DNA of 64,000 bases. Source: Caldicellulosiruptor kronotskyensis 2002 (GTDB lineage Bacteria > Bacillota > Thermoanaerobacteria > Caldicellulosiruptorales > Caldicellulosiruptoraceae). Made by a program: the position numbers and the translations under genes. The stretch is from assembly GCF_000166775.1 (NCBI RefSeq), contig NC_014720.1:2760001-2824000 (forward strand). Reading direction: 5' to 3'. Of this stretch, positions 1 through 64,000 are shown piece by piece. The notes under the pieces were generated by a model. The model searched no databases and was not told where the DNA came from. It saw only the letters and a program-made list of their open reading frames with translations. Positions within the stretch are counted from its first letter, which is position 1. Every line of letters begins with the position of its first letter.

Positions 1-2
1 GA

Positions 3-203
3 TGGTGGTGGTCTAATTTGGCGGTGAAGTCAGATATAGAGCAAGGTAAAGATTTAGAAACTGTTGGTATAATAGTTAAACCAGGTTATTCGATTACAAA
101 AAAAGAAATAGAAGTAGCAAAGAAACAATCAATTACACAGGATATAATTCTAAAGAAAGCCAAATATTTTGGTTCAATTTTAGGTAGTGCTTTTGAGAAA
201 TAA
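3..203 (+). CDS. C-terminal part of an unknown protein, cut by the window edge
   Basis: The frame is open from base 3 to a TAA at 201-203, so this is probably the end of a gene that starts before the window. A TTG at 18 gives a 61-residue reading, but it has no good ribosome site. The visible part begins Trp-Trp-Trp-Ser and is otherwise lysine-rich and hydrophilic, without a signal or membrane segment. A strong hairpin follows the stop directly, which supports this being a real gene end. I do not recognise the family. Confidence 0.45.
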   Translation, partial: WWWSNLAVKSDIEQGKDLETVGIIVKPGYSITKKEIEVAKKQSITQDIILKKAKYFGSILGSAFEK

Positions 204-208
204 TGTGG

Positions 209-247
209 CACACAGGGTTACTAATATTAGTATAGTAACCCTGTGTG
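209..247 (+). terminator. Hairpin terminator
   Basis: A perfect 15-bp inverted repeat (209-223 with 233-247, arms built around CAGGGTTACTA) encloses a 9-base loop, six bases after the preceding stop codon. There is no clean T-tract behind it, so the efficiency is uncertain. Confidence 0.6.
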
Positions 248-305
248 TGCATGTTTATATATTTAGTACAAGCAACTAATATTAAGTCTGGAGGTGCATA
301 GTTGC

Positions 306-762
306 ATGAATCAATTTTTAAAGGTTAATCTTGGGAAAAGAGTAAGGATAGTGGTTAAATTTGCTATGGTTGCTGTTATGATAACTGTTGTTTTTGGTTT
401 ATTTAAGCCTTGTATTGTTAAAGCAGAGAAAGATGATAAGGAATTAAAATTCAATTACATAAAACAGATTGATATTAATTCCAATTTTGTTGATGAAAGC
501 AACCTTGAGGAGCTAATTCCTGAGTATTACAGAAAACTTGCATGACGTGCTGTTTTTGAAACAAACAGTGACGGCAAGGAAAAATTACAAAAATTTATTG
601 AAGCAAGATACATACTTCTTTGCATCTCATCTGACTCTGATACAGCCACAATCGGAAATTTTAAACTTTTAGAGGATGAACATTACAAAGTAGATATGAT
701 TTGTTGAGGCAGATAAAGAAAGTTATTCCCTGCATCATAATTTCAGATACATTCAAACATAA
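306..762 (+). pseudogene. Broken gene for an exported protein
   Basis: An ATG at 306 follows GGAGG at 290-294. The first residues are basic and are followed by a hydrophobic stretch (FAMVAVMITVVFGLF), as in a signal peptide. An in-frame TGA at 543-545 cuts the frame, yet protein-like sequence continues in the same frame to 707. A one-base slip near 700 then opens another frame that ends at the TAA at 760-762. These two lesions indicate a decaying gene of about 150 codons. The family is not recognised. A recoded TGA is conceivable but unlikely given the second lesion. Confidence 0.5.
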
Positions 763-776
763 TTCATAGACTAACT

Positions 777-923
777 CTACCAAGATTTTTGTAACCCTTT
801 TTTAAACCCATTTAAAATTCCCTTTATTAGAATCGAAAGGCATAAAACTGTAGCAAATATCTTAAAGCCGCCAACTATACCATTTAACATAATAGATGCA
901 CCAAGCAAACTGCCAATTGACAT
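777..923 (-). CDS. Small hydrophobic peptide, 48 aa
   Basis: An ATG at 921-923 is preceded on this strand by a GGTGGGGTGATGAG-type ribosome site. The product reads MSIGSLLGASIMLNGIVGGF at its start, has a second hydrophobic stretch (FATVLCLSILI), and ends in a basic tail (GFKKGLQKSW). One or two short membrane helices with a positive C-terminus are the visible properties. It could be a small membrane protein, a holin-like or type I toxin-like peptide, or a chance frame. No partner is seen. Confidence 0.35.
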   Translation of the reverse strand: MSIGSLLGASIMLNGIVGGFKIFATVLCLSILIKGILNGFKKGLQKSW

Positions 924-1055
924 ATCTCATCACCCCACCAAAATATATTCTCCTCTTATTATATAATACTTCCTTTTTAATTTTTCAGACCAAAAATTGT
1001 GCGAACTTGAACCCAGATTATACCAAAGAAATTTTTAATAAATATTCCCCCGTTG

Positions 1056-2477
1056 CTACTCTATCCTGTCTTTCAGCCAGCAGTTAATTACGTTTAAATT
1101 TGTATTAAACGCATATCTTACAAATGTATTTTTTCCATCTGTTCTTATCTCTGTAACATTTCTTTCAAATCCGCTGTGTGCAAAGTAATTCCTGTCAATA
1201 GGTTCGCCTGGCAACTTTTGAGGGTCAATTATTTTATAAAGACCTGTCCAGTTATCTATGTCACCAATTTGTTCTAACATCTTTTGTGTATTTGATATTT
1301 CATTGCTCAACATCACATAGTTTGTCGGAAGCCTAAATATTGTATAAATCTCAAAAAAGTTTCTCTTAATCAAATCAAGATCAATTCCTGTGTCCTGGCA
1401 GAACATAGTGATATTATATTTTTCAAGCACATTTACAATTCCTATGTAAAACCCTAAACTCAAAATGGCATCTATATAAGCCCTTTTGTTAAGATTTGGT
1501 GATTTTTGGTAGTCGCTACTGAGCTTTTCTTTGGCATTTTCGATAAGTTGTAAAATTTCATCTTTAATTTCATTTACACTGTGGTAGTGCTGATAGTAAA
1601 GATAAAGTGGCACGTTGTTTTTTATAGCCGAAAACAAAAGACAAAACATCTCTATCTTTTCCCTGAGCTTTTTTCTTTTTTCTCTTACCTGCTGCTTGAC
1701 CTTTACTGCTTCTTGCCCTTTTATTTGCTTATTTTCTGGGTCGGGATAAATATTTCTCAAAAATGAAAAGTTGAACTCTGCAGCCTCTTTTCGTTTAACT
1801 GGCGAAGAAAAAAATGCTGTAAAATTTTGTTGTTGAATATGTATTTCGAAATTGTTTGCAGAACTGCCTATAATCGGGTCAGAAAATACTAAAAAAATCT
1901 TTGGCAATTTGTGCACATCCATCCACTCCATAAGATTAGAAAATACAGCAAAGTGTCTTGCTGCCTCTAAAATTGCAGAAATATAAATATTGTGCCCGCT
2001 TGATATGTCAAGGTATAGCTCTTCTAATTCACCATTTAAGTATCTTTCTATCATATCAAGCAGAATCTCAAGCACAATATCATCATAGTTTGCATCAAAG
2101 TTCCATCCCAAATACTCCCCAAGAGAGTGTACAATAATCTTTTCATCCTTACTTGTCTCAAGCTGTATTCTGTCTAAAAATTCATAGGGGTTTTTAAAAT
2201 AACTTGAAGGGTTTGTAAAAATATCCAAAAGCTCATTTTTCAGTTCTTCCGGTTGTATGTAGTTTTGAAGAAATTTATTAAAAACTATGCTTGCAGGATA
2301 CACAATTACAGTTTTTGCCTCATCTCCTCTTTTTCGAAAAAAATCTCTCAAAACAAACGACGAAAGTTCAGCTCTGCCGCTTTCATTTACCTTTTCGCCC
2401 AGAAAGTTCTTTATACAAAATTCTTGAGTAGATTTCTTGGGATCATCAAGCCTTCCTACCTGATATATTACTTTCAT
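1056..2477 (-). CDS. CARF-HEPN protein of the Csx1/MJ1666 type (type III CRISPR accessory RNase)
   Basis: This 473-residue protein has a DxSxGxN motif (DISSGHN, residues 157-163) after a hydrophobic strand, which corresponds to the D-x-[ST]-H/G-G signature of CARF domains in Csx1-type proteins. Near the C-terminus, residues 429-434 read RNYFAH, the R-x4-H active site of HEPN ribonucleases. In known relatives the CARF domain binds cyclic oligoadenylate made by Cas10 and switches on the HEPN RNase, which cuts RNA non-specifically. It stands about 22 kb from the type III-A operon but on the same strand. The subfamily is assigned by motif only. Confidence 0.75.
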   Translation of the reverse strand: MKVIYQVGRLDDPKKSTQEFCIKNFLGEKVNESGRAELSSFVLRDFFRKRGDEAKTVIVYPASIVFNKFLQNYIQPEELKNELLDIFTNPSSYFKNPYEFLDRIQLETSKDEKIIVHSLGEYLGWNFDANYDDIVLEILLDMIERYLNGELEELYLDISSGHNIYISAILEAARHFAVFSNLMEWMDVHKLPKIFLVFSDPIIGSSANNFEIHIQQQNFTAFFSSPVKRKEAAEFNFSFLRNIYPDPENKQIKGQEAVKVKQQVREKRKKLREKIEMFCLLFSAIKNNVPLYLYYQHYHSVNEIKDEILQLIENAKEKLSSDYQKSPNLNKRAYIDAILSLGFYIGIVNVLEKYNITMFCQDTGIDLDLIKRNFFEIYTIFRLPTNYVMLSNEISNTQKMLEQIGDIDNWTGLYKIIDPQKLPGEPIDRNYFAHSGFERNVTEIRTDGKNTFVRYAFNTNLNVINCWLKDRIE

Positions 2478-2525
2478 CCAAAACTTTCTCCCTTCATTCT
2501 TCCAAACATTATTAAATTTATTATA

Positions 2526-3608
2526 CTACACTTTACTGGAATTTTTAATATAACTTGATACTTTTTCTTCAAGCCAGTTATTATAAAATTCATTTGCCCC
2601 ACAGAAAGTTGGCTGCTCTATTTTTTTACTGTTGTCTAATTCTTCCCCCAAAATACCATTTAGACTAAGTTTTCTTGAACCATTCTTTTCTTTTATCATT
2701 ATTTCATCTTTTTTGGGGTCAACAAAACTGCACAAAAGTGGAGAATTTATACCATATTTTTGTATGTTTTTCAAAATTGAGTTTTTACTAAAATTTGCAT
2801 AACAATAAGTACAAAAGTGTTTGCAAGTGTTAAATATTCCTATATCTATGCTCTGAACACATCCACACGCTTTTCTTTGATTGCTATCTTTCTTATATTC
2901 TCTTACATCACAAAAACCTTTTTCTTTTCTCAGTTCATTTATCAGTTTTCCATCTACACAGTGTGCCTTTGTAATTCCAAGATGACAAGCTTCTATATCT
3001 TCTGCACACATCTCTATGCTAAGATTATATTTTCTTGCAATACTTGCCAGTTCATCAAAAAGGTTTAAAAGTTCTTTATCCTCAAGCTTTCTGGCTTTTA
3101 TTTTACTGAGATTTTCTTCTGCTTTGCTGTAAAAATCTACATAACTAATTATGCACTTTTGAGTGTATAAAGACAGCTTTTCACAGAGCTTTTCAAACTC
3201 TTCCTTGTGGTAGTCAAGTGGCATCTTATCTGATATAATTATTGGGTCATATCGCCAGATAACTCTTTTTTTCCCTATCAAATTTGAAAGTTCTATGAAA
3301 GTTTGAACAACCTCATCCTTTTGAGGAATGTTAGGTTCTATATCTTTGCCATAGGGTGTAATTGTAAACTGAAAATAATATATATAATCTTCAAGGTATT
3401 TTAGCTTGTCCAAAAAGTTTTTGGGATTTTTTGTCCAGAAGACTATAGCATCAACATCCTCAGGCAATAGCGATACTGCAAAAACCTGAGATGGTCGAAT
3501 CGGGTTTCGGTACATCGCAAAACCTTCTTTTATTCTGTTTATAAACCAGTCACCAAAAAATGCTGGGATATCTGTTCTTCTGCTTGCACTTATAATCAAC
3601 TGCATCAT
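2526..3608 (-). CDS. DUF1848 family protein
   Basis: The N-terminus ISASRRTDIPAFFGDWF and the segment DAIVFWTKNPKNF are hallmarks of the DUF1848 family. The protein is 360 residues, and a cysteine-rich C-terminal part (CGCVQSIDIGIFNTCKHFCTYCYAN) could bind a metal or an iron-sulphur cluster. The family has been compared with radical SAM proteins, but its reaction is unknown. The start has a weak GGAG-like site (CTCC at 3609-3612 on the + strand). The upstream neighbour is only a gene remnant. The function is not assigned. Confidence 0.8.
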   Translation of the reverse strand: MMQLIISASRRTDIPAFFGDWFINRIKEGFAMYRNPIRPSQVFAVSLLPEDVDAIVFWTKNPKNFLDKLKYLEDYIYYFQFTITPYGKDIEPNIPQKDEVVQTFIELSNLIGKKRVIWRYDPIIISDKMPLDYHKEEFEKLCEKLSLYTQKCIISYVDFYSKAEENLSKIKARKLEDKELLNLFDELASIARKYNLSIEMCAEDIEACHLGITKAHCVDGKLINELRKEKGFCDVREYKKDSNQRKACGCVQSIDIGIFNTCKHFCTYCYANFSKNSILKNIQKYGINSPLLCSFVDPKKDEIMIKEKNGSRKLSLNGILGEELDNSKKIEQPTFCGANEFYNNWLEEKVSSYIKNSSKV

Positions 3609-3615
3609 CTCCTAC

Positions 3616-3780
3616 TTAATCATTTTTAAATAAAACAAGTTGAGCACTTCTGTATTCGTCCCATATCTCAAAATATTTTCTCAAGTCTTCAGATATATCA
3701 GAAAAGTCAATTCTGAAATCTGAATGTGCAGCACCAAATTTAAGACTTGGGTCATCATAGTATTGGAAGTAATATTTTAT
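3616..3780 (-). pseudogene. C-terminal gene remnant
   Basis: A frame of 54 codons with coding-like composition (containing DDPSLKFGAAHSDFRIDFSD and ending AQLVLFKND) runs to a TAA at 3616-3618. It is closed at its front by an in-frame TAA and has no start codon, so it looks like the tail of a deleted gene just upstream of the DUF1848 gene. Family unknown. Confidence 0.35.
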
Positions 3781-3811
3781 TTATGACCTGATTACAGGTT
3801 TTAGAACAAAA

Positions 3812-3852
3812 GGGAGAAAGCTACCTGAGTTTCTAACTTTCTGCTTTCTCCC
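3812..3852 (-). terminator. Hairpin terminator after the CARF gene at 4073-5398
   Basis: A perfect 10-bp inverted repeat (GGGAGAAAGC at 3812-3821, GCTTTCTCCC at 3843-3852) is followed on the minus strand by CCCTTTTGTTCT. It lies 220 bases past the stop of the CARF-HEPN gene. Confidence 0.5.
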
Positions 3853-4072
3853 ACCGCTTCTAATTTACAGGGCTTTTAAAGTGTAAGAATAATACTGAAG
3901 ACAGAATACTGACACATAAAAGATGGTGTTTGGCATGAGGTAATATTTGAAAAATTATCATTCATGTTCTTCTTGCACCAATTTTAATTCCTCTTTTGTT
4001 TACTGCACTGCTTTTAACATACTTCATATGACGTTTTATTATAGGCATACTAAAGGGAATATTCAGAAATCT

Positions 4073-5398
4073 CTAACCTTTTTTAATCTGGTTTCTTCTT
4101 TGTAACATCTTTTCAAATACATTTAATGCAGAGTTAAATAGAACTTTGAACGACTCTATATCTTCTAAATAGTTTTGATTACCTATTGATGATGAACCAT
4201 GTACTGCGGCATTTCTTACATATTCTAACTCTTTTATTATCTCTACTTCGTCTGGATCTTTTATGAGCTTATTGTTTTCGGGGTAGAAGTAAACATTTTT
4301 GCATTCTATCTCTTTTAATATTTTTCTTGCTTTTTCTCGCCCCTCATAATTCATATTATTTTTGTTGTATACATCTGCACAAAGAACAATTATTGCTTCA
4401 TAAAGAAGAATCAAAGCCTTGAGGTACTGTTTTCTTTCATAGAAAAACTGAGATCTTTTGTACATTCTCTGAAAGAGTTTTTCTTGCCTGTTCATTTCAG
4501 AAAATTCTTCGTACATTATCTCAACTATTTCTCTTTCATAAACATGCTCAGCTGTATTTAGTTTATCCTCAAGCCCTTTTATCATCTCTTCAATCTCTCT
4601 TCGTGGCTGGCGGTTCATCTCCAGCTTGAAATATGTCTTCTCTCTGTTGCCAAAACCAAGTTGACTCAAAATGGGCACAAAGTAGCCAGAATTCTCAAAG
4701 GTAGCCATCGCCTCAATCATTTTGACCAGTTTGTCTATAAAAGAAATTTCAATTACAGGAGATTGTCCATCCACAAGCCCTGAAAAGTATTCTCTCATCT
4801 CATGTGCACCATAGAATATTCTTATCTTGTTTATTTTTCTCAAATATTTCAAAAGCATTATACCATAGGAAAAAACAATAGGAATGTTCCTAAAGGCATG
4901 TGTCATATCAAAGATCACATTGTTATCAACATCTTTCTCAAGCTCTTCTAAAAGTATGTCAATGCCTTTACCAAGCTCAACTGGCTCTATTTTATAAAAC
5001 TTAAGGCTTGGTACGTATTTTTTCAAAGTACTTTCCCACTCTGAGAGCGTTTGCTCTGAAATACCTTTCTTTTCTTCTTCATACACTTTCAAGCACATTT
5101 CTGCTATGTCTTCTGAGTTTTGTATATAATGGGGGAGAATTTGGTAAAGTTCTGACCATGCAGATTTATCAGTTCCAATTATGATAAACTTGTCAATTTG
5201 AATACATTCAACATTCGTAAGATATTCATATAATGCAATACCAAAAAAAGCTGTCTTTGAGGCTGTATATCTATTATTCTTTTCTTTGTCAGGATTAAAA
5301 ACGTATTCAGTTTGTTCATAACCTACTGTTTGGTCCTTTTTAAGTCGACCTTTGCCTATTACCGAAATTAGGATATTCGAGGCTTTGTGTACATCCAC
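4073..5398 (-). CDS. CARF-HEPN protein of the Csx2/TM1812 (DxTHxFR) type
   Basis: The 441-residue product carries DMTHAFR at residues 164-170 after VIF, the D-x-T-H-x-F-R signature of the CRISPR DxTHG/TM1812 family. An R-x4-H HEPN motif (RNAAVH, residues 395-400) follows in the C-terminal helical part. Family knowledge predicts a cyclic-oligoadenylate-activated ribonuclease working with type III systems. The opening ILISVIGKGRLKKD fits the first CARF strand and glycine-rich turn. It is a second, differently classed accessory beside the Csx1-type protein at 1056. Degraded ATPase and nuclease pieces lie upstream, so the locus has been rearranged. Confidence 0.8.
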   Translation of the reverse strand: MDVHKASNILISVIGKGRLKKDQTVGYEQTEYVFNPDKEKNNRYTASKTAFFGIALYEYLTNVECIQIDKFIIIGTDKSAWSELYQILPHYIQNSEDIAEMCLKVYEEEKKGISEQTLSEWESTLKKYVPSLKFYKIEPVELGKGIDILLEELEKDVDNNVIFDMTHAFRNIPIVFSYGIMLLKYLRKINKIRIFYGAHEMREYFSGLVDGQSPVIEISFIDKLVKMIEAMATFENSGYFVPILSQLGFGNREKTYFKLEMNRQPRREIEEMIKGLEDKLNTAEHVYEREIVEIMYEEFSEMNRQEKLFQRMYKRSQFFYERKQYLKALILLYEAIIVLCADVYNKNNMNYEGREKARKILKEIECKNVYFYPENNKLIKDPDEVEIIKELEYVRNAAVHGSSSIGNQNYLEDIESFKVLFNSALNVFEKMLQRRNQIKKG

Positions 5399-5671
5399 CT
5401 TTAAAAGCCCCCTTGTTTTAGCTATTCATTTAAACAAAATTATAAACCAATTTTTCCTTTTTTAAAAGCTCTTGCTTTTTGCTTTGATAATACCTGCAAA
5501 AAATTAAATTTTGTTTTTTAATAATATAGTTATAATTGGTTATTATTGTTAACAATATAATATCCAAATATTTCTACAGGTGTAATTTAAATAAATTTCC
5601 TTTTTCTGAAAAAACAACGTGCGCTTATTTTACGATTATTCACATAATACGTTAATTTTACGAATATATAT
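5399..5671. other. Intergenic, no gene seen
   Basis: This AT-rich stretch lies between the CARF-HEPN start and a relic gene. It contains only short open frames and A/T runs, and presumably the promoter of the CARF gene, but I cannot place convincing -35 and -10 boxes. Confidence 0.4.
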
Positions 5672-5933
5672 TCATTTTGACCATAAGTCATATCCGTCAA
5701 ATTCAGGTGCAAAATTTTTATTGATTGGTTTGTATTTGGTTTCATGCATGCGGGACACAGGTTTTAATAGATTGCTGGCAGCCGCTGGATAGACCGAAAG
5801 AATTGAAAGGCTTCTTCCCTTGATATACCTTAGTTTGTGTTGATTTTTGAGGGGATATATTAAAATAAAAACATTAACAGAGGTGCATAAAGTTGATATA
5901 ATAAAATCATGCTTTTCATCAAGTTTGTTGCCT
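5672..5933 (-). pseudogene. Tail of a lost gene, possibly McrC-like PD-(D/E)XK nuclease
   Basis: An uninterrupted frame of about 87 codons with good coding character runs to the TGA at 5672-5674. It reads LDEKHDFIIS, then VFILIYPL, then HKLRYIKGRSLSI and finally APEFDGYDLWSK. An acidic-basic patch before a hydrophobic strand ending in IYP resembles the C-terminal nuclease of McrC proteins, but this is a weak resemblance. It has no own start and runs in frame into the ATPase relic on its 5' side, so it appears to be a deletion join of two genes. Confidence 0.4.
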
Positions 5934-6157
5934 ACAAGGTTAAAATAAGAGAGTATCTTATCTGAAAAAGATTAAAGGTTAATTTTATCATTTTACTCTT
6001 CAGCAATAAAGAATATTGAGGGTTTGTTTTTACAAAACTCCGTAAGCAAAGTGGTTTTTCCAACACGCCTTCTTCCATACACAACAACAAAGTGAAATTT
6101 GTCTTCGTTATAAAGCCTGTTTAATGTTTCAAGTTCATATTTTCTTCCAACAAACAT
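5934..6157 (-). pseudogene. N-terminal relic of an archaeal-type ATPase gene
   Basis: From ATG at 6155-6157 the translation opens MFVGRKYELETLNRL and contains VVVYGRRRVGKTTLL, the Walker A segment. It is nearly identical to the start of the intact ATPase gene at 30042-31427. Two stop codons replace sense codons of the intact copy (AEE-stop-NDKINL-stop). Similarity ends near 5934, where another gene's tail begins. The leader and 15-bp repeats upstream are also shared with the intact gene, so this is a duplicated and truncated copy. Confidence 0.75.
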
Positions 6158-6167
6158 AAAATTACCT

Positions 6168-6227
6168 ACTTTAAAGTTACTAACTTCTGAGTTACTTACT
6201 TTAAAGTTAATTACTTTGAAGTTGATA
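6168..6227 (-). repeat. Four tandem 15-bp repeats upstream of the ATPase relic
   Basis: Four adjacent 15-base units start at 6168, 6183, 6198 and 6213 with consensus ACTTTAAAGTTACTA. The core AACTTTAAAGTT is itself a palindrome. They lie between a TATAAT box (minus strand) and the start codon, as do the matching units at 31438-31497. This is a candidate operator array or a 5'-UTR element. Confidence 0.6.
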
Positions 6228-6360
6228 AATATTATAGCATATTTTCAGTTAGATTTCTATTGCATTTTTTGTTTTTTTGAAAGTTTTCCAGATCGCTGAC
6301 AAAATCTATATTATCACTTTGTTTTGGTATTATATTTTATCTTTGATATCTGTGCTATAT

Positions 6361-7752
6361 CTATGGAAACTTTATCAATATCAAATTTTTTGTCTCTTTT
6401 GCAAACTCCAAAAGCCTTTCTGAAAATCCCATTCTGCTAAAGAGAATATAAAGCTCTTTTTGATCAGGAAATACCTTTACATTTTCTGCTTTTTTCTTTA
6501 AATTAAAAAATACATCAATATCAACCACACTTTGCGAATATTTGCATTCACCAAAAACAACATGTCCCGTATTTTTATTAATTCCTACTATATCAATCTC
6601 TGACTTTGAATCCCACCACTTGCCTACTCTGTCTAACTTAATATCAATCTCTTTTGTTTTTATTAAATCCATTAAAATTTGCCTGCAAATTTCTTCATAA
6701 ACAAAACTTATGTGATTTATCACAATTTTTGACTTGATATTTTCAACTACATATTTAGTATTGTCAAGTTCTAACTGTTCTCTGTATGGATATACAAACT
6801 TAAACCAGAAATCTATGAAATTATCGTTTATAAAATATAACCCTCTTTTGCTCTTTTCTGGATGCTCCTCTGTTACTGGAACTTCCCTTCTTACAATATC
6901 AAGGTCCATCAAAGTATTCAAATACTTTGTAAGTTTTGTTTGCGCTACAGAAAGGCTTTGGGCAATTTGGCTGAGTTTATGGTTTCCAAGCGCAATGCTT
7001 TTAATTATCGAAAAATAGCTTCCTACCTCATGAACTTCCTTTTCAAGCAAAAATACAGGCTCTTCATATAAGAAGCTCTGTCTGCTTAGAATATTTTCTT
7101 CAATTGCCTTGTAAATATCGCCTTCAAACTTGAACATCTCTAAATATTTTGGAACACCACCAACGATGGAATATATCCATATAAATTGGTGCTCTGGCAC
7201 TTCAGGAAAAAATTCTTTTGCTTCTTTGAAAGAAAACTGCTTTAGCTTTATTTGCCCTGTCCTCCTGCCATACAAAGGACTTGAATAAGAAAGAGCATGT
7301 TCTTGCATCATTCCCACCAAAGAACCACTTAAAATAAGCATGAAATTGTGGTTTTTTAGCTTTTCATCCCAGATTCTTTGAACAATTGAAGCAAAAGCTG
7401 GGTTTGTTTTGCACAAGTTTTGAAATTCATCAAATACTATCACTATTTTTTTATCAATTTTTGAATTTACTATAACATCAAAAATATCATCCCAACCTAC
7501 ACCAGATAATCTTTCAATCAAAGGATTTTTTAAAAAATTGCTTATAGCTTTTTTAAAATACTCTATGTTTTGATTCTCTGGCTCTTCTGAAGCCAAAAAA
7601 TAAATAGCGGACTTGTGTTGAATAAATTTTTTAATAAGTGCAGTCTTGCCAATTCGCCTCCTTCCGTAAATAACAACAAGCGATGAATTTTGCTCTCGAT
7701 ACTGTTTCTCTAAAAACTCAAGTTCTTTGCTGCGATTTATAAATCTTTTCAT
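6361..7752 (-). CDS. Archaeal-type ATPase with C-terminal DUF234 nuclease-like domain
   Basis: This 463-residue protein starts FINRSKELEFLEKQY, then has Walker A YGRRRIGKTALIKKF (about residues 30-44) and Walker B IVIVFDEFQNL, and the SGSLVGMM sensor region typical of the prokaryotic ATPase_2 family. A winged-helix part (KLSQIAQSLSVAQTKLTKYL) and a C-terminal segment with SEIDIVGINKNTGHVVFGEC follow. That segment matches the DUF234 PD-(D/E)XK-like end: D, then E-C-K. Such proteins are common and poorly understood, often in mobile or defence regions. A second family member lies at 30042. Confidence 0.85.
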   Translation of the reverse strand: MKRFINRSKELEFLEKQYREQNSSLVVIYGRRRIGKTALIKKFIQHKSAIYFLASEEPENQNIEYFKKAISNFLKNPLIERLSGVGWDDIFDVIVNSKIDKKIVIVFDEFQNLCKTNPAFASIVQRIWDEKLKNHNFMLILSGSLVGMMQEHALSYSSPLYGRRTGQIKLKQFSFKEAKEFFPEVPEHQFIWIYSIVGGVPKYLEMFKFEGDIYKAIEENILSRQSFLYEEPVFLLEKEVHEVGSYFSIIKSIALGNHKLSQIAQSLSVAQTKLTKYLNTLMDLDIVRREVPVTEEHPEKSKRGLYFINDNFIDFWFKFVYPYREQLELDNTKYVVENIKSKIVINHISFVYEEICRQILMDLIKTKEIDIKLDRVGKWWDSKSEIDIVGINKNTGHVVFGECKYSQSVVDIDVFFNLKKKAENVKVFPDQKELYILFSRMGFSERLLEFAKETKNLILIKFP

Positions 7753-7992
7753 AATAAAATCACCTCATGTTTATTATACTCTATTTTATTATAATTTAAA
7801 GTATATTTTTGCATCGGCGCGAAGAATATTTTCAATATCATATCATCTTTGTTTTTTCTTTATTAAACAATTTTGTTCTTTTCTTTTCACTTGTCAAAAA
7901 TATTTTTTAGAGATGTATGACATAAATGCCGATAGTTTTTGAGTCTGTTTAGAATTGATTAAAATGTATTTCCACTGCCTTGATTAATTATA

Positions 7993-9186
7993 TTAAAGAG
8001 TTCTCAGAAATTCAAGCACAGCGTCGTTTGCATTTTGGACATAGATAGGCAACGGCACTGCTTCCAAGCCAATTGCATCATAGCTTACAAGTAACCAGCA
8101 TCCTTTTTTGAACTTGAATGTCTGCTTGAACATATCTTCACTAATACCAAAAGCATCTGTCATTCTCTCCTTGTCAGACTTTCTCGGGAACTTGCTGACA
8201 AAGTATGTATGCGGCTGTGCCATAATATTGGTGTTAAGGTAATTAATCCTCTGGGTTGCAATACCTATCCCCAAGCCAAATTTTCTTCCTCGCCTTGCTA
8301 AGTGCATTACAACCTCGCTTGAACTCTCCTATGAATCCTTTGCATCCTGTGGAATGAACTCATCAGCCTCGTCAAATATGAAACTTACAACAGGGTCAAT
8401 CTTGCCGCTTCTGCGCCTGTCTTCAAAAATTGCCATGCCAATCTGATATGCAAGATTTCTCAGCTCATCCGGGTCATGCGACTGTAACATTATAAGTACT
8501 TTGTCGTTTGGTCTGTTGAAGATATCAATAAGTTTTTTCTGGTCAATAACATTTTCATTTGAAAATCCAAACTCTTTAATTTCCCCATACCTCATACGAT
8601 TTGTCAACTCCTCATCAAGCAAGAACGCCTCTGCACCAACCATGGGAAGATTTGACCCTATCCCTATCGAAATACTTTGTTTGTTGTCGATTATAATCTC
8701 AATATTTGTCGGAATAGCAAGGCATCTTATCTTTGTTGCATCGTCCAAAGGCTCTTTCTCTTGATCTTCCCAGTCGCGGTGAACTGGAATCTGCGCCATC
8801 ATAGTTACATCCCGAGCAAAATCCCATCGCTCATATTTGATTTTTTCACCCTCATGCTTGATTATTATTTTTCCTCTTGCTCCATAAGCTCCTGCAAAGA
8901 AGGTTATAAAGTTGCTGCCCTCATCTTTAATGCATGTTCCATCTATTGCAACAAAGTTTATCTCACTTTTCCCAAAAAAGCTCTCTATCTTTTTCCTGAG
9001 GCTGTGCCGAAAAGCTTGGTTTTCAAAATATTTACTCCAGTCAATTATGTAGTCTTTTAATACTGTATTGTAAAAGTCTTGCAGGTGCGTTAAACTTTTC
9101 TCCAAGTTCTCATCATATCTTTTCATTGAGGTTTTTATAGAATCTTTCCAGTATCCATACATCTGAGAGAGCTTGGACATGGGCAA
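7993..9186 (-). pseudogene. Deletion fusion of NurA front and HerA back, with an internal stop
   Basis: The first part reads like a NurA nuclease N-terminal half (NFVAIDGTCIKDEG, an acidic active-site strand). Without any Walker A it then passes into the HerA-like segment VSFIFDEADEFIP (Walker B) and, after an in-frame TAG at about 8329-8331, into IGIATQRINYLNTNIMAQ and the HerA C-terminal end. So the NurA C-terminus and HerA P-loop are missing and a nonsense codon splits the rest. The seven codons after TAG keep frame up to the internal ATG at 8305-8307. The start is TTG 9184-9186 or ATG 9178-9180. The product cannot hydrolyse ATP by the usual HerA mechanism. Confidence 0.7.
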
Positions 9187-9408
9187 TCATACCTTTCAAT
9201 TTTGATTTATCTTTTTAATAGTTTATACCCTCATTGAGTGTGATATTTATTTACATAAAACACTTTTATATAATATCATTCGACACATATTGACATAATC
9301 TTCTATTTTAATGCAATTTTCAGAAAAATTGATTTTTTATTAGTTTTATCTTTGATTTTTAGATAATAATTGGTATTATTTTGCATTATTGTTATTGCAT
9401 TTTATTCC

Positions 9409-9631
9409 TTTTGGGCTTCTGTATTTAGTTTTTTGAAATAAATTTTGACTTTTGTATTTACCAATTGCTGTCGACCTGAAATCCCCCCAAAAACCCCCGG
9501 GGGTCGACAGCAAAAGGTAATTTCTGGTATGTGTTGACTTTCATGCTTTTGAGGTGTATAATAGAAATAACATACTGCAGCTTGAAAACTTAACCATTTG
9601 TTCCTTGTGGCATTTTTCAACCTATCCACGG
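9409..9631 (+). promoter_or_regulatory. CRISPR leader 1 with sigma-A promoter and conserved hairpin
   Basis: This roughly 220-bp region is conserved in front of all four arrays. It contains a perfect 12-bp inverted repeat (9465-9476 with 9502-9513, centred on TGCTGTCGACC) and, downstream, TTGACT (9534-9539), a 17-base spacer and TATAAT (9557-9562). Transcription should begin near 9569, about 60 bases before the first repeat. The last part (AACATACTGCAGCTTG and following) is the most conserved and is the usual place for integration signals. Confidence 0.85.
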
Positions 9632-10875
9632 GTTTGTAGCCTCCCCTTTGGGGATTGAAACTCATTTAAAGCGGTCTTGTCTACAATTACATATGGGTTT
9701 GTAGCCTCCCCTTTGGGGATTGAAACAAGTTAGAAACAATTCTTTTTTTGCTGTTCTATTCTGTTTGTAGCCTCCCCTTTGGGGATTGAAACACACAAGC
9801 ATACCGTCTGAATTGTAGCTAACCTGGTTTGTAGCCTCCCCTTTGGGGATTGAAACCAGTAGATGAAAAAATATTAATTAGGTATTCAGAGTTTGTAGCC
9901 TCCCCTTTGGGGATTGAAACTCTTTCACCCTCCAATGCAGCTTTCAAGTCTTCAAGTTTGTAGCCTCCCCTTTGGGGATTGAAACAGATAATAATTGAGA
10001 AGTATAAAGACGTATTTGAATGTTTGTAGCCTCCCCTTTGGGGATTGAAACTTGAGGATTCGAATTTTACTGAGTTTTTTCTTGCCGTTTGTAGCCTCCC
10101 CTTTGGGGATTGAAACTCATTTTCATCTTTTCACCATACCATTTTGTTACCCGTTTGTAGCCTCCCCTTTGGGGATTGAAACACATACAATCATCTAATA
10201 GATTTGTATTACAAACAGTTTGTAGCCTCCCCTTTGGGGATTGAAACACATACAATCATCTAATAGATTTGTATTACAAACAGTTTGTAGCCTCCCCTTT
10301 GGGGATTGAAACCAAATTTTGCAGGAACATAAAGGTCTTTTGTAATCAGTTTGTAGCCTCCCCTTTGGGGATTGAAACCCATACAATCCACGCTCAATAC
10401 TAATTTCAACAAGGTTTGTAGCCTCCCCTTTGGGGATTGAAACATATATCTGTATTTAAAACATTCCTTACCGCCTTACCGTTTGTAGCCTCCCCTTTGG
10501 GGATTGAAACATAGAAACATGTAAAATGGAGCTCCGCTGTATGCGTGTTTGTAGCCTCCCCTTTGGGGATTGAAACTCATAATCCAGCCCTAAAATCTCA
10601 CAAACTTTAAGTTTGTAGCCTCCCCTTTGGGGATTGAAACTGGAATATATGTGTCCACAGTATCTTTAACAGTTGGTTTGTAGCCTCCCCTTTGGGGATT
10701 GAAACCTCTTGTTGGATATACTCGTTTTTATCTATGGCATCAGTTTGTAGCCTCCCCTTTGGGGATTGAAACTAATTGATTTCGATCCGCCTTCACTCTC
10801 AGGCATAGGTTTGTAGCCTCCCCTTTGGGGATTGAGGAGGAAGGGGGGTTGTAGCCTTCCCGTTGGGAATTGACC
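9632..10875 (+). CRISPR. CRISPR array 1 (19 repeats, 18 spacers)
   Basis: Repeats of 30 bases begin GTTTGTAGCC, have the core CCCCTTTGGGG and end ATTGAAAC. They start at 9632, 9697, 9763, 9827, 9891, 9956, 10022, 10087, 10153, 10218, 10283, 10349, 10414, 10481, 10547, 10611, 10676, 10743 and 10809. Spacers are 33-37 bases. The two spacers at 10183-10217 and 10248-10282 are identical, so one repeat-spacer unit has been duplicated. The last repeat loses its AAAC end and is followed after a short G-rich gap by a decayed repeat near 10848. The leader side is at the left, so the oldest units are at the right. Confidence 0.97.
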
Positions 10876-11108
10876 AAGAAAGGGTGTTTAGTAATTTCCT
10901 TTAGTGATTGAAATTTGGTGTTGCTGCATTGAATAGCAAAATAAAATATACTCCAATGGTGAAATAAAGCGATTGGCCAAGAAGTTAATCAAGAAAAGCA
11001 ACTCTGACAGTTCTAAGAAAATCATTAGTGCCAATAAATAAAGGTGGAAATTAACTCCTAACAATCCAAATACGTTGTTTGAGAATTGAATCTGAATTCT
11101 TTGAATAA

Positions 11109-11216
11109 AAAAAAATTACTTCATCAGAAGTATATTTAGACCTCTATGATAGCTTAGAAAATGGATACTATAAATTTTTTGGTGTATCTTTATCGTCGAA
11201 AGGAACTATACAATGA
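11109..11216 (+). pseudogene. Tail of a lost gene overlapping the DUF3800 start
   Basis: A 35-codon coding-like frame (SSEVYLDLYDSLENGYYKFF, ending SSKGTIQ) ends in TGA that overlaps the ATG of the DUF3800 gene as ATGA. There is a stop just before it and no start codon. The ATGA overlap is the usual sign of translational coupling, so the DUF3800 gene probably once had an upstream partner that is now deleted. Confidence 0.35.
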
Positions 11217-11971
11217 AAAAAGAAAAACAACCTTTGATACACATCTATTGTGATGAAAGTTCACAAAATAAAAATAGATACATGATTATTGGTGGACTAT
11301 GGGTTTTGTATGAGAATTTAGAAGAAATAGAAGAAAGTTTTGAGCAGTATAGAATACAACATAATATGTATAGTGAACTTAAATGGGGCAAAGTCTCTCA
11401 AGGAAAATTAGATGAATACAAAAAGCTTGTGGATATAATCTTCAAATTTATAGGAGAAAAGAAAATGGCTTATCGGTGTATAGTTGTAGATTCGTCGCAA
11501 ATGGATAACAGAAAGTATAATAAAGGTGATGAAGAATTAGGTTTTTATAAAATGTATTATCAGCTGTTGTTACATTATATTTATCCTAATTACCGTTATA
11601 TAATCTATCCAGATGACAGAAAAAACTCTTATAAATACAGACTACAAAGTTTACAAATTATACTCAACAGAGGACTTAGAAAAAAGCATAAAATAGATAT
11701 AGATATAGTAAGAAATATTGAGGCGAGAAAATCTCATGAAGTAGACTTAATACAAGCTACTGATATTTTGACAGGTGCAATAGGTTTTCATTGGAATGAC
11801 ATGGATAAAAAAGAAGATGCAAGCCCAGCTAAAAAAGAATTAGCTTTGTATATAGCCCAAAAAGCTGGATTAGAAACTTTGAAATTTTGCCATAGAAAAG
11901 ATTATAGTATGCACTTTCATATCTGGTATTGTGATTTCAAAAAATCAAAGAAGATATATAAAACGAAATAG
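11213..11971 (+). CDS. DUF3800 family protein
   Basis: The 252-residue product has the DUF3800 hallmarks: HIYCDESSQ near the start (acidic residue in the first strand of an RNase H-like fold), then GGLWV, and late in the protein EVDLIQATDILTGAIGF. The family is widespread in phages and defence regions and is predicted, not proven, to be a nuclease. The gene stands between two CRISPR arrays, on their strand. Its stop codon falls inside the first stem of a structured RNA. No strong ribosome site precedes the ATG (GGAAC at 11201-11205), which fits coupling to a lost upstream gene. Confidence 0.8.
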   Translation: MKKEKQPLIHIYCDESSQNKNRYMIIGGLWVLYENLEEIEESFEQYRIQHNMYSELKWGKVSQGKLDEYKKLVDIIFKFIGEKKMAYRCIVVDSSQMDNRKYNKGDEELGFYKMYYQLLLHYIYPNYRYIIYPDDRKNSYKYRLQSLQIILNRGLRKKHKIDIDIVRNIEARKSHEVDLIQATDILTGAIGFHWNDMDKKEDASPAKKELALYIAQKAGLETLKFCHRKDYSMHFHIWYCDFKKSKKIYKTK

Positions 11972-12069
11972 CGCCCTGAGTCCTATCCTCTTTATGAGGA
12001 TGCGCCTCACGCTTGGTGAGGGTTTCGGATATCAGTGGCGCTATTTCCTGAATGCAGGTTAAAACCTGC
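11966..12069 (+). ncRNA. Compact structured RNA attached to the DUF3800 gene
   Basis: A closing stem AAATAGCGCC (11966-11975) with GGCGCTATTT (12037-12046) continues as CTGA with TCAG and TCC with GGA. It encloses two hairpins: ATCCTC/GAGGAT (11985-12001, 5-base loop) and CCTCAC/GTGAGG (12005-12021, 5-base loop). The whole is a three-way junction with all arms paired. A separate hairpin GCAGGTT/AACCTGC (12054-12069) and a T-rich tail follow. RNA motifs named DUF3800-I to -XI have been reported near DUF3800 genes, and this is probably one of them or a new type. Which strand is functional is not settled; the gene order favours plus. Confidence 0.6.
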
Positions 12070-12291
12070 TTATTATTTACTTTTTCACTTTTCAATTTAA
12101 TTATACCTCATAACAGTGATTTAGTCAAAAAAATTTTTTATTTTGTGTTATATAATTCTACAGCGTTGCTTATAATTGCAAATAACATTATAGTATTTAT
12201 TTAATTGCAGATAAACTTGAAGGCAAACTCAAAAAGGCAAAATTGAAACCACAATTGAGCTTGCAAAAAGATTAATGCAAATGCAAATTAT

Positions 12292-12515
12292 CCCTTTTTG
12301 GCTTTTGTATCTGGTTTTCTAAAATAAATTATGAATTTTGTATTTTCCAATTGCTGTCGAACTGCAGTACCCCCAAAACCACGGGGGTTGACAGCAAAAG
12401 GTAATTTCTGGTATGTGTTGACTTTCATGCTTTTGAGGTGTATAATAGAAATAACATACTGCAGCTTGAAAACTTAACCATTTGTCCCTTGTCGCATTTT
12501 TCAACCTATCCACGG
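12292..12515 (+). promoter_or_regulatory. CRISPR leader 2 with sigma-A promoter
   Basis: This region is closely similar to leader 1. It has TTGACT at 12418-12423, a 17-base spacer and TATAAT at 12441-12446. The upstream hairpin (12353-12400 region) has changed in both arms but still pairs: TGCTGTC with GACAGCA, then a G-T pair and a CCCCC/GGGGG inner stem. Confidence 0.8.
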
Positions 12516-12677
12516 GTTTGTAGCCTCCCCTTTGGGGATTGAAACACACCTCACTCTATGTATCTTGCAAGTCTAAGCACCGTTTGTAGCCTCCCCTTTG
12601 GGGATTGAAACAAAGAGTTAGAGAACAAAGTAAGAAGCGAAATCATAGTTTGTAGCCTCCCATTTAGGGGTTGAAAC
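12516..12677 (+). CRISPR. CRISPR array 2 (3 repeats, 2 spacers)
   Basis: Repeats at 12516 and 12582 match array 1 exactly. The third, at 12648, has changes (CCCATTTAGGGGTTGAAAC end) as expected for a terminal repeat. The two spacers are 36 bases each. The array is very short but keeps a complete leader, so it is either young or reduced by deletion. Confidence 0.93.
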
Positions 12678-12775
12678 GCAGGTATTTTACCTTTCATCTT
12701 GGATAAGAAAATATGTTTGATATTATCTTTTAACTTTGTTATAATGTTTCTTAAAAAACCCTTCAGGTGAAAATA

Positions 12776-13048
12776 ATGAATAACCAGCTTCCTTACAACA
12801 TAAATGATCTGGAGTAAAAATACATATTCTATAACAAAAGTATCTTTATTAAGTTTTTAAAGAGATTTGATAAAATTGTGGTATTTAAAAATCTTACAGA
12901 AGACCGGCTTGAAAGAATTGACAAAAGTTATGTTTTGCCAGACTTCTCTGAACTGCAAAGTGACATCCTTTATAAAGTAAGTTTAAAAGAGAAAGAGATT
13001 ATCTTTTACATTAATTGCGTAATTGATCTTGAGTACACATTGGATTGA
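12776..13048 (+). pseudogene. Remnant of an Rpn/YhgA-type PD-(D/E)XK nuclease gene
   Basis: ATG at 12776 follows an AGGTGA ribosome site. The frame has a TAA after 13 codons and ends with TGA at 13046-13048. The reading SELQSDILYKVSLKEKEIIF followed by YINCVIDLEYTLD aligns with the conserved block of the Rpn/YhgA transposase-like nucleases (D-[IL]-L-Y-K-V and I-I-F-Y-I-L-L-E-x-Q-S in intact members). The catalytic E-x-Q is lost and the rest of the gene is gone. This is a dead gene, typical of recombination-prone DNA. Confidence 0.6.
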
Positions 13049-13171
13049 CTTAAACCAAGTAGAAAGCATTTTGCAAGTGAAAGACATACTGAGCTTAATA
13101 TTGAAGCTCAACAGGATTAGTGGATATAGTCTTCTTTTTTTCAACAAACTCATCTTAATCCTTCTCAAAAG

Positions 13172-13921
13172 TTATGTTACCAAAATAAAAGAAATATTGT
13201 CATTGAAATTTCCAAGATGAAATCTTTTCTGAAATTCAATACAAAAATCATCAGAAGAAGAAATTTCTGGCATTTCTTTCTCAAATTTATCCCAGAATCC
13301 ATCGCTGCAGATGATGAATCTATCTTCATCAATAATTTCTGTCTCATTTCTATAAATTTGGACCTCTGTTCGATAATTATCTGCTATTACTGCAGAAGTT
13401 AGAGCATGCTTTTTAGAATGAGTCTTTGCCTCATCCACAGTTATGTAGCCACTTGAGATAAGTTCTTCAACCACAGTATGGTCTTTTGTTAATCTAATTG
13501 CTCTTTTTCCAAGTAATCTATACACTCTGCAATCGCCTACATTGAAAACCTGAACTTTGCTGCCAACAATCAAGACTCCAGCTACTGTGCATCCCATTCC
13601 AAAACTGTTTGGATTTGTCCGCGCGTAATTTTCTAATTCATCTCTTGCAATTTTAATTGCATCTTCAATAGAAAGCTTTTTTTCGATGATATCATCTTTA
13701 TAACTTTTCAAAATTTCTAAAACCATCTTTGATGCTAAGTCACCTTTGGTGTGTCCTCCTATACCATCTGCAACAGCAAGAAAAATATTTTTACCATCAA
13801 TATCTATACTCTCACATTTTTCCATATTTGTACTACTTATAATTCTTTCAGAAACTAACAAGGCGTCTTCGTTTGTATCTCTCAAATTTCCTTTATTTGT
13901 AAAATAAAAAACTTTAAACAT
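13172..13921 (-). CDS. PP2C-family protein phosphatase
   Basis: All core motifs of PPM/PP2C phosphatases are present in 249 residues: RDTNEDALL, VADGIGGHTKGDLAS (metal-binding Asp and Gly), GMGCTVAGVLI, VFNVGDCRVYRL, LTKDHTVVEEL, ICSDGFWDKF and a final DNISFILV. It should remove phosphate from Ser/Thr residues using two metal ions and is soluble. It is the last gene of a six-gene operon with a kinase and an FHA protein, which makes those its likely partners. A GGAG ribosome site (AGATAGGAGTTGAAAACATG) marks the start. The gap to the upstream gene is 24 bases. Confidence 0.93.
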   Translation of the reverse strand: MFKVFYFTNKGNLRDTNEDALLVSERIISSTNMEKCESIDIDGKNIFLAVADGIGGHTKGDLASKMVLEILKSYKDDIIEKKLSIEDAIKIARDELENYARTNPNSFGMGCTVAGVLIVGSKVQVFNVGDCRVYRLLGKRAIRLTKDHTVVEELISSGYITVDEAKTHSKKHALTSAVIADNYRTEVQIYRNETEIIDEDRFIICSDGFWDKFEKEMPEISSSDDFCIEFQKRFHLGNFNDNISFILVT

Positions 13922-13945
13922 GTTTTCAACTCCTATCTGTGTTTA

Positions 13946-14431
13946 TTATTGTAATTCATCTACTGTAAGTTCTAAGGATAACGAAAGAGATATTCTGTCG
14001 CCCTTTTTGATTACATCTTTATCCTTTATCTTCATGCCATTTATATAAACTCCATTTGTGCTATTTAAATCCTCAACATACCAGATACCTGCCTGTTTGA
14101 AAAATCTTGCATGTCTTCTTGAAACAGTTTTATATTCCCCCAAATATTCTTTCCCTTTTTCATGTCTGCCTACCACATCGCCACTAAAAACCTCTAACAC
14201 AAAATCTTTCCCTCTCAAAATAATTTTGGAAACTTCAACCATTGTTCTATCATCGCAAGACTCTTTTTTAAAAGATTCATTTCTTTCTATCCCTTCAGTC
14301 TTCTTAGCTTCTCTGACTGCATTGTCCTCAGTTACAGGCACATTTATGATATCTGCCATGCATTTGACGCATATTATTTCATCAGGGGGATTTTGCCAAT
14401 TACAGTTCGGACATATCTTATATCTCTCCAT
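13946..14431 (-). CDS. FHA-domain protein with N-terminal zinc ribbon
   Basis: This 161-residue protein begins with a zinc-ribbon pattern (CPNCNWQNPPDEIICVKC, two CxxC pairs). It ends in a forkhead-associated domain (about residues 75-155) with the phosphothreonine-binding residues of the family: VGRHE, then VSRRHARF and DLNSTNGVYING. It should bind phosphothreonine, presumably on the operon's kinase or on a kinase substrate. The linker is charged. The ATG overlaps the end of the radical SAM gene by 14 bases, so the two are coupled in translation. It is expected to be a soluble adaptor. Confidence 0.9.
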   Translation of the reverse strand: MERYKICPNCNWQNPPDEIICVKCMADIINVPVTEDNAVREAKKTEGIERNESFKKESCDDRTMVEVSKIILRGKDFVLEVFSGDVVGRHEKGKEYLGEYKTVSRRHARFFKQAGIWYVEDLNSTNGVYINGMKIKDKDVIKKGDRISLSLSLELTVDELQ

Positions 14432-15002
14432 TTATGAACACCTCAGCATCTTTTTGGTATGGTATGCCTATTATAACTATTTTATCTTTTTGATTAATAA
14501 TCTGAAGAACTCTTTCTTTTTTCTTTTTTATCCAGAGTAAATAATCATTACCCAAAGACTTATTAAAAAGGAAAAATCGCTGATTTTCTGAGCCTTTCCA
14601 AATCAATTCACTTTCAAGCCCTTTTATAAAAGGGGAATCTACTATTGCATCTATTAGTTTCAAGATATCTTTATGTTTATTCAAAAGGTATTCATATGTG
14701 TATCCAGTATAAACAAGAATGTCATCAAAAAAGTCTCTTATAGAACTTAAAAGAATCAGCAGTGGTACATGCTGGTCAAATGGCTCTCCACCACTTATTG
14801 TTAGTCTTTTGCAACCAAAACTCTTCAGGACATTAGCAACCTGTTCTATTTTAATTGCTCTGCTTTTATCAAATTCCCATGTATGCGAAGACATGCATCC
14901 TTTACATCTTATTGAACATCCCTGCAGCCAAATACCAACTCTTTTACCAGGTCCAAGTGTATAAACAGGATAATGTATAATATTAACTAATAACTCTTCC
15001 AT
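14418..15002 (-). CDS. Radical SAM activase-like protein (NrdG/PflA-type)
   Basis: The CxxxCxxC cluster motif reads CSIRCKGC, followed by the SGGEPF motif that holds S-adenosylmethionine; GPGKRVGIWLQG precedes it, as in NrdG-type activases. The start is taken as ATG 15000-15002, because AGGTGGGAAC lies eight bases upstream and the longer frame would overlap the AAA+ gene further. That gives 194 residues, the normal size for the minimal activase fold. No glycyl radical enzyme is present in the operon, so its target is unknown; it may modify another operon product. It overlaps both neighbours by 14-20 bases. Confidence 0.85.
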   Translation of the reverse strand: MEELLVNIIHYPVYTLGPGKRVGIWLQGCSIRCKGCMSSHTWEFDKSRAIKIEQVANVLKSFGCKRLTISGGEPFDQHVPLLILLSSIRDFFDDILVYTGYTYEYLLNKHKDILKLIDAIVDSPFIKGLESELIWKGSENQRFFLFNKSLGNDYLLWIKKKKERVLQIINQKDKIVIIGIPYQKDAEVFINGEI

Positions 15003-16809
15003 TAAGTTCCCACCTGTCATCTTTTTTGAGTAATTCATTAATCACCACAGTACTTTCTGCTTGAGGAAACAACTTAAACAGAAGCTCTGAAAGAGGATTT
15101 ATAAATAATAGTTCAAGTTTGTTGCCTATTCCTCTTCCACCCATAGACAGGTCTTTTACAATTTCTTCATATATCTTTTGCTGCACATTATCTGATATTT
15201 CAAGCTTTACCCCCTTATCTTCTTCAAGTTTTATCTTAACATTATTCAGCATTTTATCCAATATTCTTTTTACATTTTCACTGCGTATAAAATCAAATAC
15301 AATGATGTTTTCTCCTATACGATTCAAAATTTCAGGTCTTGCAATCTTGAATGTAAAATATTCTTTTATGGCTTCATTCAAAATCTTCTCAATTTCATCA
15401 TAACTCATTTCTGGTGAGATACGCTGTATTTTTTTACCATCCGACGTCACTTCAAAAACACCAAGATTAGATGTAAATATTATTAGACTTTCAGAAAAGT
15501 ATACAGTTTCTCCTCTGCCAGAGGTAAGCCTACCATCGTCAAGTATTTGTAAGAAAATATCAAGTATTTTTGGATGAGCTTTTTCTATCTCATCAAAGAG
15601 GATTACTGAAAAAGGATTTTGTTTTACAGCATTTGTTAATTCTCCACCAACATCATACCCCACATATCCGGGCGGCGCACCAATGAGTCTTTGGTCAGAA
15701 TGTTCATGTGAAAACTCTGACATATCAAATCGTATATAATGATGTTCACTTCCAAATATTAATTCTGTTATAGCTTTTGCAAGTTCAGTTTTTCCTACAC
15801 CGGTTGGTCCTGCAAAAAACAAAACGCCTTTAGGTCTGTTTGAATATCTTGAAAACTGTGAACCCGAAAGATTGAAAAAAGCTCTTCTCAATATAGTAGC
15901 TGCTTGTTTTATAGCTTTTTCTTGCCCCATAACTCTTCTTTTTAAAAATTCCTCTGCGTTATTCAACCTGTCTTTATCTATTTTCGCCCACGGATTTTCG
16001 CTGACACCAACTTTGTATCTCCTTGTCGCTTCACCAATTTCTCTTGCACTCAGATTTTCTCTCTTTGACAAAACTACTATAGAAAGCATTTCCCTTGCAA
16101 ACATGCCAGATGTCAGATTTACAAAATCTTTTATCAATTCTTCTTTTTTGCTGTCAGGTAAACTTGTCCACTCATCCATTCGCGGTAAAAGAGCCTGTGC
16201 TATCCATCTTCTTATCTCAAAATCAGGTTTTGGAATAGGAATTGTTCTTATTCTTGGATTTTCTACAGTATACCACGGCGGTAAATCATTTTCTTTCTCT
16301 ACAAGGAAAATTATTGGATTAAAAGAAGGTGGATTACCTTTTTGGTTTATGTTAATAGAGAGCTTGAATGTATGGTAAAGAAAATCTGGTAAATCTTTGC
16401 TGCAGGAAATCTCTGGCAATCTCGATGAAAAGTTAATAACAACAGCTGTCTTTTCATCTCCTGTAATAAATTTTTCTATAGTTTCATACACATCAATCAA
16501 AGACACAACTTTATCACCAATTTTTCTTCCAGTAAGGTTTGTAAATATTCCTTCATCTCCCTTTAATAGTCTAAATCCTTCAAGAGGAACATACTCTATT
16601 ACAATTTTGTAGTTGTCATATGTAGTAAGCAAATGAGCAATAAATTGAGTTATATTCATGGGTATATATTTTTCACCCTGTGGAAATGGAAATAGGTCAT
16701 AAATATTCCCAAAAAGAATAAACTGAGATGTTATAGAACAAAACCTTAGAAGCTCTTTTGCAAACTTTGGTATGCCTTTGATTTTTTCAGGTATTATTTC
16801 GTTTGCCAT
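14983..16809 (-). CDS. AAA+ unfoldase, Clp/Hsp100 D2-like, with degenerate N-terminal ATPase domain
   Basis: The C-terminal half of this 608-residue protein is a canonical Clp-type D2 module: FAGPTGVGKTELAKA (Walker A), APPGYVGYDVGG (aromatic pore loop), SVILFDEIEKAHP (Walker B), LIIFTSN (sensor 1), ARPEILNRIGE (arginine finger) and MGGRGIGNKLE (sensor 2). The first 260 residues resemble another AAA domain, but the P-loop position reads LFGNIYDLFPF, so it probably does not bind ATP. There is no ClpP-docking (IGF) loop that I can see, so it is more likely a remodeller than a protease partner. It starts four bases after the coiled-coil gene. Confidence 0.88.
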   Translation of the reverse strand: MANEIIPEKIKGIPKFAKELLRFCSITSQFILFGNIYDLFPFPQGEKYIPMNITQFIAHLLTTYDNYKIVIEYVPLEGFRLLKGDEGIFTNLTGRKIGDKVVSLIDVYETIEKFITGDEKTAVVINFSSRLPEISCSKDLPDFLYHTFKLSININQKGNPPSFNPIIFLVEKENDLPPWYTVENPRIRTIPIPKPDFEIRRWIAQALLPRMDEWTSLPDSKKEELIKDFVNLTSGMFAREMLSIVVLSKRENLSAREIGEATRRYKVGVSENPWAKIDKDRLNNAEEFLKRRVMGQEKAIKQAATILRRAFFNLSGSQFSRYSNRPKGVLFFAGPTGVGKTELAKAITELIFGSEHHYIRFDMSEFSHEHSDQRLIGAPPGYVGYDVGGELTNAVKQNPFSVILFDEIEKAHPKILDIFLQILDDGRLTSGRGETVYFSESLIIFTSNLGVFEVTSDGKKIQRISPEMSYDEIEKILNEAIKEYFTFKIARPEILNRIGENIIVFDFIRSENVKRILDKMLNNVKIKLEEDKGVKLEISDNVQQKIYEEIVKDLSMGGRGIGNKLELLFINPLSELLFKLFPQAESTVVINELLKKDDRWELNGRVIS

Positions 16810-16812
16810 ACT

Positions 16813-18357
16813 TTACACACTCCTTTGTCTATGTTGCATATCATTGCTTTTGATATTTTGATGTCTTTTGGCATATTCCATTTTCTCTTTTTTCAGGTAA
16901 TAAAATCTCATTTCAGGTTCGATTCTCTGTTTGTCTTCAATCAATATCCCTTCCTGACTTAAAAGTTGTTTAATTTTGTCATAATCAGAACACCATTTTT
17001 TTGCTATAGATATATCCTTATGTTTTTCATATTCACTTAAACTCCCTTCATCTTCAACATACCTTACAAACATAATTTTTATTCCGTCATTTTCATATTT
17101 TATCCTCAACATATAATCCTCTCCAAAAGGTGTTCTAATTTCTACTATTTCACCCTTTGATAATCTTTCCATTAACCCTTCTTCTACAACAGAATAACCT
17201 AACTCTCTTATTTTTCTAATAAACTTATCCACTGAAACCTTTCTGATTTCCTGTTCCATAATTTGCCTTTTCCTGTCAAGTAGTATTTTTATAAAGTCAT
17301 CAACTACTTCTTTATGCAATATTTCCATTTGCATTAAATCATTAAATTCACTTTTCATTCCTACCTCTTCTGCAAGTGTTTCGTACATTTTTAAATCATT
17401 TTTTAAAACTTCAGTTTGAATATATATTGTCCTCGCCTTTACGTAACTGAACTTGAGGTCTTCAAGAATCAGTTCTACTCTCAGTATATCATCTGTTTCT
17501 TTTGCCTCTTGTATTAACTGCTTTTTTTCTTCTGCCAACTGGAGATTTATATTTTTTAGCTTACCAAATATAGCTTCAATCTTTTCTAATATCTCTTCCT
17601 TTTTTATAACCTTGAGGTTATCTTCTTTAAAAATTTGTTCTACTTCAATTTGCTTTTTTACTTCAAAAGTTTTTTGCTCAAGCAATTTTTGTTTTATCTT
17701 TTTTATAATACCATGATACTCACTTGGTACTTCTTTTAAATACTTCTTTAGTATTTCAATATCTGAAGGATTATCAAATGTACACTTTTCTATAGTGTTT
17801 AGAATTTCAGCATATTGTTGCATCTTTTTATAATATTTTATATTAAATAAATCTTTTGGGAAATTATTTAGATACTGCTTTATAACCTTTACATTTGCAT
17901 TGGGATTTTTAAATTCTTTCTCTAAATTTTCAAACAATTCTATAATCTTTTGTATCTTTTTTTTGGTCTTCAGAGCACCATCTGGTAATACATCTATAAA
18001 AGCTTTTAGTGTTTGGATATCTAAATTATCTGTCAGTTCTGTTTTAACAAAAATAATATACTCCTTCGTTTTTCGAACAATATCTTGCAGTTTTGCAATT
18101 TGCGCGTCAACCCACTGAGTATGGTTTTCACTTAATAAAATTTCCATTGTGTATTTTTCCAAAAAATCTTTCTTGCATTTCTCAAGATTTTCTATTAAAT
18201 CCTCACCTAAAAAGTATGAATCAATATTTTTTAGCATGTCTTTTATATGGCCAATAGAATTATCTATTTGGTTTTTAAAAAACTCTTTATTTTCTCTGAG
18301 AGTTTCAGTCAAATTCTTATTGCCTACAAAGGTCCAACAATAAGTAAAGCTACTCAT
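16813..18357 (-). CDS. Coiled-coil protein of unknown family
   Basis: The 514-residue product is rich in Lys, Glu and Ile with long helical heptad stretches (for example residues 170-400) and no membrane segment. The N-terminus SSFTYCWTFVGNKNLTETLR is conserved-looking. The last 150 residues contain a possible folded part (FIRKIRELGYSVVEEGL, then EIRTPFGEDYMLRIKYENDG) and a basic end. I do not recognise it. Its place between the kinase and the AAA+ gene, with tight spacing, suggests a scaffold, substrate or sensor for these enzymes. The start has an AGAGGATG ribosome site. Confidence 0.8.
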   Translation of the reverse strand: MSSFTYCWTFVGNKNLTETLRENKEFFKNQIDNSIGHIKDMLKNIDSYFLGEDLIENLEKCKKDFLEKYTMEILLSENHTQWVDAQIAKLQDIVRKTKEYIIFVKTELTDNLDIQTLKAFIDVLPDGALKTKKKIQKIIELFENLEKEFKNPNANVKVIKQYLNNFPKDLFNIKYYKKMQQYAEILNTIEKCTFDNPSDIEILKKYLKEVPSEYHGIIKKIKQKLLEQKTFEVKKQIEVEQIFKEDNLKVIKKEEILEKIEAIFGKLKNINLQLAEEKKQLIQEAKETDDILRVELILEDLKFSYVKARTIYIQTEVLKNDLKMYETLAEEVGMKSEFNDLMQMEILHKEVVDDFIKILLDRKRQIMEQEIRKVSVDKFIRKIRELGYSVVEEGLMERLSKGEIVEIRTPFGEDYMLRIKYENDGIKIMFVRYVEDEGSLSEYEKHKDISIAKKWCSDYDKIKQLLSQEGILIEDKQRIEPEMRFYYLKKEKMEYAKRHQNIKSNDMQHRQRSV

Positions 18358-18405
18358 GCTATCATCCTCTTAATTTTTAAATTTATGTTTAATCATCATA
18401 ACGTC

Positions 18406-20463
18406 TTAAGATTTTGAATAATACTGAAATAACAGATAAGAAAAATAAAAATACACTGAGTTAATTAAAATCTTGTTTGCTGTGCCATTAATGAAATATT
18501 CATATGATGAAATGTAAGAAAAATAGAACATAATAGCACAAACGTACAAAATTGATAATCCTGCAATTTTAATCTTGGTAAAGTGAAAAAATTTTTTATA
18601 TAAATAATATGAGAATAATGATATAACAATCAATACAAACATATTATAATTTCTATTGTTATCAAAATATCTTTTGGTTATGACATCGTAAAAATACTGT
18701 TCTGTTGTGAAATATAATATCAACCTTGTAGCTATCAAACCCACAAGGTAAAATACAGCTACTTTATAAATACTTTTTAATGTTTTTTTAATATCTCTTA
18801 AAAGCTTTTTTCTACGGACTGCTTGATGTAATTTATAACCTTTTATTATCCAATCGACTGCTTCAGGCACTGAAAATTCTGCCTTACACCATTCAATTAT
18901 TTCATCTGCTATTCTTTCTAAAATCTTACTATCTTTTGCTCCTTTAAAAACCATTTCTTCAACTTCATCAATGCTGAATCCCAAATTTGTAAATTTTAAT
19001 GCTAATGTTGGCTTTACATCTATTGTTTTCCACCTGACAGCCTCAATTACATTAACATTATTTTTTCTCCATTCATCGGCTTCGTCAGCACTAAATCCTT
19101 TTTCAGCCCAGTTCTTTGCTTCATTAATATCAAATCCGTATTTCTTCCATTTTTGAGCATCTATTTCTGAAAAACCATTCATTATATAATGAAAAATACC
19201 CTTTTCAATAAAATCAAATATCTTATTCTTATCTATGCCTTTTTCTAACAATTCAAGTATATCAAAAGCAGTAATCCCCTTTCTTTGCCACTCGTAAGCA
19301 TTTTTGGGGCTGAGTCCAAGGTTGTCAAATATAGCAGATTCTTTTGGGCTAAAACCATAATTATACCATTCCAATGCAATATTGCCCTTTCTAAAACCAG
19401 CTGAGACCCATTCTTTCATGTCTTTTGCAGAAAATCCAGCTTCCCAAAAAGTTTTTGCCTCTTGCGGACTGAGGTTTATTTCAATGCCTGCCTTTACCCA
19501 CGCTGAGTCAGAAGAAAATCCAACTTTATTCCATTCTTTAACATCATAATTTTTGCTTCCTTCATTATACTCTTCATAGAACACTGGTATGTTTTTCACA
19601 TTATTTAACCACTGCTTGACCTGTTCATATCCCCATCTTTTTTTGTAGTTCCTCGTAAGAAGCCCTTTCAATAAAATTTTGTATCTTTCAGGAATATCTT
19701 CTGGAATTTGTACTCCCTGGGTAGCAAGAGTATTTATAATAACAGCTTCTGATAAATTAGCGAAGGGATTCTTACCTTTTAACACTTCGTATATTATTAT
19801 TCCTAAATGCCACCAATCAATTTCTTTGCCAAAATAACTTGAAATCTCTTCTGGAGCCATATAAGAATATGTCCCCTTGAATGTAGTGAAAACCTTTGAC
19901 ATTTCTTCAGACATAGCAGAAGATATCCCAAAATCAATCAGCACAAGGTCTAATGATTTTAAATCTCTTATAAGAATATTAGAGGGTTTTAAATCTCTGT
20001 GAACAATTCCCTTTTTATGCAGTGCTTCAATAGCTTCTGCAATCTCTTTTACTACAATATCAACTCTGTCTTTTACCTTCTCTAAGTTATCTTTTAAACT
20101 ACCATATTGAATATATTCCATTATCTCAAAATATCTGCCGGTCTGTTCATCTTTACCTACTTCAAAAATTGTTACAACATGTTCTTTTAGCTCAAAAGAA
20201 ATCTTTTTTAATCTTTCTAATACTTCAATTTTGGGGGTAATACCCTTTCTGTATAGCTTTAAAAACATCTTATTACCATCATTTTCTATAACGTAAGCAT
20301 CGCATTCTCCACCTTTGGCTGGTAGTTCCTCTACGATGTTGTAATTTCTAAATGTTGTAATGGTTAATTTTTCTTTTTCGCTTAAAATATCTGTCTCTCT
20401 CACAGTAGCATCTTGTAAATTTTCTTTATCCCACCAGCTCTCTTTTACCGTTTTTTCATCCAT
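18406..20463 (-). CDS. Membrane-anchored Ser/Thr protein kinase with helical repeats
   Basis: The kinase domain covers about residues 35-300: FLKLYRKG (ATP lysine), GIVHRDLKPSNIL (catalytic loop), LVLIDFGISSA (DFG) and YSYMAPEE. A long array of repeats with the pattern W-x(5-8)-GFS-x-x-EA-x-x-W (about residues 320-560) follows, probably for protein contacts. The C-terminus has three or four hydrophobic segments (AVFYLVGLIATRLILYF, FVLIVISLFSYYLY, ILYVCAIMFYFSY), so it sits in the membrane. The ATG at 20463 has AAGGGA before it; a TTG at 20529 is less likely. First gene of the operon with PP2C, FHA and AAA+ proteins. Confidence 0.9.
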   Translation of the reverse strand: MDEKTVKESWWDKENLQDATVRETDILSEKEKLTITTFRNYNIVEELPAKGGECDAYVIENDGNKMFLKLYRKGITPKIEVLERLKKISFELKEHVVTIFEVGKDEQTGRYFEIMEYIQYGSLKDNLEKVKDRVDIVVKEIAEAIEALHKKGIVHRDLKPSNILIRDLKSLDLVLIDFGISSAMSEEMSKVFTTFKGTYSYMAPEEISSYFGKEIDWWHLGIIIYEVLKGKNPFANLSEAVIINTLATQGVQIPEDIPERYKILLKGLLTRNYKKRWGYEQVKQWLNNVKNIPVFYEEYNEGSKNYDVKEWNKVGFSSDSAWVKAGIEINLSPQEAKTFWEAGFSAKDMKEWVSAGFRKGNIALEWYNYGFSPKESAIFDNLGLSPKNAYEWQRKGITAFDILELLEKGIDKNKIFDFIEKGIFHYIMNGFSEIDAQKWKKYGFDINEAKNWAEKGFSADEADEWRKNNVNVIEAVRWKTIDVKPTLALKFTNLGFSIDEVEEMVFKGAKDSKILERIADEIIEWCKAEFSVPEAVDWIIKGYKLHQAVRRKKLLRDIKKTLKSIYKVAVFYLVGLIATRLILYFTTEQYFYDVITKRYFDNNRNYNMFVLIVISLFSYYLYKKFFHFTKIKIAGLSILYVCAIMFYFSYISSYEYFINGTANKILINSVYFYFSYLLFQYYSKS

Positions 20464-20681
20464 CAAAGCTAATCCCTTCCTTGTTCTGTACTTGAGCATT
20501 TGTATTTGGTAAAATATAACTTTAAACAACCTCTTTTCATGGTAACAGGTCTTTCTCTTTAAGTTTAACTTTTCTACTACTTATAATTTACCCTCTATGA
20601 AAATCTTACAAACGTCAATTTTCCTGAAAAGAAAATTGGTTTGCAGCCTGCATAAGCCGAAATAGCAGATTTTTGCAAAAT

Positions 20682-21305
20682 CTACCTTACACAAAACAAC
20701 TGACAAAACATGTCAAGTAGTTCTGTTGAGGCAAATATTTCGTATCTACCAAAATATTCAATTCTCGATTCAATTAAATGCTGTTTTTTCAGACCATCTT
20801 TTATTACAAAGAAAAACCTCTGGTCTTCTGGATATGCTCCAAACCTTTGGTAGTGGATGCTCAAAAGTTGTCTTCTTAGCATTTCTGAAAAAATCTCTGG
20901 CTGCTTGTCATATTCTAAGCAAACACCATCTTTTTGAACAAACACACCGCTTAGCAAAGTTCCACTTGTCTTTGGTTGTTGCGTCATGCATGAAATTCTC
21001 TTCAAGTAAATACCATCAAACAAGCTATTTAAATTTTCATAAACTTTTAATATGTTCTGTGTAACAAGCTCTAAAAAAGGTGTTGTAAGATATATTCTAA
21101 AATCTTCAAACACCCATACGCCATCCTCAAGTTCTTTTTTGTTTTTTGTTCTAATGGGTGAGATGGTAAACTGCTCTGTAGCAAGAAGACTTTTCAAAAC
21201 TTCATATGCCTTAGAGTAATAAGAGGATGGCAAAAATATACCATCCTCTCTTGCCCAAAAATGAAATGTAAAATATTTTGCCACTTTTTCATCACAGCCC
21301 ATCAT
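20682..21305 (-). CDS. cas6: Cas6-like crRNA endoribonuclease, C-terminus apparently truncated
   Basis: The central block TEQFTISPIRTKNKKELEDG, followed by VWVFEDFRIYLTTPFLELV, is the Cas6 pattern. The place as last gene of a csm operon agrees, with its ATG overlapping the stop of csm5. Cas6 would cut pre-crRNA at the base of the repeat. Family members usually end in a glycine-rich loop (G-h-G-x(5)-G-h-G), but this 207-residue protein stops at MFCQLFCVR without one. Sequence past the TAG still looks faintly coding. A recent truncation is possible, and catalytic residues are not certain. Confidence 0.72.
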   Translation of the reverse strand: MMGCDEKVAKYFTFHFWAREDGIFLPSSYYSKAYEVLKSLLATEQFTISPIRTKNKKELEDGVWVFEDFRIYLTTPFLELVTQNILKVYENLNSLFDGIYLKRISCMTQQPKTSGTLLSGVFVQKDGVCLEYDKQPEIFSEMLRRQLLSIHYQRFGAYPEDQRFFFVIKDGLKKQHLIESRIEYFGRYEIFASTELLDMFCQLFCVR

Positions 21306-22474
21306 CTAATGGTTACTTTTATCCACCCGGGGACTGTCCAAACCTGTCCATCCTTAAACAAAAGACGTCGTGACTTTGGAAAAATATCAGGATTGATTTT
21401 TGACTGAGTATCTACCCTTGAAAGTTTTTCAAAATGGCTCTTATTGAAAAATATTCCCACAGTTTTTGAAAGATATCCTGTTGAAAATCCTATCTGGAGC
21501 AAAAATTGATTTTTGTCAAGAGAATTTAAAATATTCAAAAGTTTTTGATACTCAGAAACAATCTGCTTTTGATTATATTTAGAGTAAAAGGTCATTTCTT
21601 TCTGGATATAATCCTTTGCAACAGAATTTAAAATTTGGGCAACAAATTCATATGGTGAAGATAATACTCCGCTTGTCAAAAGCTTCTCCTTTAACCCTTT
21701 AACTGTGGCATTGCCTTCAATTAAATCTTTTTCAGCCTTTATACTTCCATAAAGCTTTACACCAGGTTTTAATCCTTCAGCAACAATGGCAGTTGCCTGC
21801 TTTGGGTCATCAATATTGCCATTTCTCGAAAACCATTTTGGCTGATTTGAACATATGTTCAAAACTTTTATTTCAAAAATCCCTGCACTCTCTTGCTCTA
21901 CAAAGCTGCTGTCGCTTACCCTTAGGTATTTGAACGGCGATTCATAAGGAGTTCCAAAAATCTTCTCATCTGCATCACGGCTTACAAACTTAGGATCAAC
22001 TCTGTTTCGATTCAGAACTTTCTGGTAAGCATTTGAGAGCGCACTCTCATAAAACTGCAAAAGGTTTTTCGAAAGAGCTTTTGTCATAGAAGATCTCATT
22101 GCCCCTTTTAAGGATGAACCCGGAATGTAAAACCTGCCTGCACTTTTTACAAATGCAACTACTTCTCTGTAAGGGCTTGTAACACCTTCAAGTCTAAGAG
22201 TGTACTTTACCGCCTTTTTAAAATCTATGCTATATTTTTTCAGAATATCTTTTATATTAAAATCCCTTGCACCTGACGAAAGCCCTCGTGAAAGCTCTTC
22301 AATGAAGCTATCTTTAAAAAGGTTTTGCTCAAAGAGCTTATCAAAATTCAAAAAGTACAAGTACTCTCCTTCTCTTACAAACTCAAAACTCTGAATTTTA
22401 TCCTGTCCGCCTATGATTGTGGGAGTCAGAACTTCAATCTCGTATGTTTTGCTTTCAAAACTATCTGCTACCAA
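21302..22474 (-). CDS. csm5: Type III-A CRISPR RAMP protein Csm5
   Basis: This 390-residue RAMP protein has the opening VLTPTIIGGQDKIQSFEF and the glycine-rich FYIPGSSLKGAMRSSMTKAL block shared by Csm3 and Csm5. In Csm complexes Csm5 caps the 3' side of the crRNA filament and helps crRNA maturation. Order and size fit csm5: it follows csm4 with a 14-base overlap and precedes cas6 with a 4-base overlap. No lesion is seen. Confidence 0.88.
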   Translation of the reverse strand: MVADSFESKTYEIEVLTPTIIGGQDKIQSFEFVREGEYLYFLNFDKLFEQNLFKDSFIEELSRGLSSGARDFNIKDILKKYSIDFKKAVKYTLRLEGVTSPYREVVAFVKSAGRFYIPGSSLKGAMRSSMTKALSKNLLQFYESALSNAYQKVLNRNRVDPKFVSRDADEKIFGTPYESPFKYLRVSDSSFVEQESAGIFEIKVLNICSNQPKWFSRNGNIDDPKQATAIVAEGLKPGVKLYGSIKAEKDLIEGNATVKGLKEKLLTSGVLSSPYEFVAQILNSVAKDYIQKEMTFYSKYNQKQIVSEYQKLLNILNSLDKNQFLLQIGFSTGYLSKTVGIFFNKSHFEKLSRVDTQSKINPDIFPKSRRLLFKDGQVWTVPGWIKVTIR

Positions 22475-23474
22475 ACAGCATCACCCCTTCCGGCAGAGGA
22501 ACCAAAAAGGCAAGTCCAAAACAGTATACCCTGTGCTCTGTAAACTTATCAGGTGTGACATCTACCACTCTGCCATATATTTTACTGGAAAACACCGCAC
22601 CCTCGCCAAACACACTGACAGTTTTTCTCTTTATCCCAAGCCCTGCTTTGGAGTAGACATATCCGCTTCGCGTCAAAATCTCATAAAACACAACGCTTTT
22701 TATCTCATCTTCATCTTTCGGATTAACTAAGGACAAACTCATGTAATATTTTGATTTATCGCTTTTAAACTGCGGTACATCATCTTTAAAATCAACTTCA
22801 AAATTTCCAAGCCCGCAGGTTCTATCACCGCCAAGCCCTTCATCGCCCAAAAGCCTTATTGCAGCTTTTACTTTATTTTCAAATTTTTCATTGTTAATCT
22901 TTAAATAGAACCACAGCCCAGCCTCTTTTTCAAATTCAAAATGAGAAAAGTAATATATGTTAGAAGATGATGTTTGCCTGTCGATAGAAACTCTTGCCCT
23001 TTCTTTTATTCTGCCAAGAGAAACCCTTTCTTTATCTTTTTCAAATTCATTTTGTGGTATTAGAAAACTTCCTGTCGGCTTGTATTTGAATGGAAAACCT
23101 TCAAACAAATCCTTTTCTCTTACAAACTTTATTTTCTTGAGCTCTTTTTGATTTTCGGCATTTATTATTCCATTATTCTTATACTCCTCCATGTCCATGC
23201 CAAGAGGAACAGGCACAAAATACTGAAAGTTAACATACGGCATTGTAGATGAAATCTCAAATGGTGGTGTGCCGTTTATGAATTCACTAATCAACTTTTC
23301 AGTTTCATCTTTGCCGTAAAGCAGCGAATATGCATTTATTATGCCAGACATAAGCGTGTCTGAATGTGCAAATACTCTGGTAATGTTGTATATTTTTTCT
23401 TTTTCGCCAATGTGCACAGGTGCTTTAAAGCTCATCACAGCTCTGCAAATTTTGTTTTTGACCATTTTTATCAC
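22461..23474 (-). CDS. csm4: Type III-A CRISPR RAMP protein Csm4
   Basis: The 337-residue product opens CRAVMSFKAPVHIGEKEKIY and later has GLGGDRTCGLGNFEVDF, the glycine-rich loop of the Cas5-type RAMP fold. Csm4 binds the 5' handle of the crRNA and holds Cas10. An ATG at 23465, nine bases inside, is spaced better from AAAAGG than the GTG at 23474. The gene is 20 bases from csm3 and overlaps csm5. Confidence 0.88.
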   Translation of the reverse strand: MIKMVKNKICRAVMSFKAPVHIGEKEKIYNITRVFAHSDTLMSGIINAYSLLYGKDETEKLISEFINGTPPFEISSTMPYVNFQYFVPVPLGMDMEEYKNNGIINAENQKELKKIKFVREKDLFEGFPFKYKPTGSFLIPQNEFEKDKERVSLGRIKERARVSIDRQTSSSNIYYFSHFEFEKEAGLWFYLKINNEKFENKVKAAIRLLGDEGLGGDRTCGLGNFEVDFKDDVPQFKSDKSKYYMSLSLVNPKDEDEIKSVVFYEILTRSGYVYSKAGLGIKRKTVSVFGEGAVFSSKIYGRVVDVTPDKFTEHRVYCFGLAFLVPLPEGVMLFGSR

Positions 23475-23493
23475 CTTTTAAAAAACAGATTTG

Positions 23494-24294
23494 TTAAGAA
23501 AGCTTTAGCTCATCAAGGCTTTTTGCCGTCGCTATTGGCTGAAGTTTGCTTGAATCCTTTTCATAATCGCTTGAATCCTTGTAGAATATCTCTATATCAA
23601 CAAATTTTACTTTTCCATTTCCTCTTGAACCCTGCCCGCCAAGGTAATCATCTTCTAACAGCTTCATTGCTTTGATAAACTTTTCAAGGTAGTATTTCTG
23701 GTCATCTTTGCTGTCAACTTCAAACCTGTTTACGACAAACTCTGCTGAAAACTGTGCGCCCGCAGGAACTCTTTCACTCTGTCTTGGATGTGCTTTTGAT
23801 GTTATTCTATCTATATTATTCTCAAACTTTACTTCTGTCCAGTCAAGGTCAAGGTTCTCCTTCATCTCTTCCGTGATAGAAGTTTCTATCAGCTTTGCAT
23901 CGCGAACAATTAGCCTTGTGGGGATGACTGCATCTGTAAGATCTATTTTCTCACCACTTTTTAAATCATGAGAACCATGGTTTCTGCCAAAAAGTCCGCA
24001 TACAGGACAATTCAAATCATCACACATATGAAGGCATATCTCTGGCCTGCCTTCCCTTTTGACCGACACAACAAGCAAATTATCTCTTACCTTTCCTTCA
24101 GCAAACTCCATTAAAGCCCTCATCTTGCCTTTGAGAGATGAACCTGGAATGTAAGGCCTGCCTTTTGCATCTTTTACAACTGCATTGTCAATTCCACCTA
24201 TCTCAAGGCTGTTGTTGCCCTCACCAATGTGAAGACCTGTTTGAGCTTCTATCTTACACTTTATGATGTACTTTCCTTTCAAGATTACATCCAT
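23494..24294 (-). CDS. csm3: Type III-A CRISPR backbone RAMP Csm3
   Basis: This 266-residue protein has the family blocks GLHIGEGNNSLEIGGIDNAV, YIPGSSLKGKMRALME and GGQGSRGNGKVKF. The Asp of GIDN corresponds to the catalytic Asp with which Csm3 cuts target RNA every six bases. A CxxC-containing insert (CDDLNCPVCGLFGRNHG) is typical of the family. Csm3 forms the backbone of the complex. It follows csm2 by about 25 bases with a GGGGGAG ribosome site. Confidence 0.93.
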   Translation of the reverse strand: MDVILKGKYIIKCKIEAQTGLHIGEGNNSLEIGGIDNAVVKDAKGRPYIPGSSLKGKMRALMEFAEGKVRDNLLVVSVKREGRPEICLHMCDDLNCPVCGLFGRNHGSHDLKSGEKIDLTDAVIPTRLIVRDAKLIETSITEEMKENLDLDWTEVKFENNIDRITSKAHPRQSERVPAGAQFSAEFVVNRFEVDSKDDQKYYLEKFIKAMKLLEDDYLGGQGSRGNGKVKFVDIEIFYKDSSDYEKDSSKLQPIATAKSLDELKLS

Positions 24295-24318
24295 GGCAAT
24301 AGTCTCCCCCTTTTGAGA

Positions 24319-24780
24319 TTATTGTTCTCTTCCACCATGATACCTGTAATATGCTATAATTGCCTCAAAAAAGTTTTTGTAATCATCAAATGTCCATTTA
24401 TTCTGGATAACCATATCGCCAGCTTTCTTAACAACTTTGAAAAAAGATTGCCAATCATTTTTATTTTTATCACTTCTAAATCTTCCAACAGTATAAGCCA
24501 TTATCATTTCTATTCTTTTTACTTCTTGCTTTGGATTAATTTTATTCTTTATCTTGCTTTTTTTCTGAATTTCAGAAAAAACTTTTCTTATTTGAGTCAT
24601 CGTAATTTTTCCAACAAGCATTTTGCCAATTTCTTCAGCAGTTTCATAAAATAACAATCCATCTCTATCTTTTTCTTTATCTAACAGTAAGTTCATTTTT
24701 TCAATTACAAAGTCACCCCATATTTTATTTTCTCTATTGTTTTGTTCATCATTATATTGATTAGCTTTTTGTTTTTGCAC
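24319..24780 (-). CDS. csm2: Type III-A CRISPR small subunit Csm2
   Basis: The 153-residue protein is helical and charged. It carries ETAEEIGKMLVGKITMTQIR, followed by KVFSEIQ, the recognisable stretch of Csm2, and a C-terminal FFEAIIAYYRYHGG. Csm2 lies along the crRNA-target duplex in the complex. Its place between cas10 and csm3 agrees. The N-terminus is Gln/Asn rich and low in complexity. It starts 31 bases after cas10. Confidence 0.87.
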   Translation of the reverse strand: MQKQKANQYNDEQNNRENKIWGDFVIEKMNLLLDKEKDRDGLLFYETAEEIGKMLVGKITMTQIRKVFSEIQKKSKIKNKINPKQEVKRIEMIMAYTVGRFRSDKNKNDWQSFFKVVKKAGDMVIQNKWTFDDYKNFFEAIIAYYRYHGGREQ

Positions 24781-24810
24781 CTTTCGTTCCTCCTCTCAAA
24801 TAAATTATTT

Positions 24811-27324
24811 TTACCTTCTCAGCTCAAGCTCAGCCCAGCGTGCTGCAAGGTAAGAGTGCTTGTACAAAGAATTTGATTTTTTATCAATAATTTTTTGCAA
24901 AACATCTTCAAGATCTTTTGAATACTTCTTATACCTCTCTTTCAGCCTTGCCATGAAATACACAAATCGCCACGACTTGAAAATTTCTTCTTGAGTCTGA
25001 GTCATCTTTTTAAGATTGCAAACGGCATAGATGCCGTTTATAAGCGCTTTTGAAACGTTCTTGCTACCAATTAAATCTGTAATTGCCTCTTTTAGCTTTT
25101 CCACATCCTCATAATCTTCCCAGCCAACAAAATTACCCCCAAACGCAAAACAGTCTTTTTTTCGCCCATCTTCTCTTTGGTACTCTTTGGCTTTGTCTAA
25201 ATGTTCTCCACACACAATAGCAACCCTGTAAATTGGATATTTTTTATCTGGTGCTATTTCAAAGCCCATTGAAAGCGTAATGTCTGGATTGTGGCATGAA
25301 AAGCTTCTAAACTCTGTATAAATTTTGTGTGCTGTATGCGGTAGCACATCCCACTGACCAAGTATGCAAAAGTCATCTCCACCTGCATAAATAACAACAA
25401 TATTGCTCTGCTGCTCACTTACAAGCCTGTTGAAATAGTAGCCGAAAAATAGTGAAAACTCCTCAGATAGAGTCATCACTCTTGAAATTGAACTGTCTTT
25501 GCCAAGCCCTTCTTTGAAAATTTTCCCCAGATTATCAACATCACCGCGAACAATTCCCCATGTTTTGATTCCTTTTGATGAGTTTGATATCTCATCTATT
25601 GTTTTAAGATTGTTTTCATCTTTAAATGGTGCATGGGTTGAAATATCCAGTGCTTCATAAAAATCAATCTCAAATTTATCGTCTGATTTTTTTCTATTTT
25701 CAAGATTATTATTTTTTTCTAACAATTTCTCCAATCGATTTCTGTCAATAACAATTGTATTATTCACTGGGTTTATAACCTTTTCAGAGTAGTTTGAAAA
25801 TTCAATCTTTCTTCCAAAGGCTTCAAAAATATCTTCTATGTTTTTAAAATCCGAAAACTCGATTTGTTCGCCCCATGATTCTTTGATAAAATCACTTTTC
25901 ATAAGTTTTTCACCAAATTCGACAAAACTCTCGCAAAACGGACAAAAATCAGGGTCATCTTCTTTGGGTCTCAGCGCTCTGTGGCAGTGAGGACATTTTT
26001 GTTCATAGTCCTCGTATGGTTCAAAGAATTTCAACTCTTGATTTTCAATAACGTTTCTAAATTTCGAAATCTTTTTCCTGTAGATTTTTGACGAAACTCT
26101 ATCAAAACAATCTCCAAAATTGCCTGAAAAATCATAAAGGTCAACTATATCTGTCTCAAGAAGTATACTGATTGAGCCTCGGTGTGCTTTAAATAAAAGC
26201 TTGTCAATTTCTTTCTGATAATCTTCCACTTTTTCTGCAAAATATGCAGGCATCAGAAGATAAAAATGTCCACCACCGTTAAATATTAGGTTGCAAATAG
26301 GCATATTTTCTTTTTTCAGAATGAACCTCGCAACTGTATCAAGCAAAAATGATATGTAAAACGACTTTGCCTTAAGAGCTTTCAGCGCCCCATCCATCTT
26401 TGTGTCAAAAACAAAATCTTGAATGCCAGAAATATCACCCTTAACAAGACAAAAGTACGGAAATTCTCCTTTTTTAATTGAAGAACCTCTACCGGATAGG
26501 ATTTTTGTATTGATTGACTCTAAAACTCTAACTCTTTCATTTTCCTGTGAAAACTCTTTTTTAAGCTGCCTGTCAAGACAAAATGCAATAGCAGCAGTTG
26601 ATTTGCTGTGCGCCCACAGTGATATGTCCGGTTTGGAATAATAAAAAGCTGATGGAATATTGTATGTGTAAATTCTGATTAAGTTGTAAATTGCTGATAC
26701 ATATTCTTCTAAATCAAAATGTATTCCATTCAAGGATTTTTCAAACTTATTTTTTAGTATTAAGGCTTTTTTAGAAAAGTCTTCCCAGAGATTTTGATAG
26801 TCATTTCTTGCGTTTGAATTAAAACTGTCAGTGGGATACTTAATTTCATACCTTTTTGTTAAATTTTTGTAGTAAGTTTTTCGACTATTTTTTTCATTTT
26901 TGTCAAGACATATCTGAGAAAGAATTGAAATAAGATACTTTGATTTGTCAGCAGATGTATCATCTTCTTCGATGTCTTTTCTGTCAACACTTGCTGAAAT
27001 CTTGTCCGCAACGCTTATTAGATATTGACTGTATGATGACGGTTTGTGATGATGAAGAACAAGATTTGTTACATCTTTCAAAATTTCTTTTTTAAATCTT
27101 TCTGGCAATATTTGCTGCACATAATATGCCCCCCAATCCTCATGCCGAGGAGCATGCTTTCCGGCTTCTTTAAAAAATACATCGTATTCTCTCGATATTG
27201 TTGTTTTAGCCTCAGAATTTTCGGTTCTCATATAAAACTTGCCAATGTCATGTAAAATAGCGCCAAGAAAAATGTTGTAATCCAAAATTTTATCTTCTGT
27301 TTGATGAGCATTGTAAAAAATCAT
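24811..27324 (-). CDS. cas10: Type III-A Cas10 (Csm1) with HD and GGDD motifs
   Basis: The 837-residue large subunit has an N-terminal HD domain (GAILHDIGKF, His25-Asp26), two zinc-binding CxxC pairs (residues about 444-464, CPHCHRALRPKEDDPDFCPFC) and a palm domain with VVIYAGGDDFCIL (GGDD near residues 648-651). HD gives single-strand DNA cutting and GGDD gives cyclic oligoadenylate synthesis when target RNA is bound; both motifs are complete. It heads the csm genes. Two CARF-HEPN genes and a Csx20-like gene in this window are fitting receivers and quencher of its signal. Confidence 0.95.
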   Translation of the reverse strand: MIFYNAHQTEDKILDYNIFLGAILHDIGKFYMRTENSEAKTTISREYDVFFKEAGKHAPRHEDWGAYYVQQILPERFKKEILKDVTNLVLHHHKPSSYSQYLISVADKISASVDRKDIEEDDTSADKSKYLISILSQICLDKNEKNSRKTYYKNLTKRYEIKYPTDSFNSNARNDYQNLWEDFSKKALILKNKFEKSLNGIHFDLEEYVSAIYNLIRIYTYNIPSAFYYSKPDISLWAHSKSTAAIAFCLDRQLKKEFSQENERVRVLESINTKILSGRGSSIKKGEFPYFCLVKGDISGIQDFVFDTKMDGALKALKAKSFYISFLLDTVARFILKKENMPICNLIFNGGGHFYLLMPAYFAEKVEDYQKEIDKLLFKAHRGSISILLETDIVDLYDFSGNFGDCFDRVSSKIYRKKISKFRNVIENQELKFFEPYEDYEQKCPHCHRALRPKEDDPDFCPFCESFVEFGEKLMKSDFIKESWGEQIEFSDFKNIEDIFEAFGRKIEFSNYSEKVINPVNNTIVIDRNRLEKLLEKNNNLENRKKSDDKFEIDFYEALDISTHAPFKDENNLKTIDEISNSSKGIKTWGIVRGDVDNLGKIFKEGLGKDSSISRVMTLSEEFSLFFGYYFNRLVSEQQSNIVVIYAGGDDFCILGQWDVLPHTAHKIYTEFRSFSCHNPDITLSMGFEIAPDKKYPIYRVAIVCGEHLDKAKEYQREDGRKKDCFAFGGNFVGWEDYEDVEKLKEAITDLIGSKNVSKALINGIYAVCNLKKMTQTQEEIFKSWRFVYFMARLKERYKKYSKDLEDVLQKIIDKKSNSLYKHSYLAARWAELELRR

Positions 27325-27431
27325 CTTTATTGCCCACCTTCTTTTTTATTGTGTAGTTCGACAGATTAAGTAGTTAAAATACACTTTATTCCATTATAAA
27401 ACAAAATCTCTTAAAAGGAAAGATTTACTTA

Positions 27432-27791
27432 TTAAAAATTCAACTTTAGCTCAAACAAGTTGTTTTCAATAATTATCTTTGCAAAATCAAGAGCTTTTTC
27501 CTTGAAATCATTGTAGCTGTATATTTCATCTGCTAAACCAAAATTAATATGCCCATTTTTAACATGAGCCCCTATAAAGTTAAAACCGGTAAAGGACTTT
27601 TCAAAGTTGATAGAAAACAATATCTCACCCGTTGCTTTATCTCTGCCTATAAGTCTGAAAGGATAGTTTATAAGCGGAAGGTTACATTCTTTGGCTTGCA
27701 AAAATACTCCTTCAATTTGGTCAGTGATTTCAATCTCCTCAACCACTGAGGTTTGCGATAGATATTTTGCTAAATGTGGATCTAAAATCAT
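27432..27791 (-). CDS. Unknown small protein upstream of cas10
   Basis: A 119-residue mixed alpha/beta protein without membrane segments or cysteine motifs (one Cys only). It reads IEGVFLQAKECNLPLINYPF, later ILFSINFEKSFTGFNFIGAH, and ends NNLFELKLNF. It lies on the same strand as the cas genes, 107 bases ahead of cas10 and 30 bases after another unknown gene, so it is probably in the cas transcript. I do not recognise the family. The ribosome site (AGAAAGGAGTAAAAACATG) is strong. Confidence 0.7.
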   Translation of the reverse strand: MILDPHLAKYLSQTSVVEEIEITDQIEGVFLQAKECNLPLINYPFRLIGRDKATGEILFSINFEKSFTGFNFIGAHVKNGHINFGLADEIYSYNDFKEKALDFAKIIIENNLFELKLNF

Positions 27792-27821
27792 GTTTTTACT
27801 CCTTTCTGTTGAAATTTGACA

Positions 27822-28103
27822 TTACAAATCATCAAGGCTTCCCATTTTTTCTTTGCTATTAGTCCACACACTGAATTCTCTTTTATAAACTGTCTTTAAA
27901 ACCTCAAAATCTATAGAATAACTTTGTAAACATCTCAATTTTTCTCTTGTAATTGATGAATCTTCCAGAATACTTACAATGATCTTGTAATTTGCTTTTA
28001 TCATTCTGAAAGCCTCATAAAGTTGTTTCAGGTTTTCTTCTTCTATGTCATCATAGGGTGGGAATCCAAACAATTGGATTATCTGTGGCATTCTTTCTGC
28101 CAT
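27822..28103 (-). CDS. Unknown protein, perhaps the second half of a frameshifted gene
   Basis: A 93-residue helical, charged protein (IIQLFGFPPYDDIEEENLKQ, then LYEAFRMIKANYK). Its ATG has no clear ribosome site and it overlaps the previous frame by 53 bases in another register. Either it is coupled to the 65-residue frame or both are parts of one protein of about 140 residues split by a frameshift. Family unknown. Confidence 0.5.
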   Translation of the reverse strand: MAERMPQIIQLFGFPPYDDIEEENLKQLYEAFRMIKANYKIIVSILEDSSITREKLRCLQSYSIDFEVLKTVYKREFSVWTNSKEKMGSLDDL

Positions 28104-28248
28104 TTTCTATGTGACTATCATATAAAATTTTTCTTAGCACCCATGCAGACTTGTCATTCTCCCAGAGATTTAACATATAGTCTGGAATAATCCCGCCATG
28201 GTTCATGTGTGAGACGCCAACAAGTACAGAACAGGTAACTGTTCCCAT
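28051..28248 (-). CDS. Unknown 65-residue protein, first gene of the cas operon
   Basis: The product starts MGTVTCSVLVGVSHMNHGGI and continues PDYMLNLWENDKSAWVLRKI. An ATG follows AAGGGGAGTGTAAA, a good ribosome site. The last 18 codons overlap the next frame, and their sequence (NATDNPIVWIPTL) looks less protein-like than the overlapping one, which suggests a frameshift near 28100. Function unknown; co-transcription with cas10 is likely from strand and spacing. Confidence 0.5.
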   Translation of the reverse strand: MGTVTCSVLVGVSHMNHGGIIPDYMLNLWENDKSAWVLRKILYDSHIENGRKNATDNPIVWIPTL

Positions 28249-28551
28249 TTTACACTCCCCTTCTTCTCTTCTATTTTTAGATCTGGCAATTTTTTAGTTT
28301 CTGTTGTAAGTTTAATCATTTCAAAATTTATTTTATAACTTTTTTTGGCAGTTGAAAAGTTCAAAAAATATGCGAACTTTTAATAATGATAGCAATTATT
28401 TAGTCAGTATGTAACCTGTATAGTCATTATTCATTATATTAGCGTTCTAAAATAAAAAGATATGTGTCAAAAATTATAACAAAGCAAAATAATACTTTTA
28501 CTATCATTTTGCCCTGGTATTTACTTTTATGTTTGTTTATTTTGTTATAAA
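28249..28551. other. Divergent intergenic region between the cas operon and leader 3
   Basis: About 300 bases without genes separate the leftward cas transcript from rightward array 3. The motif TATGCGAACTTTT at 28369-28381 resembles motifs at 33891 and 34045. A TATAAA-like box lies beside it on the minus strand, but I cannot define the promoter firmly. Confidence 0.4.
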
Positions 28552-28770
28552 TGGCTCCATGTATCTTGAAAAATAAGACTTAAATTAGCTTTTGTATTTA
28601 CCAATTGCTGTCGACCTGCAATCCCCCTAAAAACCCCCGGGGATCGACAGCAAAAGGTAATTTCTGGTATGTGTTGACTTTCAAGAGTTTGTGGAGTATA
28701 ATAGAAATAACATACTGCAGCTTGAAAACTTAACCATTTGTTCCTTGTGGCATTTTTCAAGCCTTCTACG
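28552..28770 (+). promoter_or_regulatory. CRISPR leader 3 with sigma-A promoter and hairpin
   Basis: TTGACT at 28674-28679, a 17-base spacer and TATAAT at 28697-28702 form a consensus promoter. The upstream hairpin has arms TTGCTGTCGA and TCGACAGCAA plus an inner CCCC/GGGG stem (28605-28653). It is nearly identical to leader 4. Confidence 0.85.
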
Positions 28771-29325
28771 GTTCGTAGCCTTCCCTTTGGGGATTGAAAC
28801 GACGCGCACAATTTTCGCAAATGCACTCGTACTCGGTTCGTAGCCTTCCCTTTGGGGATTGAAACTTTCATGAGAGCAAGAGTAGCAAAGTCGTCTTGCA
28901 AGTTCGTAGCCTTCCCTTTGGGGATTGAAACCAGGCGTCGGCGATGTAAAAGTATTTCCGTTATGGGTTCGTAGCCTTCCCTTTGGGGATTGAAACTCTG
29001 TCCTATAGACTCTGAGCCAATGCTCAGAGTCCGTTCGTAGCCTTCCCTTTGGGGATTGAAACGCAGAAGCTGAATATCAAGCAATAAGTGCTGGTGTAGG
29101 TTCGCAGCCTTCCCTTTGGGGATTGAAACCACGTGTTATTATGAAGGTGCGTTTGGTGATGAGCGTTCGTAGCCTTCCCTTTGGGGATTGAAACAAGTCT
29201 TTTTTTGTTCATCCTTCCATTTCAGATAAGGTTTGTAGCCTCCCCGTTGGGGGTTGAAACGCATATAACACCAGTCTGCCGTTGAGTTTGATATAGTTTG
29301 TAGCCTTCCTTATGGAGATTGAGGT
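28771..29325 (+). CRISPR. CRISPR array 3 (variant repeat, 9 units)
   Basis: The 30-base repeat differs from arrays 1 and 2 at two positions (GTTCGTAGCCTT instead of GTTTGTAGCCTC). Units start at 28771, 28836, 28902, 28967, 29033, 29100, 29165, 29231 and 29296. The last two are decayed and revert to the GTTTG type. Spacers are 35-37 bases. The final spacer (29261-29295) is identical to the final spacer of array 4. Confidence 0.96.
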
Positions 29326-29424
29326 AGAACATTGCCTTTGGGATTTGAGAGGAAGAAAATGAAGACTCTTCTTAAATAGTTGAAATGGATTGTATGTTAA
29401 AATTTTTTAACTTCTGGGAGAATA

Positions 29425-29466
29425 AAAAGATGCCAGGGATAAAGAAACAACTCCCCGGCATCTTTT
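29425..29466. terminator. Bidirectional terminator between array 3 and the cysteine-rich gene
   Basis: AAAAGATGCC (29425-29434) pairs with GGCATCTTTT (29457-29466), giving T-tracts in both directions. It would end pre-crRNA from the left and the convergent gene from the right. An identical copy lies at 32697-32739. Confidence 0.7.
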
Positions 29467-29487
29467 ATATCCAGTTTTAAATTGAAA

Positions 29488-30021
29488 TCATTCCTCTATT
29501 ATATCCTCTCCTTCATCTTCTAATCCTTCTGGATACATATCCTCAGGATCTGCATAGTGGCATATGTTAAATGTTGTAACATCAACTGATGATACTGGTG
29601 AGCTAATCGGAAAAAGTGCCATTGTAAGAGAAATGTTCCCTTTTTCCAAATCTTCTATTAACATTTCAAGCCCTATCTTGTCTTTATCAAGAATAATTGT
29701 TTTAACTGGGGGAATTTTAAATTGTGATATTGAATCACCAGAATCTAAACCAGCTTCATTATCAATTCCAGCTTGCTCAATAGCTTCTTCATAAGGATCA
29801 TAATCTCTTATCTTTTCCTTTATTACTTCAATTGCTTTTTTATCTACTATTGACATATAGACAATGTCACATTTTTTGCAAACCATATATGCAACATTTT
29901 CAAAATTCAGGGTGTATCCTGCCACTTTGACATTGACTCTTTTGCCCCATTCAATTTTCATCTCACTACTTCCGCATTCAGAACATATTGAAGGGGACAA
30001 AACTTTTATTAGAATGTTCAC
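29488..30021 (-). pseudogene. 5'-truncated copy of the array-linked cysteine-rich gene
   Basis: The 177 codons are nearly identical to the C-terminal part of the gene at 32761-33615 (changes include CDIVYMSI for CGIVYMST). Identity stops abruptly at about 30020, where the first 110 codons of the full gene are replaced by the end of an ATPase gene. A GTG at 30019-30021 could start translation, but there is no ribosome site. It keeps the zinc-ribbon (CSECG...CKKC) and the acidic tail, so a short product is conceivable. I rate it a broken duplicate. Confidence 0.7.
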
Positions 30022-30041
30022 AAATATCAGAACTATCTTTT

Positions 30042-31427
30042 CTAAATGTCAAATTCACTAATTAACAACACATGAGGATTTTGTTTAGCAAAACTTATTA
30101 CCTCATCTGTAAAACCACTTTTTGAAAATAACACGTAGAATTTTTTACTGTAATTAAAAATCATGCTTTTTTCGATTAGATTATTTAAAACAGACATGTC
30201 AACCTTTTGGTTTCTCCATTTGCATTCACCAAATAGTATGTTATTGTTATCAAATGCTACTATATCAATTTCTTCTTCACGCTTTTTATAAGGATTATTC
30301 CCCCACCATTTACCTATATTTTCAAAAATGAAAGGCAATCTTTTTTCCTTGTTTAAAATTTTAAGGTAATCCATACATATCTGTTCAAAAACCTCCCCAA
30401 TAAACTCATTCATGGAAGGTTTTATTTTATTCTCAACAACTTCATCAATCAATCCCTGTTCAATTAAAGTCTTGTTGGTAAAAACAAATCGATACCAGAA
30501 TCTAAAAAAATTATCCTTAATTCTGTAAATGCTTTTTCTGCTCTTTGCCTCCGAGAAAATAGGAGTTACTCTCTCAAGAATTTTTAAATCTATAAGTACA
30601 GAAATATATTTTGCACATTTATCAACTTCAACTCCTACTTTTGTAGCTATCTCATTTAATTTGCTGCTGCCTGTTGCAATAGCTTCTATTATCGAATTAT
30701 ACAAAGCTGGTTCTCTTACTTCTTGCCTTAAAAGCAGTTTTGGTTCTTCATAAAGATATGATGACTTGTCCAATATTTTTGTCTTGATGTTTTCGTATAT
30801 GTCTTTTGTGCTGTCAAAGATAATTAAATATTGAGGAATTCCTCCCAAAACCCCATATGCAATTACCTGTTCTTCAAAATTATAATTAGGGAAAAATTCT
30901 CTACTTTCAAAAAAATCAAATGGTTCCACTATTAACTGAGCAGTTCTTCGTCCATACAAAGGGCTTTTGTAGCTTAAAACTTCCTTTTCAATGAAACTTA
31001 CAGAAGAACCACAGACAATCAAAAAAAGTTTTGTGTTCTTTAAATGATGGTCAATCAAATTTTGCAGAAGTGATGGTATACTTTTGTTTGAATTAACTAT
31101 ATAAGGAAATTCGTCAATTACGACAACTAATCTTTTATCCTTTGCTTGCTGTGCTAAAAATATGAATGCCTTCTCCCATGACTCAAATTGGCTTATCAAT
31201 CCTCCAAGGTTAAAATAAGACAGTACCTTATTTGAAAAAGATTCAAGGTTAATTTTATCATTGTATTCCTCAGCAACAAAGAATATTGAGGGTTTATTTT
31301 TGCAAAACTCAGTAAGCAGAGTAGTTTTTCCAACACGCCTTCTTCCATACACAACAACAAAGTGAAATTTGTCTTCGTTATAAAGCCTGTTTAATGTTTC
31401 AAGTTCATATTTTCTTCCAATAAACAT
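30042..31427 (-). CDS. Archaeal-type ATPase with DUF234 nuclease-like domain, second copy
   Basis: This 461-residue relative of the protein at 6361 has VVYGRRRVGKTTLLTEF (Walker A), LVVVIDEFPYIV (Walker B), VCGSSVSFIEKEVL (sensor region), a winged helix (KLNEIATKVGVEVDKCAKYI) and a C-terminal EEEIDIVAFDNNNILFGECK, the D/E-C-K pattern of the nuclease-like end. It is intact, and its N-terminus is the source of the relic at 5934-6157. It lies between the two CRISPR cassettes and may have been involved in, or carried along by, their duplication. Role unknown. Confidence 0.85.
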   Translation of the reverse strand: MFIGRKYELETLNRLYNEDKFHFVVVYGRRRVGKTTLLTEFCKNKPSIFFVAEEYNDKINLESFSNKVLSYFNLGGLISQFESWEKAFIFLAQQAKDKRLVVVIDEFPYIVNSNKSIPSLLQNLIDHHLKNTKLFLIVCGSSVSFIEKEVLSYKSPLYGRRTAQLIVEPFDFFESREFFPNYNFEEQVIAYGVLGGIPQYLIIFDSTKDIYENIKTKILDKSSYLYEEPKLLLRQEVREPALYNSIIEAIATGSSKLNEIATKVGVEVDKCAKYISVLIDLKILERVTPIFSEAKSRKSIYRIKDNFFRFWYRFVFTNKTLIEQGLIDEVVENKIKPSMNEFIGEVFEQICMDYLKILNKEKRLPFIFENIGKWWGNNPYKKREEEIDIVAFDNNNILFGECKWRNQKVDMSVLNNLIEKSMIFNYSKKFYVLFSKSGFTDEVISFAKQNPHVLLISEFDI

Positions 31428-31437
31428 AAAATCACCT

Positions 31438-31497
31438 GCTTTAAAATTACTAACTTCAGAGTTACTAACTCTAAAGTTAATAATTTTGAAGTTTATA
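31438..31497 (-). repeat. Four tandem 15-bp repeats upstream of the ATPase gene
   Basis: Units begin at 31438, 31453, 31468 and 31483; the best match is ACTCTAAAGTTAATA and the common pattern is CTTnnnAGTTA. They cover the stretch between a TATAAT box near 31500 (minus strand) and the start codon at 31427. The same array stands before the ATPase relic at 6168-6227. Confidence 0.6.
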
Positions 31498-31747
31498 AAT
31501 ATTATAACACAGTTTCAGTTAGATTTCTATTGTGTTTTTGATTTTTCTGAAGTTCACGCCATTTTATGCTAATTTAATTCTTCTTTGTAGCTTGCATTAA
31601 TTATTCTTCAGTTATATATATTCTCTTTTTTATCCTTATCCAAATCTATCGGACGCATGCGATTCAAATTAAAAAAAGGAGCGAAATGATATATTATTTG
31701 TATCTATTCCTGTATATTGTATTTTTGTTTATACATTTTATTCCATA

Positions 31748-31966
31748 TTGTTGTATGTATTTTGAAATATAAGGCATAATTAGCTTTTGTACTTACCAAT
31801 TGCCGTCGACCTGCAATCCCCCTAAAAACCCCCGGGGATCGACAGCAAAAGGTAATTTCTGGTATGTGTTGACTTTCAAAAGTTTGTGGAGTATAATAGA
31901 AATAACATACTGCAGCTTGAAAACTTAACCATTTGTTCCTTGTGGCATTTTTCAAGCCTTCTACGG
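31748..31966 (+). promoter_or_regulatory. CRISPR leader 4 with sigma-A promoter and hairpin
   Basis: TTGACT at 31869-31874, 17 bases, TATAAT at 31892-31897. The hairpin region (31800-31848) has changed to GCCGTCGACC in the left arm, against GATCGACAGC on the right, so pairing is slightly weakened. The rest matches leader 3 almost base for base. Confidence 0.85.
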
Positions 31967-32598
31967 GTTCGTAGCCTTCCCTTTGGGGATTGAAACCATA
32001 CAAGATCAACACTCTCACCCACCTTATAACCGTTCGTAGCCTTCCCTTTGGGGATTGAAACTAATATTAACTGTAATCAACATTTACTGCATGTAAGGTT
32101 CGTAGCCTTCCCTTTGGGGATTGAAACAAAAGTCTCAACAAAGTATCGTCTTTATTAATGTTTGTTCGTAGCCTTCCCTTTGGGGATTGAAACGGGTTTT
32201 CAATATATAGTTGCTTTAAATGGTTGTAGGTTCGTAGCCTTCCCTTTGGGGATTGAAACAAAAGTCTCAACAAAGTATCGTCTTTATTAATGTTTGTTCG
32301 TAGCCTTCCCTTTGGGGATTGAAACGGGCTACCATGATTTTCCCTGTCCATATCGACCTTGGTTCGTAGCCTTCCCTTTGGGGATTGAAACTCTGTTCCT
32401 TTCTCACTCTGCATTATGACAGGTTCGTGTTCGTAGCCTTCCCTTTGGGGATTGAGGAGGAGGGGGTTTGTAGCCTCCCCGTTGGAGATTGAGGAAGAGG
32501 GGGGTTTGTAGCCTCCTCTTTGGAGATTGAAACGCATATAACACCAGTCTGCCGTTGAGTTTGATATAGTTTGTAGCCTTCCCTATGGAGATTGAAAT
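31967..32598 (+). CRISPR. CRISPR array 4 (11 repeat units, several decayed)
   Basis: Units start at 31967, 32032, 32098, 32164, 32230, 32296, 32362, 32429, 32466, 32504 and 32569. The first seven are exact copies of the array 3 repeat. Spacers 32128-32163 and 32260-32295 are identical. Units eight to ten lose the AAAC end or are separated by only about 10 G-rich bases instead of a spacer. The last spacer (32534-32568) equals that of array 3. Confidence 0.95.
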
Positions 32599-32696
32599 AG
32601 AACATTGCCTTTGGGATTTGAGAGGAAGAAAATGAAGACTCTTCTTAAATAGTTGAAATGGATTGTATGTTAAAATTTTTTAACTTCTGGGAGAAT

Positions 32697-32739
32697 AAAA
32701 AGATGCCAGGGATAAAGAAACAACTCCCCGGCATCTTTT
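32697..32739. terminator. Bidirectional terminator between array 4 and the cysteine-rich gene
   Basis: AAAAGATGCC (32697-32706) pairs with GGCATCTTTT (32730-32739). It is a copy of the element at 29425-29466 and lies between convergent units. Confidence 0.7.
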
Positions 32740-32760
32740 ATATCCAGTTTTAAATTGAAA

Positions 32761-33615
32761 TCATTCCTCTATTATATCCTCTCCTTCATCTTCTAATCCT
32801 TCTGGATACATATCCTCAGGATCTGCATAGTGGCATATGTTAAATGTTGTAACATCAACTGATGATACTGGTGAGCTAATCGGAAAAAGTGCCATTGTAA
32901 GAGAAATGTTCCCTTTTTCCAAATCTTCTATTAACATTTCAAGTCCTATCTTGTCTTTATCAAGAATAATTGTTTTAACTGGGGGAATTTTAAATTGTGA
33001 TATTGAATCACCAGAATCTAAACCAGCTTCATTATCAATTCCAGCTTGCTCAATAGCTTCTTCATAAGGATCATAATCTCTTATCTTTTCCTTTATTACT
33101 TCAATTGCTTTTTTATCTACTGTTGACATGTAGACAATGCCACATTTTTTGCAAACCATATATGCAACATTTTCAAAATTCAGGGTGTATCCTGCCACTT
33201 TGACATTGACTCTTTTGCCCCATTCAATTTTCATCTCACTACTTCCGCATTCAGAACATATTGAAGGGGACAAAACTTTTATTAGAATGTTATCATACTT
33301 AAAGTGATCTTTCTTATCTATTTTGTCTTTTATAGTTTTTATTTTTGTATTCCAGCACTGGTCAGGATTGCAGCTTGAGTCTTTTTCTTCTTTGTTATTA
33401 GGGCAAAGTCCAACCCAACCAGGACACTTTTTTGCCTGCAAATACTCTTTTGGCCTTTTGAAATTGCCAATTTCATCTTTTAATAGTTCTCTCAAACTTG
33501 CAAATGTTCTCAAACTTTCTCCAACATAATCAATCAAAGTTTGTTCATAATAAGATTCATGAAGTTTTATCACACCATCTTCATCGATATAAAAATAACT
33601 CAAACCTATCACCAC
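32761..33615 (-). CDS. Cysteine-rich zinc-ribbon protein of unknown family, array-linked
   Basis: The full-length 284-residue protein has an N-terminal region with conserved cysteines (KKCPGWVGLCP, then SSCNPDQCW) and a central zinc ribbon (SICSECGSSEMK, then MVCKKCGIVYM). An alpha/beta part (VKTIILDKDKIGLEMLIEDL) and a very acidic tail (DEGEDIIEE) follow. A paralogue at 50064 shares every one of these parts. A TTG 12 bases inside has the best ribosome spacing (AAGGTGG). It faces array 4 head-on. Function unknown; a role with CRISPR RNA is possible only from position. Confidence 0.75.
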   Translation of the reverse strand: MVIGLSYFYIDEDGVIKLHESYYEQTLIDYVGESLRTFASLRELLKDEIGNFKRPKEYLQAKKCPGWVGLCPNNKEEKDSSCNPDQCWNTKIKTIKDKIDKKDHFKYDNILIKVLSPSICSECGSSEMKIEWGKRVNVKVAGYTLNFENVAYMVCKKCGIVYMSTVDKKAIEVIKEKIRDYDPYEEAIEQAGIDNEAGLDSGDSISQFKIPPVKTIILDKDKIGLEMLIEDLEKGNISLTMALFPISSPVSSVDVTTFNICHYADPEDMYPEGLEDEGEDIIEE

Positions 33616-33624
33616 CTTGATTCT

Positions 33625-33771
33625 TTATATTCTAAAAAAGCCTTTAATAATTCCTAAGATAAATTTAAACATTAAATATAAAATTCCAAGCGAAATGAGT
33701 ATTAGCGGCAGGAGGATTGGAGCAAGGATAATCAAGATAATGACGGCAAACACTATCCCATCTTTTGCCAC
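33625..33771 (-). CDS. Small hydrophobic protein, 48 aa
   Basis: A GTG at 33769-33771 opens a frame ending at TAA 33625-33627, nine bases before the cysteine-rich gene starts. The product is a single strongly hydrophobic segment (VFAVIILIILAPILLPLILI) plus a second hydrophobic half and a basic end (GIIKGFFRI). AGAGG overlaps the start, so the true start may lie a few codons in. It is probably a membrane peptide co-transcribed with the downstream gene. Confidence 0.4.
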   Translation of the reverse strand: MAKDGIVFAVIILIILAPILLPLILISLGILYLMFKFILGIIKGFFRI

Positions 33772-33890
33772 CTCTTAAGGTAAAACATTTTTCATCTAAG
33801 CTTTAATAACTCTATTTTTCTTATACCCTCATCACACTTTATTTCTCACATACAGTTTATAACCAGCCATATTTTTGATCAACTCCAAAA

Positions 33891-34057
33891 TTTATGCGAA
33901 GTTTAAAGATCAAATTTATCAGGTGAGATTAAAAATTTATTTCACCATGAATTTTTGCCATAAACAACATAATCTCAAATATTTTATTCTCAGAAAATTA
34001 CTGCACAACTGAGAAAATCACAGTTTTAACTTTAATCAAAAATCAACTTCGCATAAA
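33891..34057. repeat. Inverted 13-bp motif pair in the intergenic region
   Basis: TTTATGCGAAGTT at 33891-33903 and its exact reverse complement AACTTCGCATAAA at 34045-34057 flank 141 bases without a gene, just ahead of the gene at 34143. A third close match (TATGCGAACTT) is at 28369. They could be operator sites of a shared regulator or the ends of a tiny mobile element. Confidence 0.4.
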
Positions 34058-34142
34058 AATTTGTCTTTTCAAAGAGGATAAAACTCAGTTAAAATAACTT
34101 TGTTGCTGCTTGCAGCAAAAAATTTAAAGGGAGATGATAAGC

Positions 34143-34688
34143 ATGCAGCTAAAATCACTTCTTGAAAAGTTCTCCTCAATAAGAGTTCGCCAATACGTTT
34201 TGCAAGAAGAAGGTTTAAACTCCTGGTGGGATTTTAGAATGCCAATTGAAGATTATTACACTACACTGTTTGAGCTTGTCAAATCAATAAAACGCGCAAG
34301 GCTTGTGTTCAAAGCTTTGATGGCATGCAAAAGATACTTTAGAATAATTCCTTCAAAAAAAGGTCTGTGCCTTGTCTACAGATTCTCAATTCTCTCAACA
34401 GCAAAAAATCCAGAACTCCCAGTTGACATAAATCAGCCAACAGAAATAATTGAATATAATGGCATAAAATGGTTTGTCGAAGAATTTGGTTCTCTTATTG
34501 TCATCGGTGAGGTTGACGTAAACAAGGTTAAAAGAATTGTCGAAAAACTTGAAGAAAACTGGAAGAAAAGATATCCAAAGATAAGAGAGAGGGAAATTAA
34601 AAAGTATATTGACAGAATAAAGAATGAAAACATAGAAGAAATGAGTAGAATATGGGATGCTTTTGTGAATGTTGTAAATGAAAACTAA
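34143..34688 (+). CDS. Hypothetical protein, 181 aa
   Basis: The ATG at 34143 lies nine bases after GGGAG, better than the ATG at 34134, which touches it. The protein is soluble and mixed alpha/beta, with a basic middle (IKRARLVFKALMACKRYFRI) and a helical lysine- and glutamate-rich C-terminal third (KLEENWKKRYPKIREREIKK). No motif is recognised. It stands alone, followed by a hairpin terminator, and on its left lies the motif pair at 33891-34057. Function unknown. Confidence 0.75.
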   Translation: MQLKSLLEKFSSIRVRQYVLQEEGLNSWWDFRMPIEDYYTTLFELVKSIKRARLVFKALMACKRYFRIIPSKKGLCLVYRFSILSTAKNPELPVDINQPTEIIEYNGIKWFVEEFGSLIVIGEVDVNKVKRIVEKLEENWKKRYPKIREREIKKYIDRIKNENIEEMSRIWDAFVNVVNEN

Positions 34689-34692
34689 CAAT

Positions 34693-34721
34693 AGGCTGTC
34701 TGCAGTTTTTGCAGGCAGCCT
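34693..34721 (+). terminator. Hairpin terminator
   Basis: AGGCTGTCTGCA (34693-34704) pairs with TGCAGGCAGCCT (34710-34721), with one G-T pair and a 5-base loop, directly after the stop at 34688. It lacks a long T-run after the stem. Confidence 0.55.
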
Positions 34722-34787
34722 GGTAACCATAGGGGAATATTTCACGGCAGATCCATAGTTTTGCATTCAAAAAGCTTTCCATATTGA

Positions 34788-35603
34788 TTATTTCCTTGGT
34801 ATCCATAGGTAGTCAACCGAAGATTTTTTTACAACAGGCTGAGGATAAAGGCACATCAGCTGTTTTATTTCTTTGTCTATACAACAGTTTACCTTTAAAC
34901 CAAGCTCTTTTGCCTTTTCATATGTTATTGGAAAATCATGTGTGTATTTACCCTCAACAAGCTCATTTGCTATTTTTTGAGCAACATCCTCAGAATAGTT
35001 GTCAGACAAAAGTTCCAAAACTATTTCTTTTGTTTGTCTGATAGCTTTTCTTGCAATGTCTGCTAAAATCAATGTTTTGTCGTCAATTTCATTGATAGCT
35101 TTTTGTTTTACAACCTCTAAAATTGATACAGCAGGAAATTCGCCAATCTGTGGGTCAACAGGTCCCAAAATCGCATCCTCTGACATAACTATTTCATCTG
35201 CTGCAAGTGCAATGAGTGTACCGCCTGACATTGCATAGTGCGGAACATGAACAGTAACTTTGCCTTTGTGACGTTTTATAGCTCTTGCAATCTGTGTTGC
35301 AGCTAAAACAAGACCGCCCGGAGTGTGAAGAATTATGTCAAGTGGTATTGACGGGTCTGTCATGTTTATTGCTCTTATTACTTCTTCCGAATCGTTTATA
35401 TCGATATATTTGTAAATTGGAAAACCCAAAAAACTCATAGTTTCTTGCCTGTGAACAAGTAGTATCACCCTTGAACCTCTTTTTTTCTCTATTTTAGCAA
35501 TTAGCTTTTGCCTTGCAGACTCAAGCATCCTTTGTTTCATAACAGGCTGAAGAGAACTTGCTATTATGAAAAATACAAGCAAATCCCAAAAACTCATAAC
35601 CAA
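34788..35603 (-). CDS. SDH-type membrane serine protease (ClpP-class)
   Basis: An N-terminal membrane segment (FWDLLVFFIIASSL) is followed by a ClpP/SppA-like fold: LDIILHTPGGLVLAATQIA (oxyanion region), then HYAMSGGTLIALAADEIVM with the nucleophile Ser in MSGG, and ILGPVDPQIG. These are marks of the serine dehydrogenase proteinase family (271 residues is the usual size). It probably cleaves membrane-associated proteins. It is followed by no operon partner; the rhomboid protease gene lies 20 bases upstream on the same strand, so two membrane proteases are likely transcribed together. Confidence 0.88.
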   Translation of the reverse strand: MVMSFWDLLVFFIIASSLQPVMKQRMLESARQKLIAKIEKKRGSRVILLVHRQETMSFLGFPIYKYIDINDSEEVIRAINMTDPSIPLDIILHTPGGLVLAATQIARAIKRHKGKVTVHVPHYAMSGGTLIALAADEIVMSEDAILGPVDPQIGEFPAVSILEVVKQKAINEIDDKTLILADIARKAIRQTKEIVLELLSDNYSEDVAQKIANELVEGKYTHDFPITYEKAKELGLKVNCCIDKEIKQLMCLYPQPVVKKSSVDYLWIPRK

Positions 35604-35623
35604 ACACTTCCTTTGCCAGAAAT

Positions 35624-36352
35624 TTAATAATACCTGTAGTAAAAAATTTCATCATCAAAGAAATTATTGTATCTTCGATATTTCTTTTTAAAAAAATTAA
35701 TTGCCAACATACCAAATAAAAAACCGCCTATATGAGCCCACCAAGCTATTCCGCTTCCAAATACAGGTCCAAAAAGTTCTAAAATTCCAGACGATACCTG
35801 CGATAAAAACCACAAACCAAGATAAAATACAGCCGGGATGTTTACAAAAAGTGGAATAAACCCAATCGGTATAAGTGTAACAATGCTTGAAAGAGGAAAC
35901 ATTAGAAAGTATGCACCCATCACACCAGCGATTGCACCAGATGCTCCAACAACCGCAACAAGAGAGTTTGCATTGAAAAACCAGTGGGTATAAGCTGCAG
36001 AAAATCCGCTCAGAAGATAGAATATTAAAAACCTAAAATGTCCTACTCTGTCTTCAACATTGTCGCCAAAAAGCCAGAGCGACCACATATTGGATATAAG
36101 GTGCATCCAGCTTCCGTGCATAAACATTGAACATATTATTGGCCATATAGAATAGCTAATTCCTGTTATAAGTCCATAAGATAAAGCCCTTGAAAACTTT
36201 TCCGGAATAAATCCGTACCTGTAAACAAATTCCTGTGCTGCCTCAGGTGGAAGTGATACTTGAAATAAAAAAACAAGCACATTTGCAATTATTATAAACC
36301 ATGTCATAAAAGGCTTTTCCCTGCTTGGAATAGTATCTTTTAGTGGAATCAC
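35624..36352 (-). CDS. Rhomboid family intramembrane protease
   Basis: This 242-residue protein has six hydrophobic segments and the rhomboid signatures: HGSWMHLISNMWSLWLFGDN, the catalytic Ser in VVGASGAIAGVMGAYF and the catalytic His in AWWAHIGGFLFGML. It opens KDTIPSREKPF, as many Firmicute rhomboids do. The start is GTG after AAGGGGAAAGAAG. It cuts transmembrane helices of unknown substrates. The SDH-type protease follows after 20 bases. Confidence 0.92.
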   Translation of the reverse strand: MIPLKDTIPSREKPFMTWFIIIANVLVFLFQVSLPPEAAQEFVYRYGFIPEKFSRALSYGLITGISYSIWPIICSMFMHGSWMHLISNMWSLWLFGDNVEDRVGHFRFLIFYLLSGFSAAYTHWFFNANSLVAVVGASGAIAGVMGAYFLMFPLSSIVTLIPIGFIPLFVNIPAVFYLGLWFLSQVSSGILELFGPVFGSGIAWWAHIGGFLFGMLAINFFKKKYRRYNNFFDDEIFYYRYY

Positions 36353-36910
36353 TTTCTTCTTTCCCCTTCTTTTAAAACTTATATTTATAAAATATCCTTT
36401 TTTTGAACAGTCACATCAAAAAGCAATCCATTCCTTTCTTGCACAAAAGTTTAAAATACAATAATGCGCCTTTTTCCTATTTTATTTTGATATTATTTTG
36501 ATATTACTTTTATTAAATAGTATAACACTGTTTACAATGAAGGAAAATATAATTTTTTTGCCCACTTTTTCTACAAAAATTTTATTTTACTTCTTGTATT
36601 ATTCTCTTTTGTTAAAACTTATCTATTTTGAGTTCTCTTAATGATTTTTTGAATAAAATGTATCCTCAGTTTTTTATAACTGCATCATATACATTATCTT
36701 AAGATTCAATATTAACAGCTTTTGTATTATCAGTAGTCATTCTTTCAATAATTGGTAGCATATTGAAGCTATTCTGAGTTACTGCGCTTAAAAGTATATA
36801 TAAATGAGAAGTTCTAACAACATACTTCAAATTTTAATTGTCACTTTTATTTTAATTTTTTATTTTTTGATAGTTTGAAAATTATCCTAAATTGACAAAG
36901 TTATAACATA
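36353..36910. other. Intergenic, no gene seen
   Basis: About 560 AT-rich bases lie between the rhomboid promoter side and the end of the restriction gene. Only short frames with stops are present, and no repeats or hairpins of note. Confidence 0.4.
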
Positions 36911-37498
36911 TCAAACAACTTTTTTGATAAAATCAACAAGATATTTTCTCCCTACTTTAAAAAATTCTTCCTCATAGTTGTAGGCTATATCTTTTTCTTC
37001 CTCTTCCTTAACAACAAATACACCGTCCATTTCAGCAGTTAATATACTTCTCCATTTATTTCTTTTTTCAGGATTATTGGGTTTAAATAACTCTTCGTCA
37101 TTATCTGGAGTAACCAGGATATACTTAAAAGCTTTTTTGCTTTCATTTTTCTTTACCATCCAATATGCTGTCTCACCACCTCTTTCGCGAAAAGATTTCT
37201 TCACTGAAATTACACAAACTATGGCGTTTTTTCTCTTGCTATATACTATGAGATCACTATCCAAGAAATAGCTGCCTGTTATACCATTTGAATTGTATTC
37301 AATTTTCAACGGTTCAATATCTATTGGGAAGTCTTCTTCTTTTTTATATTTTTCGCCTTTTGGTCCTCTAACAATCAAGGCATTCTTTCTGATATAATTA
37401 TCACTTTCAAGAATTTGCTTTACAAAATCTTCATACTTTTCACCCTCTTTGCTCACATAGGACTGTCTTCTTTTTATATTCTCATCCTTTTCGTACAT
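36911..37498 (-). CDS. Type II restriction endonuclease, BsaWI-like
   Basis: The 195-residue protein has a PD-(D/E)XK-type core: FLDSDLIVYS, then VCVISVKKSFRERGGETAYW. The S-V-K-x-S-x-R-E-R block with a downstream Glu is what CCGG-cutting enzymes of the Cfr10I/BsaWI kind show, so a site such as WCCGGW is possible but is inference. It lies back to back with a methyltransferase gene 104 bases away (from its GTG), as expected for a type II pair. AGAAGGAGGAACAGG precedes the ATG. Confidence 0.75.
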   Translation of the reverse strand: MYEKDENIKRRQSYVSKEGEKYEDFVKQILESDNYIRKNALIVRGPKGEKYKKEEDFPIDIEPLKIEYNSNGITGSYFLDSDLIVYSKRKNAIVCVISVKKSFRERGGETAYWMVKKNESKKAFKYILVTPDNDEELFKPNNPEKRNKWRSILTAEMDGVFVVKEEEEKDIAYNYEEEFFKVGRKYLVDFIKKVV

Positions 37499-37534
37499 TT
37501 CCTGTTCCTCCTTCTGTTTTTGCTATTAACATGG

Positions 37535-37577
37535 TATAATAAAATTTGCACCAAATCATTGCCATATTTTTTATGGC
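37535..37577 (+). promoter_or_regulatory. Promoter and candidate operator of the methyltransferase gene
   Basis: TATAAT at 37535-37540 places transcription start near 37547. A perfect inverted repeat GCCATA-N5-TATGGC (37561-37577) lies just behind it and before the AGGAGG ribosome site. This is a good place for repression by the ribbon-helix-helix segment of the methyltransferase itself. Confidence 0.5.
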
Positions 37578-37602
37578 TATAAAAAATAGGAGGAAGATTA
37601 CG

Positions 37603-38574
37603 GTGAAATATTTAAAGAAAGAAAATGCTTTAGAAAAAAGAATTAGACTGGATGAAAAAATAATACGTGCAATAGAAAATTTAGCCTTAAAAAAAGGTGA
37701 GAGTTTTAGTCTTATTGTGAACAAAATCTTAGAAGAGTATTTGAAAAATAATGAAATTTTCCCGTCTCTTAATGAATTTTATGCTGAAGAACCTAATTTA
37801 AAATTTGACTTTGAAAATAAAATCAAGATATTTGAAAATGATTTTTTAACTGTAGATTTAAGCCCATGGAGAGGAAAAATCAACTTAATTGTAACTTCAC
37901 CACCTTATAATGTAGGAATTGATTATAACAGCCATGATGATTCAAGCAGTTATGAAGATTATCTTGAGTTTAGTAGGAAATGGCTTACTAAAGCTTATGA
38001 TTTACTTGCAGATGATGGAAGAATGTGCTTGAACATTCCTCTTGACAAAAACAAAAATGGGTTAAGAAGTGTGTATGCTGACATAGTTACAATTGCAAAA
38101 GAAGTAGGATTTAAATACCAAAGTACTATTATCTGGAATGAACAAAATATTTCCCGACGAACAGCTTGGGGTTCGTGGTTATCAGCTTCTGCACCTTATG
38201 TAATTGCTCCAGTAGAGACTATTGTACTTTTATACAAGCATCAATGGAAGAGAAAGAGTAAAGGTACATCTACAATTGAAAAGGAACAATTCATAGAATG
38301 GACAAATGGGGTATGGACTTTTAATGGAGAGAATAGAAAGAAGATTGGACATCCTGCACCTTTCCCTGTTGAGTTGCCAAGAAGATGCATAAAACTTTTC
38401 AGTTTTGAAGAAGATACAGTGCTTGACCCATTTTTAGGAAGTGGTTCTACTCTGATTGCTGCTCTTGAAGAAGGAAGGCAGGGAATAGGTGTTGAGATAG
38501 ATTCTTCTTATGTAGAGTTAGCTATTAAAAGGATAATGGAAAACTTTAAAAAACAAATAGAATTTCAAATTTAG
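37603..38574 (+). CDS. DNA methyltransferase (SPPY type) with N-terminal ribbon-helix-helix segment
   Basis: Motif IV is TSPPYNVGIDY and motif I DPFLGSGSTLIAALEE. This order (IV before I) is the beta class, and SPPY points to N4-cytosine methylation, although adenine enzymes can also carry it. The first 50 residues (EKRIRLDEKIIRAIENLALK, then SLIVNKILEEYL) match a ribbon-helix-helix DNA-binding fold. GTG 37603 after AGGAGG is chosen; an earlier ATG has no ribosome site. It should protect DNA from the divergent restriction enzyme and may control its own expression. Confidence 0.88.
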   Translation: MKYLKKENALEKRIRLDEKIIRAIENLALKKGESFSLIVNKILEEYLKNNEIFPSLNEFYAEEPNLKFDFENKIKIFENDFLTVDLSPWRGKINLIVTSPPYNVGIDYNSHDDSSSYEDYLEFSRKWLTKAYDLLADDGRMCLNIPLDKNKNGLRSVYADIVTIAKEVGFKYQSTIIWNEQNISRRTAWGSWLSASAPYVIAPVETIVLLYKHQWKRKSKGTSTIEKEQFIEWTNGVWTFNGENRKKIGHPAPFPVELPRRCIKLFSFEEDTVLDPFLGSGSTLIAALEEGRQGIGVEIDSSYVELAIKRIMENFKKQIEFQI

Positions 38575-39055
38575 AACTAATTACATAACGCACTGATGGG
38601 TAAATTTACAAATATACTTAATTAACATTGAAAACTCAAAAACAACGATGAAGACAAAAACAAAAATAGAAAGAACCAGGAAACTTTTGGCTGTTCTCAC
38701 AAAAGAAAGGTGTGAAGCATACAGATGAAACGTGGTCACCATTTAAAGATCTCACACCGTATACTCTACACTTTTAAAATTAATTCACAAAGAAGAATCA
38801 AATCTCATAGAAGTTTTATATAAGGAGTTGGAACAATGAATGAAACTTATGATTAAACTAAAAAATTGAAGTTCATGATAAATTATGAAAATCAAGATGT
38901 TAATTAATTTGTGATTAAGGTAATTAAAACAGTGAGAATATTTTTATTTTATTATAAAAATGATATAATTTTTTTGTTATATTTGATTTGTTTAATAAGT
39001 TTAATAATTGAAATCGTTTTCCTATTCCAAATATTTAAAGCCAGGGTGATTAAGT
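38575..39055. other. Intergenic with an unassignable remnant
   Basis: Mostly non-coding. A plus-strand stretch ending at a TGA at 38837-38839 reads LLKLIHKEESNLIEVLYKEL and may be a gene relic. A TATAAT box at 38964-38969 may serve the xylan cluster that begins at 39056. Nothing else was recognised. Confidence 0.35.
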
Positions 39056-40942
39056 ATGTCAATAAAGCTTCCCTATTTGATTAGCGATAGTATGGTTCTT
39101 CAAAGAAACAAACAAATAAACATCTGGGGCTGGGCTGAAGCGGGCAAGATGGTAACAGTAAATTTCCTGGGAAAGTCATACACGGCAGTAGCAGACCATT
39201 TAGGAAAATGGAAAGTTATCTTGCCACCAATGAATGCCGGCGGTCCGTATACTATGGAAATAAAATGTCAGCATGATACTGTTCAAATCAAAGATATTCT
39301 TATTGGTGATGTATGGGTATGTTCTGGACAGTCAAACATGGTTTTGCCGATGGAGAGAGTCATCGATTTGTACCCCAAAGAGCTTGATGACTGCAATATT
39401 CCGTTTATCAGACAGTTTACAGTCCCTGAAAAATACAATTTTAAAGGTCCTCAGGAAGAGTTAGAAGGTGGTTTTTGGGATGTTCTCAGCAAAGAAACAC
39501 TTCTTAAGTTTTCTGCTGTAGGATACTTTTTTGCAAAAGCGCTCTATAAAAAATACAATATACCAATTGGATTGATTAAATCATGTGTTGGTGGAACACC
39601 AATTGAGGCGTGGATGAGCAGTGATATAGTATACAAATTTCTTGAAAATCCCGATGAACTTGAAAAACTCAAAGATGACAGTTATATAGAAGCTGTATCT
39701 AAAGAAGAGGAAGCTAAAATAAGAGCTTGGTTTGATTATTTAAACGCAAACGATGCTGGTCTTAATAGCAATCCTCCATTTTTTGATGAAAATTCTTCTA
39801 CATCTGACTGGAAAGCTATAACCATACCAGCTACATGGAAAGAGATGGGGCTTGATTCAACAATAGGTGTTGTATGGTTCAAAAAAGAAATAAAAATACC
39901 TTCTTGCATGGTTGGAAAACCAGCAAAATTATATCTTGGGACAATAGTTGACAGCGATTTTACATATGTCAACGGAAAACTTGTTGGTTCAACTTCATAC
40001 CGGTATCCGCCAAGAAAATATAATATACCCCCCGGACTTTTAAAAGAAGGAAAAAACACAATTGTTGTAAGAGTAATAAGCAATGATGGAAATGGAGAGT
40101 TTATAAAAGGAAAAGAATATAAAATATTTACAGAAGATTGCAAGATAGACCTCAAAGGTCAGTGGCTGTGCAAGGTGGGTGTTAAAAGCCCAGAACCTTC
40201 GCCGCAACAAACTTTTTGGCAGTACAAACCTACAGGTCTTTTTAATGGAATGATTGCACCACTATTAAATTACAGTATAAAAGGTATAATATGGTATCAA
40301 GGTGAATCCAATACAGACAGGCCTGAGGGTTACTGCAAAAAACTGTGTGATCTTGTTGAAGATTGGAGAAAGAAATGGGGTGATAGCAGTCTGCCTTTTT
40401 TATACGTCCAGCTTGCGAACTTTATGGAACCAAAACCGCAGCCATGTGATAGCAACTGGGCAAGGTTGAGGGAAGAACAAAGAAGAGCACTTTTGTATCT
40501 TGACAATGTGGGAATGGCAGTTGCAATTGACCTTGGTGAGTGGAACGACCTTCATCCATCGAACAAAAAAGATGTGGGTGAAAGACTTGCTTTACTTGCG
40601 CAAAAAGTTGCATACGGTGAAAAGGATTTGGTTGCATCCGGGCCTTTATACAAGTCTATGAAAATTGAAGGAAATAAAATTATTTTGGAATTTTCAGAAG
40701 TCGGAAGTGGACTTATTGCAAAAGGTGATAGTATACTTAAACATTTTGCAATTGCTGAAAAAGATAAAAGATTTATTTGGGCAAATGCTGTTATTGAAGG
40801 TAACAAAGTTATTGTTTGGAACGATAGTATTAAAAATCCTGTTTACGTGCGATACGCTTGGGCTGACAATCCAGAAGGCGCAAATCTTTATAACAAAGAA
40901 GGATTGCCTGCATCACCTTTTACAACCGAAGATGAGATTTAA
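39056..40942 (+). CDS. SASA-type carbohydrate esterase (sialate O-acetylesterase-like)
   Basis: The 628-residue protein has DVWVCSGQSNMVLPM (Ser nucleophile block), IKSCVGGTPIEAWMS and GIIWYQGESNTDRP, and later the DLHPSNKKDVGERLAL block with the catalytic Asp-x-x-His. These are all marks of SASA esterases. A jelly-roll-like insert (residues about 250-350) is common in them. There is no signal peptide, so it acts inside the cell, presumably taking acetyl groups from imported xylo-oligosaccharides. It heads an operon with a deacetylase and a GH10 enzyme, spaced 28-30 bases apart. Confidence 0.92.
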   Translation: MSIKLPYLISDSMVLQRNKQINIWGWAEAGKMVTVNFLGKSYTAVADHLGKWKVILPPMNAGGPYTMEIKCQHDTVQIKDILIGDVWVCSGQSNMVLPMERVIDLYPKELDDCNIPFIRQFTVPEKYNFKGPQEELEGGFWDVLSKETLLKFSAVGYFFAKALYKKYNIPIGLIKSCVGGTPIEAWMSSDIVYKFLENPDELEKLKDDSYIEAVSKEEEAKIRAWFDYLNANDAGLNSNPPFFDENSSTSDWKAITIPATWKEMGLDSTIGVVWFKKEIKIPSCMVGKPAKLYLGTIVDSDFTYVNGKLVGSTSYRYPPRKYNIPPGLLKEGKNTIVVRVISNDGNGEFIKGKEYKIFTEDCKIDLKGQWLCKVGVKSPEPSPQQTFWQYKPTGLFNGMIAPLLNYSIKGIIWYQGESNTDRPEGYCKKLCDLVEDWRKKWGDSSLPFLYVQLANFMEPKPQPCDSNWARLREEQRRALLYLDNVGMAVAIDLGEWNDLHPSNKKDVGERLALLAQKVAYGEKDLVASGPLYKSMKIEGNKIILEFSEVGSGLIAKGDSILKHFAIAEKDKRFIWANAVIEGNKVIVWNDSIKNPVYVRYAWADNPEGANLYNKEGLPASPFTTEDEI

Positions 40943-40969
40943 AAATCTTGTTAAATGGGGTGATTATAG

Positions 40970-41767
40970 ATGAAAGTAAGCTATCTGTTTCCTAATGGCA
41001 GGTCCAAGGCTCTTACAGTAAGCTATGATGACGGACAGGTATATGACAGAAAACTTGTCAGCATATTTAACGAATATGGGATTAAAGGAACCTTCTTTTT
41101 AAACTCTGAAACTCTTGGCAAAGACATCTTTATCCAACCTGATGAAGTTGCAACTCTTTACAAAGGGCATGAAGTTGGCATACATGCGAAAACCCACCCT
41201 TTTTTAGATTCTATTCCCCTTGAAGGTATAATCGAAGAGATTATTGAAGACAGGAAATACTTAGAGACTCTGGTTGGATATCCTGTCAAAGGAATGTCAT
41301 ACCCATATGGCGTTTACAATGAAGATGTGGTAAAAATTTTGCCATCACTCGGCATTGAGTATTCAAGAACAGTAAATTCTACTTATAACTTTAACATGCC
41401 AGCAAACTTTATTGTTTGGAATCCAACCTGCCATCACAAACAAAATCTGCTTGAAATTACAAAGAGATTTTTGGAAATAGAATACAAAAATCAACTTCAG
41501 CTTTTGTATGTGTGGGGACACAGTTTTGAATTTGAACGGGAAAACAACTGGGATTTAATTAAAGAGTTTTGCAAGATGGTTGCAAAATCAAGTTCTGTCT
41601 GGTTTGCAACAAATATAGAAATTGTAAGATACATCAAGGCACTGAAGATGCTTGAGTTTTCTGTAGAAAAAAATGTTGTTTATAATCCTTCAGCTATTTC
41701 AGTATGGCTTTTGGTTAATGGCAATGTTGTTGAGGTAAGCGGTGGTCAGATTGTAGTTCTTAAATAA
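40970..41767 (+). CDS. Polysaccharide deacetylase (NodB fold)
   Basis: SYDDGQVYDRKLVSIFNEYG starts the NodB domain (metal-binding Asp-Asp) and KGTFFLNSETLG follows. EVGIHAKTHPFLDSI gives the H-x3-H metal site, and GMSYPYGVYNEDVVKIL the later motif. At 265 residues without a signal peptide it is a cytoplasmic carbohydrate esterase (CE4-like). In this operon it should remove acetyl groups from xylan fragments together with the SASA esterase. Confidence 0.88.
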   Translation: MKVSYLFPNGRSKALTVSYDDGQVYDRKLVSIFNEYGIKGTFFLNSETLGKDIFIQPDEVATLYKGHEVGIHAKTHPFLDSIPLEGIIEEIIEDRKYLETLVGYPVKGMSYPYGVYNEDVVKILPSLGIEYSRTVNSTYNFNMPANFIVWNPTCHHKQNLLEITKRFLEIEYKNQLQLLYVWGHSFEFERENNWDLIKEFCKMVAKSSSVWFATNIEIVRYIKALKMLEFSVEKNVVYNPSAISVWLLVNGNVVEVSGGQIVVLK

Positions 41768-41796
41768 TTTAAAAAATTTTTTGGGAGGTTTTTGTT

Positions 41797-43023
41797 TTGG
41801 ATAGATACAATCATCGAAAAAGCCAGATGTTATTGAAAATTACCACAGCTGATGGTAAACCCTTGAAAAATGCTGAAATTGCAGTTCGTCAAATCAAACA
41901 CAAGTTTTTATTTGGATGTGCAGAATTTTCAGTTGTCCCTTTTGTAAACGGTGAGTTTTCTGGTGACTTTAAAGAAAAAGCTGAAATGGCTTTTGAAAAA
42001 TTTGTTGAACTTTTTAATTTCGCAACCCTTCCTTTTTACTGGGGCAGATTCGAACCTGTTAGAGGAAAGCCAGATACTCAGCGACTTAAAAACGCTGCTC
42101 AATGGCTTAAAAATGCCGGATTTGTTCTCAAAGGTCATCCACTTTGCTGGCACACAGTCACTGCTGACTGGCTTTTGGAACTTACTAACGACCAGATTTT
42201 AGAAGCACAACTTATGCGTATAAAACGCGAGGTAAGCGATTTTGCCGGTCTTATCGATATGTGGGATGTAATAAACGAGGTTGTAATAATGCCAAACTTT
42301 AACAAATATGACAATGGAATTACTAGAATTTGCAAACAATTTGGCAGGATGGGTCTTGTTAAAATGGTGTTTGACGCAGCAAGAGAAGCAAATCCAAAAG
42401 CTACTTTGCTAATCAACGACTATATTGTATCAGATGCATATGAAATTTTAATTGAGGCGTTGCTTGACAAAGGCGTGAAGATTGATGCAATAGGAATACA
42501 GTCACATATGCACCAGGGTTTCTGGGGAGTTGAGAAGACTCAAGAGGTGCTTGAAAGATTTTCACGTTTTGGTTTGCCACTTCACTTTACAGAAGTCACA
42601 TTAATTTCAGGAAAGCTTATGCCTCCATATATAAAAGACCTCAACGACTATAAACCTGAAAGTTGGCCATCAACCATAGAGTGCGAAGAAAGACAGGCAA
42701 TGGAAGCAACGCTGTTTTACAAAATACTCTTTTCACATCCGCTTGTTGAAGCAATTACCTGGTGGAATTTCATTGATACTTTTGCTTGGCTTGGCGCACC
42801 AGCAGGCTTTATTACAAAAGACGGAAGGATAAAACCAATCTATGATGCTCTTTATAATCTCATTAAAAATGATTGGTGGACAGGCACACAAACCCTTGTC
42901 ACAGACCACGATGGTTTTGTGAGAGTATCAGGTTTTATGGGCGAATATGAAGTATCTTTCAAAGATAAAAAATCAAAATTTACTCTTGACAGGAAATATG
43001 AAGTTGCTCAGATAATTCTATAA
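41797..43023 (+). CDS. GH10 endo-1,4-beta-xylanase, intracellular
   Basis: The catalytic acid/base lies in MWDVINEVV (Glu161) and the nucleophile in LHFTEVTLI (Glu266), with GHPLCWHT and ITWWNF around the active site. This is the complete set for glycoside hydrolase family 10 in 408 residues. About 40 N-terminal residues form a beta-rich extension, and there is no signal peptide or carbohydrate-binding module. It thus cuts xylo-oligosaccharides taken up by the cell. It starts with TTG, eight bases after GGGAGG, and ends with a strong terminator. Confidence 0.93.
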   Translation: MDRYNHRKSQMLLKITTADGKPLKNAEIAVRQIKHKFLFGCAEFSVVPFVNGEFSGDFKEKAEMAFEKFVELFNFATLPFYWGRFEPVRGKPDTQRLKNAAQWLKNAGFVLKGHPLCWHTVTADWLLELTNDQILEAQLMRIKREVSDFAGLIDMWDVINEVVIMPNFNKYDNGITRICKQFGRMGLVKMVFDAAREANPKATLLINDYIVSDAYEILIEALLDKGVKIDAIGIQSHMHQGFWGVEKTQEVLERFSRFGLPLHFTEVTLISGKLMPPYIKDLNDYKPESWPSTIECEERQAMEATLFYKILFSHPLVEAITWWNFIDTFAWLGAPAGFITKDGRIKPIYDALYNLIKNDWWTGTQTLVTDHDGFVRVSGFMGEYEVSFKDKKSKFTLDRKYEVAQIIL

Positions 43024-43044
43024 TCGAAAATTATTCTTGATATT

Positions 43045-43079
43045 AGGGGCTTAAGTAAAATTCTTTTGCTTAAGCCCCT
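43045..43079 (+). terminator. Rho-independent terminator of the xylan operon
   Basis: AGGGGCTTAAG (43045-43055) pairs with CTTAAGCCCCT (43069-43079) and is followed by TTTCTTATTT, 22 bases after the xylanase stop. Confidence 0.85.
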
Positions 43080-43100
43080 TTCTTATTTGAACAATTATTC

Positions 43101-43162
43101 TTGACAAGCTTATTTTTTGCTGTTATATTTTTAGTAAACCATTTTAAATTATTGGTTTACAT
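43101..43162 (+). promoter_or_regulatory. bioY promoter with BirA-type operator
   Basis: TTGACA (43101-43106), 17 bases and TATATT (43124-43129) form the promoter. TAGTAAACC (43132-43140) and GGTTTACAT (43154-43162), separated by 13 bases, form an inverted repeat over the start of transcription. It agrees with the known BirA box (GTTAACC/GGTTAAC type) of biotin genes in Firmicutes. Repression when biotin is plentiful is inferred. Confidence 0.75.
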
Positions 43163-43178
43163 TAAGGAGGTAAAAAAC

Positions 43179-43733
43179 ATGGAAAATGCAAAGAGCACAA
43201 ATACTACAAAAATGCTTATTTTGTCTGCGCTTTTTGCGGCAATTGTTGCTGTGTGTGCACAAATTTCATTTCAAATTGGACCTGTGCCATTTACACTGCA
43301 GGTTTTTGCAATCTTTTTGGCAAGCTTGATTCTTCCACCAAAATACGCTTTTTTGAGTCTTCTTGTGTATGACCTTTTAGGGGCTGTCGGCGTGCCTGTG
43401 TTTGCTGGCTTTTCCGGTGGACTTTCTAAATTTATAGGACCCACTGGCGGGTATTTGATAGCATTCCCAATCGCAGCTTTTGTTATAAGCTACATAAATA
43501 CCAAAAAGCCATTAAAAAATGAAATAGCAAACTCTATCTTGGCACTCATCTTAGGACTTGCAATTATCTATATCATTGGATTTTTGTATCTGTCGTGGGC
43601 TGCGCATATGACACTCAAACAAGCTTTTGCAGCAGGTGTTCTGCCATTTATAATCCCCGACATCATAAAACTTGCAATTGCATATTTGATTGCCCGCGCA
43701 ATAAAAAGTCGCAAAGCGCTGAATATCGCATAG
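43179..43733 (+). CDS. bioY: Biotin transporter substrate-binding subunit BioY
   Basis: The 184-residue membrane protein reads SALFAAIVAVCAQISFQIGP, then VPFTLQVFAIFLA, later YDLLGAVGVPVFAGFSGG, and FIGPTGGYLIAFPIAAF, the BioY family signature. It is the S component of an ECF-type importer and binds biotin in the membrane; the ATPase subunits are not here. ATG 43179 follows AAGGAGG, so the longer open frame upstream is not used. Its last 71 bases overlap the 3' end of recD2 on the other strand. Confidence 0.95.
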   Translation: MENAKSTNTTKMLILSALFAAIVAVCAQISFQIGPVPFTLQVFAIFLASLILPPKYAFLSLLVYDLLGAVGVPVFAGFSGGLSKFIGPTGGYLIAFPIAAFVISYINTKKPLKNEIANSILALILGLAIIYIIGFLYLSWAAHMTLKQAFAAGVLPFIIPDIIKLAIAYLIARAIKSRKALNIA

Positions 43734-45888
43734 CCTCTTTCTGGTTTGCTATCATGTACTCTAAAGCGCTTTTTTTACCCACCAGCACAACAAGTTCTTT
43801 TGCTCGTGTAACAGCTGTGTAAAGGAGGTTTCTTGTCATCAAAATGGGGTAGGTCTCAACAATGGGCATCACTATGCACCTAAACTCAGACCCTTGAGAT
43901 TTGTGAACAGTCATGGCATACGCAAGCTCTAAGTCGTCAAGCAGCGAAAAGTCATAATATACAAGCTTTTCATCGTCAAACAAAATCTCCAAAGTACCTT
44001 GAGCCCTGTCGATATCCCTTACAACTCCAATGTCGCCGTTGAATATCCCTGTTGAGACCCTGCCCTTCTCCTCTCCTTGTACAATCTCATATTCCAGCGA
44101 ATAGTTGTTTTTCACCTGCATGACTTTGTCCCCAACCCTGAACAAGTTTTCTTTGTAAGCATACTCCTTCTTAGATGGATGAGGCGGGTTGAGATACTGC
44201 TGTAGCACGCGGTTTAGATTGTACATTCCCACAATTCCCTTTTTGGAAGGGCACAAAACTTGTATGTCTGTCATCGGGTCGCACGAAAGATAGTTTGGAA
44301 GTTTTTTGGTCACAAGATCAATTATAGTTTTTAAAATCTCTTGCTGAGAATTTTTCTGAATAAAATAAAAATCGCTCTCTTTTTGAAGATGTGGAAACTC
44401 ACCTCTGTTTATTCTGTGAGCGTTGAGAACTATAAAACTATTTTCGCTCTGGCGATACACCTCTGTCAAAGTAGTGCAGGGCACAATCTGGCTTTTTATA
44501 AGGTCTTTTAAGACATTTCCTGCACCAACAGATGGAAGCTGGTCTTTGTCTCCAACAAGGACAATTCTGGTTGACGGCTTTGTTGCAGCAAGAAGATAGT
44601 TCATAAGAAAACTGTCTACCATGCTCATTTCATCAACCACAATAACATCGCATTTTAAGGGATTATTTGGTCCTTTCTGAAAAATAACATGTGTGTCTAA
44701 TACTGTCATTTCTAATAGTCTATGGATTGTCTTTGATTCTCTTTCACATGCTGCCTGCATCCTCTTTGCAGCCCTTCCCGTCGGCGCGCAAAGAAAAACC
44801 TTTTTGCCTTCACCCTCGAAAATCTGAATAATGCATTTTATGATTGTAGTTTTTCCTGTTCCAGGACCGCCTGTTATGATGCTAACACCTTGTGTCAGCG
44901 CCATTTTGATAGCTTTTTTCTGATTTGGCGAAAATGCAATACCGTTTTTTTCTTCAAAAGAAGAAATTTTTCTATCTATATTATCAATGTCATCATATTC
45001 TTTTAGCATTGACAGGATTTTATCTGCTATATACCTCTCACACTCATAGTAGCCGTACAAAAACACCATCTCTTGAGAGTCAACTTCATCTTTCACAATT
45101 CTTCTTTCTTGAGAAAGAGCTTCAAGTGCCTCTTCTATTTTTTCAACTGGAAGGTCAAGTGTTCTGATACAGAGCTGTTTGAGCCTATTTTCTGGCAGGC
45201 ATGTGTGCCCTTCGTTGTTTGCTGCCAGCGTTAAAAGATTGAGTATTTTTGCAGATATCCTTCTCTTGTCGTCTGGCATAACTCCCATTTCAAGCGCAAG
45301 CCTGTCAACTTTTTTAAAGTCAAGCTCAGGGAATACATCTAAAAGAAAATATGGATTTTCCTGTAAAAGTGATAGAGCAGAAAATCCATAAAGCTTAAAA
45401 AGTCTCATTGCGTGGTTTTGTGAAAGCCCGTACTGTGAAAAGATTGACATGATATCTTTCAAAAATTTCTGGAATGCGAACATATTCTTTATCCGCTCAA
45501 CCTTTTCAGGTGTCATGCCGCGAATACTCAAAAGCTTTTCAGGCTCTTGTTGCAAAATCCTTGCTGTGTCATCCCCAAAGGTATCAACAATTTTTTTTGC
45601 AGTCTTTTGACCGATACCTTTTATCACCCCAGAGGAAAGATAAAGATAAATCTCATCCTTTGTCTGTGGCAATAGCTTCTCAAGGTAACTTACTTTAAGT
45701 TGCTGACCATATACCGGATGAACATAAAACTCACCGTATACGCTTACCTTTTCACCAATTGCAATGTCTGGAACTATCCCTACTGCTGTGAACACCTCAT
45801 CGTCACATATTATCTCAAACACTGTATAATTATTTTCCATATTCTTGTAGATTATATCACTTACCATGCCCTGAATGTTTTGCTGCAT
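43663..45888 (-). CDS. recD2: ATP-dependent 5'-3' DNA helicase RecD2
   Basis: This 741-residue protein has the RecD2 layout: an N-terminal OB-like part, helix-hairpin-helix repeats (YLSSGVIKGIGQKTAKKIVD), Walker A SIITGGPGTGKTTIIKCI, Walker B DVIVVDEMSMVD, IVLVGDKDQLPSVGAGNVLKD, and the final LAYAMTVHKSQGSEF and LLYTAVTRAKELV motifs. RecD2 acts without RecBC in DNA repair and replication stress. The gene ends inside bioY on the opposite strand, without a visible terminator between. Confidence 0.96.
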   Translation of the reverse strand: MQQNIQGMVSDIIYKNMENNYTVFEIICDDEVFTAVGIVPDIAIGEKVSVYGEFYVHPVYGQQLKVSYLEKLLPQTKDEIYLYLSSGVIKGIGQKTAKKIVDTFGDDTARILQQEPEKLLSIRGMTPEKVERIKNMFAFQKFLKDIMSIFSQYGLSQNHAMRLFKLYGFSALSLLQENPYFLLDVFPELDFKKVDRLALEMGVMPDDKRRISAKILNLLTLAANNEGHTCLPENRLKQLCIRTLDLPVEKIEEALEALSQERRIVKDEVDSQEMVFLYGYYECERYIADKILSMLKEYDDIDNIDRKISSFEEKNGIAFSPNQKKAIKMALTQGVSIITGGPGTGKTTIIKCIIQIFEGEGKKVFLCAPTGRAAKRMQAACERESKTIHRLLEMTVLDTHVIFQKGPNNPLKCDVIVVDEMSMVDSFLMNYLLAATKPSTRIVLVGDKDQLPSVGAGNVLKDLIKSQIVPCTTLTEVYRQSENSFIVLNAHRINRGEFPHLQKESDFYFIQKNSQQEILKTIIDLVTKKLPNYLSCDPMTDIQVLCPSKKGIVGMYNLNRVLQQYLNPPHPSKKEYAYKENLFRVGDKVMQVKNNYSLEYEIVQGEEKGRVSTGIFNGDIGVVRDIDRAQGTLEILFDDEKLVYYDFSLLDDLELAYAMTVHKSQGSEFRCIVMPIVETYPILMTRNLLYTAVTRAKELVVLVGKKSALEYMIANQKEAMRYSALCDFLLRGQSNMQLQVL

Positions 45889-45937
45889 ATTTTCATTTCT
45901 TCCCCTTTAAAAATTGCAATTTGCCTGCTACATTATT

Positions 45938-46489
45938 TTACTCCAATCCGAACACATTCTCAAGCTCACACTCTTCTTTTATTTTAAGTGCACCCTGCAA
46001 CCAGATACCCTGCAGATAGTCTGTTATGACAGAAGCAAGAGTTATCCTCTTTTTAAAGTACTTTGCAGAACCAAGACAGTTCAATACAGCTCCGCAGCGC
46101 AAAAGCATCTCAAAGTGGTCGTCTTTATCATCAATTCTAAATATCTGGCTCATGTTCACATAACCAAATATGGGGTCTGTTTTCACAACTGCTTTTCTCG
46201 TCTTTACAGGAATGAAGGTAGCATCAGGAAGAACTATGGGAAGAAGATTTTTCTGACCAATCCGCTGGGAGATAAGTTTTTTGATTGCCTGGGAGTCTAT
46301 TGCATAAAGTGAATACAGTTTTTTGGAAAAACTTCGAATTGACATTGGAACAATTTTCTTTTCGCCACTTAAAAAAAGAATCAGCACACTGTCACCATTT
46401 TCTGTGTAGTGTGGCACAAAATATATGATATCCTTTGGAATGCTGTTCATAAGTGATATCACCATCCTGAAAAAGACTTTAATTGCCAT
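45938..46489 (-). CDS. Hypothetical protein, distantly ComK-like in layout
   Basis: The 183-residue protein is beta-rich in the middle (SVLILFLSGEKKIVPMSIRS, later LPDATFIPVKTRK) and has YVNMSQIFRI before a helical C-terminus. The order strand-rich core, F-I-P-V-K-T, then a Y-V-N strand and an F-E-M-L turn recalls ComK, the competence regulator, but no residue signature proves it. It lies 49 bases upstream of recD2 on the same strand. Treated as unknown with a weak ComK suggestion. Confidence 0.55.
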   Translation of the reverse strand: MAIKVFFRMVISLMNSIPKDIIYFVPHYTENGDSVLILFLSGEKKIVPMSIRSFSKKLYSLYAIDSQAIKKLISQRIGQKNLLPIVLPDATFIPVKTRKAVVKTDPIFGYVNMSQIFRIDDKDDHFEMLLRCGAVLNCLGSAKYFKKRITLASVITDYLQGIWLQGALKIKEECELENVFGLE

Positions 46490-46534
46490 ATTTTTGAAAG
46501 TATATTTATATTATATCGAACATTCTTTTGTATG

Positions 46535-46684
46535 TCAATTATTTTTCATTTCCAAAATCTTTTCAGAAAGCTTGTCAATGCTGTCAGAGAGCTTGTCTAT
46601 CTTGCTTTCAAACCTTGTAAGAAGATATATGCAAAGCACAATCGGAAAACCTATGTTGGCAATGTTGGCAATTATATCTTGCAT
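46535..46684 (-). CDS. yvrJ: YvrJ family small membrane protein, 49 aa
   Basis: ATG 46682-46684 follows GGAGGTGAAAAAAAT. The sequence IANIGFPIVLCIYLLTRFES is the typical YvrJ membrane segment, and a heptad-like tail (KIDKLSDSIDKLSEKILEMK) follows. The family is compared with phage/bacteriocin UviB holin-like proteins. It is the third gene after DUF1659 and DUF2922 proteins, an arrangement common in Firmicutes whose function is unknown. Confidence 0.88.
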   Translation of the reverse strand: MQDIIANIANIGFPIVLCIYLLTRFESKIDKLSDSIDKLSEKILEMKNN

Positions 46685-46743
46685 ATTTTTTTCACCTCCT
46701 ATCCCCTAAGTTCGTTATGTACACTAAAAGTTTTTAAAAACAT

Positions 46744-46777
46744 GCCGACCTGCCAAAACTCAAAATGTCAGGTCGGC
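46744..46777 (-). terminator. Terminator between the DUF2922 and YvrJ genes
   Basis: GCCGACCTG (46744-46752) pairs with CAGGTCGGC (46769-46777); on the minus strand a TTTTTAAAAACTTTT stretch follows. It may reduce transcription into yvrJ. Confidence 0.7.
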
Positions 46778-46796
46778 ACGTTCTATGTTATGCTTT

Positions 46797-47015
46797 TTAT
46801 TGTCCGATTAAAGTGTTTACCTCTCTGTCAACAATTCTTGCTGATACCTTTTCAACAATTGGACTTGATGTTACAAATATGTTCTTTTGAACAATCAAGT
46901 TCATCACACTGTCAACCTCAGCAGCTGTTAAGCTTGGTTTAGGGTCGGGGATTGAAAGTCTGAAGTTTTTTCCGTTTTGAAGCTTGAATGTCAACACCAG
47001 AGTAAGCATCCTCAT
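46797..47015 (-). CDS. DUF2922 family protein
   Basis: The 72-residue protein opens LTLVLTFKLQNGKNFRLSIP, then DPKPSLTAAEVDSVMNLIVQ, the DUF2922 pattern. Such proteins occur beside DUF1659 and YvrJ genes. No activity is known. A GGAGGTGAAATG ribosome site marks the start. It lies 50 bases after the DUF1659 gene. Confidence 0.85.
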   Translation of the reverse strand: MRMLTLVLTFKLQNGKNFRLSIPDPKPSLTAAEVDSVMNLIVQKNIFVTSSPIVEKVSARIVDREVNTLIGQ

Positions 47016-47065
47016 TTCACCTCCTTTCTGCTGTTTTTTGTGCTTTCAAAAGCTTGAAGTGTCAA

Positions 47066-47278
47066 TTAGTATAAAAGCTCAAAGTTGTTGCTTCTTATAA
47101 TTGTGTACAGCGGCTTTGACTGAAGGCTTGCAATTGCTTGGCCAACCTGATACACATCCATATCCTGCGCTTCTGGCTTGATATCAAAAGAGAGTGTCTT
47201 GAGCCTTATCTTGCCAGTGGATGTTGTGCCGTTTTCAAGTTTGAGCTGCAATGAGCCTACAAGTGGTTTTGCTGCCAT
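47066..47278 (-). CDS. DUF1659 family protein
   Basis: The sequence SLQLKLENGTTSTGKIRLKT and VYQVGQAIASLQSKPLYTI match DUF1659. ATG at 47278 is ten bases behind GGAGG and is preferred over the GTG at 47284, giving 70 residues. It is the first gene of the small DUF1659-DUF2922-YvrJ cluster. Function unknown. Confidence 0.85.
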   Translation of the reverse strand: MAAKPLVGSLQLKLENGTTSTGKIRLKTLSFDIKPEAQDMDVYQVGQAIASLQSKPLYTIIRSNNFELLY

Positions 47279-47486
47279 CTTCACCTCACCTCCTTTCTGC
47301 CTATATTTTAACCTCTTAATAAGGACATTTTCAAAAATTATTCGAACGTTTGTTTGTAAAATCCAAGTGATATTTTAAGCTAAATATCAATCAGATTGTT
47401 CTAAATCTCGCTTGGTTGTGAATAAATCTCAAAAAAATTTAAAATAATATCCTCTTGAGGTTTTGTTTGCGGGGGTGAATTGTAAA

Positions 47487-47945
47487 GTGAATATAAAAGA
47501 TAAGAAAGTTTCTGAATACCAGACACTTGTAAAAGCAAACGAGCCAAAGACAAACTCTTTTAAAAACTGCATCTTGGCATTCTTAGTTGGCGGGGTTATC
47601 TGTGATGTTGGTCAGGTGTTTTTGAATCTCTATAGTAAATTCTTTCCAAAAGACGAAGCACAGATTCTTACATCTATCACAATGATATTTCTTGGGGCTT
47701 TTCTGACAGGTCTTGGAGTGTATGATAAAATTGGTGCTTTTGCTGGAGCTGGCTCAATAGTTCCCATCACAGGGTTTGCAAATTCTATTGTCTCGCCTGC
47801 AATTGAGTACAAAAAAGAGGGGTTTGTGTTTGGCGTTGGTAGCAAGATGTTTTTGATTGCCGGACCTGTTCTTGTATACGGAATTTCCACATCCATACTG
47901 GTTGGGCTTTTGTACTACCTTATCAAAGTATTTCCTGGGATATGA
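47487..47945 (+). CDS. spoVAC: Stage V sporulation protein AC
   Basis: This 152-residue membrane protein shows LAFLVGGVICDVGQVFLNLY, IFLGAFLTGLGVYDKIGAFA, GAGSIVPITGFANSIVSPAI and GPVLVYGISTSILVGLLYYL, the SpoVAC pattern. It forms a channel for dipicolinic acid in the spore inner membrane. GTG 47487 lies nine bases behind GGGGGTG. spoVAD and spoVAE follow, the usual minimal trio. Transcription from a sporulation sigma factor (sigma-G) is expected from the family but I cannot show the promoter. Confidence 0.95.
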   Translation: MNIKDKKVSEYQTLVKANEPKTNSFKNCILAFLVGGVICDVGQVFLNLYSKFFPKDEAQILTSITMIFLGAFLTGLGVYDKIGAFAGAGSIVPITGFANSIVSPAIEYKKEGFVFGVGSKMFLIAGPVLVYGISTSILVGLLYYLIKVFPGI

Positions 47946-47964
47946 AAGTGAGGTAAACATCACT

Positions 47965-48975
47965 ATGAAGCTGGGAAGGTCAACATACAGATTTGAATCA
48001 AATGTGGCTATATCCGACTGCTTTACAGTTGTTGGGAAAAAAGAGGGGCAGGGTCCTCTTTCAATATATTTTGACATGGTCATTGAAGATGAGTATGCAG
48101 GACAAAAGTCTTGGGAGCTTGCTGAGGGAAAGCTTTTAAACATCGCAATTACAAAGCTTTTGCAAAGGGTAGGGGAAAACCCAAATAACATAGACCTGAT
48201 TTTAAGCGGTGACCTTTTAAACCAGCTTTCAAGCTCACACTTTGCTGTAAGAGACCTTGATATTCCGTTTGTTGGCATATACGGCGCATGTTCTACCTTT
48301 GCCTTGAGCGTTGGGCTTGCTTCGATATTTGTGGATAGCAATTTTGCAAAAAATGTGATAGCTGCAACATCGTCTCACTTTTGCTCTGCCGAAAAGCAGT
48401 TCAGATACCCTTTGGAGCTTGGAACACAAAGACCTCCAACATCACAGTGGACTGTAACAGGTGCTGCTGCATTTTTGATAAAGCAAGAAGATGATTTGCA
48501 TTCCCCCAAAATTACACACTTCACAGTTGGCAGAATACTTGATTTTGGAATAAAAGACCCAAACAACATGGGAGCTGCAATGGCACCTGCTGCGTTTGAC
48601 ACTATCATGAGGCACTTTTCCGATACAAAGAGAAGTTTTGATTATTATGACTTGATAATCACAGGTGATTTAGGGTATGTTGGAAGAAAGCTTTTAGATG
48701 AGCTTTTCAAGAAGGAAGGGATAAAATTTTCTTATGAGCTTTTTGACTGTGGAATTTTGATGTTTGACCCAAAAACTCAAAATACAGGCGCTGGAGCAAG
48801 TGGTTGCGCAGCCTCTGCCTGTGTATTTGGCGGGTATCTTTATAAGCTCTTACGTGAGAAAACTTTTGAAAAAATTTTGATTGTGCCAACAGGTGCTTTG
48901 ATGTCGCAATCAACAGTTCAGCTTGGTGAAAGCATCCCTGTGATTGCCCATGCACTTGCCATTGAGATGTTGTAG
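47965..48975 (+). CDS. spoVAD: Stage V sporulation protein AD
   Basis: The 336-residue protein has the thiolase-like SpoVAD fold marks: GDLLNQLSSSHFAVRDLDIP, YGACSTFALSVGLASIFVDS, ATSSHFCSAEKQFRYPLELG and GAGASGCAASACVFGGYLYK. It binds dipicolinic acid for the SpoVA channel and is soluble or membrane-attached. ATG 47965 follows AAAGTGAGGT; the longer frame from 47857 overlaps spoVAC and is not likely used. Confidence 0.96.
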   Translation: MKLGRSTYRFESNVAISDCFTVVGKKEGQGPLSIYFDMVIEDEYAGQKSWELAEGKLLNIAITKLLQRVGENPNNIDLILSGDLLNQLSSSHFAVRDLDIPFVGIYGACSTFALSVGLASIFVDSNFAKNVIAATSSHFCSAEKQFRYPLELGTQRPPTSQWTVTGAAAFLIKQEDDLHSPKITHFTVGRILDFGIKDPNNMGAAMAPAAFDTIMRHFSDTKRSFDYYDLIITGDLGYVGRKLLDELFKKEGIKFSYELFDCGILMFDPKTQNTGAGASGCAASACVFGGYLYKLLREKTFEKILIVPTGALMSQSTVQLGESIPVIAHALAIEML

Positions 48976-49022
48976 GAATTGCTTGCTTTAAGATTTTTGC
49001 AAAAAGGAGTGATGATAAAAAA

Positions 49023-49376
49023 ATGGATTACTTGAGAGCATTCTTAGTTGGAGGACTCATTTGTGTTGTGGGACAAATTCTCATTGACAAGACAAAACTC
49101 ACATCTGCACGGGTTCTTGTTTTGTTTGTAACGCTCGGGGTAGTAATGCAAGGACTTGGGATATATCAAAAACTTGTTGAGTTTGCCGGGGCAGGGGCAA
49201 CAGTGCCCTTGCCCGGCTTTGGATATTCTTTGGCAAAAGGTGCAATTGATGAGGTATCGAGAGTTGGTATTGTTGGAGCGTTTACAGGTGGCGTTTCAAG
49301 AACAGCTGGTGGCATCTCTGCTGCAGTATTTTTCGGTTATATAATATCGCTGATTTTCAATCCAAAAAGTAAGTAG
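49023..49376 (+). CDS. spoVAE: Stage V sporulation protein AE
   Basis: The 117-residue membrane protein reads YLRAFLVGGLICVVGQILID, LGVVMQGLGIYQKLVEFAGA, GATVPLPGFGYSLAKGAIDE and ends ISLIFNPKSK, the SpoVAE pattern. It shares the fold and the A-F-L-V-G-G start with SpoVAC and belongs to the same spore membrane channel. The start follows AAAAAGGAGTGATGATAAAAAA. It ends the operon. Confidence 0.95.
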   Translation: MDYLRAFLVGGLICVVGQILIDKTKLTSARVLVLFVTLGVVMQGLGIYQKLVEFAGAGATVPLPGFGYSLAKGAIDEVSRVGIVGAFTGGVSRTAGGISAAVFFGYIISLIFNPKSK

Positions 49377-49423
49377 CAAAATTCAGGATGATTTAAATAA
49401 ATGTTGACTGTTATCCTTATTTA

Positions 49424-49831
49424 CTACCTGCACAGAATGTATCTTCTGAACCTTTCATGTTTGAAAACCTTAAGAAGCTCAACAGTTCCATCGGACCTCA
49501 CAACTTCCTTTGCGAACCTTTTTGTTGTTGCATAAATGGGCACAAAGCCATTTTTAAAACACCAGCTTACAAGGTAAACTGTTGCTCCAAAGTCACCTTG
49601 GATAAGGCAAAAGTTTTCTTTTTTACCTCTGTTTTGAATCAAAAACGCTGTGATATCTTTAAACATTTCTTCTGAAAGTTCTACATCTGGCGGAATGTTG
49701 CTCCAAAAATCCTGAAGTTCAGGGGGAAGATTTACAATTTCCTCAACCTTTAAAGCTTCTCTTGCTTCTTTTTCTTGTTCTTGAGAAAGTTGGTGGTTGA
49801 AAATTAAAAATAGTTTGTTCAAGTCTGTCAC
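49424..49831 (-). CDS. Csx20-like CRISPR accessory protein
   Basis: The 135-residue protein opens LFLIFNHQLSQEQEKEAREA, has EIVNLPPELQDFWSNIPPDV, and then FCLIQGDFGATVYLVSWCF and VPIYATTKRFAKEVV, ending HERFRRYILC. This agrees with what I know of Csx20, a small CARF-related family predicted to degrade cyclic oligoadenylate (ring nuclease) in type III systems. It stands 21 kb from the csm operon, next to spoVAE and an unknown operon. Assignment is from sequence pattern memory only. Confidence 0.7.
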   Translation of the reverse strand: MTDLNKLFLIFNHQLSQEQEKEAREALKVEEIVNLPPELQDFWSNIPPDVELSEEMFKDITAFLIQNRGKKENFCLIQGDFGATVYLVSWCFKNGFVPIYATTKRFAKEVVRSDGTVELLKVFKHERFRRYILCR

Positions 49832-50024
49832 ATCCTTTTTTTAATTTTTTATTGAATTGAGGCATCCTAATTTATAATACTGCATTTCACGTAAAATATT
49901 AAAGATCAAAATACTTGCGACATAACTATTTTTTTGCGGCTAAGAAGAGAATATATATTGTTTACTTCCGAAAATTATACCAACAAAGCACCAAAATAAG
50001 GCAGATTGTTACTTTTAAAATCAA

Positions 50025-50055
50025 AAAAGCTGCAACCAAAAGGGCTGCAGCTTTT
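50025..50055 (-). terminator. Terminator of the three-gene unknown operon
   Basis: AAAAGCTGCA (50025-50034) pairs with TGCAGCTTTT (50046-50055); on the minus strand the stem ends in a T-run (AGCTTTTTTGATTTT). It lies just after the stop at 50064. Confidence 0.75.
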
Positions 50056-50063
50056 AAAGTCTT

Positions 50064-50978
50064 TTACTTTTCATCAAAATCATCGAACAGGTCTGAGATG
50101 TCAAACTTTTCTGAATCAACATCATCATCTTCAAATTCTTCAAAAATTGTGTCTGTCTCATTTTTTTCTTCATAGTCTATGTTATAATACTCACACATAA
50201 AGTCTGCAACAGCAATGTTCAAGTCAAGTTCGCCTATCTGGTCTGATATTGAAAACGGGTCAAGTCTTTTCCATATGGTCTTAACATCTTTTTCCTTTTC
50301 AAGATGTTTAATGAAAATTTCCAGCCCAGCTTTGTCAAGAGCAAGAACAACTGTCTGCCCGGCTTTGACAGGTGATTTCTTGCTCGGCTTTGCAAGAAAC
50401 ACCTTTAACAAAAACTCAACAGCCATTTTGTCCTGTTCTGTGATAAGTCTCTTCTTACACTTTTTACACTCTAAGTACGCAACATCTGCAAAGTTTATAA
50501 GTCCAAGCTTTGCAAGATACCCTTCGTCCTGCCACTTAAGTTCAAGATTATCTTCCCCACATTCAGGGCAGATGCTCGGTTGCACAGTCAATTTTACAAG
50601 GTTGTGGAAAAACTGATGGTCATAATTTTCGCCTATCGAGTCTATATCTGATAGTTTTTCAAGCCAGCACAAATTGGCATCACAAAAACTATTTTTTTCA
50701 TTTTTTTTGTATGGGCACAGGCCAAAAAACAGCGGACAGAACTTAAAATATAAAAAGTCTCTTATACTACCAAAGCTTATATATTCATCTTTCATGAGCT
50801 CTCTTATTGCCGCGTTTTCTAAGAGCTTTTTTTCAACAAAGTCAAGAATTGTCTGACTATTACCAGATTTTATTAAATTTTTGTTTTTATAATCTTTATT
50901 ATTCATAACAATACCAGCCTCTTTTTCAAAAAATAAGCTTTCATAATATTTATACCACTTTTCAGAAGCTTTGAACAC
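50064..50978 (-). CDS. Cysteine-rich zinc-ribbon protein, paralogue of the array-linked gene
   Basis: This 304-residue protein repeats every part of the 32761-33615 product: FKFCPLFFGLCPYKKNEK and NSFCDANLCW near residues 75-110, zinc ribbon SICPECGEDNLE with YLECKKCKKRL, the strand TVVLALDKAGLEIFIKHLEK and a very acidic C-terminus (SDLFDDFDEK). The zinc ribbon is likely structural. It is the last gene of an operon with two other unknown proteins, and a Csx20-like gene follows 230 bases later on the same strand. Function unknown. Confidence 0.78.
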   Translation of the reverse strand: MFKASEKWYKYYESLFFEKEAGIVMNNKDYKNKNLIKSGNSQTILDFVEKKLLENAAIRELMKDEYISFGSIRDFLYFKFCPLFFGLCPYKKNEKNSFCDANLCWLEKLSDIDSIGENYDHQFFHNLVKLTVQPSICPECGEDNLELKWQDEGYLAKLGLINFADVAYLECKKCKKRLITEQDKMAVEFLLKVFLAKPSKKSPVKAGQTVVLALDKAGLEIFIKHLEKEKDVKTIWKRLDPFSISDQIGELDLNIAVADFMCEYYNIDYEEKNETDTIFEEFEDDDVDSEKFDISDLFDDFDEK

Positions 50979-50984
50979 AATTTT

Positions 50985-51443
50985 TTACTTGAAAATGGCA
51001 TTGATAGCCTTCTTTAAAAACTCAAAATCTTTTTCTGCCAAGCTTTTGAGCGGTTGAATGTCAATAAGATAATCCCTTATAAGTTTTGAATTCTCATCTT
51101 TTTCGTCTTCAAGTTGTGAATACAAAACTTCTATATTTCGAGCTGTCAAGGTTGTCCCAATTTTGCTTTTCAAAAACACATTACATTTTATTCTGCACTC
51201 TAAAAACTCTTTCTGTTTAAGCAAAATCAGTTCACTCAAAACTTCTGTTACATCTATCGAAGAGTTCGCGTATCTTGCTTTAAAATCTTTAATTTCTATA
51301 ATTATATCATCTATTATATCCTTTTGAACATTCAAATTCATAGACTTTAATTCTTGAACTACCTTATCCACAAATATTTCAAATGAAGGCGACATTTGCG
51401 AAAAAATACCAATATCAATGTCTTCAAATATATTTTTGAACAT
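50985..51443 (-). CDS. Hypothetical protein, 152 aa
   Basis: A helical, charged protein with two cysteines and no membrane segment (PSFEIFVDKVVQELKSMNLN, later LTARNIEVLYSQLEDEKDEN). It lies six bases before the cysteine-rich gene, so the two are translated together. I do not recognise the family. Association with the upstream gene at 51517 (73-base gap) suggests a three-component unit. Confidence 0.75.
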   Translation of the reverse strand: MFKNIFEDIDIGIFSQMSPSFEIFVDKVVQELKSMNLNVQKDIIDDIIIEIKDFKARYANSSIDVTEVLSELILLKQKEFLECRIKCNVFLKSKIGTTLTARNIEVLYSQLEDEKDENSKLIRDYLIDIQPLKSLAEKDFEFLKKAINAIFK

Positions 51444-51516
51444 ATCCAGTACTTGCTGAGAATAAAAAGTAACTGTTACTTTTTTAATCTTTATCCTCTC
51501 CTTTGTGGCTAAAATT

Positions 51517-52194
51517 TTATTTTTTGTTTATATCATCTTGGAAAGACAAAAGCTGTGTAAAATACATAATCTGATTTTGAAAAAAATCTTTCAAAATTTC
51601 TTTCAAAGGTGCAACAATAAACTTTTTGCTAATTGGACTTACATAAAGGTCATAATAATCAGGTCCTTTGAATATTATCTCAAATTCCTTAAAATTCTTT
51701 TTAAATTCTCTCTTTATCTCATCAATTGTTCTTGCATAAATAATGTTCATTGCAACATTTTCTTCGTTTTCCAATAGCTTTTTATATGCATCGCATATGT
51801 CAAACGGCACAAAATCAGACATTGGAAAGTTTATATAAAGCTCTTCGAAATACTGATAAAGGGCACATGGCATTATCATTTTCTCCTTGAACTTAGCAAT
51901 AATACCATAATATCCTTCTCCAAGCCAGATTATCGGAATCATATCAGTTGTAAGCAAAGAAAATATTTCCAAATTGTTGTTTGCTGTCCAGATTTTAAAT
52001 GAATTTAGCATACAAAGAATGTCTTTTGCATATACAATGTGTAAAAACTCTTTGTAAAACGAATTTGCAACATCAAAGCTCTTGAGCTGAGTTTGCGATG
52101 GCAAAGGCACCTTTATCTTTTCTAAAAACTCATGTGTGTATATCCATTTGTTTTCTTGTATTATTTTGTTTAAAAATTCTGAAAATGTTAAAAT
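51517..52194 (-). CDS. Hypothetical protein, probably starting at ATT
   Basis: A GTG at 52110 would give 197 residues but has a poor ribosome site. The frame continues upstream with coding character (TFSEFLNKIIQENKWIYTHE) to an ATT at 52192-52194, eight bases behind GGAGGG, giving 225 residues; ATT is a rare but real start codon. The protein is soluble and mixed, with IFSLLTTDMIPIIWLGEGYY and NFKEFEIIFKGPDYYDLYVS. Family unknown. First gene of the operon with 50985 and 50064. Confidence 0.65.
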   Translation of the reverse strand: MLTFSEFLNKIIQENKWIYTHEFLEKIKVPLPSQTQLKSFDVANSFYKEFLHIVYAKDILCMLNSFKIWTANNNLEIFSLLTTDMIPIIWLGEGYYGIIAKFKEKMIMPCALYQYFEELYINFPMSDFVPFDICDAYKKLLENEENVAMNIIYARTIDEIKREFKKNFKEFEIIFKGPDYYDLYVSPISKKFIVAPLKEILKDFFQNQIMYFTQLLSFQDDINKK

Positions 52195-52409
52195 GCCTAA
52201 AACCCTCCTTGAACGCTTTTCAAAAAATTCTTATTTGAATTTTATTTTAACCCAACTTATATGAAATTACAAATCCACATTTTAAATTTTATTCAATTTT
52301 AACTCTTGCAAAATTATACTTTTTTCTACTAAAATTTATATTGTATCAGTATATATTCCTGAATATTTTCTTTGTAACAAATCAAAAAACAATTTGGAGG
52401 GGTGGTTGT

Positions 52410-52670
52410 ATGGAAGTTTTAAAAGTTGCTGCTACATCAATGCCTCAGAAAGTTGCAAACGCGCTTGCTGCAATTGTAAAAGAACAGGGTGAAGCAGAAC
52501 TTCAGGCTGTTGGTGCATCTGCTGTAAACCAAGCTGTAAAAGCTATTGCTATTGCTCGTGGAAAGGTTGCTCCAAATGGAATTGACCTCTATGTAATTCC
52601 TGCATTTGCAGACATTGTAATTGACGGTGAAAAGAAAACAGCTATAAAGTTTATTGTAAAGTCAAGATAA
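52410..52670 (+). CDS. spoVS: Stage V sporulation protein S
   Basis: The 86-residue sequence EVLKVAATSMPQKVANALAA and QAVGASAVNQAVKAIAIARG is the highly conserved SpoVS, an Alba-like nucleic-acid-binding protein that affects sporulation and is also kept in non-sporulating thermophiles. ATG 52410 follows TTGGAGGGGTGGTTGT. A single-gene unit with its own terminator. Confidence 0.96.
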   Translation: MEVLKVAATSMPQKVANALAAIVKEQGEAELQAVGASAVNQAVKAIAIARGKVAPNGIDLYVIPAFADIVIDGEKKTAIKFIVKSR

Positions 52671-52683
52671 AAACAAAAAATGG

Positions 52684-52728
52684 CAAATGGGCTGCTACAT
52701 TATCTTTTTAAAAACGGCAGCCCATTTG
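52684..52728. terminator. Terminator after spoVS
   Basis: CAAATGGGCTGC (52684-52695) pairs perfectly with GCAGCCCATTTG (52717-52728), with TTTTGC following. It probably serves both spoVS and the convergent gene at 52739. Confidence 0.8.
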
Positions 52729-52738
52729 TTTTGCAATC

Positions 52739-53140
52739 TTATTTTTGATGACAGCAAAAATTTATCTCAATTTTACCATCACTACCAACATCTATTCTGT
52801 CTATCTTCACTCCCTTTAAATTACTAATTAAAACCTTTTGAAGGTCTATTTCAAGCCTGTCTTTGAGAAGTTTTATACCCTCAATCTTTTCATCTTTCAA
52901 CTTCCCAAGTAAAAAACCATATATAATCAGGCTTTTGGAAGGGTCAAACAATATTAAGAATTTGTTTTGGTCAGATTCTATGGTAAATCTCAAAGACATC
53001 TGAGGCAAAAAAGCAGCAGGTTTTACATTAACTTTCACCTCATTTTTGTCTACCTCAACATTTGTGATAATCTCAGGTATGTCAACATTTTTAAGAAGAA
53101 TATCAACAAACTCTTTTATCTCAAATGAAACAAACCCCAC
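52739..53140 (-). CDS. Hypothetical protein, 133 aa
   Basis: A beta-rich soluble protein (VEVDKNEVKVNVKPAAFLPQ, later KGVKIDRIDVGSDGKIEINF) ending in FCCHQK. The start is an ATG or nearby codon after AAAAAGAGGGGATCGTC. It lies alone between spoVS and the GGDEF-EAL gene. I do not recognise it. Confidence 0.7.
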   Translation of the reverse strand: MGFVSFEIKEFVDILLKNVDIPEIITNVEVDKNEVKVNVKPAAFLPQMSLRFTIESDQNKFLILFDPSKSLIIYGFLLGKLKDEKIEGIKLLKDRLEIDLQKVLISNLKGVKIDRIDVGSDGKIEINFCCHQK

Positions 53141-53276
53141 TTGACGATCCCCTCTTTTTATAAAAGCTTTCGTAATCTATTTTAGAAAGTTTTTTCACAT
53201 AAATTTTATATACCCAAAATGGAGTAATCATTAAAGTCAAATTTTTTGCGAAAATCAAGCTGATTAAAAAAAATAA

Positions 53277-53292
53277 GCTGCCTTCTGGCAGC
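53277..53292 (-). terminator. Terminator of the GGDEF-EAL gene
   Basis: GCTGCC-TTCT-GGCAGC hairpin; on the minus strand it is followed by TTATTTTTTTT. It lies just behind the stop at 53307. Confidence 0.8.
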
Positions 53293-53306
53293 CTTTGCAA
53301 ATCTTT

Positions 53307-56300
53307 TTAAACAAATATTTTTCTTTCTATCAAAAGCTTTTCAATTTCAGTTTTTGGCACGGGCTTTGAAAATAAATACCCCTGTGCAAAATCGCATCCT
53401 ATTTCTTTTAAAATCTCAAGCTCTCTTTTAGTCTCAACACCCTCTGCTATAACTTTTAAATCAAGCTTATGAGCCATCAATATTATGCCCTCAACAATTG
53501 CTCTGCTCTCTTTTGATAATTCAATCTCTGAAATAAAGCTTCTGTCTATTTTAACTCCTCCAATTGGAAGCCTTCTCAAATAAATCAAAGATGAATACCC
53601 TGTCCCAAAGTCGTCTATCAAAAATTTTATTCCCAGCTGGCAGAGGAAACTTAAAATCTTGAGTGAAACATCAAAATTTTCGACAGCTCCTGTTTCGGTT
53701 ATCTCAAATGAAATTTTTTGTGGATTAACACCATATCGCTCAATTTGTTTTTGTACCATCTTCTCAAAAAACTTTGTTTTAAATTGTCGCGTTGAAAGAT
53801 TTATCGCTATGTGCAAATAGTCAATTCCCTTGTTCTCCCACTCTTTTAGGTCTGAAAAAGCTTTTTCTATGACCATTTCACCAATCCTTACTATAAGCCC
53901 ACTTTCTTCTGCAACAGGAATAAATTCAAGTGGTGATATAATACCTTTTCCTGGCAAGTGCCATCTTAAAAGCGCTTCCACAGAATGAATCTCCATATTT
54001 CTTAAGTTTATAACAGGCTGGTAATAAAGCTCAAACTGGTCAGCTTCAATAGCTTTTTTGAGACTTTTTTCAATTTCAATCTTTTTAAAATTCTTCATCA
54101 GCATGAAAGGCATAAAAATCTGAAAATCGTTCTTGCCATTTTCTTTTGCTGAAGATAGTGCCATGTCAACATTTCTGAAAATTTCTTTGACGCTTTTGCC
54201 ATCGTCAGGATAAAATGATACACCTATTGAGGCGGAGGTAAAGATGCAACCTTCTATCTTTTGTATATAAATCTCACTTTCAAAGATGCCAAGAAGCTTA
54301 GTGCAAACCTCTATTACCTCCTCCTTTTTAGCAAGACCGTCCAGAATTACGGCAAATTCGTCACCACCAACTCTCGCAAAAAATGTATCAAGCTTTATGC
54401 TATTGAGATATTCTAAAACCTTCTTGGTTACAGCAATTAAGTATTCATCTCCGGCTTCATGCCCATACAGGTCGTTAATGTCCTTAAAATTGTCAATGTC
54501 TATGAGCACAACAGCACCTTGAGTTTTCTCAGCCTCGGCTTTTTCAATCAGACTCTCCAACCTCTCTTCAAACAGTTTCCTGTTTGGCAGACCTGTCAAT
54601 GTATCATAGTAGGCAATGTATTCTATCCTATGTTCATACTCTTTTTTGGCTGTCCAGTCAATGTTTACTGCAATAATCTTCTCAGGTTTACCTTCTTCGT
54701 TGTATAAAATCTGAACATGAGAGGAAATCCAGCGCCAGTTTCCGTGTTTGTCTCTTATACGTGATTCAAATTCCACTTTCTCTTCATGAAGAAGTATTGC
54801 ATCCTGCAATTTTTTGAATACAGTACTTCTGTCATCCTCATGGAAAAATTCAAGCCATGCTGAAAAATCGTTTTTTGATTTTATCACATCAATGTCAAAT
54901 TGATCTTTGAGCCTTCCATAAAATTCAATCTTCTTTTCATTAAAATCTATCTCCCAGATACAATCAGAGACATTTTCTACCAGAAACTTGTATTTTTCTT
55001 TCTCTTCCTGCAACATTTCCGACTGCTTGTTTAAAATCTCTAATGTATTTATAAGTTCCTGGTTGGTCTGTTCAATCTCTTCATAGCTTTCTTCTAAAAG
55101 CTGCTGTGTTCTTTTTATCTGCGTTATGTCAAGCCCTGTTGATATTATCAACGGTTCATTTAGGTACGAGCTTTCGATAAGAGTATTGTTCCACAAAATC
55201 CATCTTATGTCGCCATTTTTTGTCACAATCTCATTTTCATGGTCATTTAAAATCTTTACTTCTGCAATTCTTTTAAAAAGATTTTCTATATACTCACGCC
55301 TGTGGGAAGGAATAAAAATATCAACCCATTTTTTGCCCACAACCTCTTCGCTTTTGTACCCGGTAATCTGTTCTGCAAACTTGTTAAAATATATTATTTC
55401 GCCTTTTAAGTTGAGAGTCAAAACAATTGCATTTGCATTCTCTGCTAAAAGCTGGGCGTACTTTTCATAAGCTTGTTTGCCACGTTCAAGTCCTCTATTT
55501 ATTCTTGTCATTACAAATATTATCACAGACGTAGCAAAAAGTATTATGATTAAAAGATACAAGGCAGACAGTAATATTTGCCTGTTTTTCTTCTCATAGT
55601 ATTCAGGTGAATATGTAGAAAAATAGTTACAATAAAGTTCATCAAATATGCCTTTGTTTATAAGATAATCTAATCTCTGATTGATATATGAAACAAGTTC
55701 TGGTCTTTTTTTGTTTACTGCAAACGCGCTTTTAACAGTAAAGATATTTTTAATTTTGAGCTGAGTTCTGTCGCTCAGGTTATTTTTAATAAGAAAATAA
55801 TTAGCAACCTCCTGAGACATCAAAGCAGCTTCAATATTTCCATCAATCAAAGCAAAAATTAAGTCCTCAACTGTAGGATATGTATAATACCTTTTTACTC
55901 CCAGCTTTTCTTTCAAATAGGTTTCAGTATAATCTGCTTTCATTACTCCTACCTTGAAATCTTTTAGGTTTTTAAGTGATATATTCCCTGAAAATCCTTT
56001 TTGAGTATATAGTCCTACATGTCGTGTAAATATTGGTTTTGAAAAGTACACTTCTTCTTTTCTTTCTTCAATTATAGCCACAGGAGCTGTTGCATCAATT
56101 TTCCCTTCGACAAGCTTTTTGTAAACCTGACTCCATTCATCGCTTGAAAGTTCAAGTTTGAACTTGTCAGGTTCAAATACAAGGTTTGCAAGGTCAATGG
56201 CAAATCCATAAATCCTGCCGTCTGATGTATAAGAAAATGGCGGATAGTTTTTATCAACTTCAAATTTCACAGGTGTATGACTGGCATTTGCAAGTGATAT

Positions 56301-56357
56301 ATGAAATAACATCAGCAAGACTGTAAACACAAATAGAATAGCTTTATTATTTCTCAT
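53307..56357 (-). CDS. Membrane sensor with PAS, GGDEF and EAL domains
   Basis: This 1016-residue protein has a signal peptide (FVFTVLLMLFHISLANA), an extracellular type 3 solute-binding domain (about residues 30-250, NYPPFSYTSDGRIYGFAIDL), one membrane helix (about 263-285), two PAS domains (about 300-420 and 455-575), a GGDEF domain (FARVGGDEFAVIL) and an EAL domain (HSVEALLRWHLPG, FEITETGAVENF, DDFGTGYSSLIYL). Both the cyclase and phosphodiesterase signatures are complete, so it may make or break cyclic-di-GMP in answer to a small ligand. It is a single-gene unit. Confidence 0.94.
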   Translation of the reverse strand: MRNNKAILFVFTVLLMLFHISLANASHTPVKFEVDKNYPPFSYTSDGRIYGFAIDLANLVFEPDKFKLELSSDEWSQVYKKLVEGKIDATAPVAIIEERKEEVYFSKPIFTRHVGLYTQKGFSGNISLKNLKDFKVGVMKADYTETYLKEKLGVKRYYTYPTVEDLIFALIDGNIEAALMSQEVANYFLIKNNLSDRTQLKIKNIFTVKSAFAVNKKRPELVSYINQRLDYLINKGIFDELYCNYFSTYSPEYYEKKNRQILLSALYLLIIILFATSVIIFVMTRINRGLERGKQAYEKYAQLLAENANAIVLTLNLKGEIIYFNKFAEQITGYKSEEVVGKKWVDIFIPSHRREYIENLFKRIAEVKILNDHENEIVTKNGDIRWILWNNTLIESSYLNEPLIISTGLDITQIKRTQQLLEESYEEIEQTNQELINTLEILNKQSEMLQEEKEKYKFLVENVSDCIWEIDFNEKKIEFYGRLKDQFDIDVIKSKNDFSAWLEFFHEDDRSTVFKKLQDAILLHEEKVEFESRIRDKHGNWRWISSHVQILYNEEGKPEKIIAVNIDWTAKKEYEHRIEYIAYYDTLTGLPNRKLFEERLESLIEKAEAEKTQGAVVLIDIDNFKDINDLYGHEAGDEYLIAVTKKVLEYLNSIKLDTFFARVGGDEFAVILDGLAKKEEVIEVCTKLLGIFESEIYIQKIEGCIFTSASIGVSFYPDDGKSVKEIFRNVDMALSSAKENGKNDFQIFMPFMLMKNFKKIEIEKSLKKAIEADQFELYYQPVINLRNMEIHSVEALLRWHLPGKGIISPLEFIPVAEESGLIVRIGEMVIEKAFSDLKEWENKGIDYLHIAINLSTRQFKTKFFEKMVQKQIERYGVNPQKISFEITETGAVENFDVSLKILSFLCQLGIKFLIDDFGTGYSSLIYLRRLPIGGVKIDRSFISEIELSKESRAIVEGIILMAHKLDLKVIAEGVETKRELEILKEIGCDFAQGYLFSKPVPKTEIEKLLIERKIFV

Positions 56358-56431
56358 TAAAGTTCTTCCTTTTTGGTATGCAAAAATATACTTTTAATTC
56401 TAACAAAATATATACCCATTTTAAAGTAAAT

Positions 56432-57439
56432 TTAAACTATATAATTGTTGTAGTATGCTTTTAGCGCTTCTTTTACTCTTGAAATTATATTTTCTCTTAT
56501 ATGCTGAGGCTCAGTTACAACAACATTTTTACCTAAATATAATATTCTTGATATTATTTCTGCTTCTTCAAAATTATAATAGTAAATCCTTATCTCATGT
56601 CTATTCTTTTCTTTCAAATAACGCGCACTTTTTTCAAATGAAGAAAACATGCAAAAAGCTTTCTCTAAGGCGTTTCTTGTATTCATCACTTCAATTATTA
56701 TCGGCTGTTTTGATTTTGCATTTTTTAAATAAATTTCATATTCTTTTAAAATCTGTTCTCTATCAAAATTCCCCTCTTCAGGCTTTATTTCATCAATATT
56801 CTGAATAATACACTTTGCAAATGTTTTATGTAAAGGGGAGTAAAATATGGCATAGAACATATCATCCTTTAGAGAATATTGAATCTTCACAGGAATGCCA
56901 ATAGTATCTTTGAAAACCTGTCTATTTCGTGATGTGTATGTATATCGTAAAATCCTTTTTTCAAGTATACTTTTTGAAATTATTCTTAGTTTTGGCGTTA
57001 AGATTTTTATATCTTCTCTTAATAATATCTTTGAATAGTTCTTTGGAACAATTATGTTCATATCAATTGGCAAAACATTAGGAGTTTTTAGTTTTTTTAT
57101 CTTCTCAATGGTGCTGCTATCTAAAAAAAGATTTGCGTACCTGCTCGACATAATAAGCTTTAGCCACATTATTTCTAAGTTTGTAACATATGGTTCAATC
57201 TTGGTATTTATTCTGAGTCTGTAAGTCTTGTTTTCATGAGGTTTTAGAACATAAATATTTTTCTGGTATGAATGGTTTCTGGCAAATATCCTGTCTTCAA
57301 TTACTGGAAAATTACAATTGTATTTTGTTAGAATATCGTAAATCTCCTTCTGAGAAATTGTGCCGTTTTCGTGAGCTCTGTTTATAATCTCTTCTAAAGC
57401 CTTGTAAAATGTGCTTTTCGCCTCAGTAAAAATCTCCAT
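56432..57439 (-). CDS. WYL-domain regulator
   Basis: A 335-residue protein with an N-terminal helical part (possible helix-turn-helix, GTISQKEIYDILTKYN), a central beta-rich WYL-like region (KRILRYTYTSRNRQVFKDTI) and a WCX-like end (FEEAEIISRILYLGKNVVVT, then EPQHIRENIISRV). WYL proteins are transcription factors, often of defence or DNA-damage genes, that sense nucleic-acid ligands. It overlaps the previous WYL gene by 17 bases, so they probably form a heterodimer as PafB/PafC do. Targets unknown. Confidence 0.75.
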   Translation of the reverse strand: MEIFTEAKSTFYKALEEIINRAHENGTISQKEIYDILTKYNCNFPVIEDRIFARNHSYQKNIYVLKPHENKTYRLRINTKIEPYVTNLEIMWLKLIMSSRYANLFLDSSTIEKIKKLKTPNVLPIDMNIIVPKNYSKILLREDIKILTPKLRIISKSILEKRILRYTYTSRNRQVFKDTIGIPVKIQYSLKDDMFYAIFYSPLHKTFAKCIIQNIDEIKPEEGNFDREQILKEYEIYLKNAKSKQPIIIEVMNTRNALEKAFCMFSSFEKSARYLKEKNRHEIRIYYYNFEEAEIISRILYLGKNVVVTEPQHIRENIISRVKEALKAYYNNYIV

Positions 57440-58736
57440 AGTTTCTCAGGATCTCCTTCCATTCGTTTATCATTTCTGTTTTGAGTTCTCTTCCAGCTTC
57501 AGTATCGTCAAGCACAACAGCTCTTTCACCAAAACTTCTCAGCCATCCCTTAAACTCTTTTATATTGCTGATCTCATACTCCACTTCAAATGTTCTTTCA
57601 TCAATTTTGGTTATTCTTGCGTTTTTTAGCTCTCTTTTCACCCTTGCAAGCACAAAGTTGTACGGCGAATCCGGCGGGCATTTAAACATAATCCTAATCT
57701 TTTTAAATCCTTTTTTATTGTTTGGAACAGATACAAAAAAACATTTTTCAATCTTTTTTACAAAAGGTGTAATCTTTTGTGGGTCAAAATCTTCCTGCAA
57801 AATCTCTATCTTTTCTGTGCGCCACACTGGCAATGCCGATAAATCTTCTCCCCTTAATACCATAAAATACCATCTTCCAAGCTTTACATCATAAATTATT
57901 CTCACTGGTATACATGAAAAATCTGATAAATGTCTTTTTTGGCGTGGATAGTACCAAACCTTTATCTTTTTATTGTTTGATGCTGCCTCTAAAAATTTCC
58001 ATACAAGTTCCTCTTCAAGGATATAATGGTGTGGAACGTATGTAAACCAAAATAATCTGTTTGCATCCTTTAAAAACTCTTCTTCGCCAAGTTCTAAAAG
58101 GTATTTTTCCAGACTTTCTTTTAAGTACCATCCCGGAACATTGGGAACATTTGTGTTTATAAAAAATAAAATAGATATATAAATGTCTTTTATCTCATCT
58201 ATTGAAAAATCTTTTAATACATCCTTTATTTGAGAGCATAACATATACACCTTTTCATTTTTTAAATATTTCACAATACCCAAATTTTGAAGTTGTTTTA
58301 AGACTCTTTTCAGGCTGGACTCAAATCCAGCATCAGCAACATCTTCATCAAGTACCTGCGATATTTCGTTTGAAATCTGAGTAAAAGTTGCTTTTTTGTT
58401 TTCTGACAAGTTTAATATCTGCAATATCATAAAAAACAAGGTTGTTTGCAGTGCAGTAGAAGTTTTCGAAAAATATATGTTTATAAGCGGATTCTCAACA
58501 TCTCTGAAAAAGTTTTCTACAATGCATGGCAGGGATTTTTTCCCTTCTTTTTCTGCCGAAAAATACTGGTCTTCCCCTAAGAAAATTCTAATTCTTCGAA
58601 GCTCATCATCAAATGTCCTTTTTGCAATGTTAAAATTCTCTGCATCTTCTCTTGAATAACATCCATACAGATATACAGTCCTTGTAAAATTTCTTAATTT
58701 ATTAAAATCATTCACAAATGGATTGAATCCTGACAT
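57423..58736 (-). CDS. WYL-domain regulator, first of a pair
   Basis: This 437-residue protein has an N-terminal DNA-binding-like part (YSREDAENFNIAKRTFDDEL, then RRIRIFLGE), a WYL core (IKVWYYPRQKRHLSDFSCIP, then IIYDVKLGRWYFMVLRG) and a C-terminal WCX-like end (FKGWLRSFGERAVVLDD). Its stop overlaps the start of the second WYL gene. WYL pairs regulate stress and, in some bacteria, CRISPR genes; the distance here gives no proof. The start has no very strong ribosome site. Confidence 0.75.
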   Translation of the reverse strand: MSGFNPFVNDFNKLRNFTRTVYLYGCYSREDAENFNIAKRTFDDELRRIRIFLGEDQYFSAEKEGKKSLPCIVENFFRDVENPLINIYFSKTSTALQTTLFFMILQILNLSENKKATFTQISNEISQVLDEDVADAGFESSLKRVLKQLQNLGIVKYLKNEKVYMLCSQIKDVLKDFSIDEIKDIYISILFFINTNVPNVPGWYLKESLEKYLLELGEEEFLKDANRLFWFTYVPHHYILEEELVWKFLEAASNNKKIKVWYYPRQKRHLSDFSCIPVRIIYDVKLGRWYFMVLRGEDLSALPVWRTEKIEILQEDFDPQKITPFVKKIEKCFFVSVPNNKKGFKKIRIMFKCPPDSPYNFVLARVKRELKNARITKIDERTFEVEYEISNIKEFKGWLRSFGERAVVLDDTEAGRELKTEMINEWKEILRNYGDFY

Positions 58737-58814
58737 TTGTTTACACCTTCTTATAACGCTATTGTTGTAATCTTAAAAAAATTTGCAACATAATTATATT
58801 ATAACAAAAAAGAA

Positions 58815-58834
58815 CAGGCAGCATAGACTGCCTG
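58815..58834 (-). terminator. Terminator of the small membrane protein gene
   Basis: CAGGCAG-N6-CTGCCTG hairpin; on the minus strand TTCTTTTTTGTTAT follows. It lies behind the stop at 58864. Confidence 0.8.
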
Positions 58835-58863
58835 CACTATATTTTCAATTTAAATTTTGCTTT

Positions 58864-59088
58864 TTACTGAATAAATACTGTAAAAATTGCTAATATATAC
58901 CCAACTAAAATTTGAAACAGCAGTATTACTTCTTTGCAAAGCTGAAAGATAGTATACCAAAGTCCAGATTTAAATAGACAAAAGAGTATATCATTGCTTA
59001 TACACAAGCTAAAATAGAATATACTATTAATTGCAATGAATGCTAATATTAGTATTGAAAGTTTTTTGATATTATTGACAATATTCAC
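58864..59088 (-). CDS. Small membrane protein, 74 aa
   Basis: Two hydrophobic segments (ILILAFIAINSIFYFSLCI and EVILLFQILVGYILAIFTVF) frame a short polar stretch. It has a GGAGG ribosome site (TTAGGAGGTATTTAAAGTG) and a terminator behind it. The chemoreceptor gene lies 38 bases upstream on the same strand. Function unknown. Confidence 0.6.
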   Translation of the reverse strand: MNIVNNIKKLSILILAFIAINSIFYFSLCISNDILFCLFKSGLWYTIFQLCKEVILLFQILVGYILAIFTVFIQ

Positions 59089-59126
59089 TTTAAATACCTC
59101 CTAATTTGTTATTGACTTAACTAATT

Positions 59127-61136
59127 TTACACTTTATCATCAGACCCCATAGAAATTGAAGCAAGTTTTACAATACCTTCATGGACATCTGAAAACTGGT
59201 CAATAAGTTTGTCAACAGCCTTCTTTTGATTTTGAAAGATGTCTCTTATTGATATAAGCATTTTAAAATACTGTGAAATGGACTGTGTCTGGTTTTTGAG
59301 CACATTGTTTATATTAAAAATCTTTTCCTGTTGGCTTGCTACTTTATTTATAACATCTTCTATCTTCGTCCTTATATGCTGATTTGACATTTCTATTTTT
59401 GACAGTGATTCAGACGAACGTTTTGCAACCTCAACACCCGTCTCAACAACCGATAGTACATTTTCAAGTTTACGATTTGTTATTTCAAATGCTGAAAGTC
59501 CTGTTTCGATACTCTCAACAGAACTCTTTGCAAGATGGTTTGCTGACTGAGATAGCCTTGAAATTTCAGATGCTATCACTTCAAACGTTGGAATATTTCT
59601 CTTTGCAGCTTCGATTGACGCGTTGAGTGCTATTATTTTTATTCTCTCCGCAAGGCTTGAAATATTCTGTGACATTCTCGCAATAGACCTGAAATCTTCT
59701 ATTGCCTTTTTCAAATCCATAGCTACCTCAATTATTGCAGAATTTACCGTGTACATGTGATTAATCAGTTTTTTAATAGACTCTTGTTCTTTTGATGTGG
59801 TTGCGTAGACCATTGAAACCTCATTTTGTATCATTTTGAATATCTCAAACATCTTTTGAATCTGGTTTTCCAAATCACACACCATCTGTGTTGTTTGTTC
59901 AAAAACCATTTTTTGACTCTCAGCCAATGCTATAATCTCTTTTATCTGTTCACTTGTTATTTTACTTGTCTTTGAAGATTCTGATGCTATTTTGTTGAGT
60001 CTATCGATGTATTGCTGGGTTGTGCTAAGTGTTTGTTCAATATTTGTGGCATAGATATAAATGTTTTTTACCATACGTGAAAATTCTTGTGTTAAAAGTG
60101 CAATCTCATCATTTGCAACATTATCTACTTTTATCTGAATGTCAAAACTTCCTGATGCGATTTTCTTTGCACTCTCTGCAAGTTTAATAATTGGTCTTGT
60201 TATTCTGTTTGATACAAATAAACTTACTGTTATGATAACTATGAGGGTTACAATGAGCAGAATAATAGAGAATCTTAAAGAAGACTTAATAAAAGAGGAT
60301 GCAATTGCGTTTGTGCTAATTAAAGCTAATACTCCTGCTACATCCGTCTTTTCATCTTTTCTGATTGGAATAAGGATATAACGATAATTACCTCTTTGAG
60401 CACTTGCTGCAATGTATTCATATTGACCAGAAAATGCCATTTTTAAATTGTTATTATCTATTACATTTCTGTTGGAGGATGACGAAATTGTTTTGCTTAA
60501 ATCTTTTGGAAATACTGTAATGTCCATTTTAGTAAGTTGTGTAAGATTTTCAACAAATTTTTTGTCAAGTTTATATCCAACAATTATAGTACCTATTACT
60601 CGCATGTTGTTTGCTGACATTTGGCTAACTATATCTGACACTGATTTTATATATACTGTGCCATTTTCACACTGAACAGATGTGTATTTTAGTCGTGCAA
60701 GCCCACATTTGACTAAGTAATCATTTTTCATGTTATCCCCATATTTAGAAAGAATATCACTTCGGCCAATCAATGTTCCTTTATCATCTGTTATAACAAT
60801 CTGGTGTATAGAAAGTTCACTGGCAAGAGGTGAAATTATCTGAACAACCTTGAGATGATCTTTTTTGGCAACTGCTTCTCTAAGCTGTGGATTGTTTGAT
60901 ATCAGGATGCTATAGTCAAGCGAATGCTTGCAAAGTCTTTCTATCTCCTGCAAAACCACATTTTTGGCACTCTCTAATCTTGTTTTTATCTCTTTTTCTG
61001 CATCGTTCTGGATAAGGGCAAGTGTGAATATTAGAAATATTGAAATGGGTATGAATGAAATTATGACAAAACAAAACATTATTTTTGTCTTTAGCGAACC
61101 TGATATTTTTTTAACTACCTCTTTTATTGCATTCAT
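59127..61136 (-). CDS. Methyl-accepting chemotaxis-type receptor
   Basis: The protein has a first membrane helix (IMFCFVIISFIPISIFLIFT), an outer sensor domain of about 250 residues (dCache-like), a second helix (FSIILLIVTLIVIITVSLFV), a HAMP domain (RPIIKLAESAKKIASGSFDI) and a long helical signalling domain. That domain has a receptor-like centre (IKIIALNASIEAAKRNIPTF, then EVIASEISRLSQSANHLAK). ATG 61136 with AAGGAG before it is preferred to the far ATG at 61262 (669 rather than 711 residues). It would signal to CheA or a related kinase, not encoded here. Confidence 0.88.
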   Translation of the reverse strand: MNAIKEVVKKISGSLKTKIMFCFVIISFIPISIFLIFTLALIQNDAEKEIKTRLESAKNVVLQEIERLCKHSLDYSILISNNPQLREAVAKKDHLKVVQIISPLASELSIHQIVITDDKGTLIGRSDILSKYGDNMKNDYLVKCGLARLKYTSVQCENGTVYIKSVSDIVSQMSANNMRVIGTIIVGYKLDKKFVENLTQLTKMDITVFPKDLSKTISSSSNRNVIDNNNLKMAFSGQYEYIAASAQRGNYRYILIPIRKDEKTDVAGVLALISTNAIASSFIKSSLRFSIILLIVTLIVIITVSLFVSNRITRPIIKLAESAKKIASGSFDIQIKVDNVANDEIALLTQEFSRMVKNIYIYATNIEQTLSTTQQYIDRLNKIASESSKTSKITSEQIKEIIALAESQKMVFEQTTQMVCDLENQIQKMFEIFKMIQNEVSMVYATTSKEQESIKKLINHMYTVNSAIIEVAMDLKKAIEDFRSIARMSQNISSLAERIKIIALNASIEAAKRNIPTFEVIASEISRLSQSANHLAKSSVESIETGLSAFEITNRKLENVLSVVETGVEVAKRSSESLSKIEMSNQHIRTKIEDVINKVASQQEKIFNINNVLKNQTQSISQYFKMLISIRDIFQNQKKAVDKLIDQFSDVHEGIVKLASISMGSDDKV

Positions 61137-61317
61137 CTTTTGTCTCAGCTCCTTTTTCATTTTTTCCAGTATGAATTTTACTTCTTTTTTATTAAAGTTA
61201 TGTTTTGAAGAAGTTAAATTATTGTTAAAACAATGGTCTTGTATCAAGATGATATTTTTCATTACATGTGATATTATTAAACTATATTAAATTTTTCTTT
61301 TGGGTGATTTTATAAAA

Positions 61318-62319
61318 ATGTTTGCAAGTAGATGTTATTCATTTAGGAGCTGTACTTTATTGTTAATAATAATATTTGTTGTCAATATAGGTATGTATCT
61401 GGCAGACAATGGCGCTGCTATTGCCGCAAACAAGCAAAATCGAAAAATATATATGTTTTGTTCAAAGTCATATTTTGATAAGGTTTATTCTGATGTTGAT
61501 TTACAGACATTTAAAAGTCCTTTTGACTTTCCGTTTGTTGTATCAAAAGAGCCTTCAGATTTTTTCATTGCTGGATTTAAAAATGATAGGCTTGTTTTAT
61601 ATTATACAAACTCAAAATTCTTTTTTGGATTTAACAATATAAAGATTGGCTTGAGCTCAGATATTGTTAAAAAATCAAAGCTATATTTTATAGATAGATT
61701 CATTATAATCAGAGGAAACTCAACTTATGTTTATAATGACAGCAATTTAAAAGTCGAATATGATGTTGCGCTTGTAAAAAATTTTTATGTTTTTTTGTTT
61801 TATGACAGGCTTGCTAAACCAAATAGTGTTTGTGGCATTTTTATGGTAGAAAAAAGTCTCTGGGACGAGTTCTTAATAAATGAACATCCTATTACTGCAA
61901 ATAAGGACGCTATACAAAGTCTTCTTGTATCTTTTGAAAAAATAAATCTTATTCACTTAAATTCAATCAGATTTTATTTAAAAAAACAGTATTTTGTTTT
62001 TTCTGATATTATTTCTAAGCTTGCAAGAATGCATTCACATAATATGGCAAAATATAATTTTTTCGCACACACAGATAATTTTGAAAAAACTCCTTCAGAT
62101 AGATTCAAGGATGCTGGAATTTTATACACAAAACTTGGTGAGAACATTGCAATGGGGACAAAGCTTTTACCTTTTTTTGCTAACCATCTACTCTTGAATT
62201 CAAAGGGGCACAGACAAAATATTGAAGGAAGTTTTGAGGTGGTTGGAACAGGATGCGCTGTTGACCCTAACTATGAAAATGTGTACTACACACAGGATTT
62301 TGCAGTCCTGATAAGGTAA
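61318..62319 (+). CDS. Secreted CAP (SCP/PR1)-domain protein
   Basis: An N-terminal signal (TLLLIIIFVVNIGMYLADNG) is followed by about 200 residues of a beta-rich domain (CAP-associated type) and the CAP domain: LARMHSHNMAKYNFFAHTDN, DRFKDAGILYTKLGENIAMG, then LLLNSKGHRQNIEGSFEVVG and VYYTQDFAVLI. The four signature regions are all present. CAP proteins are outside the cell with unclear role in bacteria. ATG 61318 is chosen over an upstream TTG. It is divergent from the chemoreceptor gene. Confidence 0.88.
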   Translation: MFASRCYSFRSCTLLLIIIFVVNIGMYLADNGAAIAANKQNRKIYMFCSKSYFDKVYSDVDLQTFKSPFDFPFVVSKEPSDFFIAGFKNDRLVLYYTNSKFFFGFNNIKIGLSSDIVKKSKLYFIDRFIIIRGNSTYVYNDSNLKVEYDVALVKNFYVFLFYDRLAKPNSVCGIFMVEKSLWDEFLINEHPITANKDAIQSLLVSFEKINLIHLNSIRFYLKKQYFVFSDIISKLARMHSHNMAKYNFFAHTDNFEKTPSDRFKDAGILYTKLGENIAMGTKLLPFFANHLLLNSKGHRQNIEGSFEVVGTGCAVDPNYENVYYTQDFAVLIR

Positions 62320-62350
62320 GAAGTGCTACTCTGGTTTATATTGCAAAATT

Positions 62351-62391
62351 AAAAGGGGATGTCTAAACACAGCAATTAGATATCCCCTTTT
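62351..62391. terminator. Terminator between convergent genes
   Basis: AAAAGGGGATGTCTAA (62351-62366) pairs with TTAGATATCCCCTTTT (62376-62391), with one G-T pair, and a T-tract on the plus side. Confidence 0.85.
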
Positions 62392-62421
62392 TAATAAAGC
62401 TATGATTTTGCTTTTTTGTCA

Positions 62422-63258
62422 CTATATTTCTATCTTTACATGCCGTGCAACGTGACAACATATATTCACTGCGACTGGCAACCCTGCAATGTGTGTCGGA
62501 AACTCCTCAATAAAAACATCAAGTGCTGTGGTTTTCCCACCAAACCCTTCTGGTCCTATCCCGAGAGAGTTTATTTTTTCAAGCAGTCTTTCTTCAAGTT
62601 CTGCAATATATTTTCTGGGATGCCTTTGCCCCACTTTTCTCAGAAGCGCCTTTTTAGATAAAATTGCCGCAAGCTCAAATGTCCCGCCAATTCCAACTCC
62701 GACTAAAATTGGTGGGCAAGGATCAGATCCAGCTTTTTTTACTGTCTCAACAACAAAATTTTCAATTCCTTCAACACCATCTGCCGGCGTGAGCATACAA
62801 AGCGCACTTTTATTCTCACTTCCAAATCCTTTGGGCATAAAATGAATTGTGATTTTATCTCCTTTTACCATATCAATATGAATTATAGCAGGTGTGTTGT
62901 CTTTAGTATTTTCTCTCTCAATCGGGCTTTTTACCATGGACTTTCGAAGGAAAAAGTCTGTGTATGCTTTGGATACTGCACTGTTTATTGCATCTTTCAA
63001 AGAACCTTCAATAAACACATCTTCACCAATATCCACAAAAAACACCGCAGCACCAGTGTCTTGGCACACAGGTCGCATCTTTTGTTTTGCAAGTTGTATG
63101 TTTTTTATGAGATTTTCCAACGTATATTTTGCAATTCCATCTTCTAAAACATAAGCCTTGTTAAGACTATCTTTGATATCGTCCGGCAATACACATACCG
63201 CTTCATTTATAGCCTCATATACCTTTTGTTCGATAATTTCAGCCTTTACAATTCTCAT
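62422..63258 (-). CDS. fumA: Fumarate hydratase class I, alpha subunit
   Basis: This 278-residue protein matches the N-terminal domain of iron-sulphur fumarases (two-subunit form): [60 protein letters not shown] and [20 protein letters not shown]. With a beta subunit it interconverts fumarate and malate using a 4Fe-4S cluster. The beta subunit would follow 3' of this gene but is not there; the next gene on this side is convergent, so it must lie elsewhere. A related L(+)-tartrate dehydratase alpha subunit cannot be excluded. Confidence 0.9.
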
Positions 63259-63299
63259 TTTTCATATTACTCCTTTGTCTGATATTAAAAAATTCAAAT

Positions 63300-63929
63300 T
63301 CATATCTTCAAGTATTGCCTCATGAGCATTACGATTATATTGTTTTCATACAAAAACTCTGCAAACATTGAGGTCTTTATGACCTTTTGAGCTGACTTGA
63401 AAATCTCTGCGTTCGGGAAAAAGTAGAAAATCGAAAAAGCAATATATATTATTATCAGCGCTACTGTTGCACCTGCCACAAATCCTAAAAATCGGTCTAT
63501 CTGACCCACAACTGGCACCTTTCTCATAAACCCAATGGATGTTTTTATCACTGATATAACAATTTTTGTTCCCACAAATATAAGAATCATCGCAATAAAG
63601 TTTGCAAGCACAACTGCTGCAGCGTCCTGCAAAGTTCTGTTTAACGTCTGCTGTGCTTGTATTATTGCGCCTCTAAAAAACTGAGGCACTGTGGGTAAAA
63701 TATCCTCTTTAACTACAACATTTTGTCTTACAAAACTGTAAATTGCCTCTTTAAGAGCTGGTGATTGAAGAATAAAGCTGCTGACAAACTTGTATCCAAA
63801 CACTGCAACAAACCATGAGATTATGTAAGAACCTATATCAAATGCCATCCTAAACATACCTTTTTTATATCCAATCCAGCAGCCCACCAGAATTATTGTA
63901 AGCACAACAATATCGGCTGTGTTTGGCAT
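63300..63929 (-). CDS. CvpA family membrane protein
   Basis: The 209-residue protein has four hydrophobic segments (VVLTIILVGCWIGYKKGMFR at the start, ISWFVAVFGYKFVSSFIL, VLANFIAMILIFVGTKIVIS and FVAGATVALIIIYIAFSIFY), with the GY-x-x-G-M and R-x-L-G-F patterns of CvpA proteins. The family is linked to colicin V secretion and membrane stress, but its action is unknown. ATG 63929 follows AGAAAGGTGGTAACTGCCGA. It precedes the fumarase gene by 41 bases and is probably in the same transcript. Confidence 0.88.
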   Translation of the reverse strand: MPNTADIVVLTIILVGCWIGYKKGMFRMAFDIGSYIISWFVAVFGYKFVSSFILQSPALKEAIYSFVRQNVVVKEDILPTVPQFFRGAIIQAQQTLNRTLQDAAAVVLANFIAMILIFVGTKIVISVIKTSIGFMRKVPVVGQIDRFLGFVAGATVALIIIYIAFSIFYFFPNAEIFKSAQKVIKTSMFAEFLYENNIIVMLMRQYLKI

Positions 63930-64000
63930 TCGGCAGTTACCACCTTTCTTTATAACATTCAATTCTATCATTAAATATATAATACAACTTGTCCTGACTT

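Follow-up and report, generated by a model that had tools for sequence, protein, structure and literature searches.

A widely distributed kinase, Hsp100-like ATPase and radical SAM gene cassette beside a type III-A CRISPR operon: a candidate defence module

KKP (PfkA-PfkB-PfpC, PMC11341870) is an antiphage module in which two Ser/Thr kinases, one with a cold-shock domain (CSD) and one fused to an FHA domain, are balanced by a PP2C phosphatase. Predicted NTP-dependent conflict systems, including the MoxR-vWA ternary systems, combine ATPase remodelling with signalling domains, and one FtsH ternary subtype includes a radical SAM (rSAM) gene (PMC7159879). Kinase, PP2C, FHA and Clp ATPase logic is also found in the T6SS pathway (PpkA, PppA, Fha, ClpV). 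In the window analysed here, a 64,000-nucleotide stretch of Caldicellulosiruptor kronotskyensis 2002, six genes on the minus strand at 13172–20463 (20529 with a TTG start) bring such functions together with an rSAM enzyme and a coiled-coil protein:

18406..20463, minus strand: membrane Ser/Thr kinase, ATG start, alternative TTG start at 20529 (Pfam, motifs)
16813..18357, minus strand: coiled-coil "MS-Cys" protein with an MS- start and a C-terminal domain containing Cys456
14983..16809, minus strand: Clp/Hsp100-type AAA+ protein (Pfam, profile models, predicted structure, motifs)
14418..15038, minus strand: NrdG-like rSAM enzyme (Pfam, profile models, motifs)
13946..14431, minus strand: zinc-ribbon and FHA protein (Pfam, motifs)
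13172..13921, minus strand: PP2C Ser/Thr phosphatase (Pfam, Stp1 model, motifs)

The initial annotation had described six nearly abutting same-strand genes, and the ORF list bears this out, with every gap (48, 3 and 24 bases) and overlap (56 and 14 bases) under 60 bases; promoter and terminator scans of the cassette gave results not above shuffled sequence. The complete phospho-switch it had proposed likewise holds, as Pfam confirmed all three domains (E-values of 1.7e-39 for Pkinase, 3.2e-15 for FHA and 3.7e-12 for PP2C, alongside 1.4e-48 for AAA_2 and 1.7e-29 for Fer4_12). The kinase, predicted to be membrane-bound with GFS repeats, has catalytic motifs HRD155 and DFG177, at least two TM segments including C-terminal TM helices, and four GFS-like repeats at about residues 343-466 that recur in a Leptospiraceae homologue (L187). 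The FHA protein joins a zinc ribbon (CPNC and CVKC) to this phosphothreonine-binding domain, and the phosphatase carries DGIGG, GDCR and SDGF motifs and scores 141.8 bits with the Stp1 model.

With KKP, for which a defence role has been shown, the cassette shares a Ser/Thr kinase balanced by PP2C, an FHA domain and mobility. We nevertheless rejected assignment to KKP, as the cassette has a single kinase, no CSD and an FHA domain on a separate zinc-ribbon protein, and adds an AAA+ unfoldase, an rSAM enzyme and a coiled-coil protein. It is also distinct from MoxR-vWA ternary systems: as first annotated, the set has neither vWA (no match in the Pfam scan) nor MoxR, its ATPase being AAA_2/ClpB_D2-small and of the Clp/Hsp100 class, and its NrdG-like rSAM enzyme is a constant member, not a sporadic one. 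Assignment to MADS (methylation-associated defence) failed on the MAD6 kinase model (88.3 bits versus a cut-off of 460), and apart from a match of the AAA+ protein to mad8 at 17 bits, no other MADS gene was found among the six. No description of this gene set was found in the searchable literature, subscription papers lying outside that scope.

Judged from sequence and a predicted structure (pLDDT 92.4), the AAA+ protein is a two-ring Hsp100/Clp fold with a live second ring and a degenerate first. Model residues 9-608 align over both ClpB/ClpC rings (Z 31), and the second ring, which shares 39-40% identity with structures of ClpB NBD2, has an intact Walker A (GPTGVGKT334-341) and Walker B (VILFDE). 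Among 58 relatives, D2 Walker A is intact in 56 and Walker B in 55, whereas none has a Walker A in its first 260 residues, confirming the dead N-terminal ATPase domain that had been proposed. The two-ring fold is held in common with ClpB, ClpC and ClpV, but the cassette protein starts at the D1 equivalent with no ClpN domain, misses every equivalog cut-off and, with its first ring lacking Walker A, cannot be classed as ClpB or ClpC proper; a motif check of the window sequence found no ClpP-type loop motif. Sharing all four functions with PpkA/PppA/Fha/ClpV, the cassette could in principle be a Thr-phosphorylation pathway serving an unrecognised contractile apparatus. We consider this very unlikely: the ClpV match reaches 220.6 bits against a cut-off of 884.95 and TagH 23.4 against 120.25, and a scan of some 40 proteins encoded near related cassettes showed no contractile-apparatus families, sheath and tube included. 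The cassette also differs from that pathway in having an rSAM enzyme and an AAA+ protein with a dead first ring and no ClpN.

The rSAM enzyme carries CSIRCKGC (41-48) and GGEP (83-86), and CxxxCxxC and GG[DE]P are kept in all 82 relatives, placing it in the radical SAM superfamily. NrdG is its best family, but at 98.6 bits it falls under the TIGR02491 cut-off of 126.1, and no NrdD is encoded in the operon, so we did not assign it as NrdG proper; matches to prokaryotic viperin (pVip) were weaker still (20 bits in PADLOC; 14.7 versus a cut-off of 180 in NCBIfam). The initial annotation had noted the lack of a glycyl radical partner, which is correct for the operon but not for the genome, where NrdD lies 0.5 Mb away. 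That genome has nothing above the NrdG cut-off, and the enzyme might therefore be an extra NrdG for the anaerobic ribonucleotide reductase, with the other five genes unrelated to it. This seems a slim prospect given that NrdD occurs in all 12 congeners and the cassette in only 4, and that the rSAM gene is linked to the AAA+ gene across phyla with no NrdD alongside. A DUF1257-DUF2997-AAA-rSAM operon (Ycf35-type; L167/L197) similarly encodes an AAA ATPase, an NrdG-like rSAM enzyme and small proteins, one with a cysteine in a similar pattern, but its ATPase is Cdc48/FtsH-like with an intact Walker A, and no kinase, FHA or PP2C was seen there.

The MS-Cys protein opens with a conserved MS-, extended to MSGPK in many relatives, continues through variable helices and ends in an alpha-beta domain at about 349-470, within which the cysteine at Cys456 is invariant in all 39 coiled-coil/k9 members. 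Several identities were considered for this protein and set aside. A PADLOC match to Csx1/Csm6 (1.2e-17) lies mostly within the coiled-coil part and, although shuffled and reversed coiled-coil sequences gave no match to the model, we rejected it because a 70%-identical orthologue gives none either; Pfam shows no CARF or HEPN. RhoGAP and DUF3038 matches were under cut-off and absent from other members. For the C-terminal domain, structural likeness to KA1 (2qlv_A, Z 8.2, 89 aligned, 3.5 A; 5wi2_B, Z 7.2, 86 aligned, 2.9 A) scored within the range of chance arrangements, Foldseek returned nothing at E under 0.1, and the suggestive DUF1257/DUF2997 pattern lacked significance, as did homology to DUF2997 itself. 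Its GYxV was dismissed as a glycyl-radical site, the glycine not being conserved in some of the form-B members described below.

Scanning genome contigs with a single protein recovered no relatives, and we located them in contigs by a family-specific DNA motif, which marks at least 119 loci in many phyla. All six functions occur together in 11 non-congeneric 20-kb loci and on one Aristaeella plasmid, contradicting the possibility that the genes are never found together elsewhere. These complete sets recur on the same strand in shuffled gene order, from which we conclude that the synteny is genuine. AAA+, rSAM and MS-Cys proteins form the constant core, to which the kinase set is attached as an exchangeable extra. 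Form A couples the core to kinase, FHA and PP2C, with a helicase–REase (MTES_1575) heading the operon in some loci. In form B the phospho-switch gives way to an SF1 helicase plus PIN protein, and this form occurs on plasmids, conjugative plasmids among them; its helicase, which has no relative in the window's genome, matches that of the PADLOC SF1 helicase defence system MkoA at 1.6e-88, the only component in common, form B's partners being the PIN, MS-Cys, AAA+ and rSAM proteins. The nine aligned form-B MS-Cys proteins have a cysteine slightly upstream, and homology between the two forms' MS-Cys proteins was not significant by profile comparison. In the AAA+ tree, among the matches listed, the window's protein groups with Spirochaetota, Campylobacterota, Synergistota and Nitrospirota (100/100), apart from the Bacillota rows, and form B is a separate clade. 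By these sequence comparisons the cassette, patchy even within its genus (4 of 12 congeners), is widespread, mobile and passed between phyla.

Neighbouring genes admit more than one reading. The set recurs as a unit, but the question of whether it belongs to housekeeping loci has a divided answer, with L185, L175, L178, L043 and L044 lying among housekeeping or surface-protein genes. The kinase might sense the envelope and the core build or recycle an envelope or cytoskeletal assembly, in a phospho-regulated surface, secretion or stress machine whose closeness to CRISPR is incidental. The membrane-bound window kinase fits this account, as do neighbours with Fn3/Ig (L042), copper-amine-oxidase N (L043) and SH3 (L044) domains, a BspA-like leucine-rich repeat gene separating rSAM and AAA+ in some loci, and, in one lineage where just AAA+ and DUF4236 are present, CotH/DUF4956 surroundings. 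We regard it as a serious but doubtful alternative, since these neighbours vary by locus, form B has a helicase and PIN protein on plasmids with no kinase or surface genes, and occurrence is patchy with transfer between phyla. Proximity to defence genes is similarly mixed: MTES_1575, type I-B cas, type III R-M, HerA and conjugative plasmids mark individual loci, with type I-B cas (Cas8b/Cas3) adjoining the closest relative among the matches listed and type III R-M and HerA adjoining form B, but several neighbourhoods are of the housekeeping or surface kind. A "DpdF" match near L175 was discarded as defence evidence, the sequence being a RecQ-like helicase. PADLOC has no model for the cassette, and its matches are therefore to generic domains.

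The window does place the cassette inside a CRISPR region, as had been claimed, with arrays at 9632-10838, 12516-12677, 28771-29260 and 31967-32598 and a type III-A operon upstream:

12516..12677, plus strand: short CRISPR array made up of two exact repeats plus a degenerate one, located downstream of PP2C; a neighbour outside the cassette
20682..27324, minus strand: type III-A CRISPR operon, upstream of and co-directional with the cassette; a neighbour and possible partner
24811-27324, minus strand: cas10/csm1 (match 1.6e-46)
23494-24294, minus strand: csm3 (match 9.5e-45)
within 20682..27324, minus strand: csm2/4/5, named by position

The further claim that the cassette lies between array 2 and cas6 stands for the array; "cas6" (20682-21305) is a label by position, as a PDB sequence search gave no match. 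One possibility is an accessory module of type III (or I-B) CRISPR, in which the kinase responds to a signal made by Cas10 or to infection and then uses the AAA+/rSAM core as its effector arm. Each of the four copies in the genus sits within or close to a CRISPR locus: the csm operon is co-directional with the cassette in the window and in G179, csx1/CARF/cas10 lie beside it in G301, and arrays flank it on both sides in G152. A Leptospiraceae homologue adjoins a type I-B operon and a 44-repeat array. Yet Pfam finds no CARF or cyclic-oligonucleotide sensor in the six proteins, and the orthologue of the coiled-coil protein shows no Csx1/Csm6 match. CRISPR adjacency is also confined, among the matches listed, to the window's clade (the window, three congeners and one Leptospiraceae MAG), and arrays occur in 2 of 158 fetched loci, both from that clade, which argues against a general CRISPR link and makes this explanation unlikely.

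Same-operon nucleic-acid enzymes (MTES_1575 in form A, SF1 helicase and PIN in form B), carriage on plasmids and retained active-site motifs instead suggest a mobile, phosphorylation-gated protein-remodelling module, to which we give an even chance, with defence against invading nucleic acid its most likely role. Its core would be a one-active-ring AAA+ unfoldase and a dedicated NrdG-like rSAM enzyme, with the MS-Cys protein as likely substrate or scaffold. We infer that the membrane kinase, silenced at rest by PP2C, would on triggering phosphorylate the coiled-coil protein or itself, and that the zinc-ribbon FHA protein would dock on the phosphosite and recruit the AAA+ ring. The ring may then remodel the coiled-coil protein after gripping its exposed, conserved N-terminus, the rSAM enzyme would modify that protein, with invariant Cys456 as candidate site, and the altered protein would license an effector. 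In relatives this could be the same-operon helicase-REase, or the helicase and PIN protein. No nuclease or toxin was recognised in the window's own operon, so there the role of effector would fall to the neighbouring type III-A CRISPR machinery or to the kinase itself, through toxic phosphorylation. A more tentative extension, possible though not favoured, is an immune system in which an Hsp100 unfoldase and rSAM enzyme act on one partner through its invariant cysteine, kinase/FHA/PP2C or helicase-nuclease parts are plugged into this constant core, and unfolding plus radical chemistry arm the effector.

If the defence reading is true, a common, transferable module would join the known list, and it would be unusual for immunity in two respects, having an Hsp100-type unfoldase and also an rSAM enzyme, which apparently serve one partner. 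The reading offers single-residue handles in the D2 Walker A, the rSAM cysteines, Cys456 and the MSGPK tail. If the cassette is instead an envelope or stress machine, it would still be an undescribed phospho-regulated remodelling system across many phyla. A defence role would also account for many gene pairs currently annotated as "AAA family ATPase / 4Fe-4S single cluster" with no function assigned.

The ORF map of the window resolves the cassette as the initial annotation had read it, as six closely spaced genes on one strand:

13172-20463, minus strand: the six ORFs of the cassette
20529, minus strand: alternative TTG start of the kinase gene

Between adjacent genes there are three gaps (48, 3 and 24 bases) and two overlaps (56 and 14 bases). 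Pfam and NCBIfam identified a protein kinase, a Clp-type AAA_2 protein with ClpB_D2-small, a Fer4_12/radical SAM protein (rSAM), an FHA protein with a zinc ribbon and a PP2C protein, and returned no significant family for the coiled-coil protein. The kinase carries HRD and DFG motifs, four GFS-like repeats and C-terminal transmembrane helices, and the sequence motifs of the PP2C, FHA and rSAM proteins are intact. A structure model of the AAA+ protein (pLDDT 92.4) aligned over residues 9-608 to both ClpC/ClpB rings (Z ~31); its N-terminus is the D1 start, and it therefore has no ClpN domain. The dead N-terminal ATPase domain suspected from the window sequence proved to be family-wide: a Walker A in residues 1-260 occurs in 0/58 relatives, with the D2 Walker A present in 56/58 and the Walker B LFDEIEK in 55/58. 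Because no ClpP-type [ILV]G[FL] loop was seen in the window protein sequence, a chaperone or disassembly role appears more likely than proteolysis.

In a search across the phylum, three congeners gave full-length relatives at 99, 96 and 90% identity, and distant relatives were at ~40%; the coiled-coil gene is present in 4/12 congeners. Searching genome contigs with the family-specific AAA+ motif TVYFSE..[IV]IFTSN as a DNA pattern yielded at least 119 loci, plus one viral contig. Across these and ten earlier loci, although most were truncated at 8 kb, iterative profiles detected 130 AAA+, 84 rSAM, 61 FHA, 46 PP2C, 45 coiled-coil and 31 kinase ORFs. In stretches of up to 20 kb, AAA+ was found together with rSAM in 27/28, and all six functions recurred in eleven loci outside the genus, with k9-subtype proteins taken as coiled-coil proteins. 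Gene order is shuffled; an Aristaeella lactis plasmid has DUF4011, kinase, a hypothetical gene at the coiled-coil position, FHA, rSAM, AAA+ and PP2C. This co-occurrence far exceeds chance, which removes the concern that the six genes are never together elsewhere.

Two forms are seen among these sets. The kinase/FHA/PP2C switch characterises form A; at several loci (L174, L179) its kinase gene is preceded, on the same strand, by one for a helicase that ends in a REase_MTES_1575 domain, a position taken by the DUF4011 gene in Aristaeella. Form B, a separate clade in the AAA+ tree, has no switch and comprises an SF1 helicase, a PIN-domain protein, the MS-Cys protein, AAA+ and rSAM; its plasmid hosts include Moellerella, Leisingera, Acinetobacter, Polaromonas and Photobacterium. 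On these proteobacterial plasmids (L190, L191, L192, L193, L194), the five-gene cassette resembles a stand-alone defence system; some are conjugative, and one cassette lies near ArdA and restriction genes. Because they are common to both forms, AAA+, rSAM and the MS-Cys protein are the constant core. The MS-Cys protein, the family of the coiled-coil protein, has an MS- start (often MSGPK), variable helices and a terminal alpha-beta domain, with an invariant Cys (window Cys456) in 39/39 form-A and k9 members. Profile comparison indicates that the coiled-coil and k9 subtypes share an origin (3.8e-8) and gave no support for a common origin with the form-B protein, so we infer the homology of the latter from position and pattern, its Cys lying slightly upstream in the same region (n=9).

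In a third lineage, AAA+ neighbours DUF4236 and CotH/DUF4956, with neither rSAM nor switch within the loci viewed. L047, L053, L084, L090, L121, L137 and L158 share the neighbourhood CotH-DUF4956-VTC-like-(CapA-like)-AAA+-DUF4236, whose names, DUF4236 excepted, we assigned by eye. Four further loci (L085, L117, L130, L141) encode BspA-like leucine-rich-repeat proteins between rSAM and AAA+, which could be sensors or targets.

That the rSAM is a plain NrdG is unlikely. No other NrdG above the cut-off was found in the window's genome, but NrdD is present in 12/12 congeners and the cassette in only four. Defining tests for NrdG, KKP, MADS, MoxR-vWA, T6SS (ClpV and TagH) and Csx1/Csm6 all failed, and we found no description of the gene set in the open-access literature. 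A Gammaproteobacteria MAG operon (L167/L197) of Cdc48-like AAA, DUF2997 (which has a Cys), DUF1257, a transmembrane protein and an NrdG-like rSAM resembles the core in logic and may be a simpler relative, the homology comparison being not significant.

The AAA+ tree separates the window protein from the Bacillota rows and groups it, with support 100/100, with sequences of a Leptospiraceae MAG (64% identity), Campylobacterales, Dethiosulfovibrio and Nitrospirae. This placement and the 4/12 presence in the genus point to horizontal acquisition. The AAA+ proteins of Muribaculaceae (L079) and Blautia (L136) MAGs are nearly identical (end branches <0.01), reflecting recent transfer or a binning error.

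The operon does lie inside a CRISPR region, with four arrays in the window and a co-directional type III-A operon upstream (Cas10/Csm1 and Csm3 verified). Among the genome-wide matches listed, exact repeat copies form a single stretch from 2725100 into the window; with the window arrays it covers ~70 kb (2.4% of the chromosome), cassette included. Near the arrays are duplicated 300-base stretches (29230-29529/32503-32802, 98%; 5931-6230/31201-31500, 92%), four diverged copies of a 213-base leader (9449, 12333, 28589, 31784) and, between two arrays, a lone plus-strand DUF3800 gene (11213-11971). The closest relative, the Leptospiraceae locus L187, has all six functions, including a kinase with the same GFS repeats, and adjoins a type I-B operon (Cas8b 9e-139, Cas3) and a 44-repeat array. 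Among congeners, csx1, CARF and cas10 genes adjoin the set in G301 and arrays flank it on both sides in G152; form-B loci adjoin type III restriction-modification (L172) or HerA and an nSTAND gene (L171). These neighbours give the defence role proposed initially partial support, but arrays occur in only 2/158 loci fetched, both of the window's clade, and elsewhere the set lies among housekeeping genes (L185) or beside secreted or surface proteins (several loci). A strong-looking DpdF match was rejected as defence evidence, the sequence being a RecQ-like helicase.

PP2C counteracts kinase activity, FHA domains recognise phosphothreonine, Hsp100 rings thread exposed termini, and NrdG/PFL-AE-like rSAM enzymes target protein partners. 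The best PDB sequence match of the rSAM profile is PFL activase. From such family knowledge, the coiled-coil protein would be the best candidate substrate of both AAA+ and rSAM, because it alone in the core combines a conserved, free terminus and an invariant Cys with no known enzyme fold. The effector would be the nucleic-acid enzyme in loci that encode one; since the window set encodes none, the role might fall to kinase toxicity, which has been shown for KKP (PMC11341870), or to the CRISPR system encoded co-directionally. Together, the cassette is conserved, mobile and apparently undescribed, with defence as its leading but unproven role.
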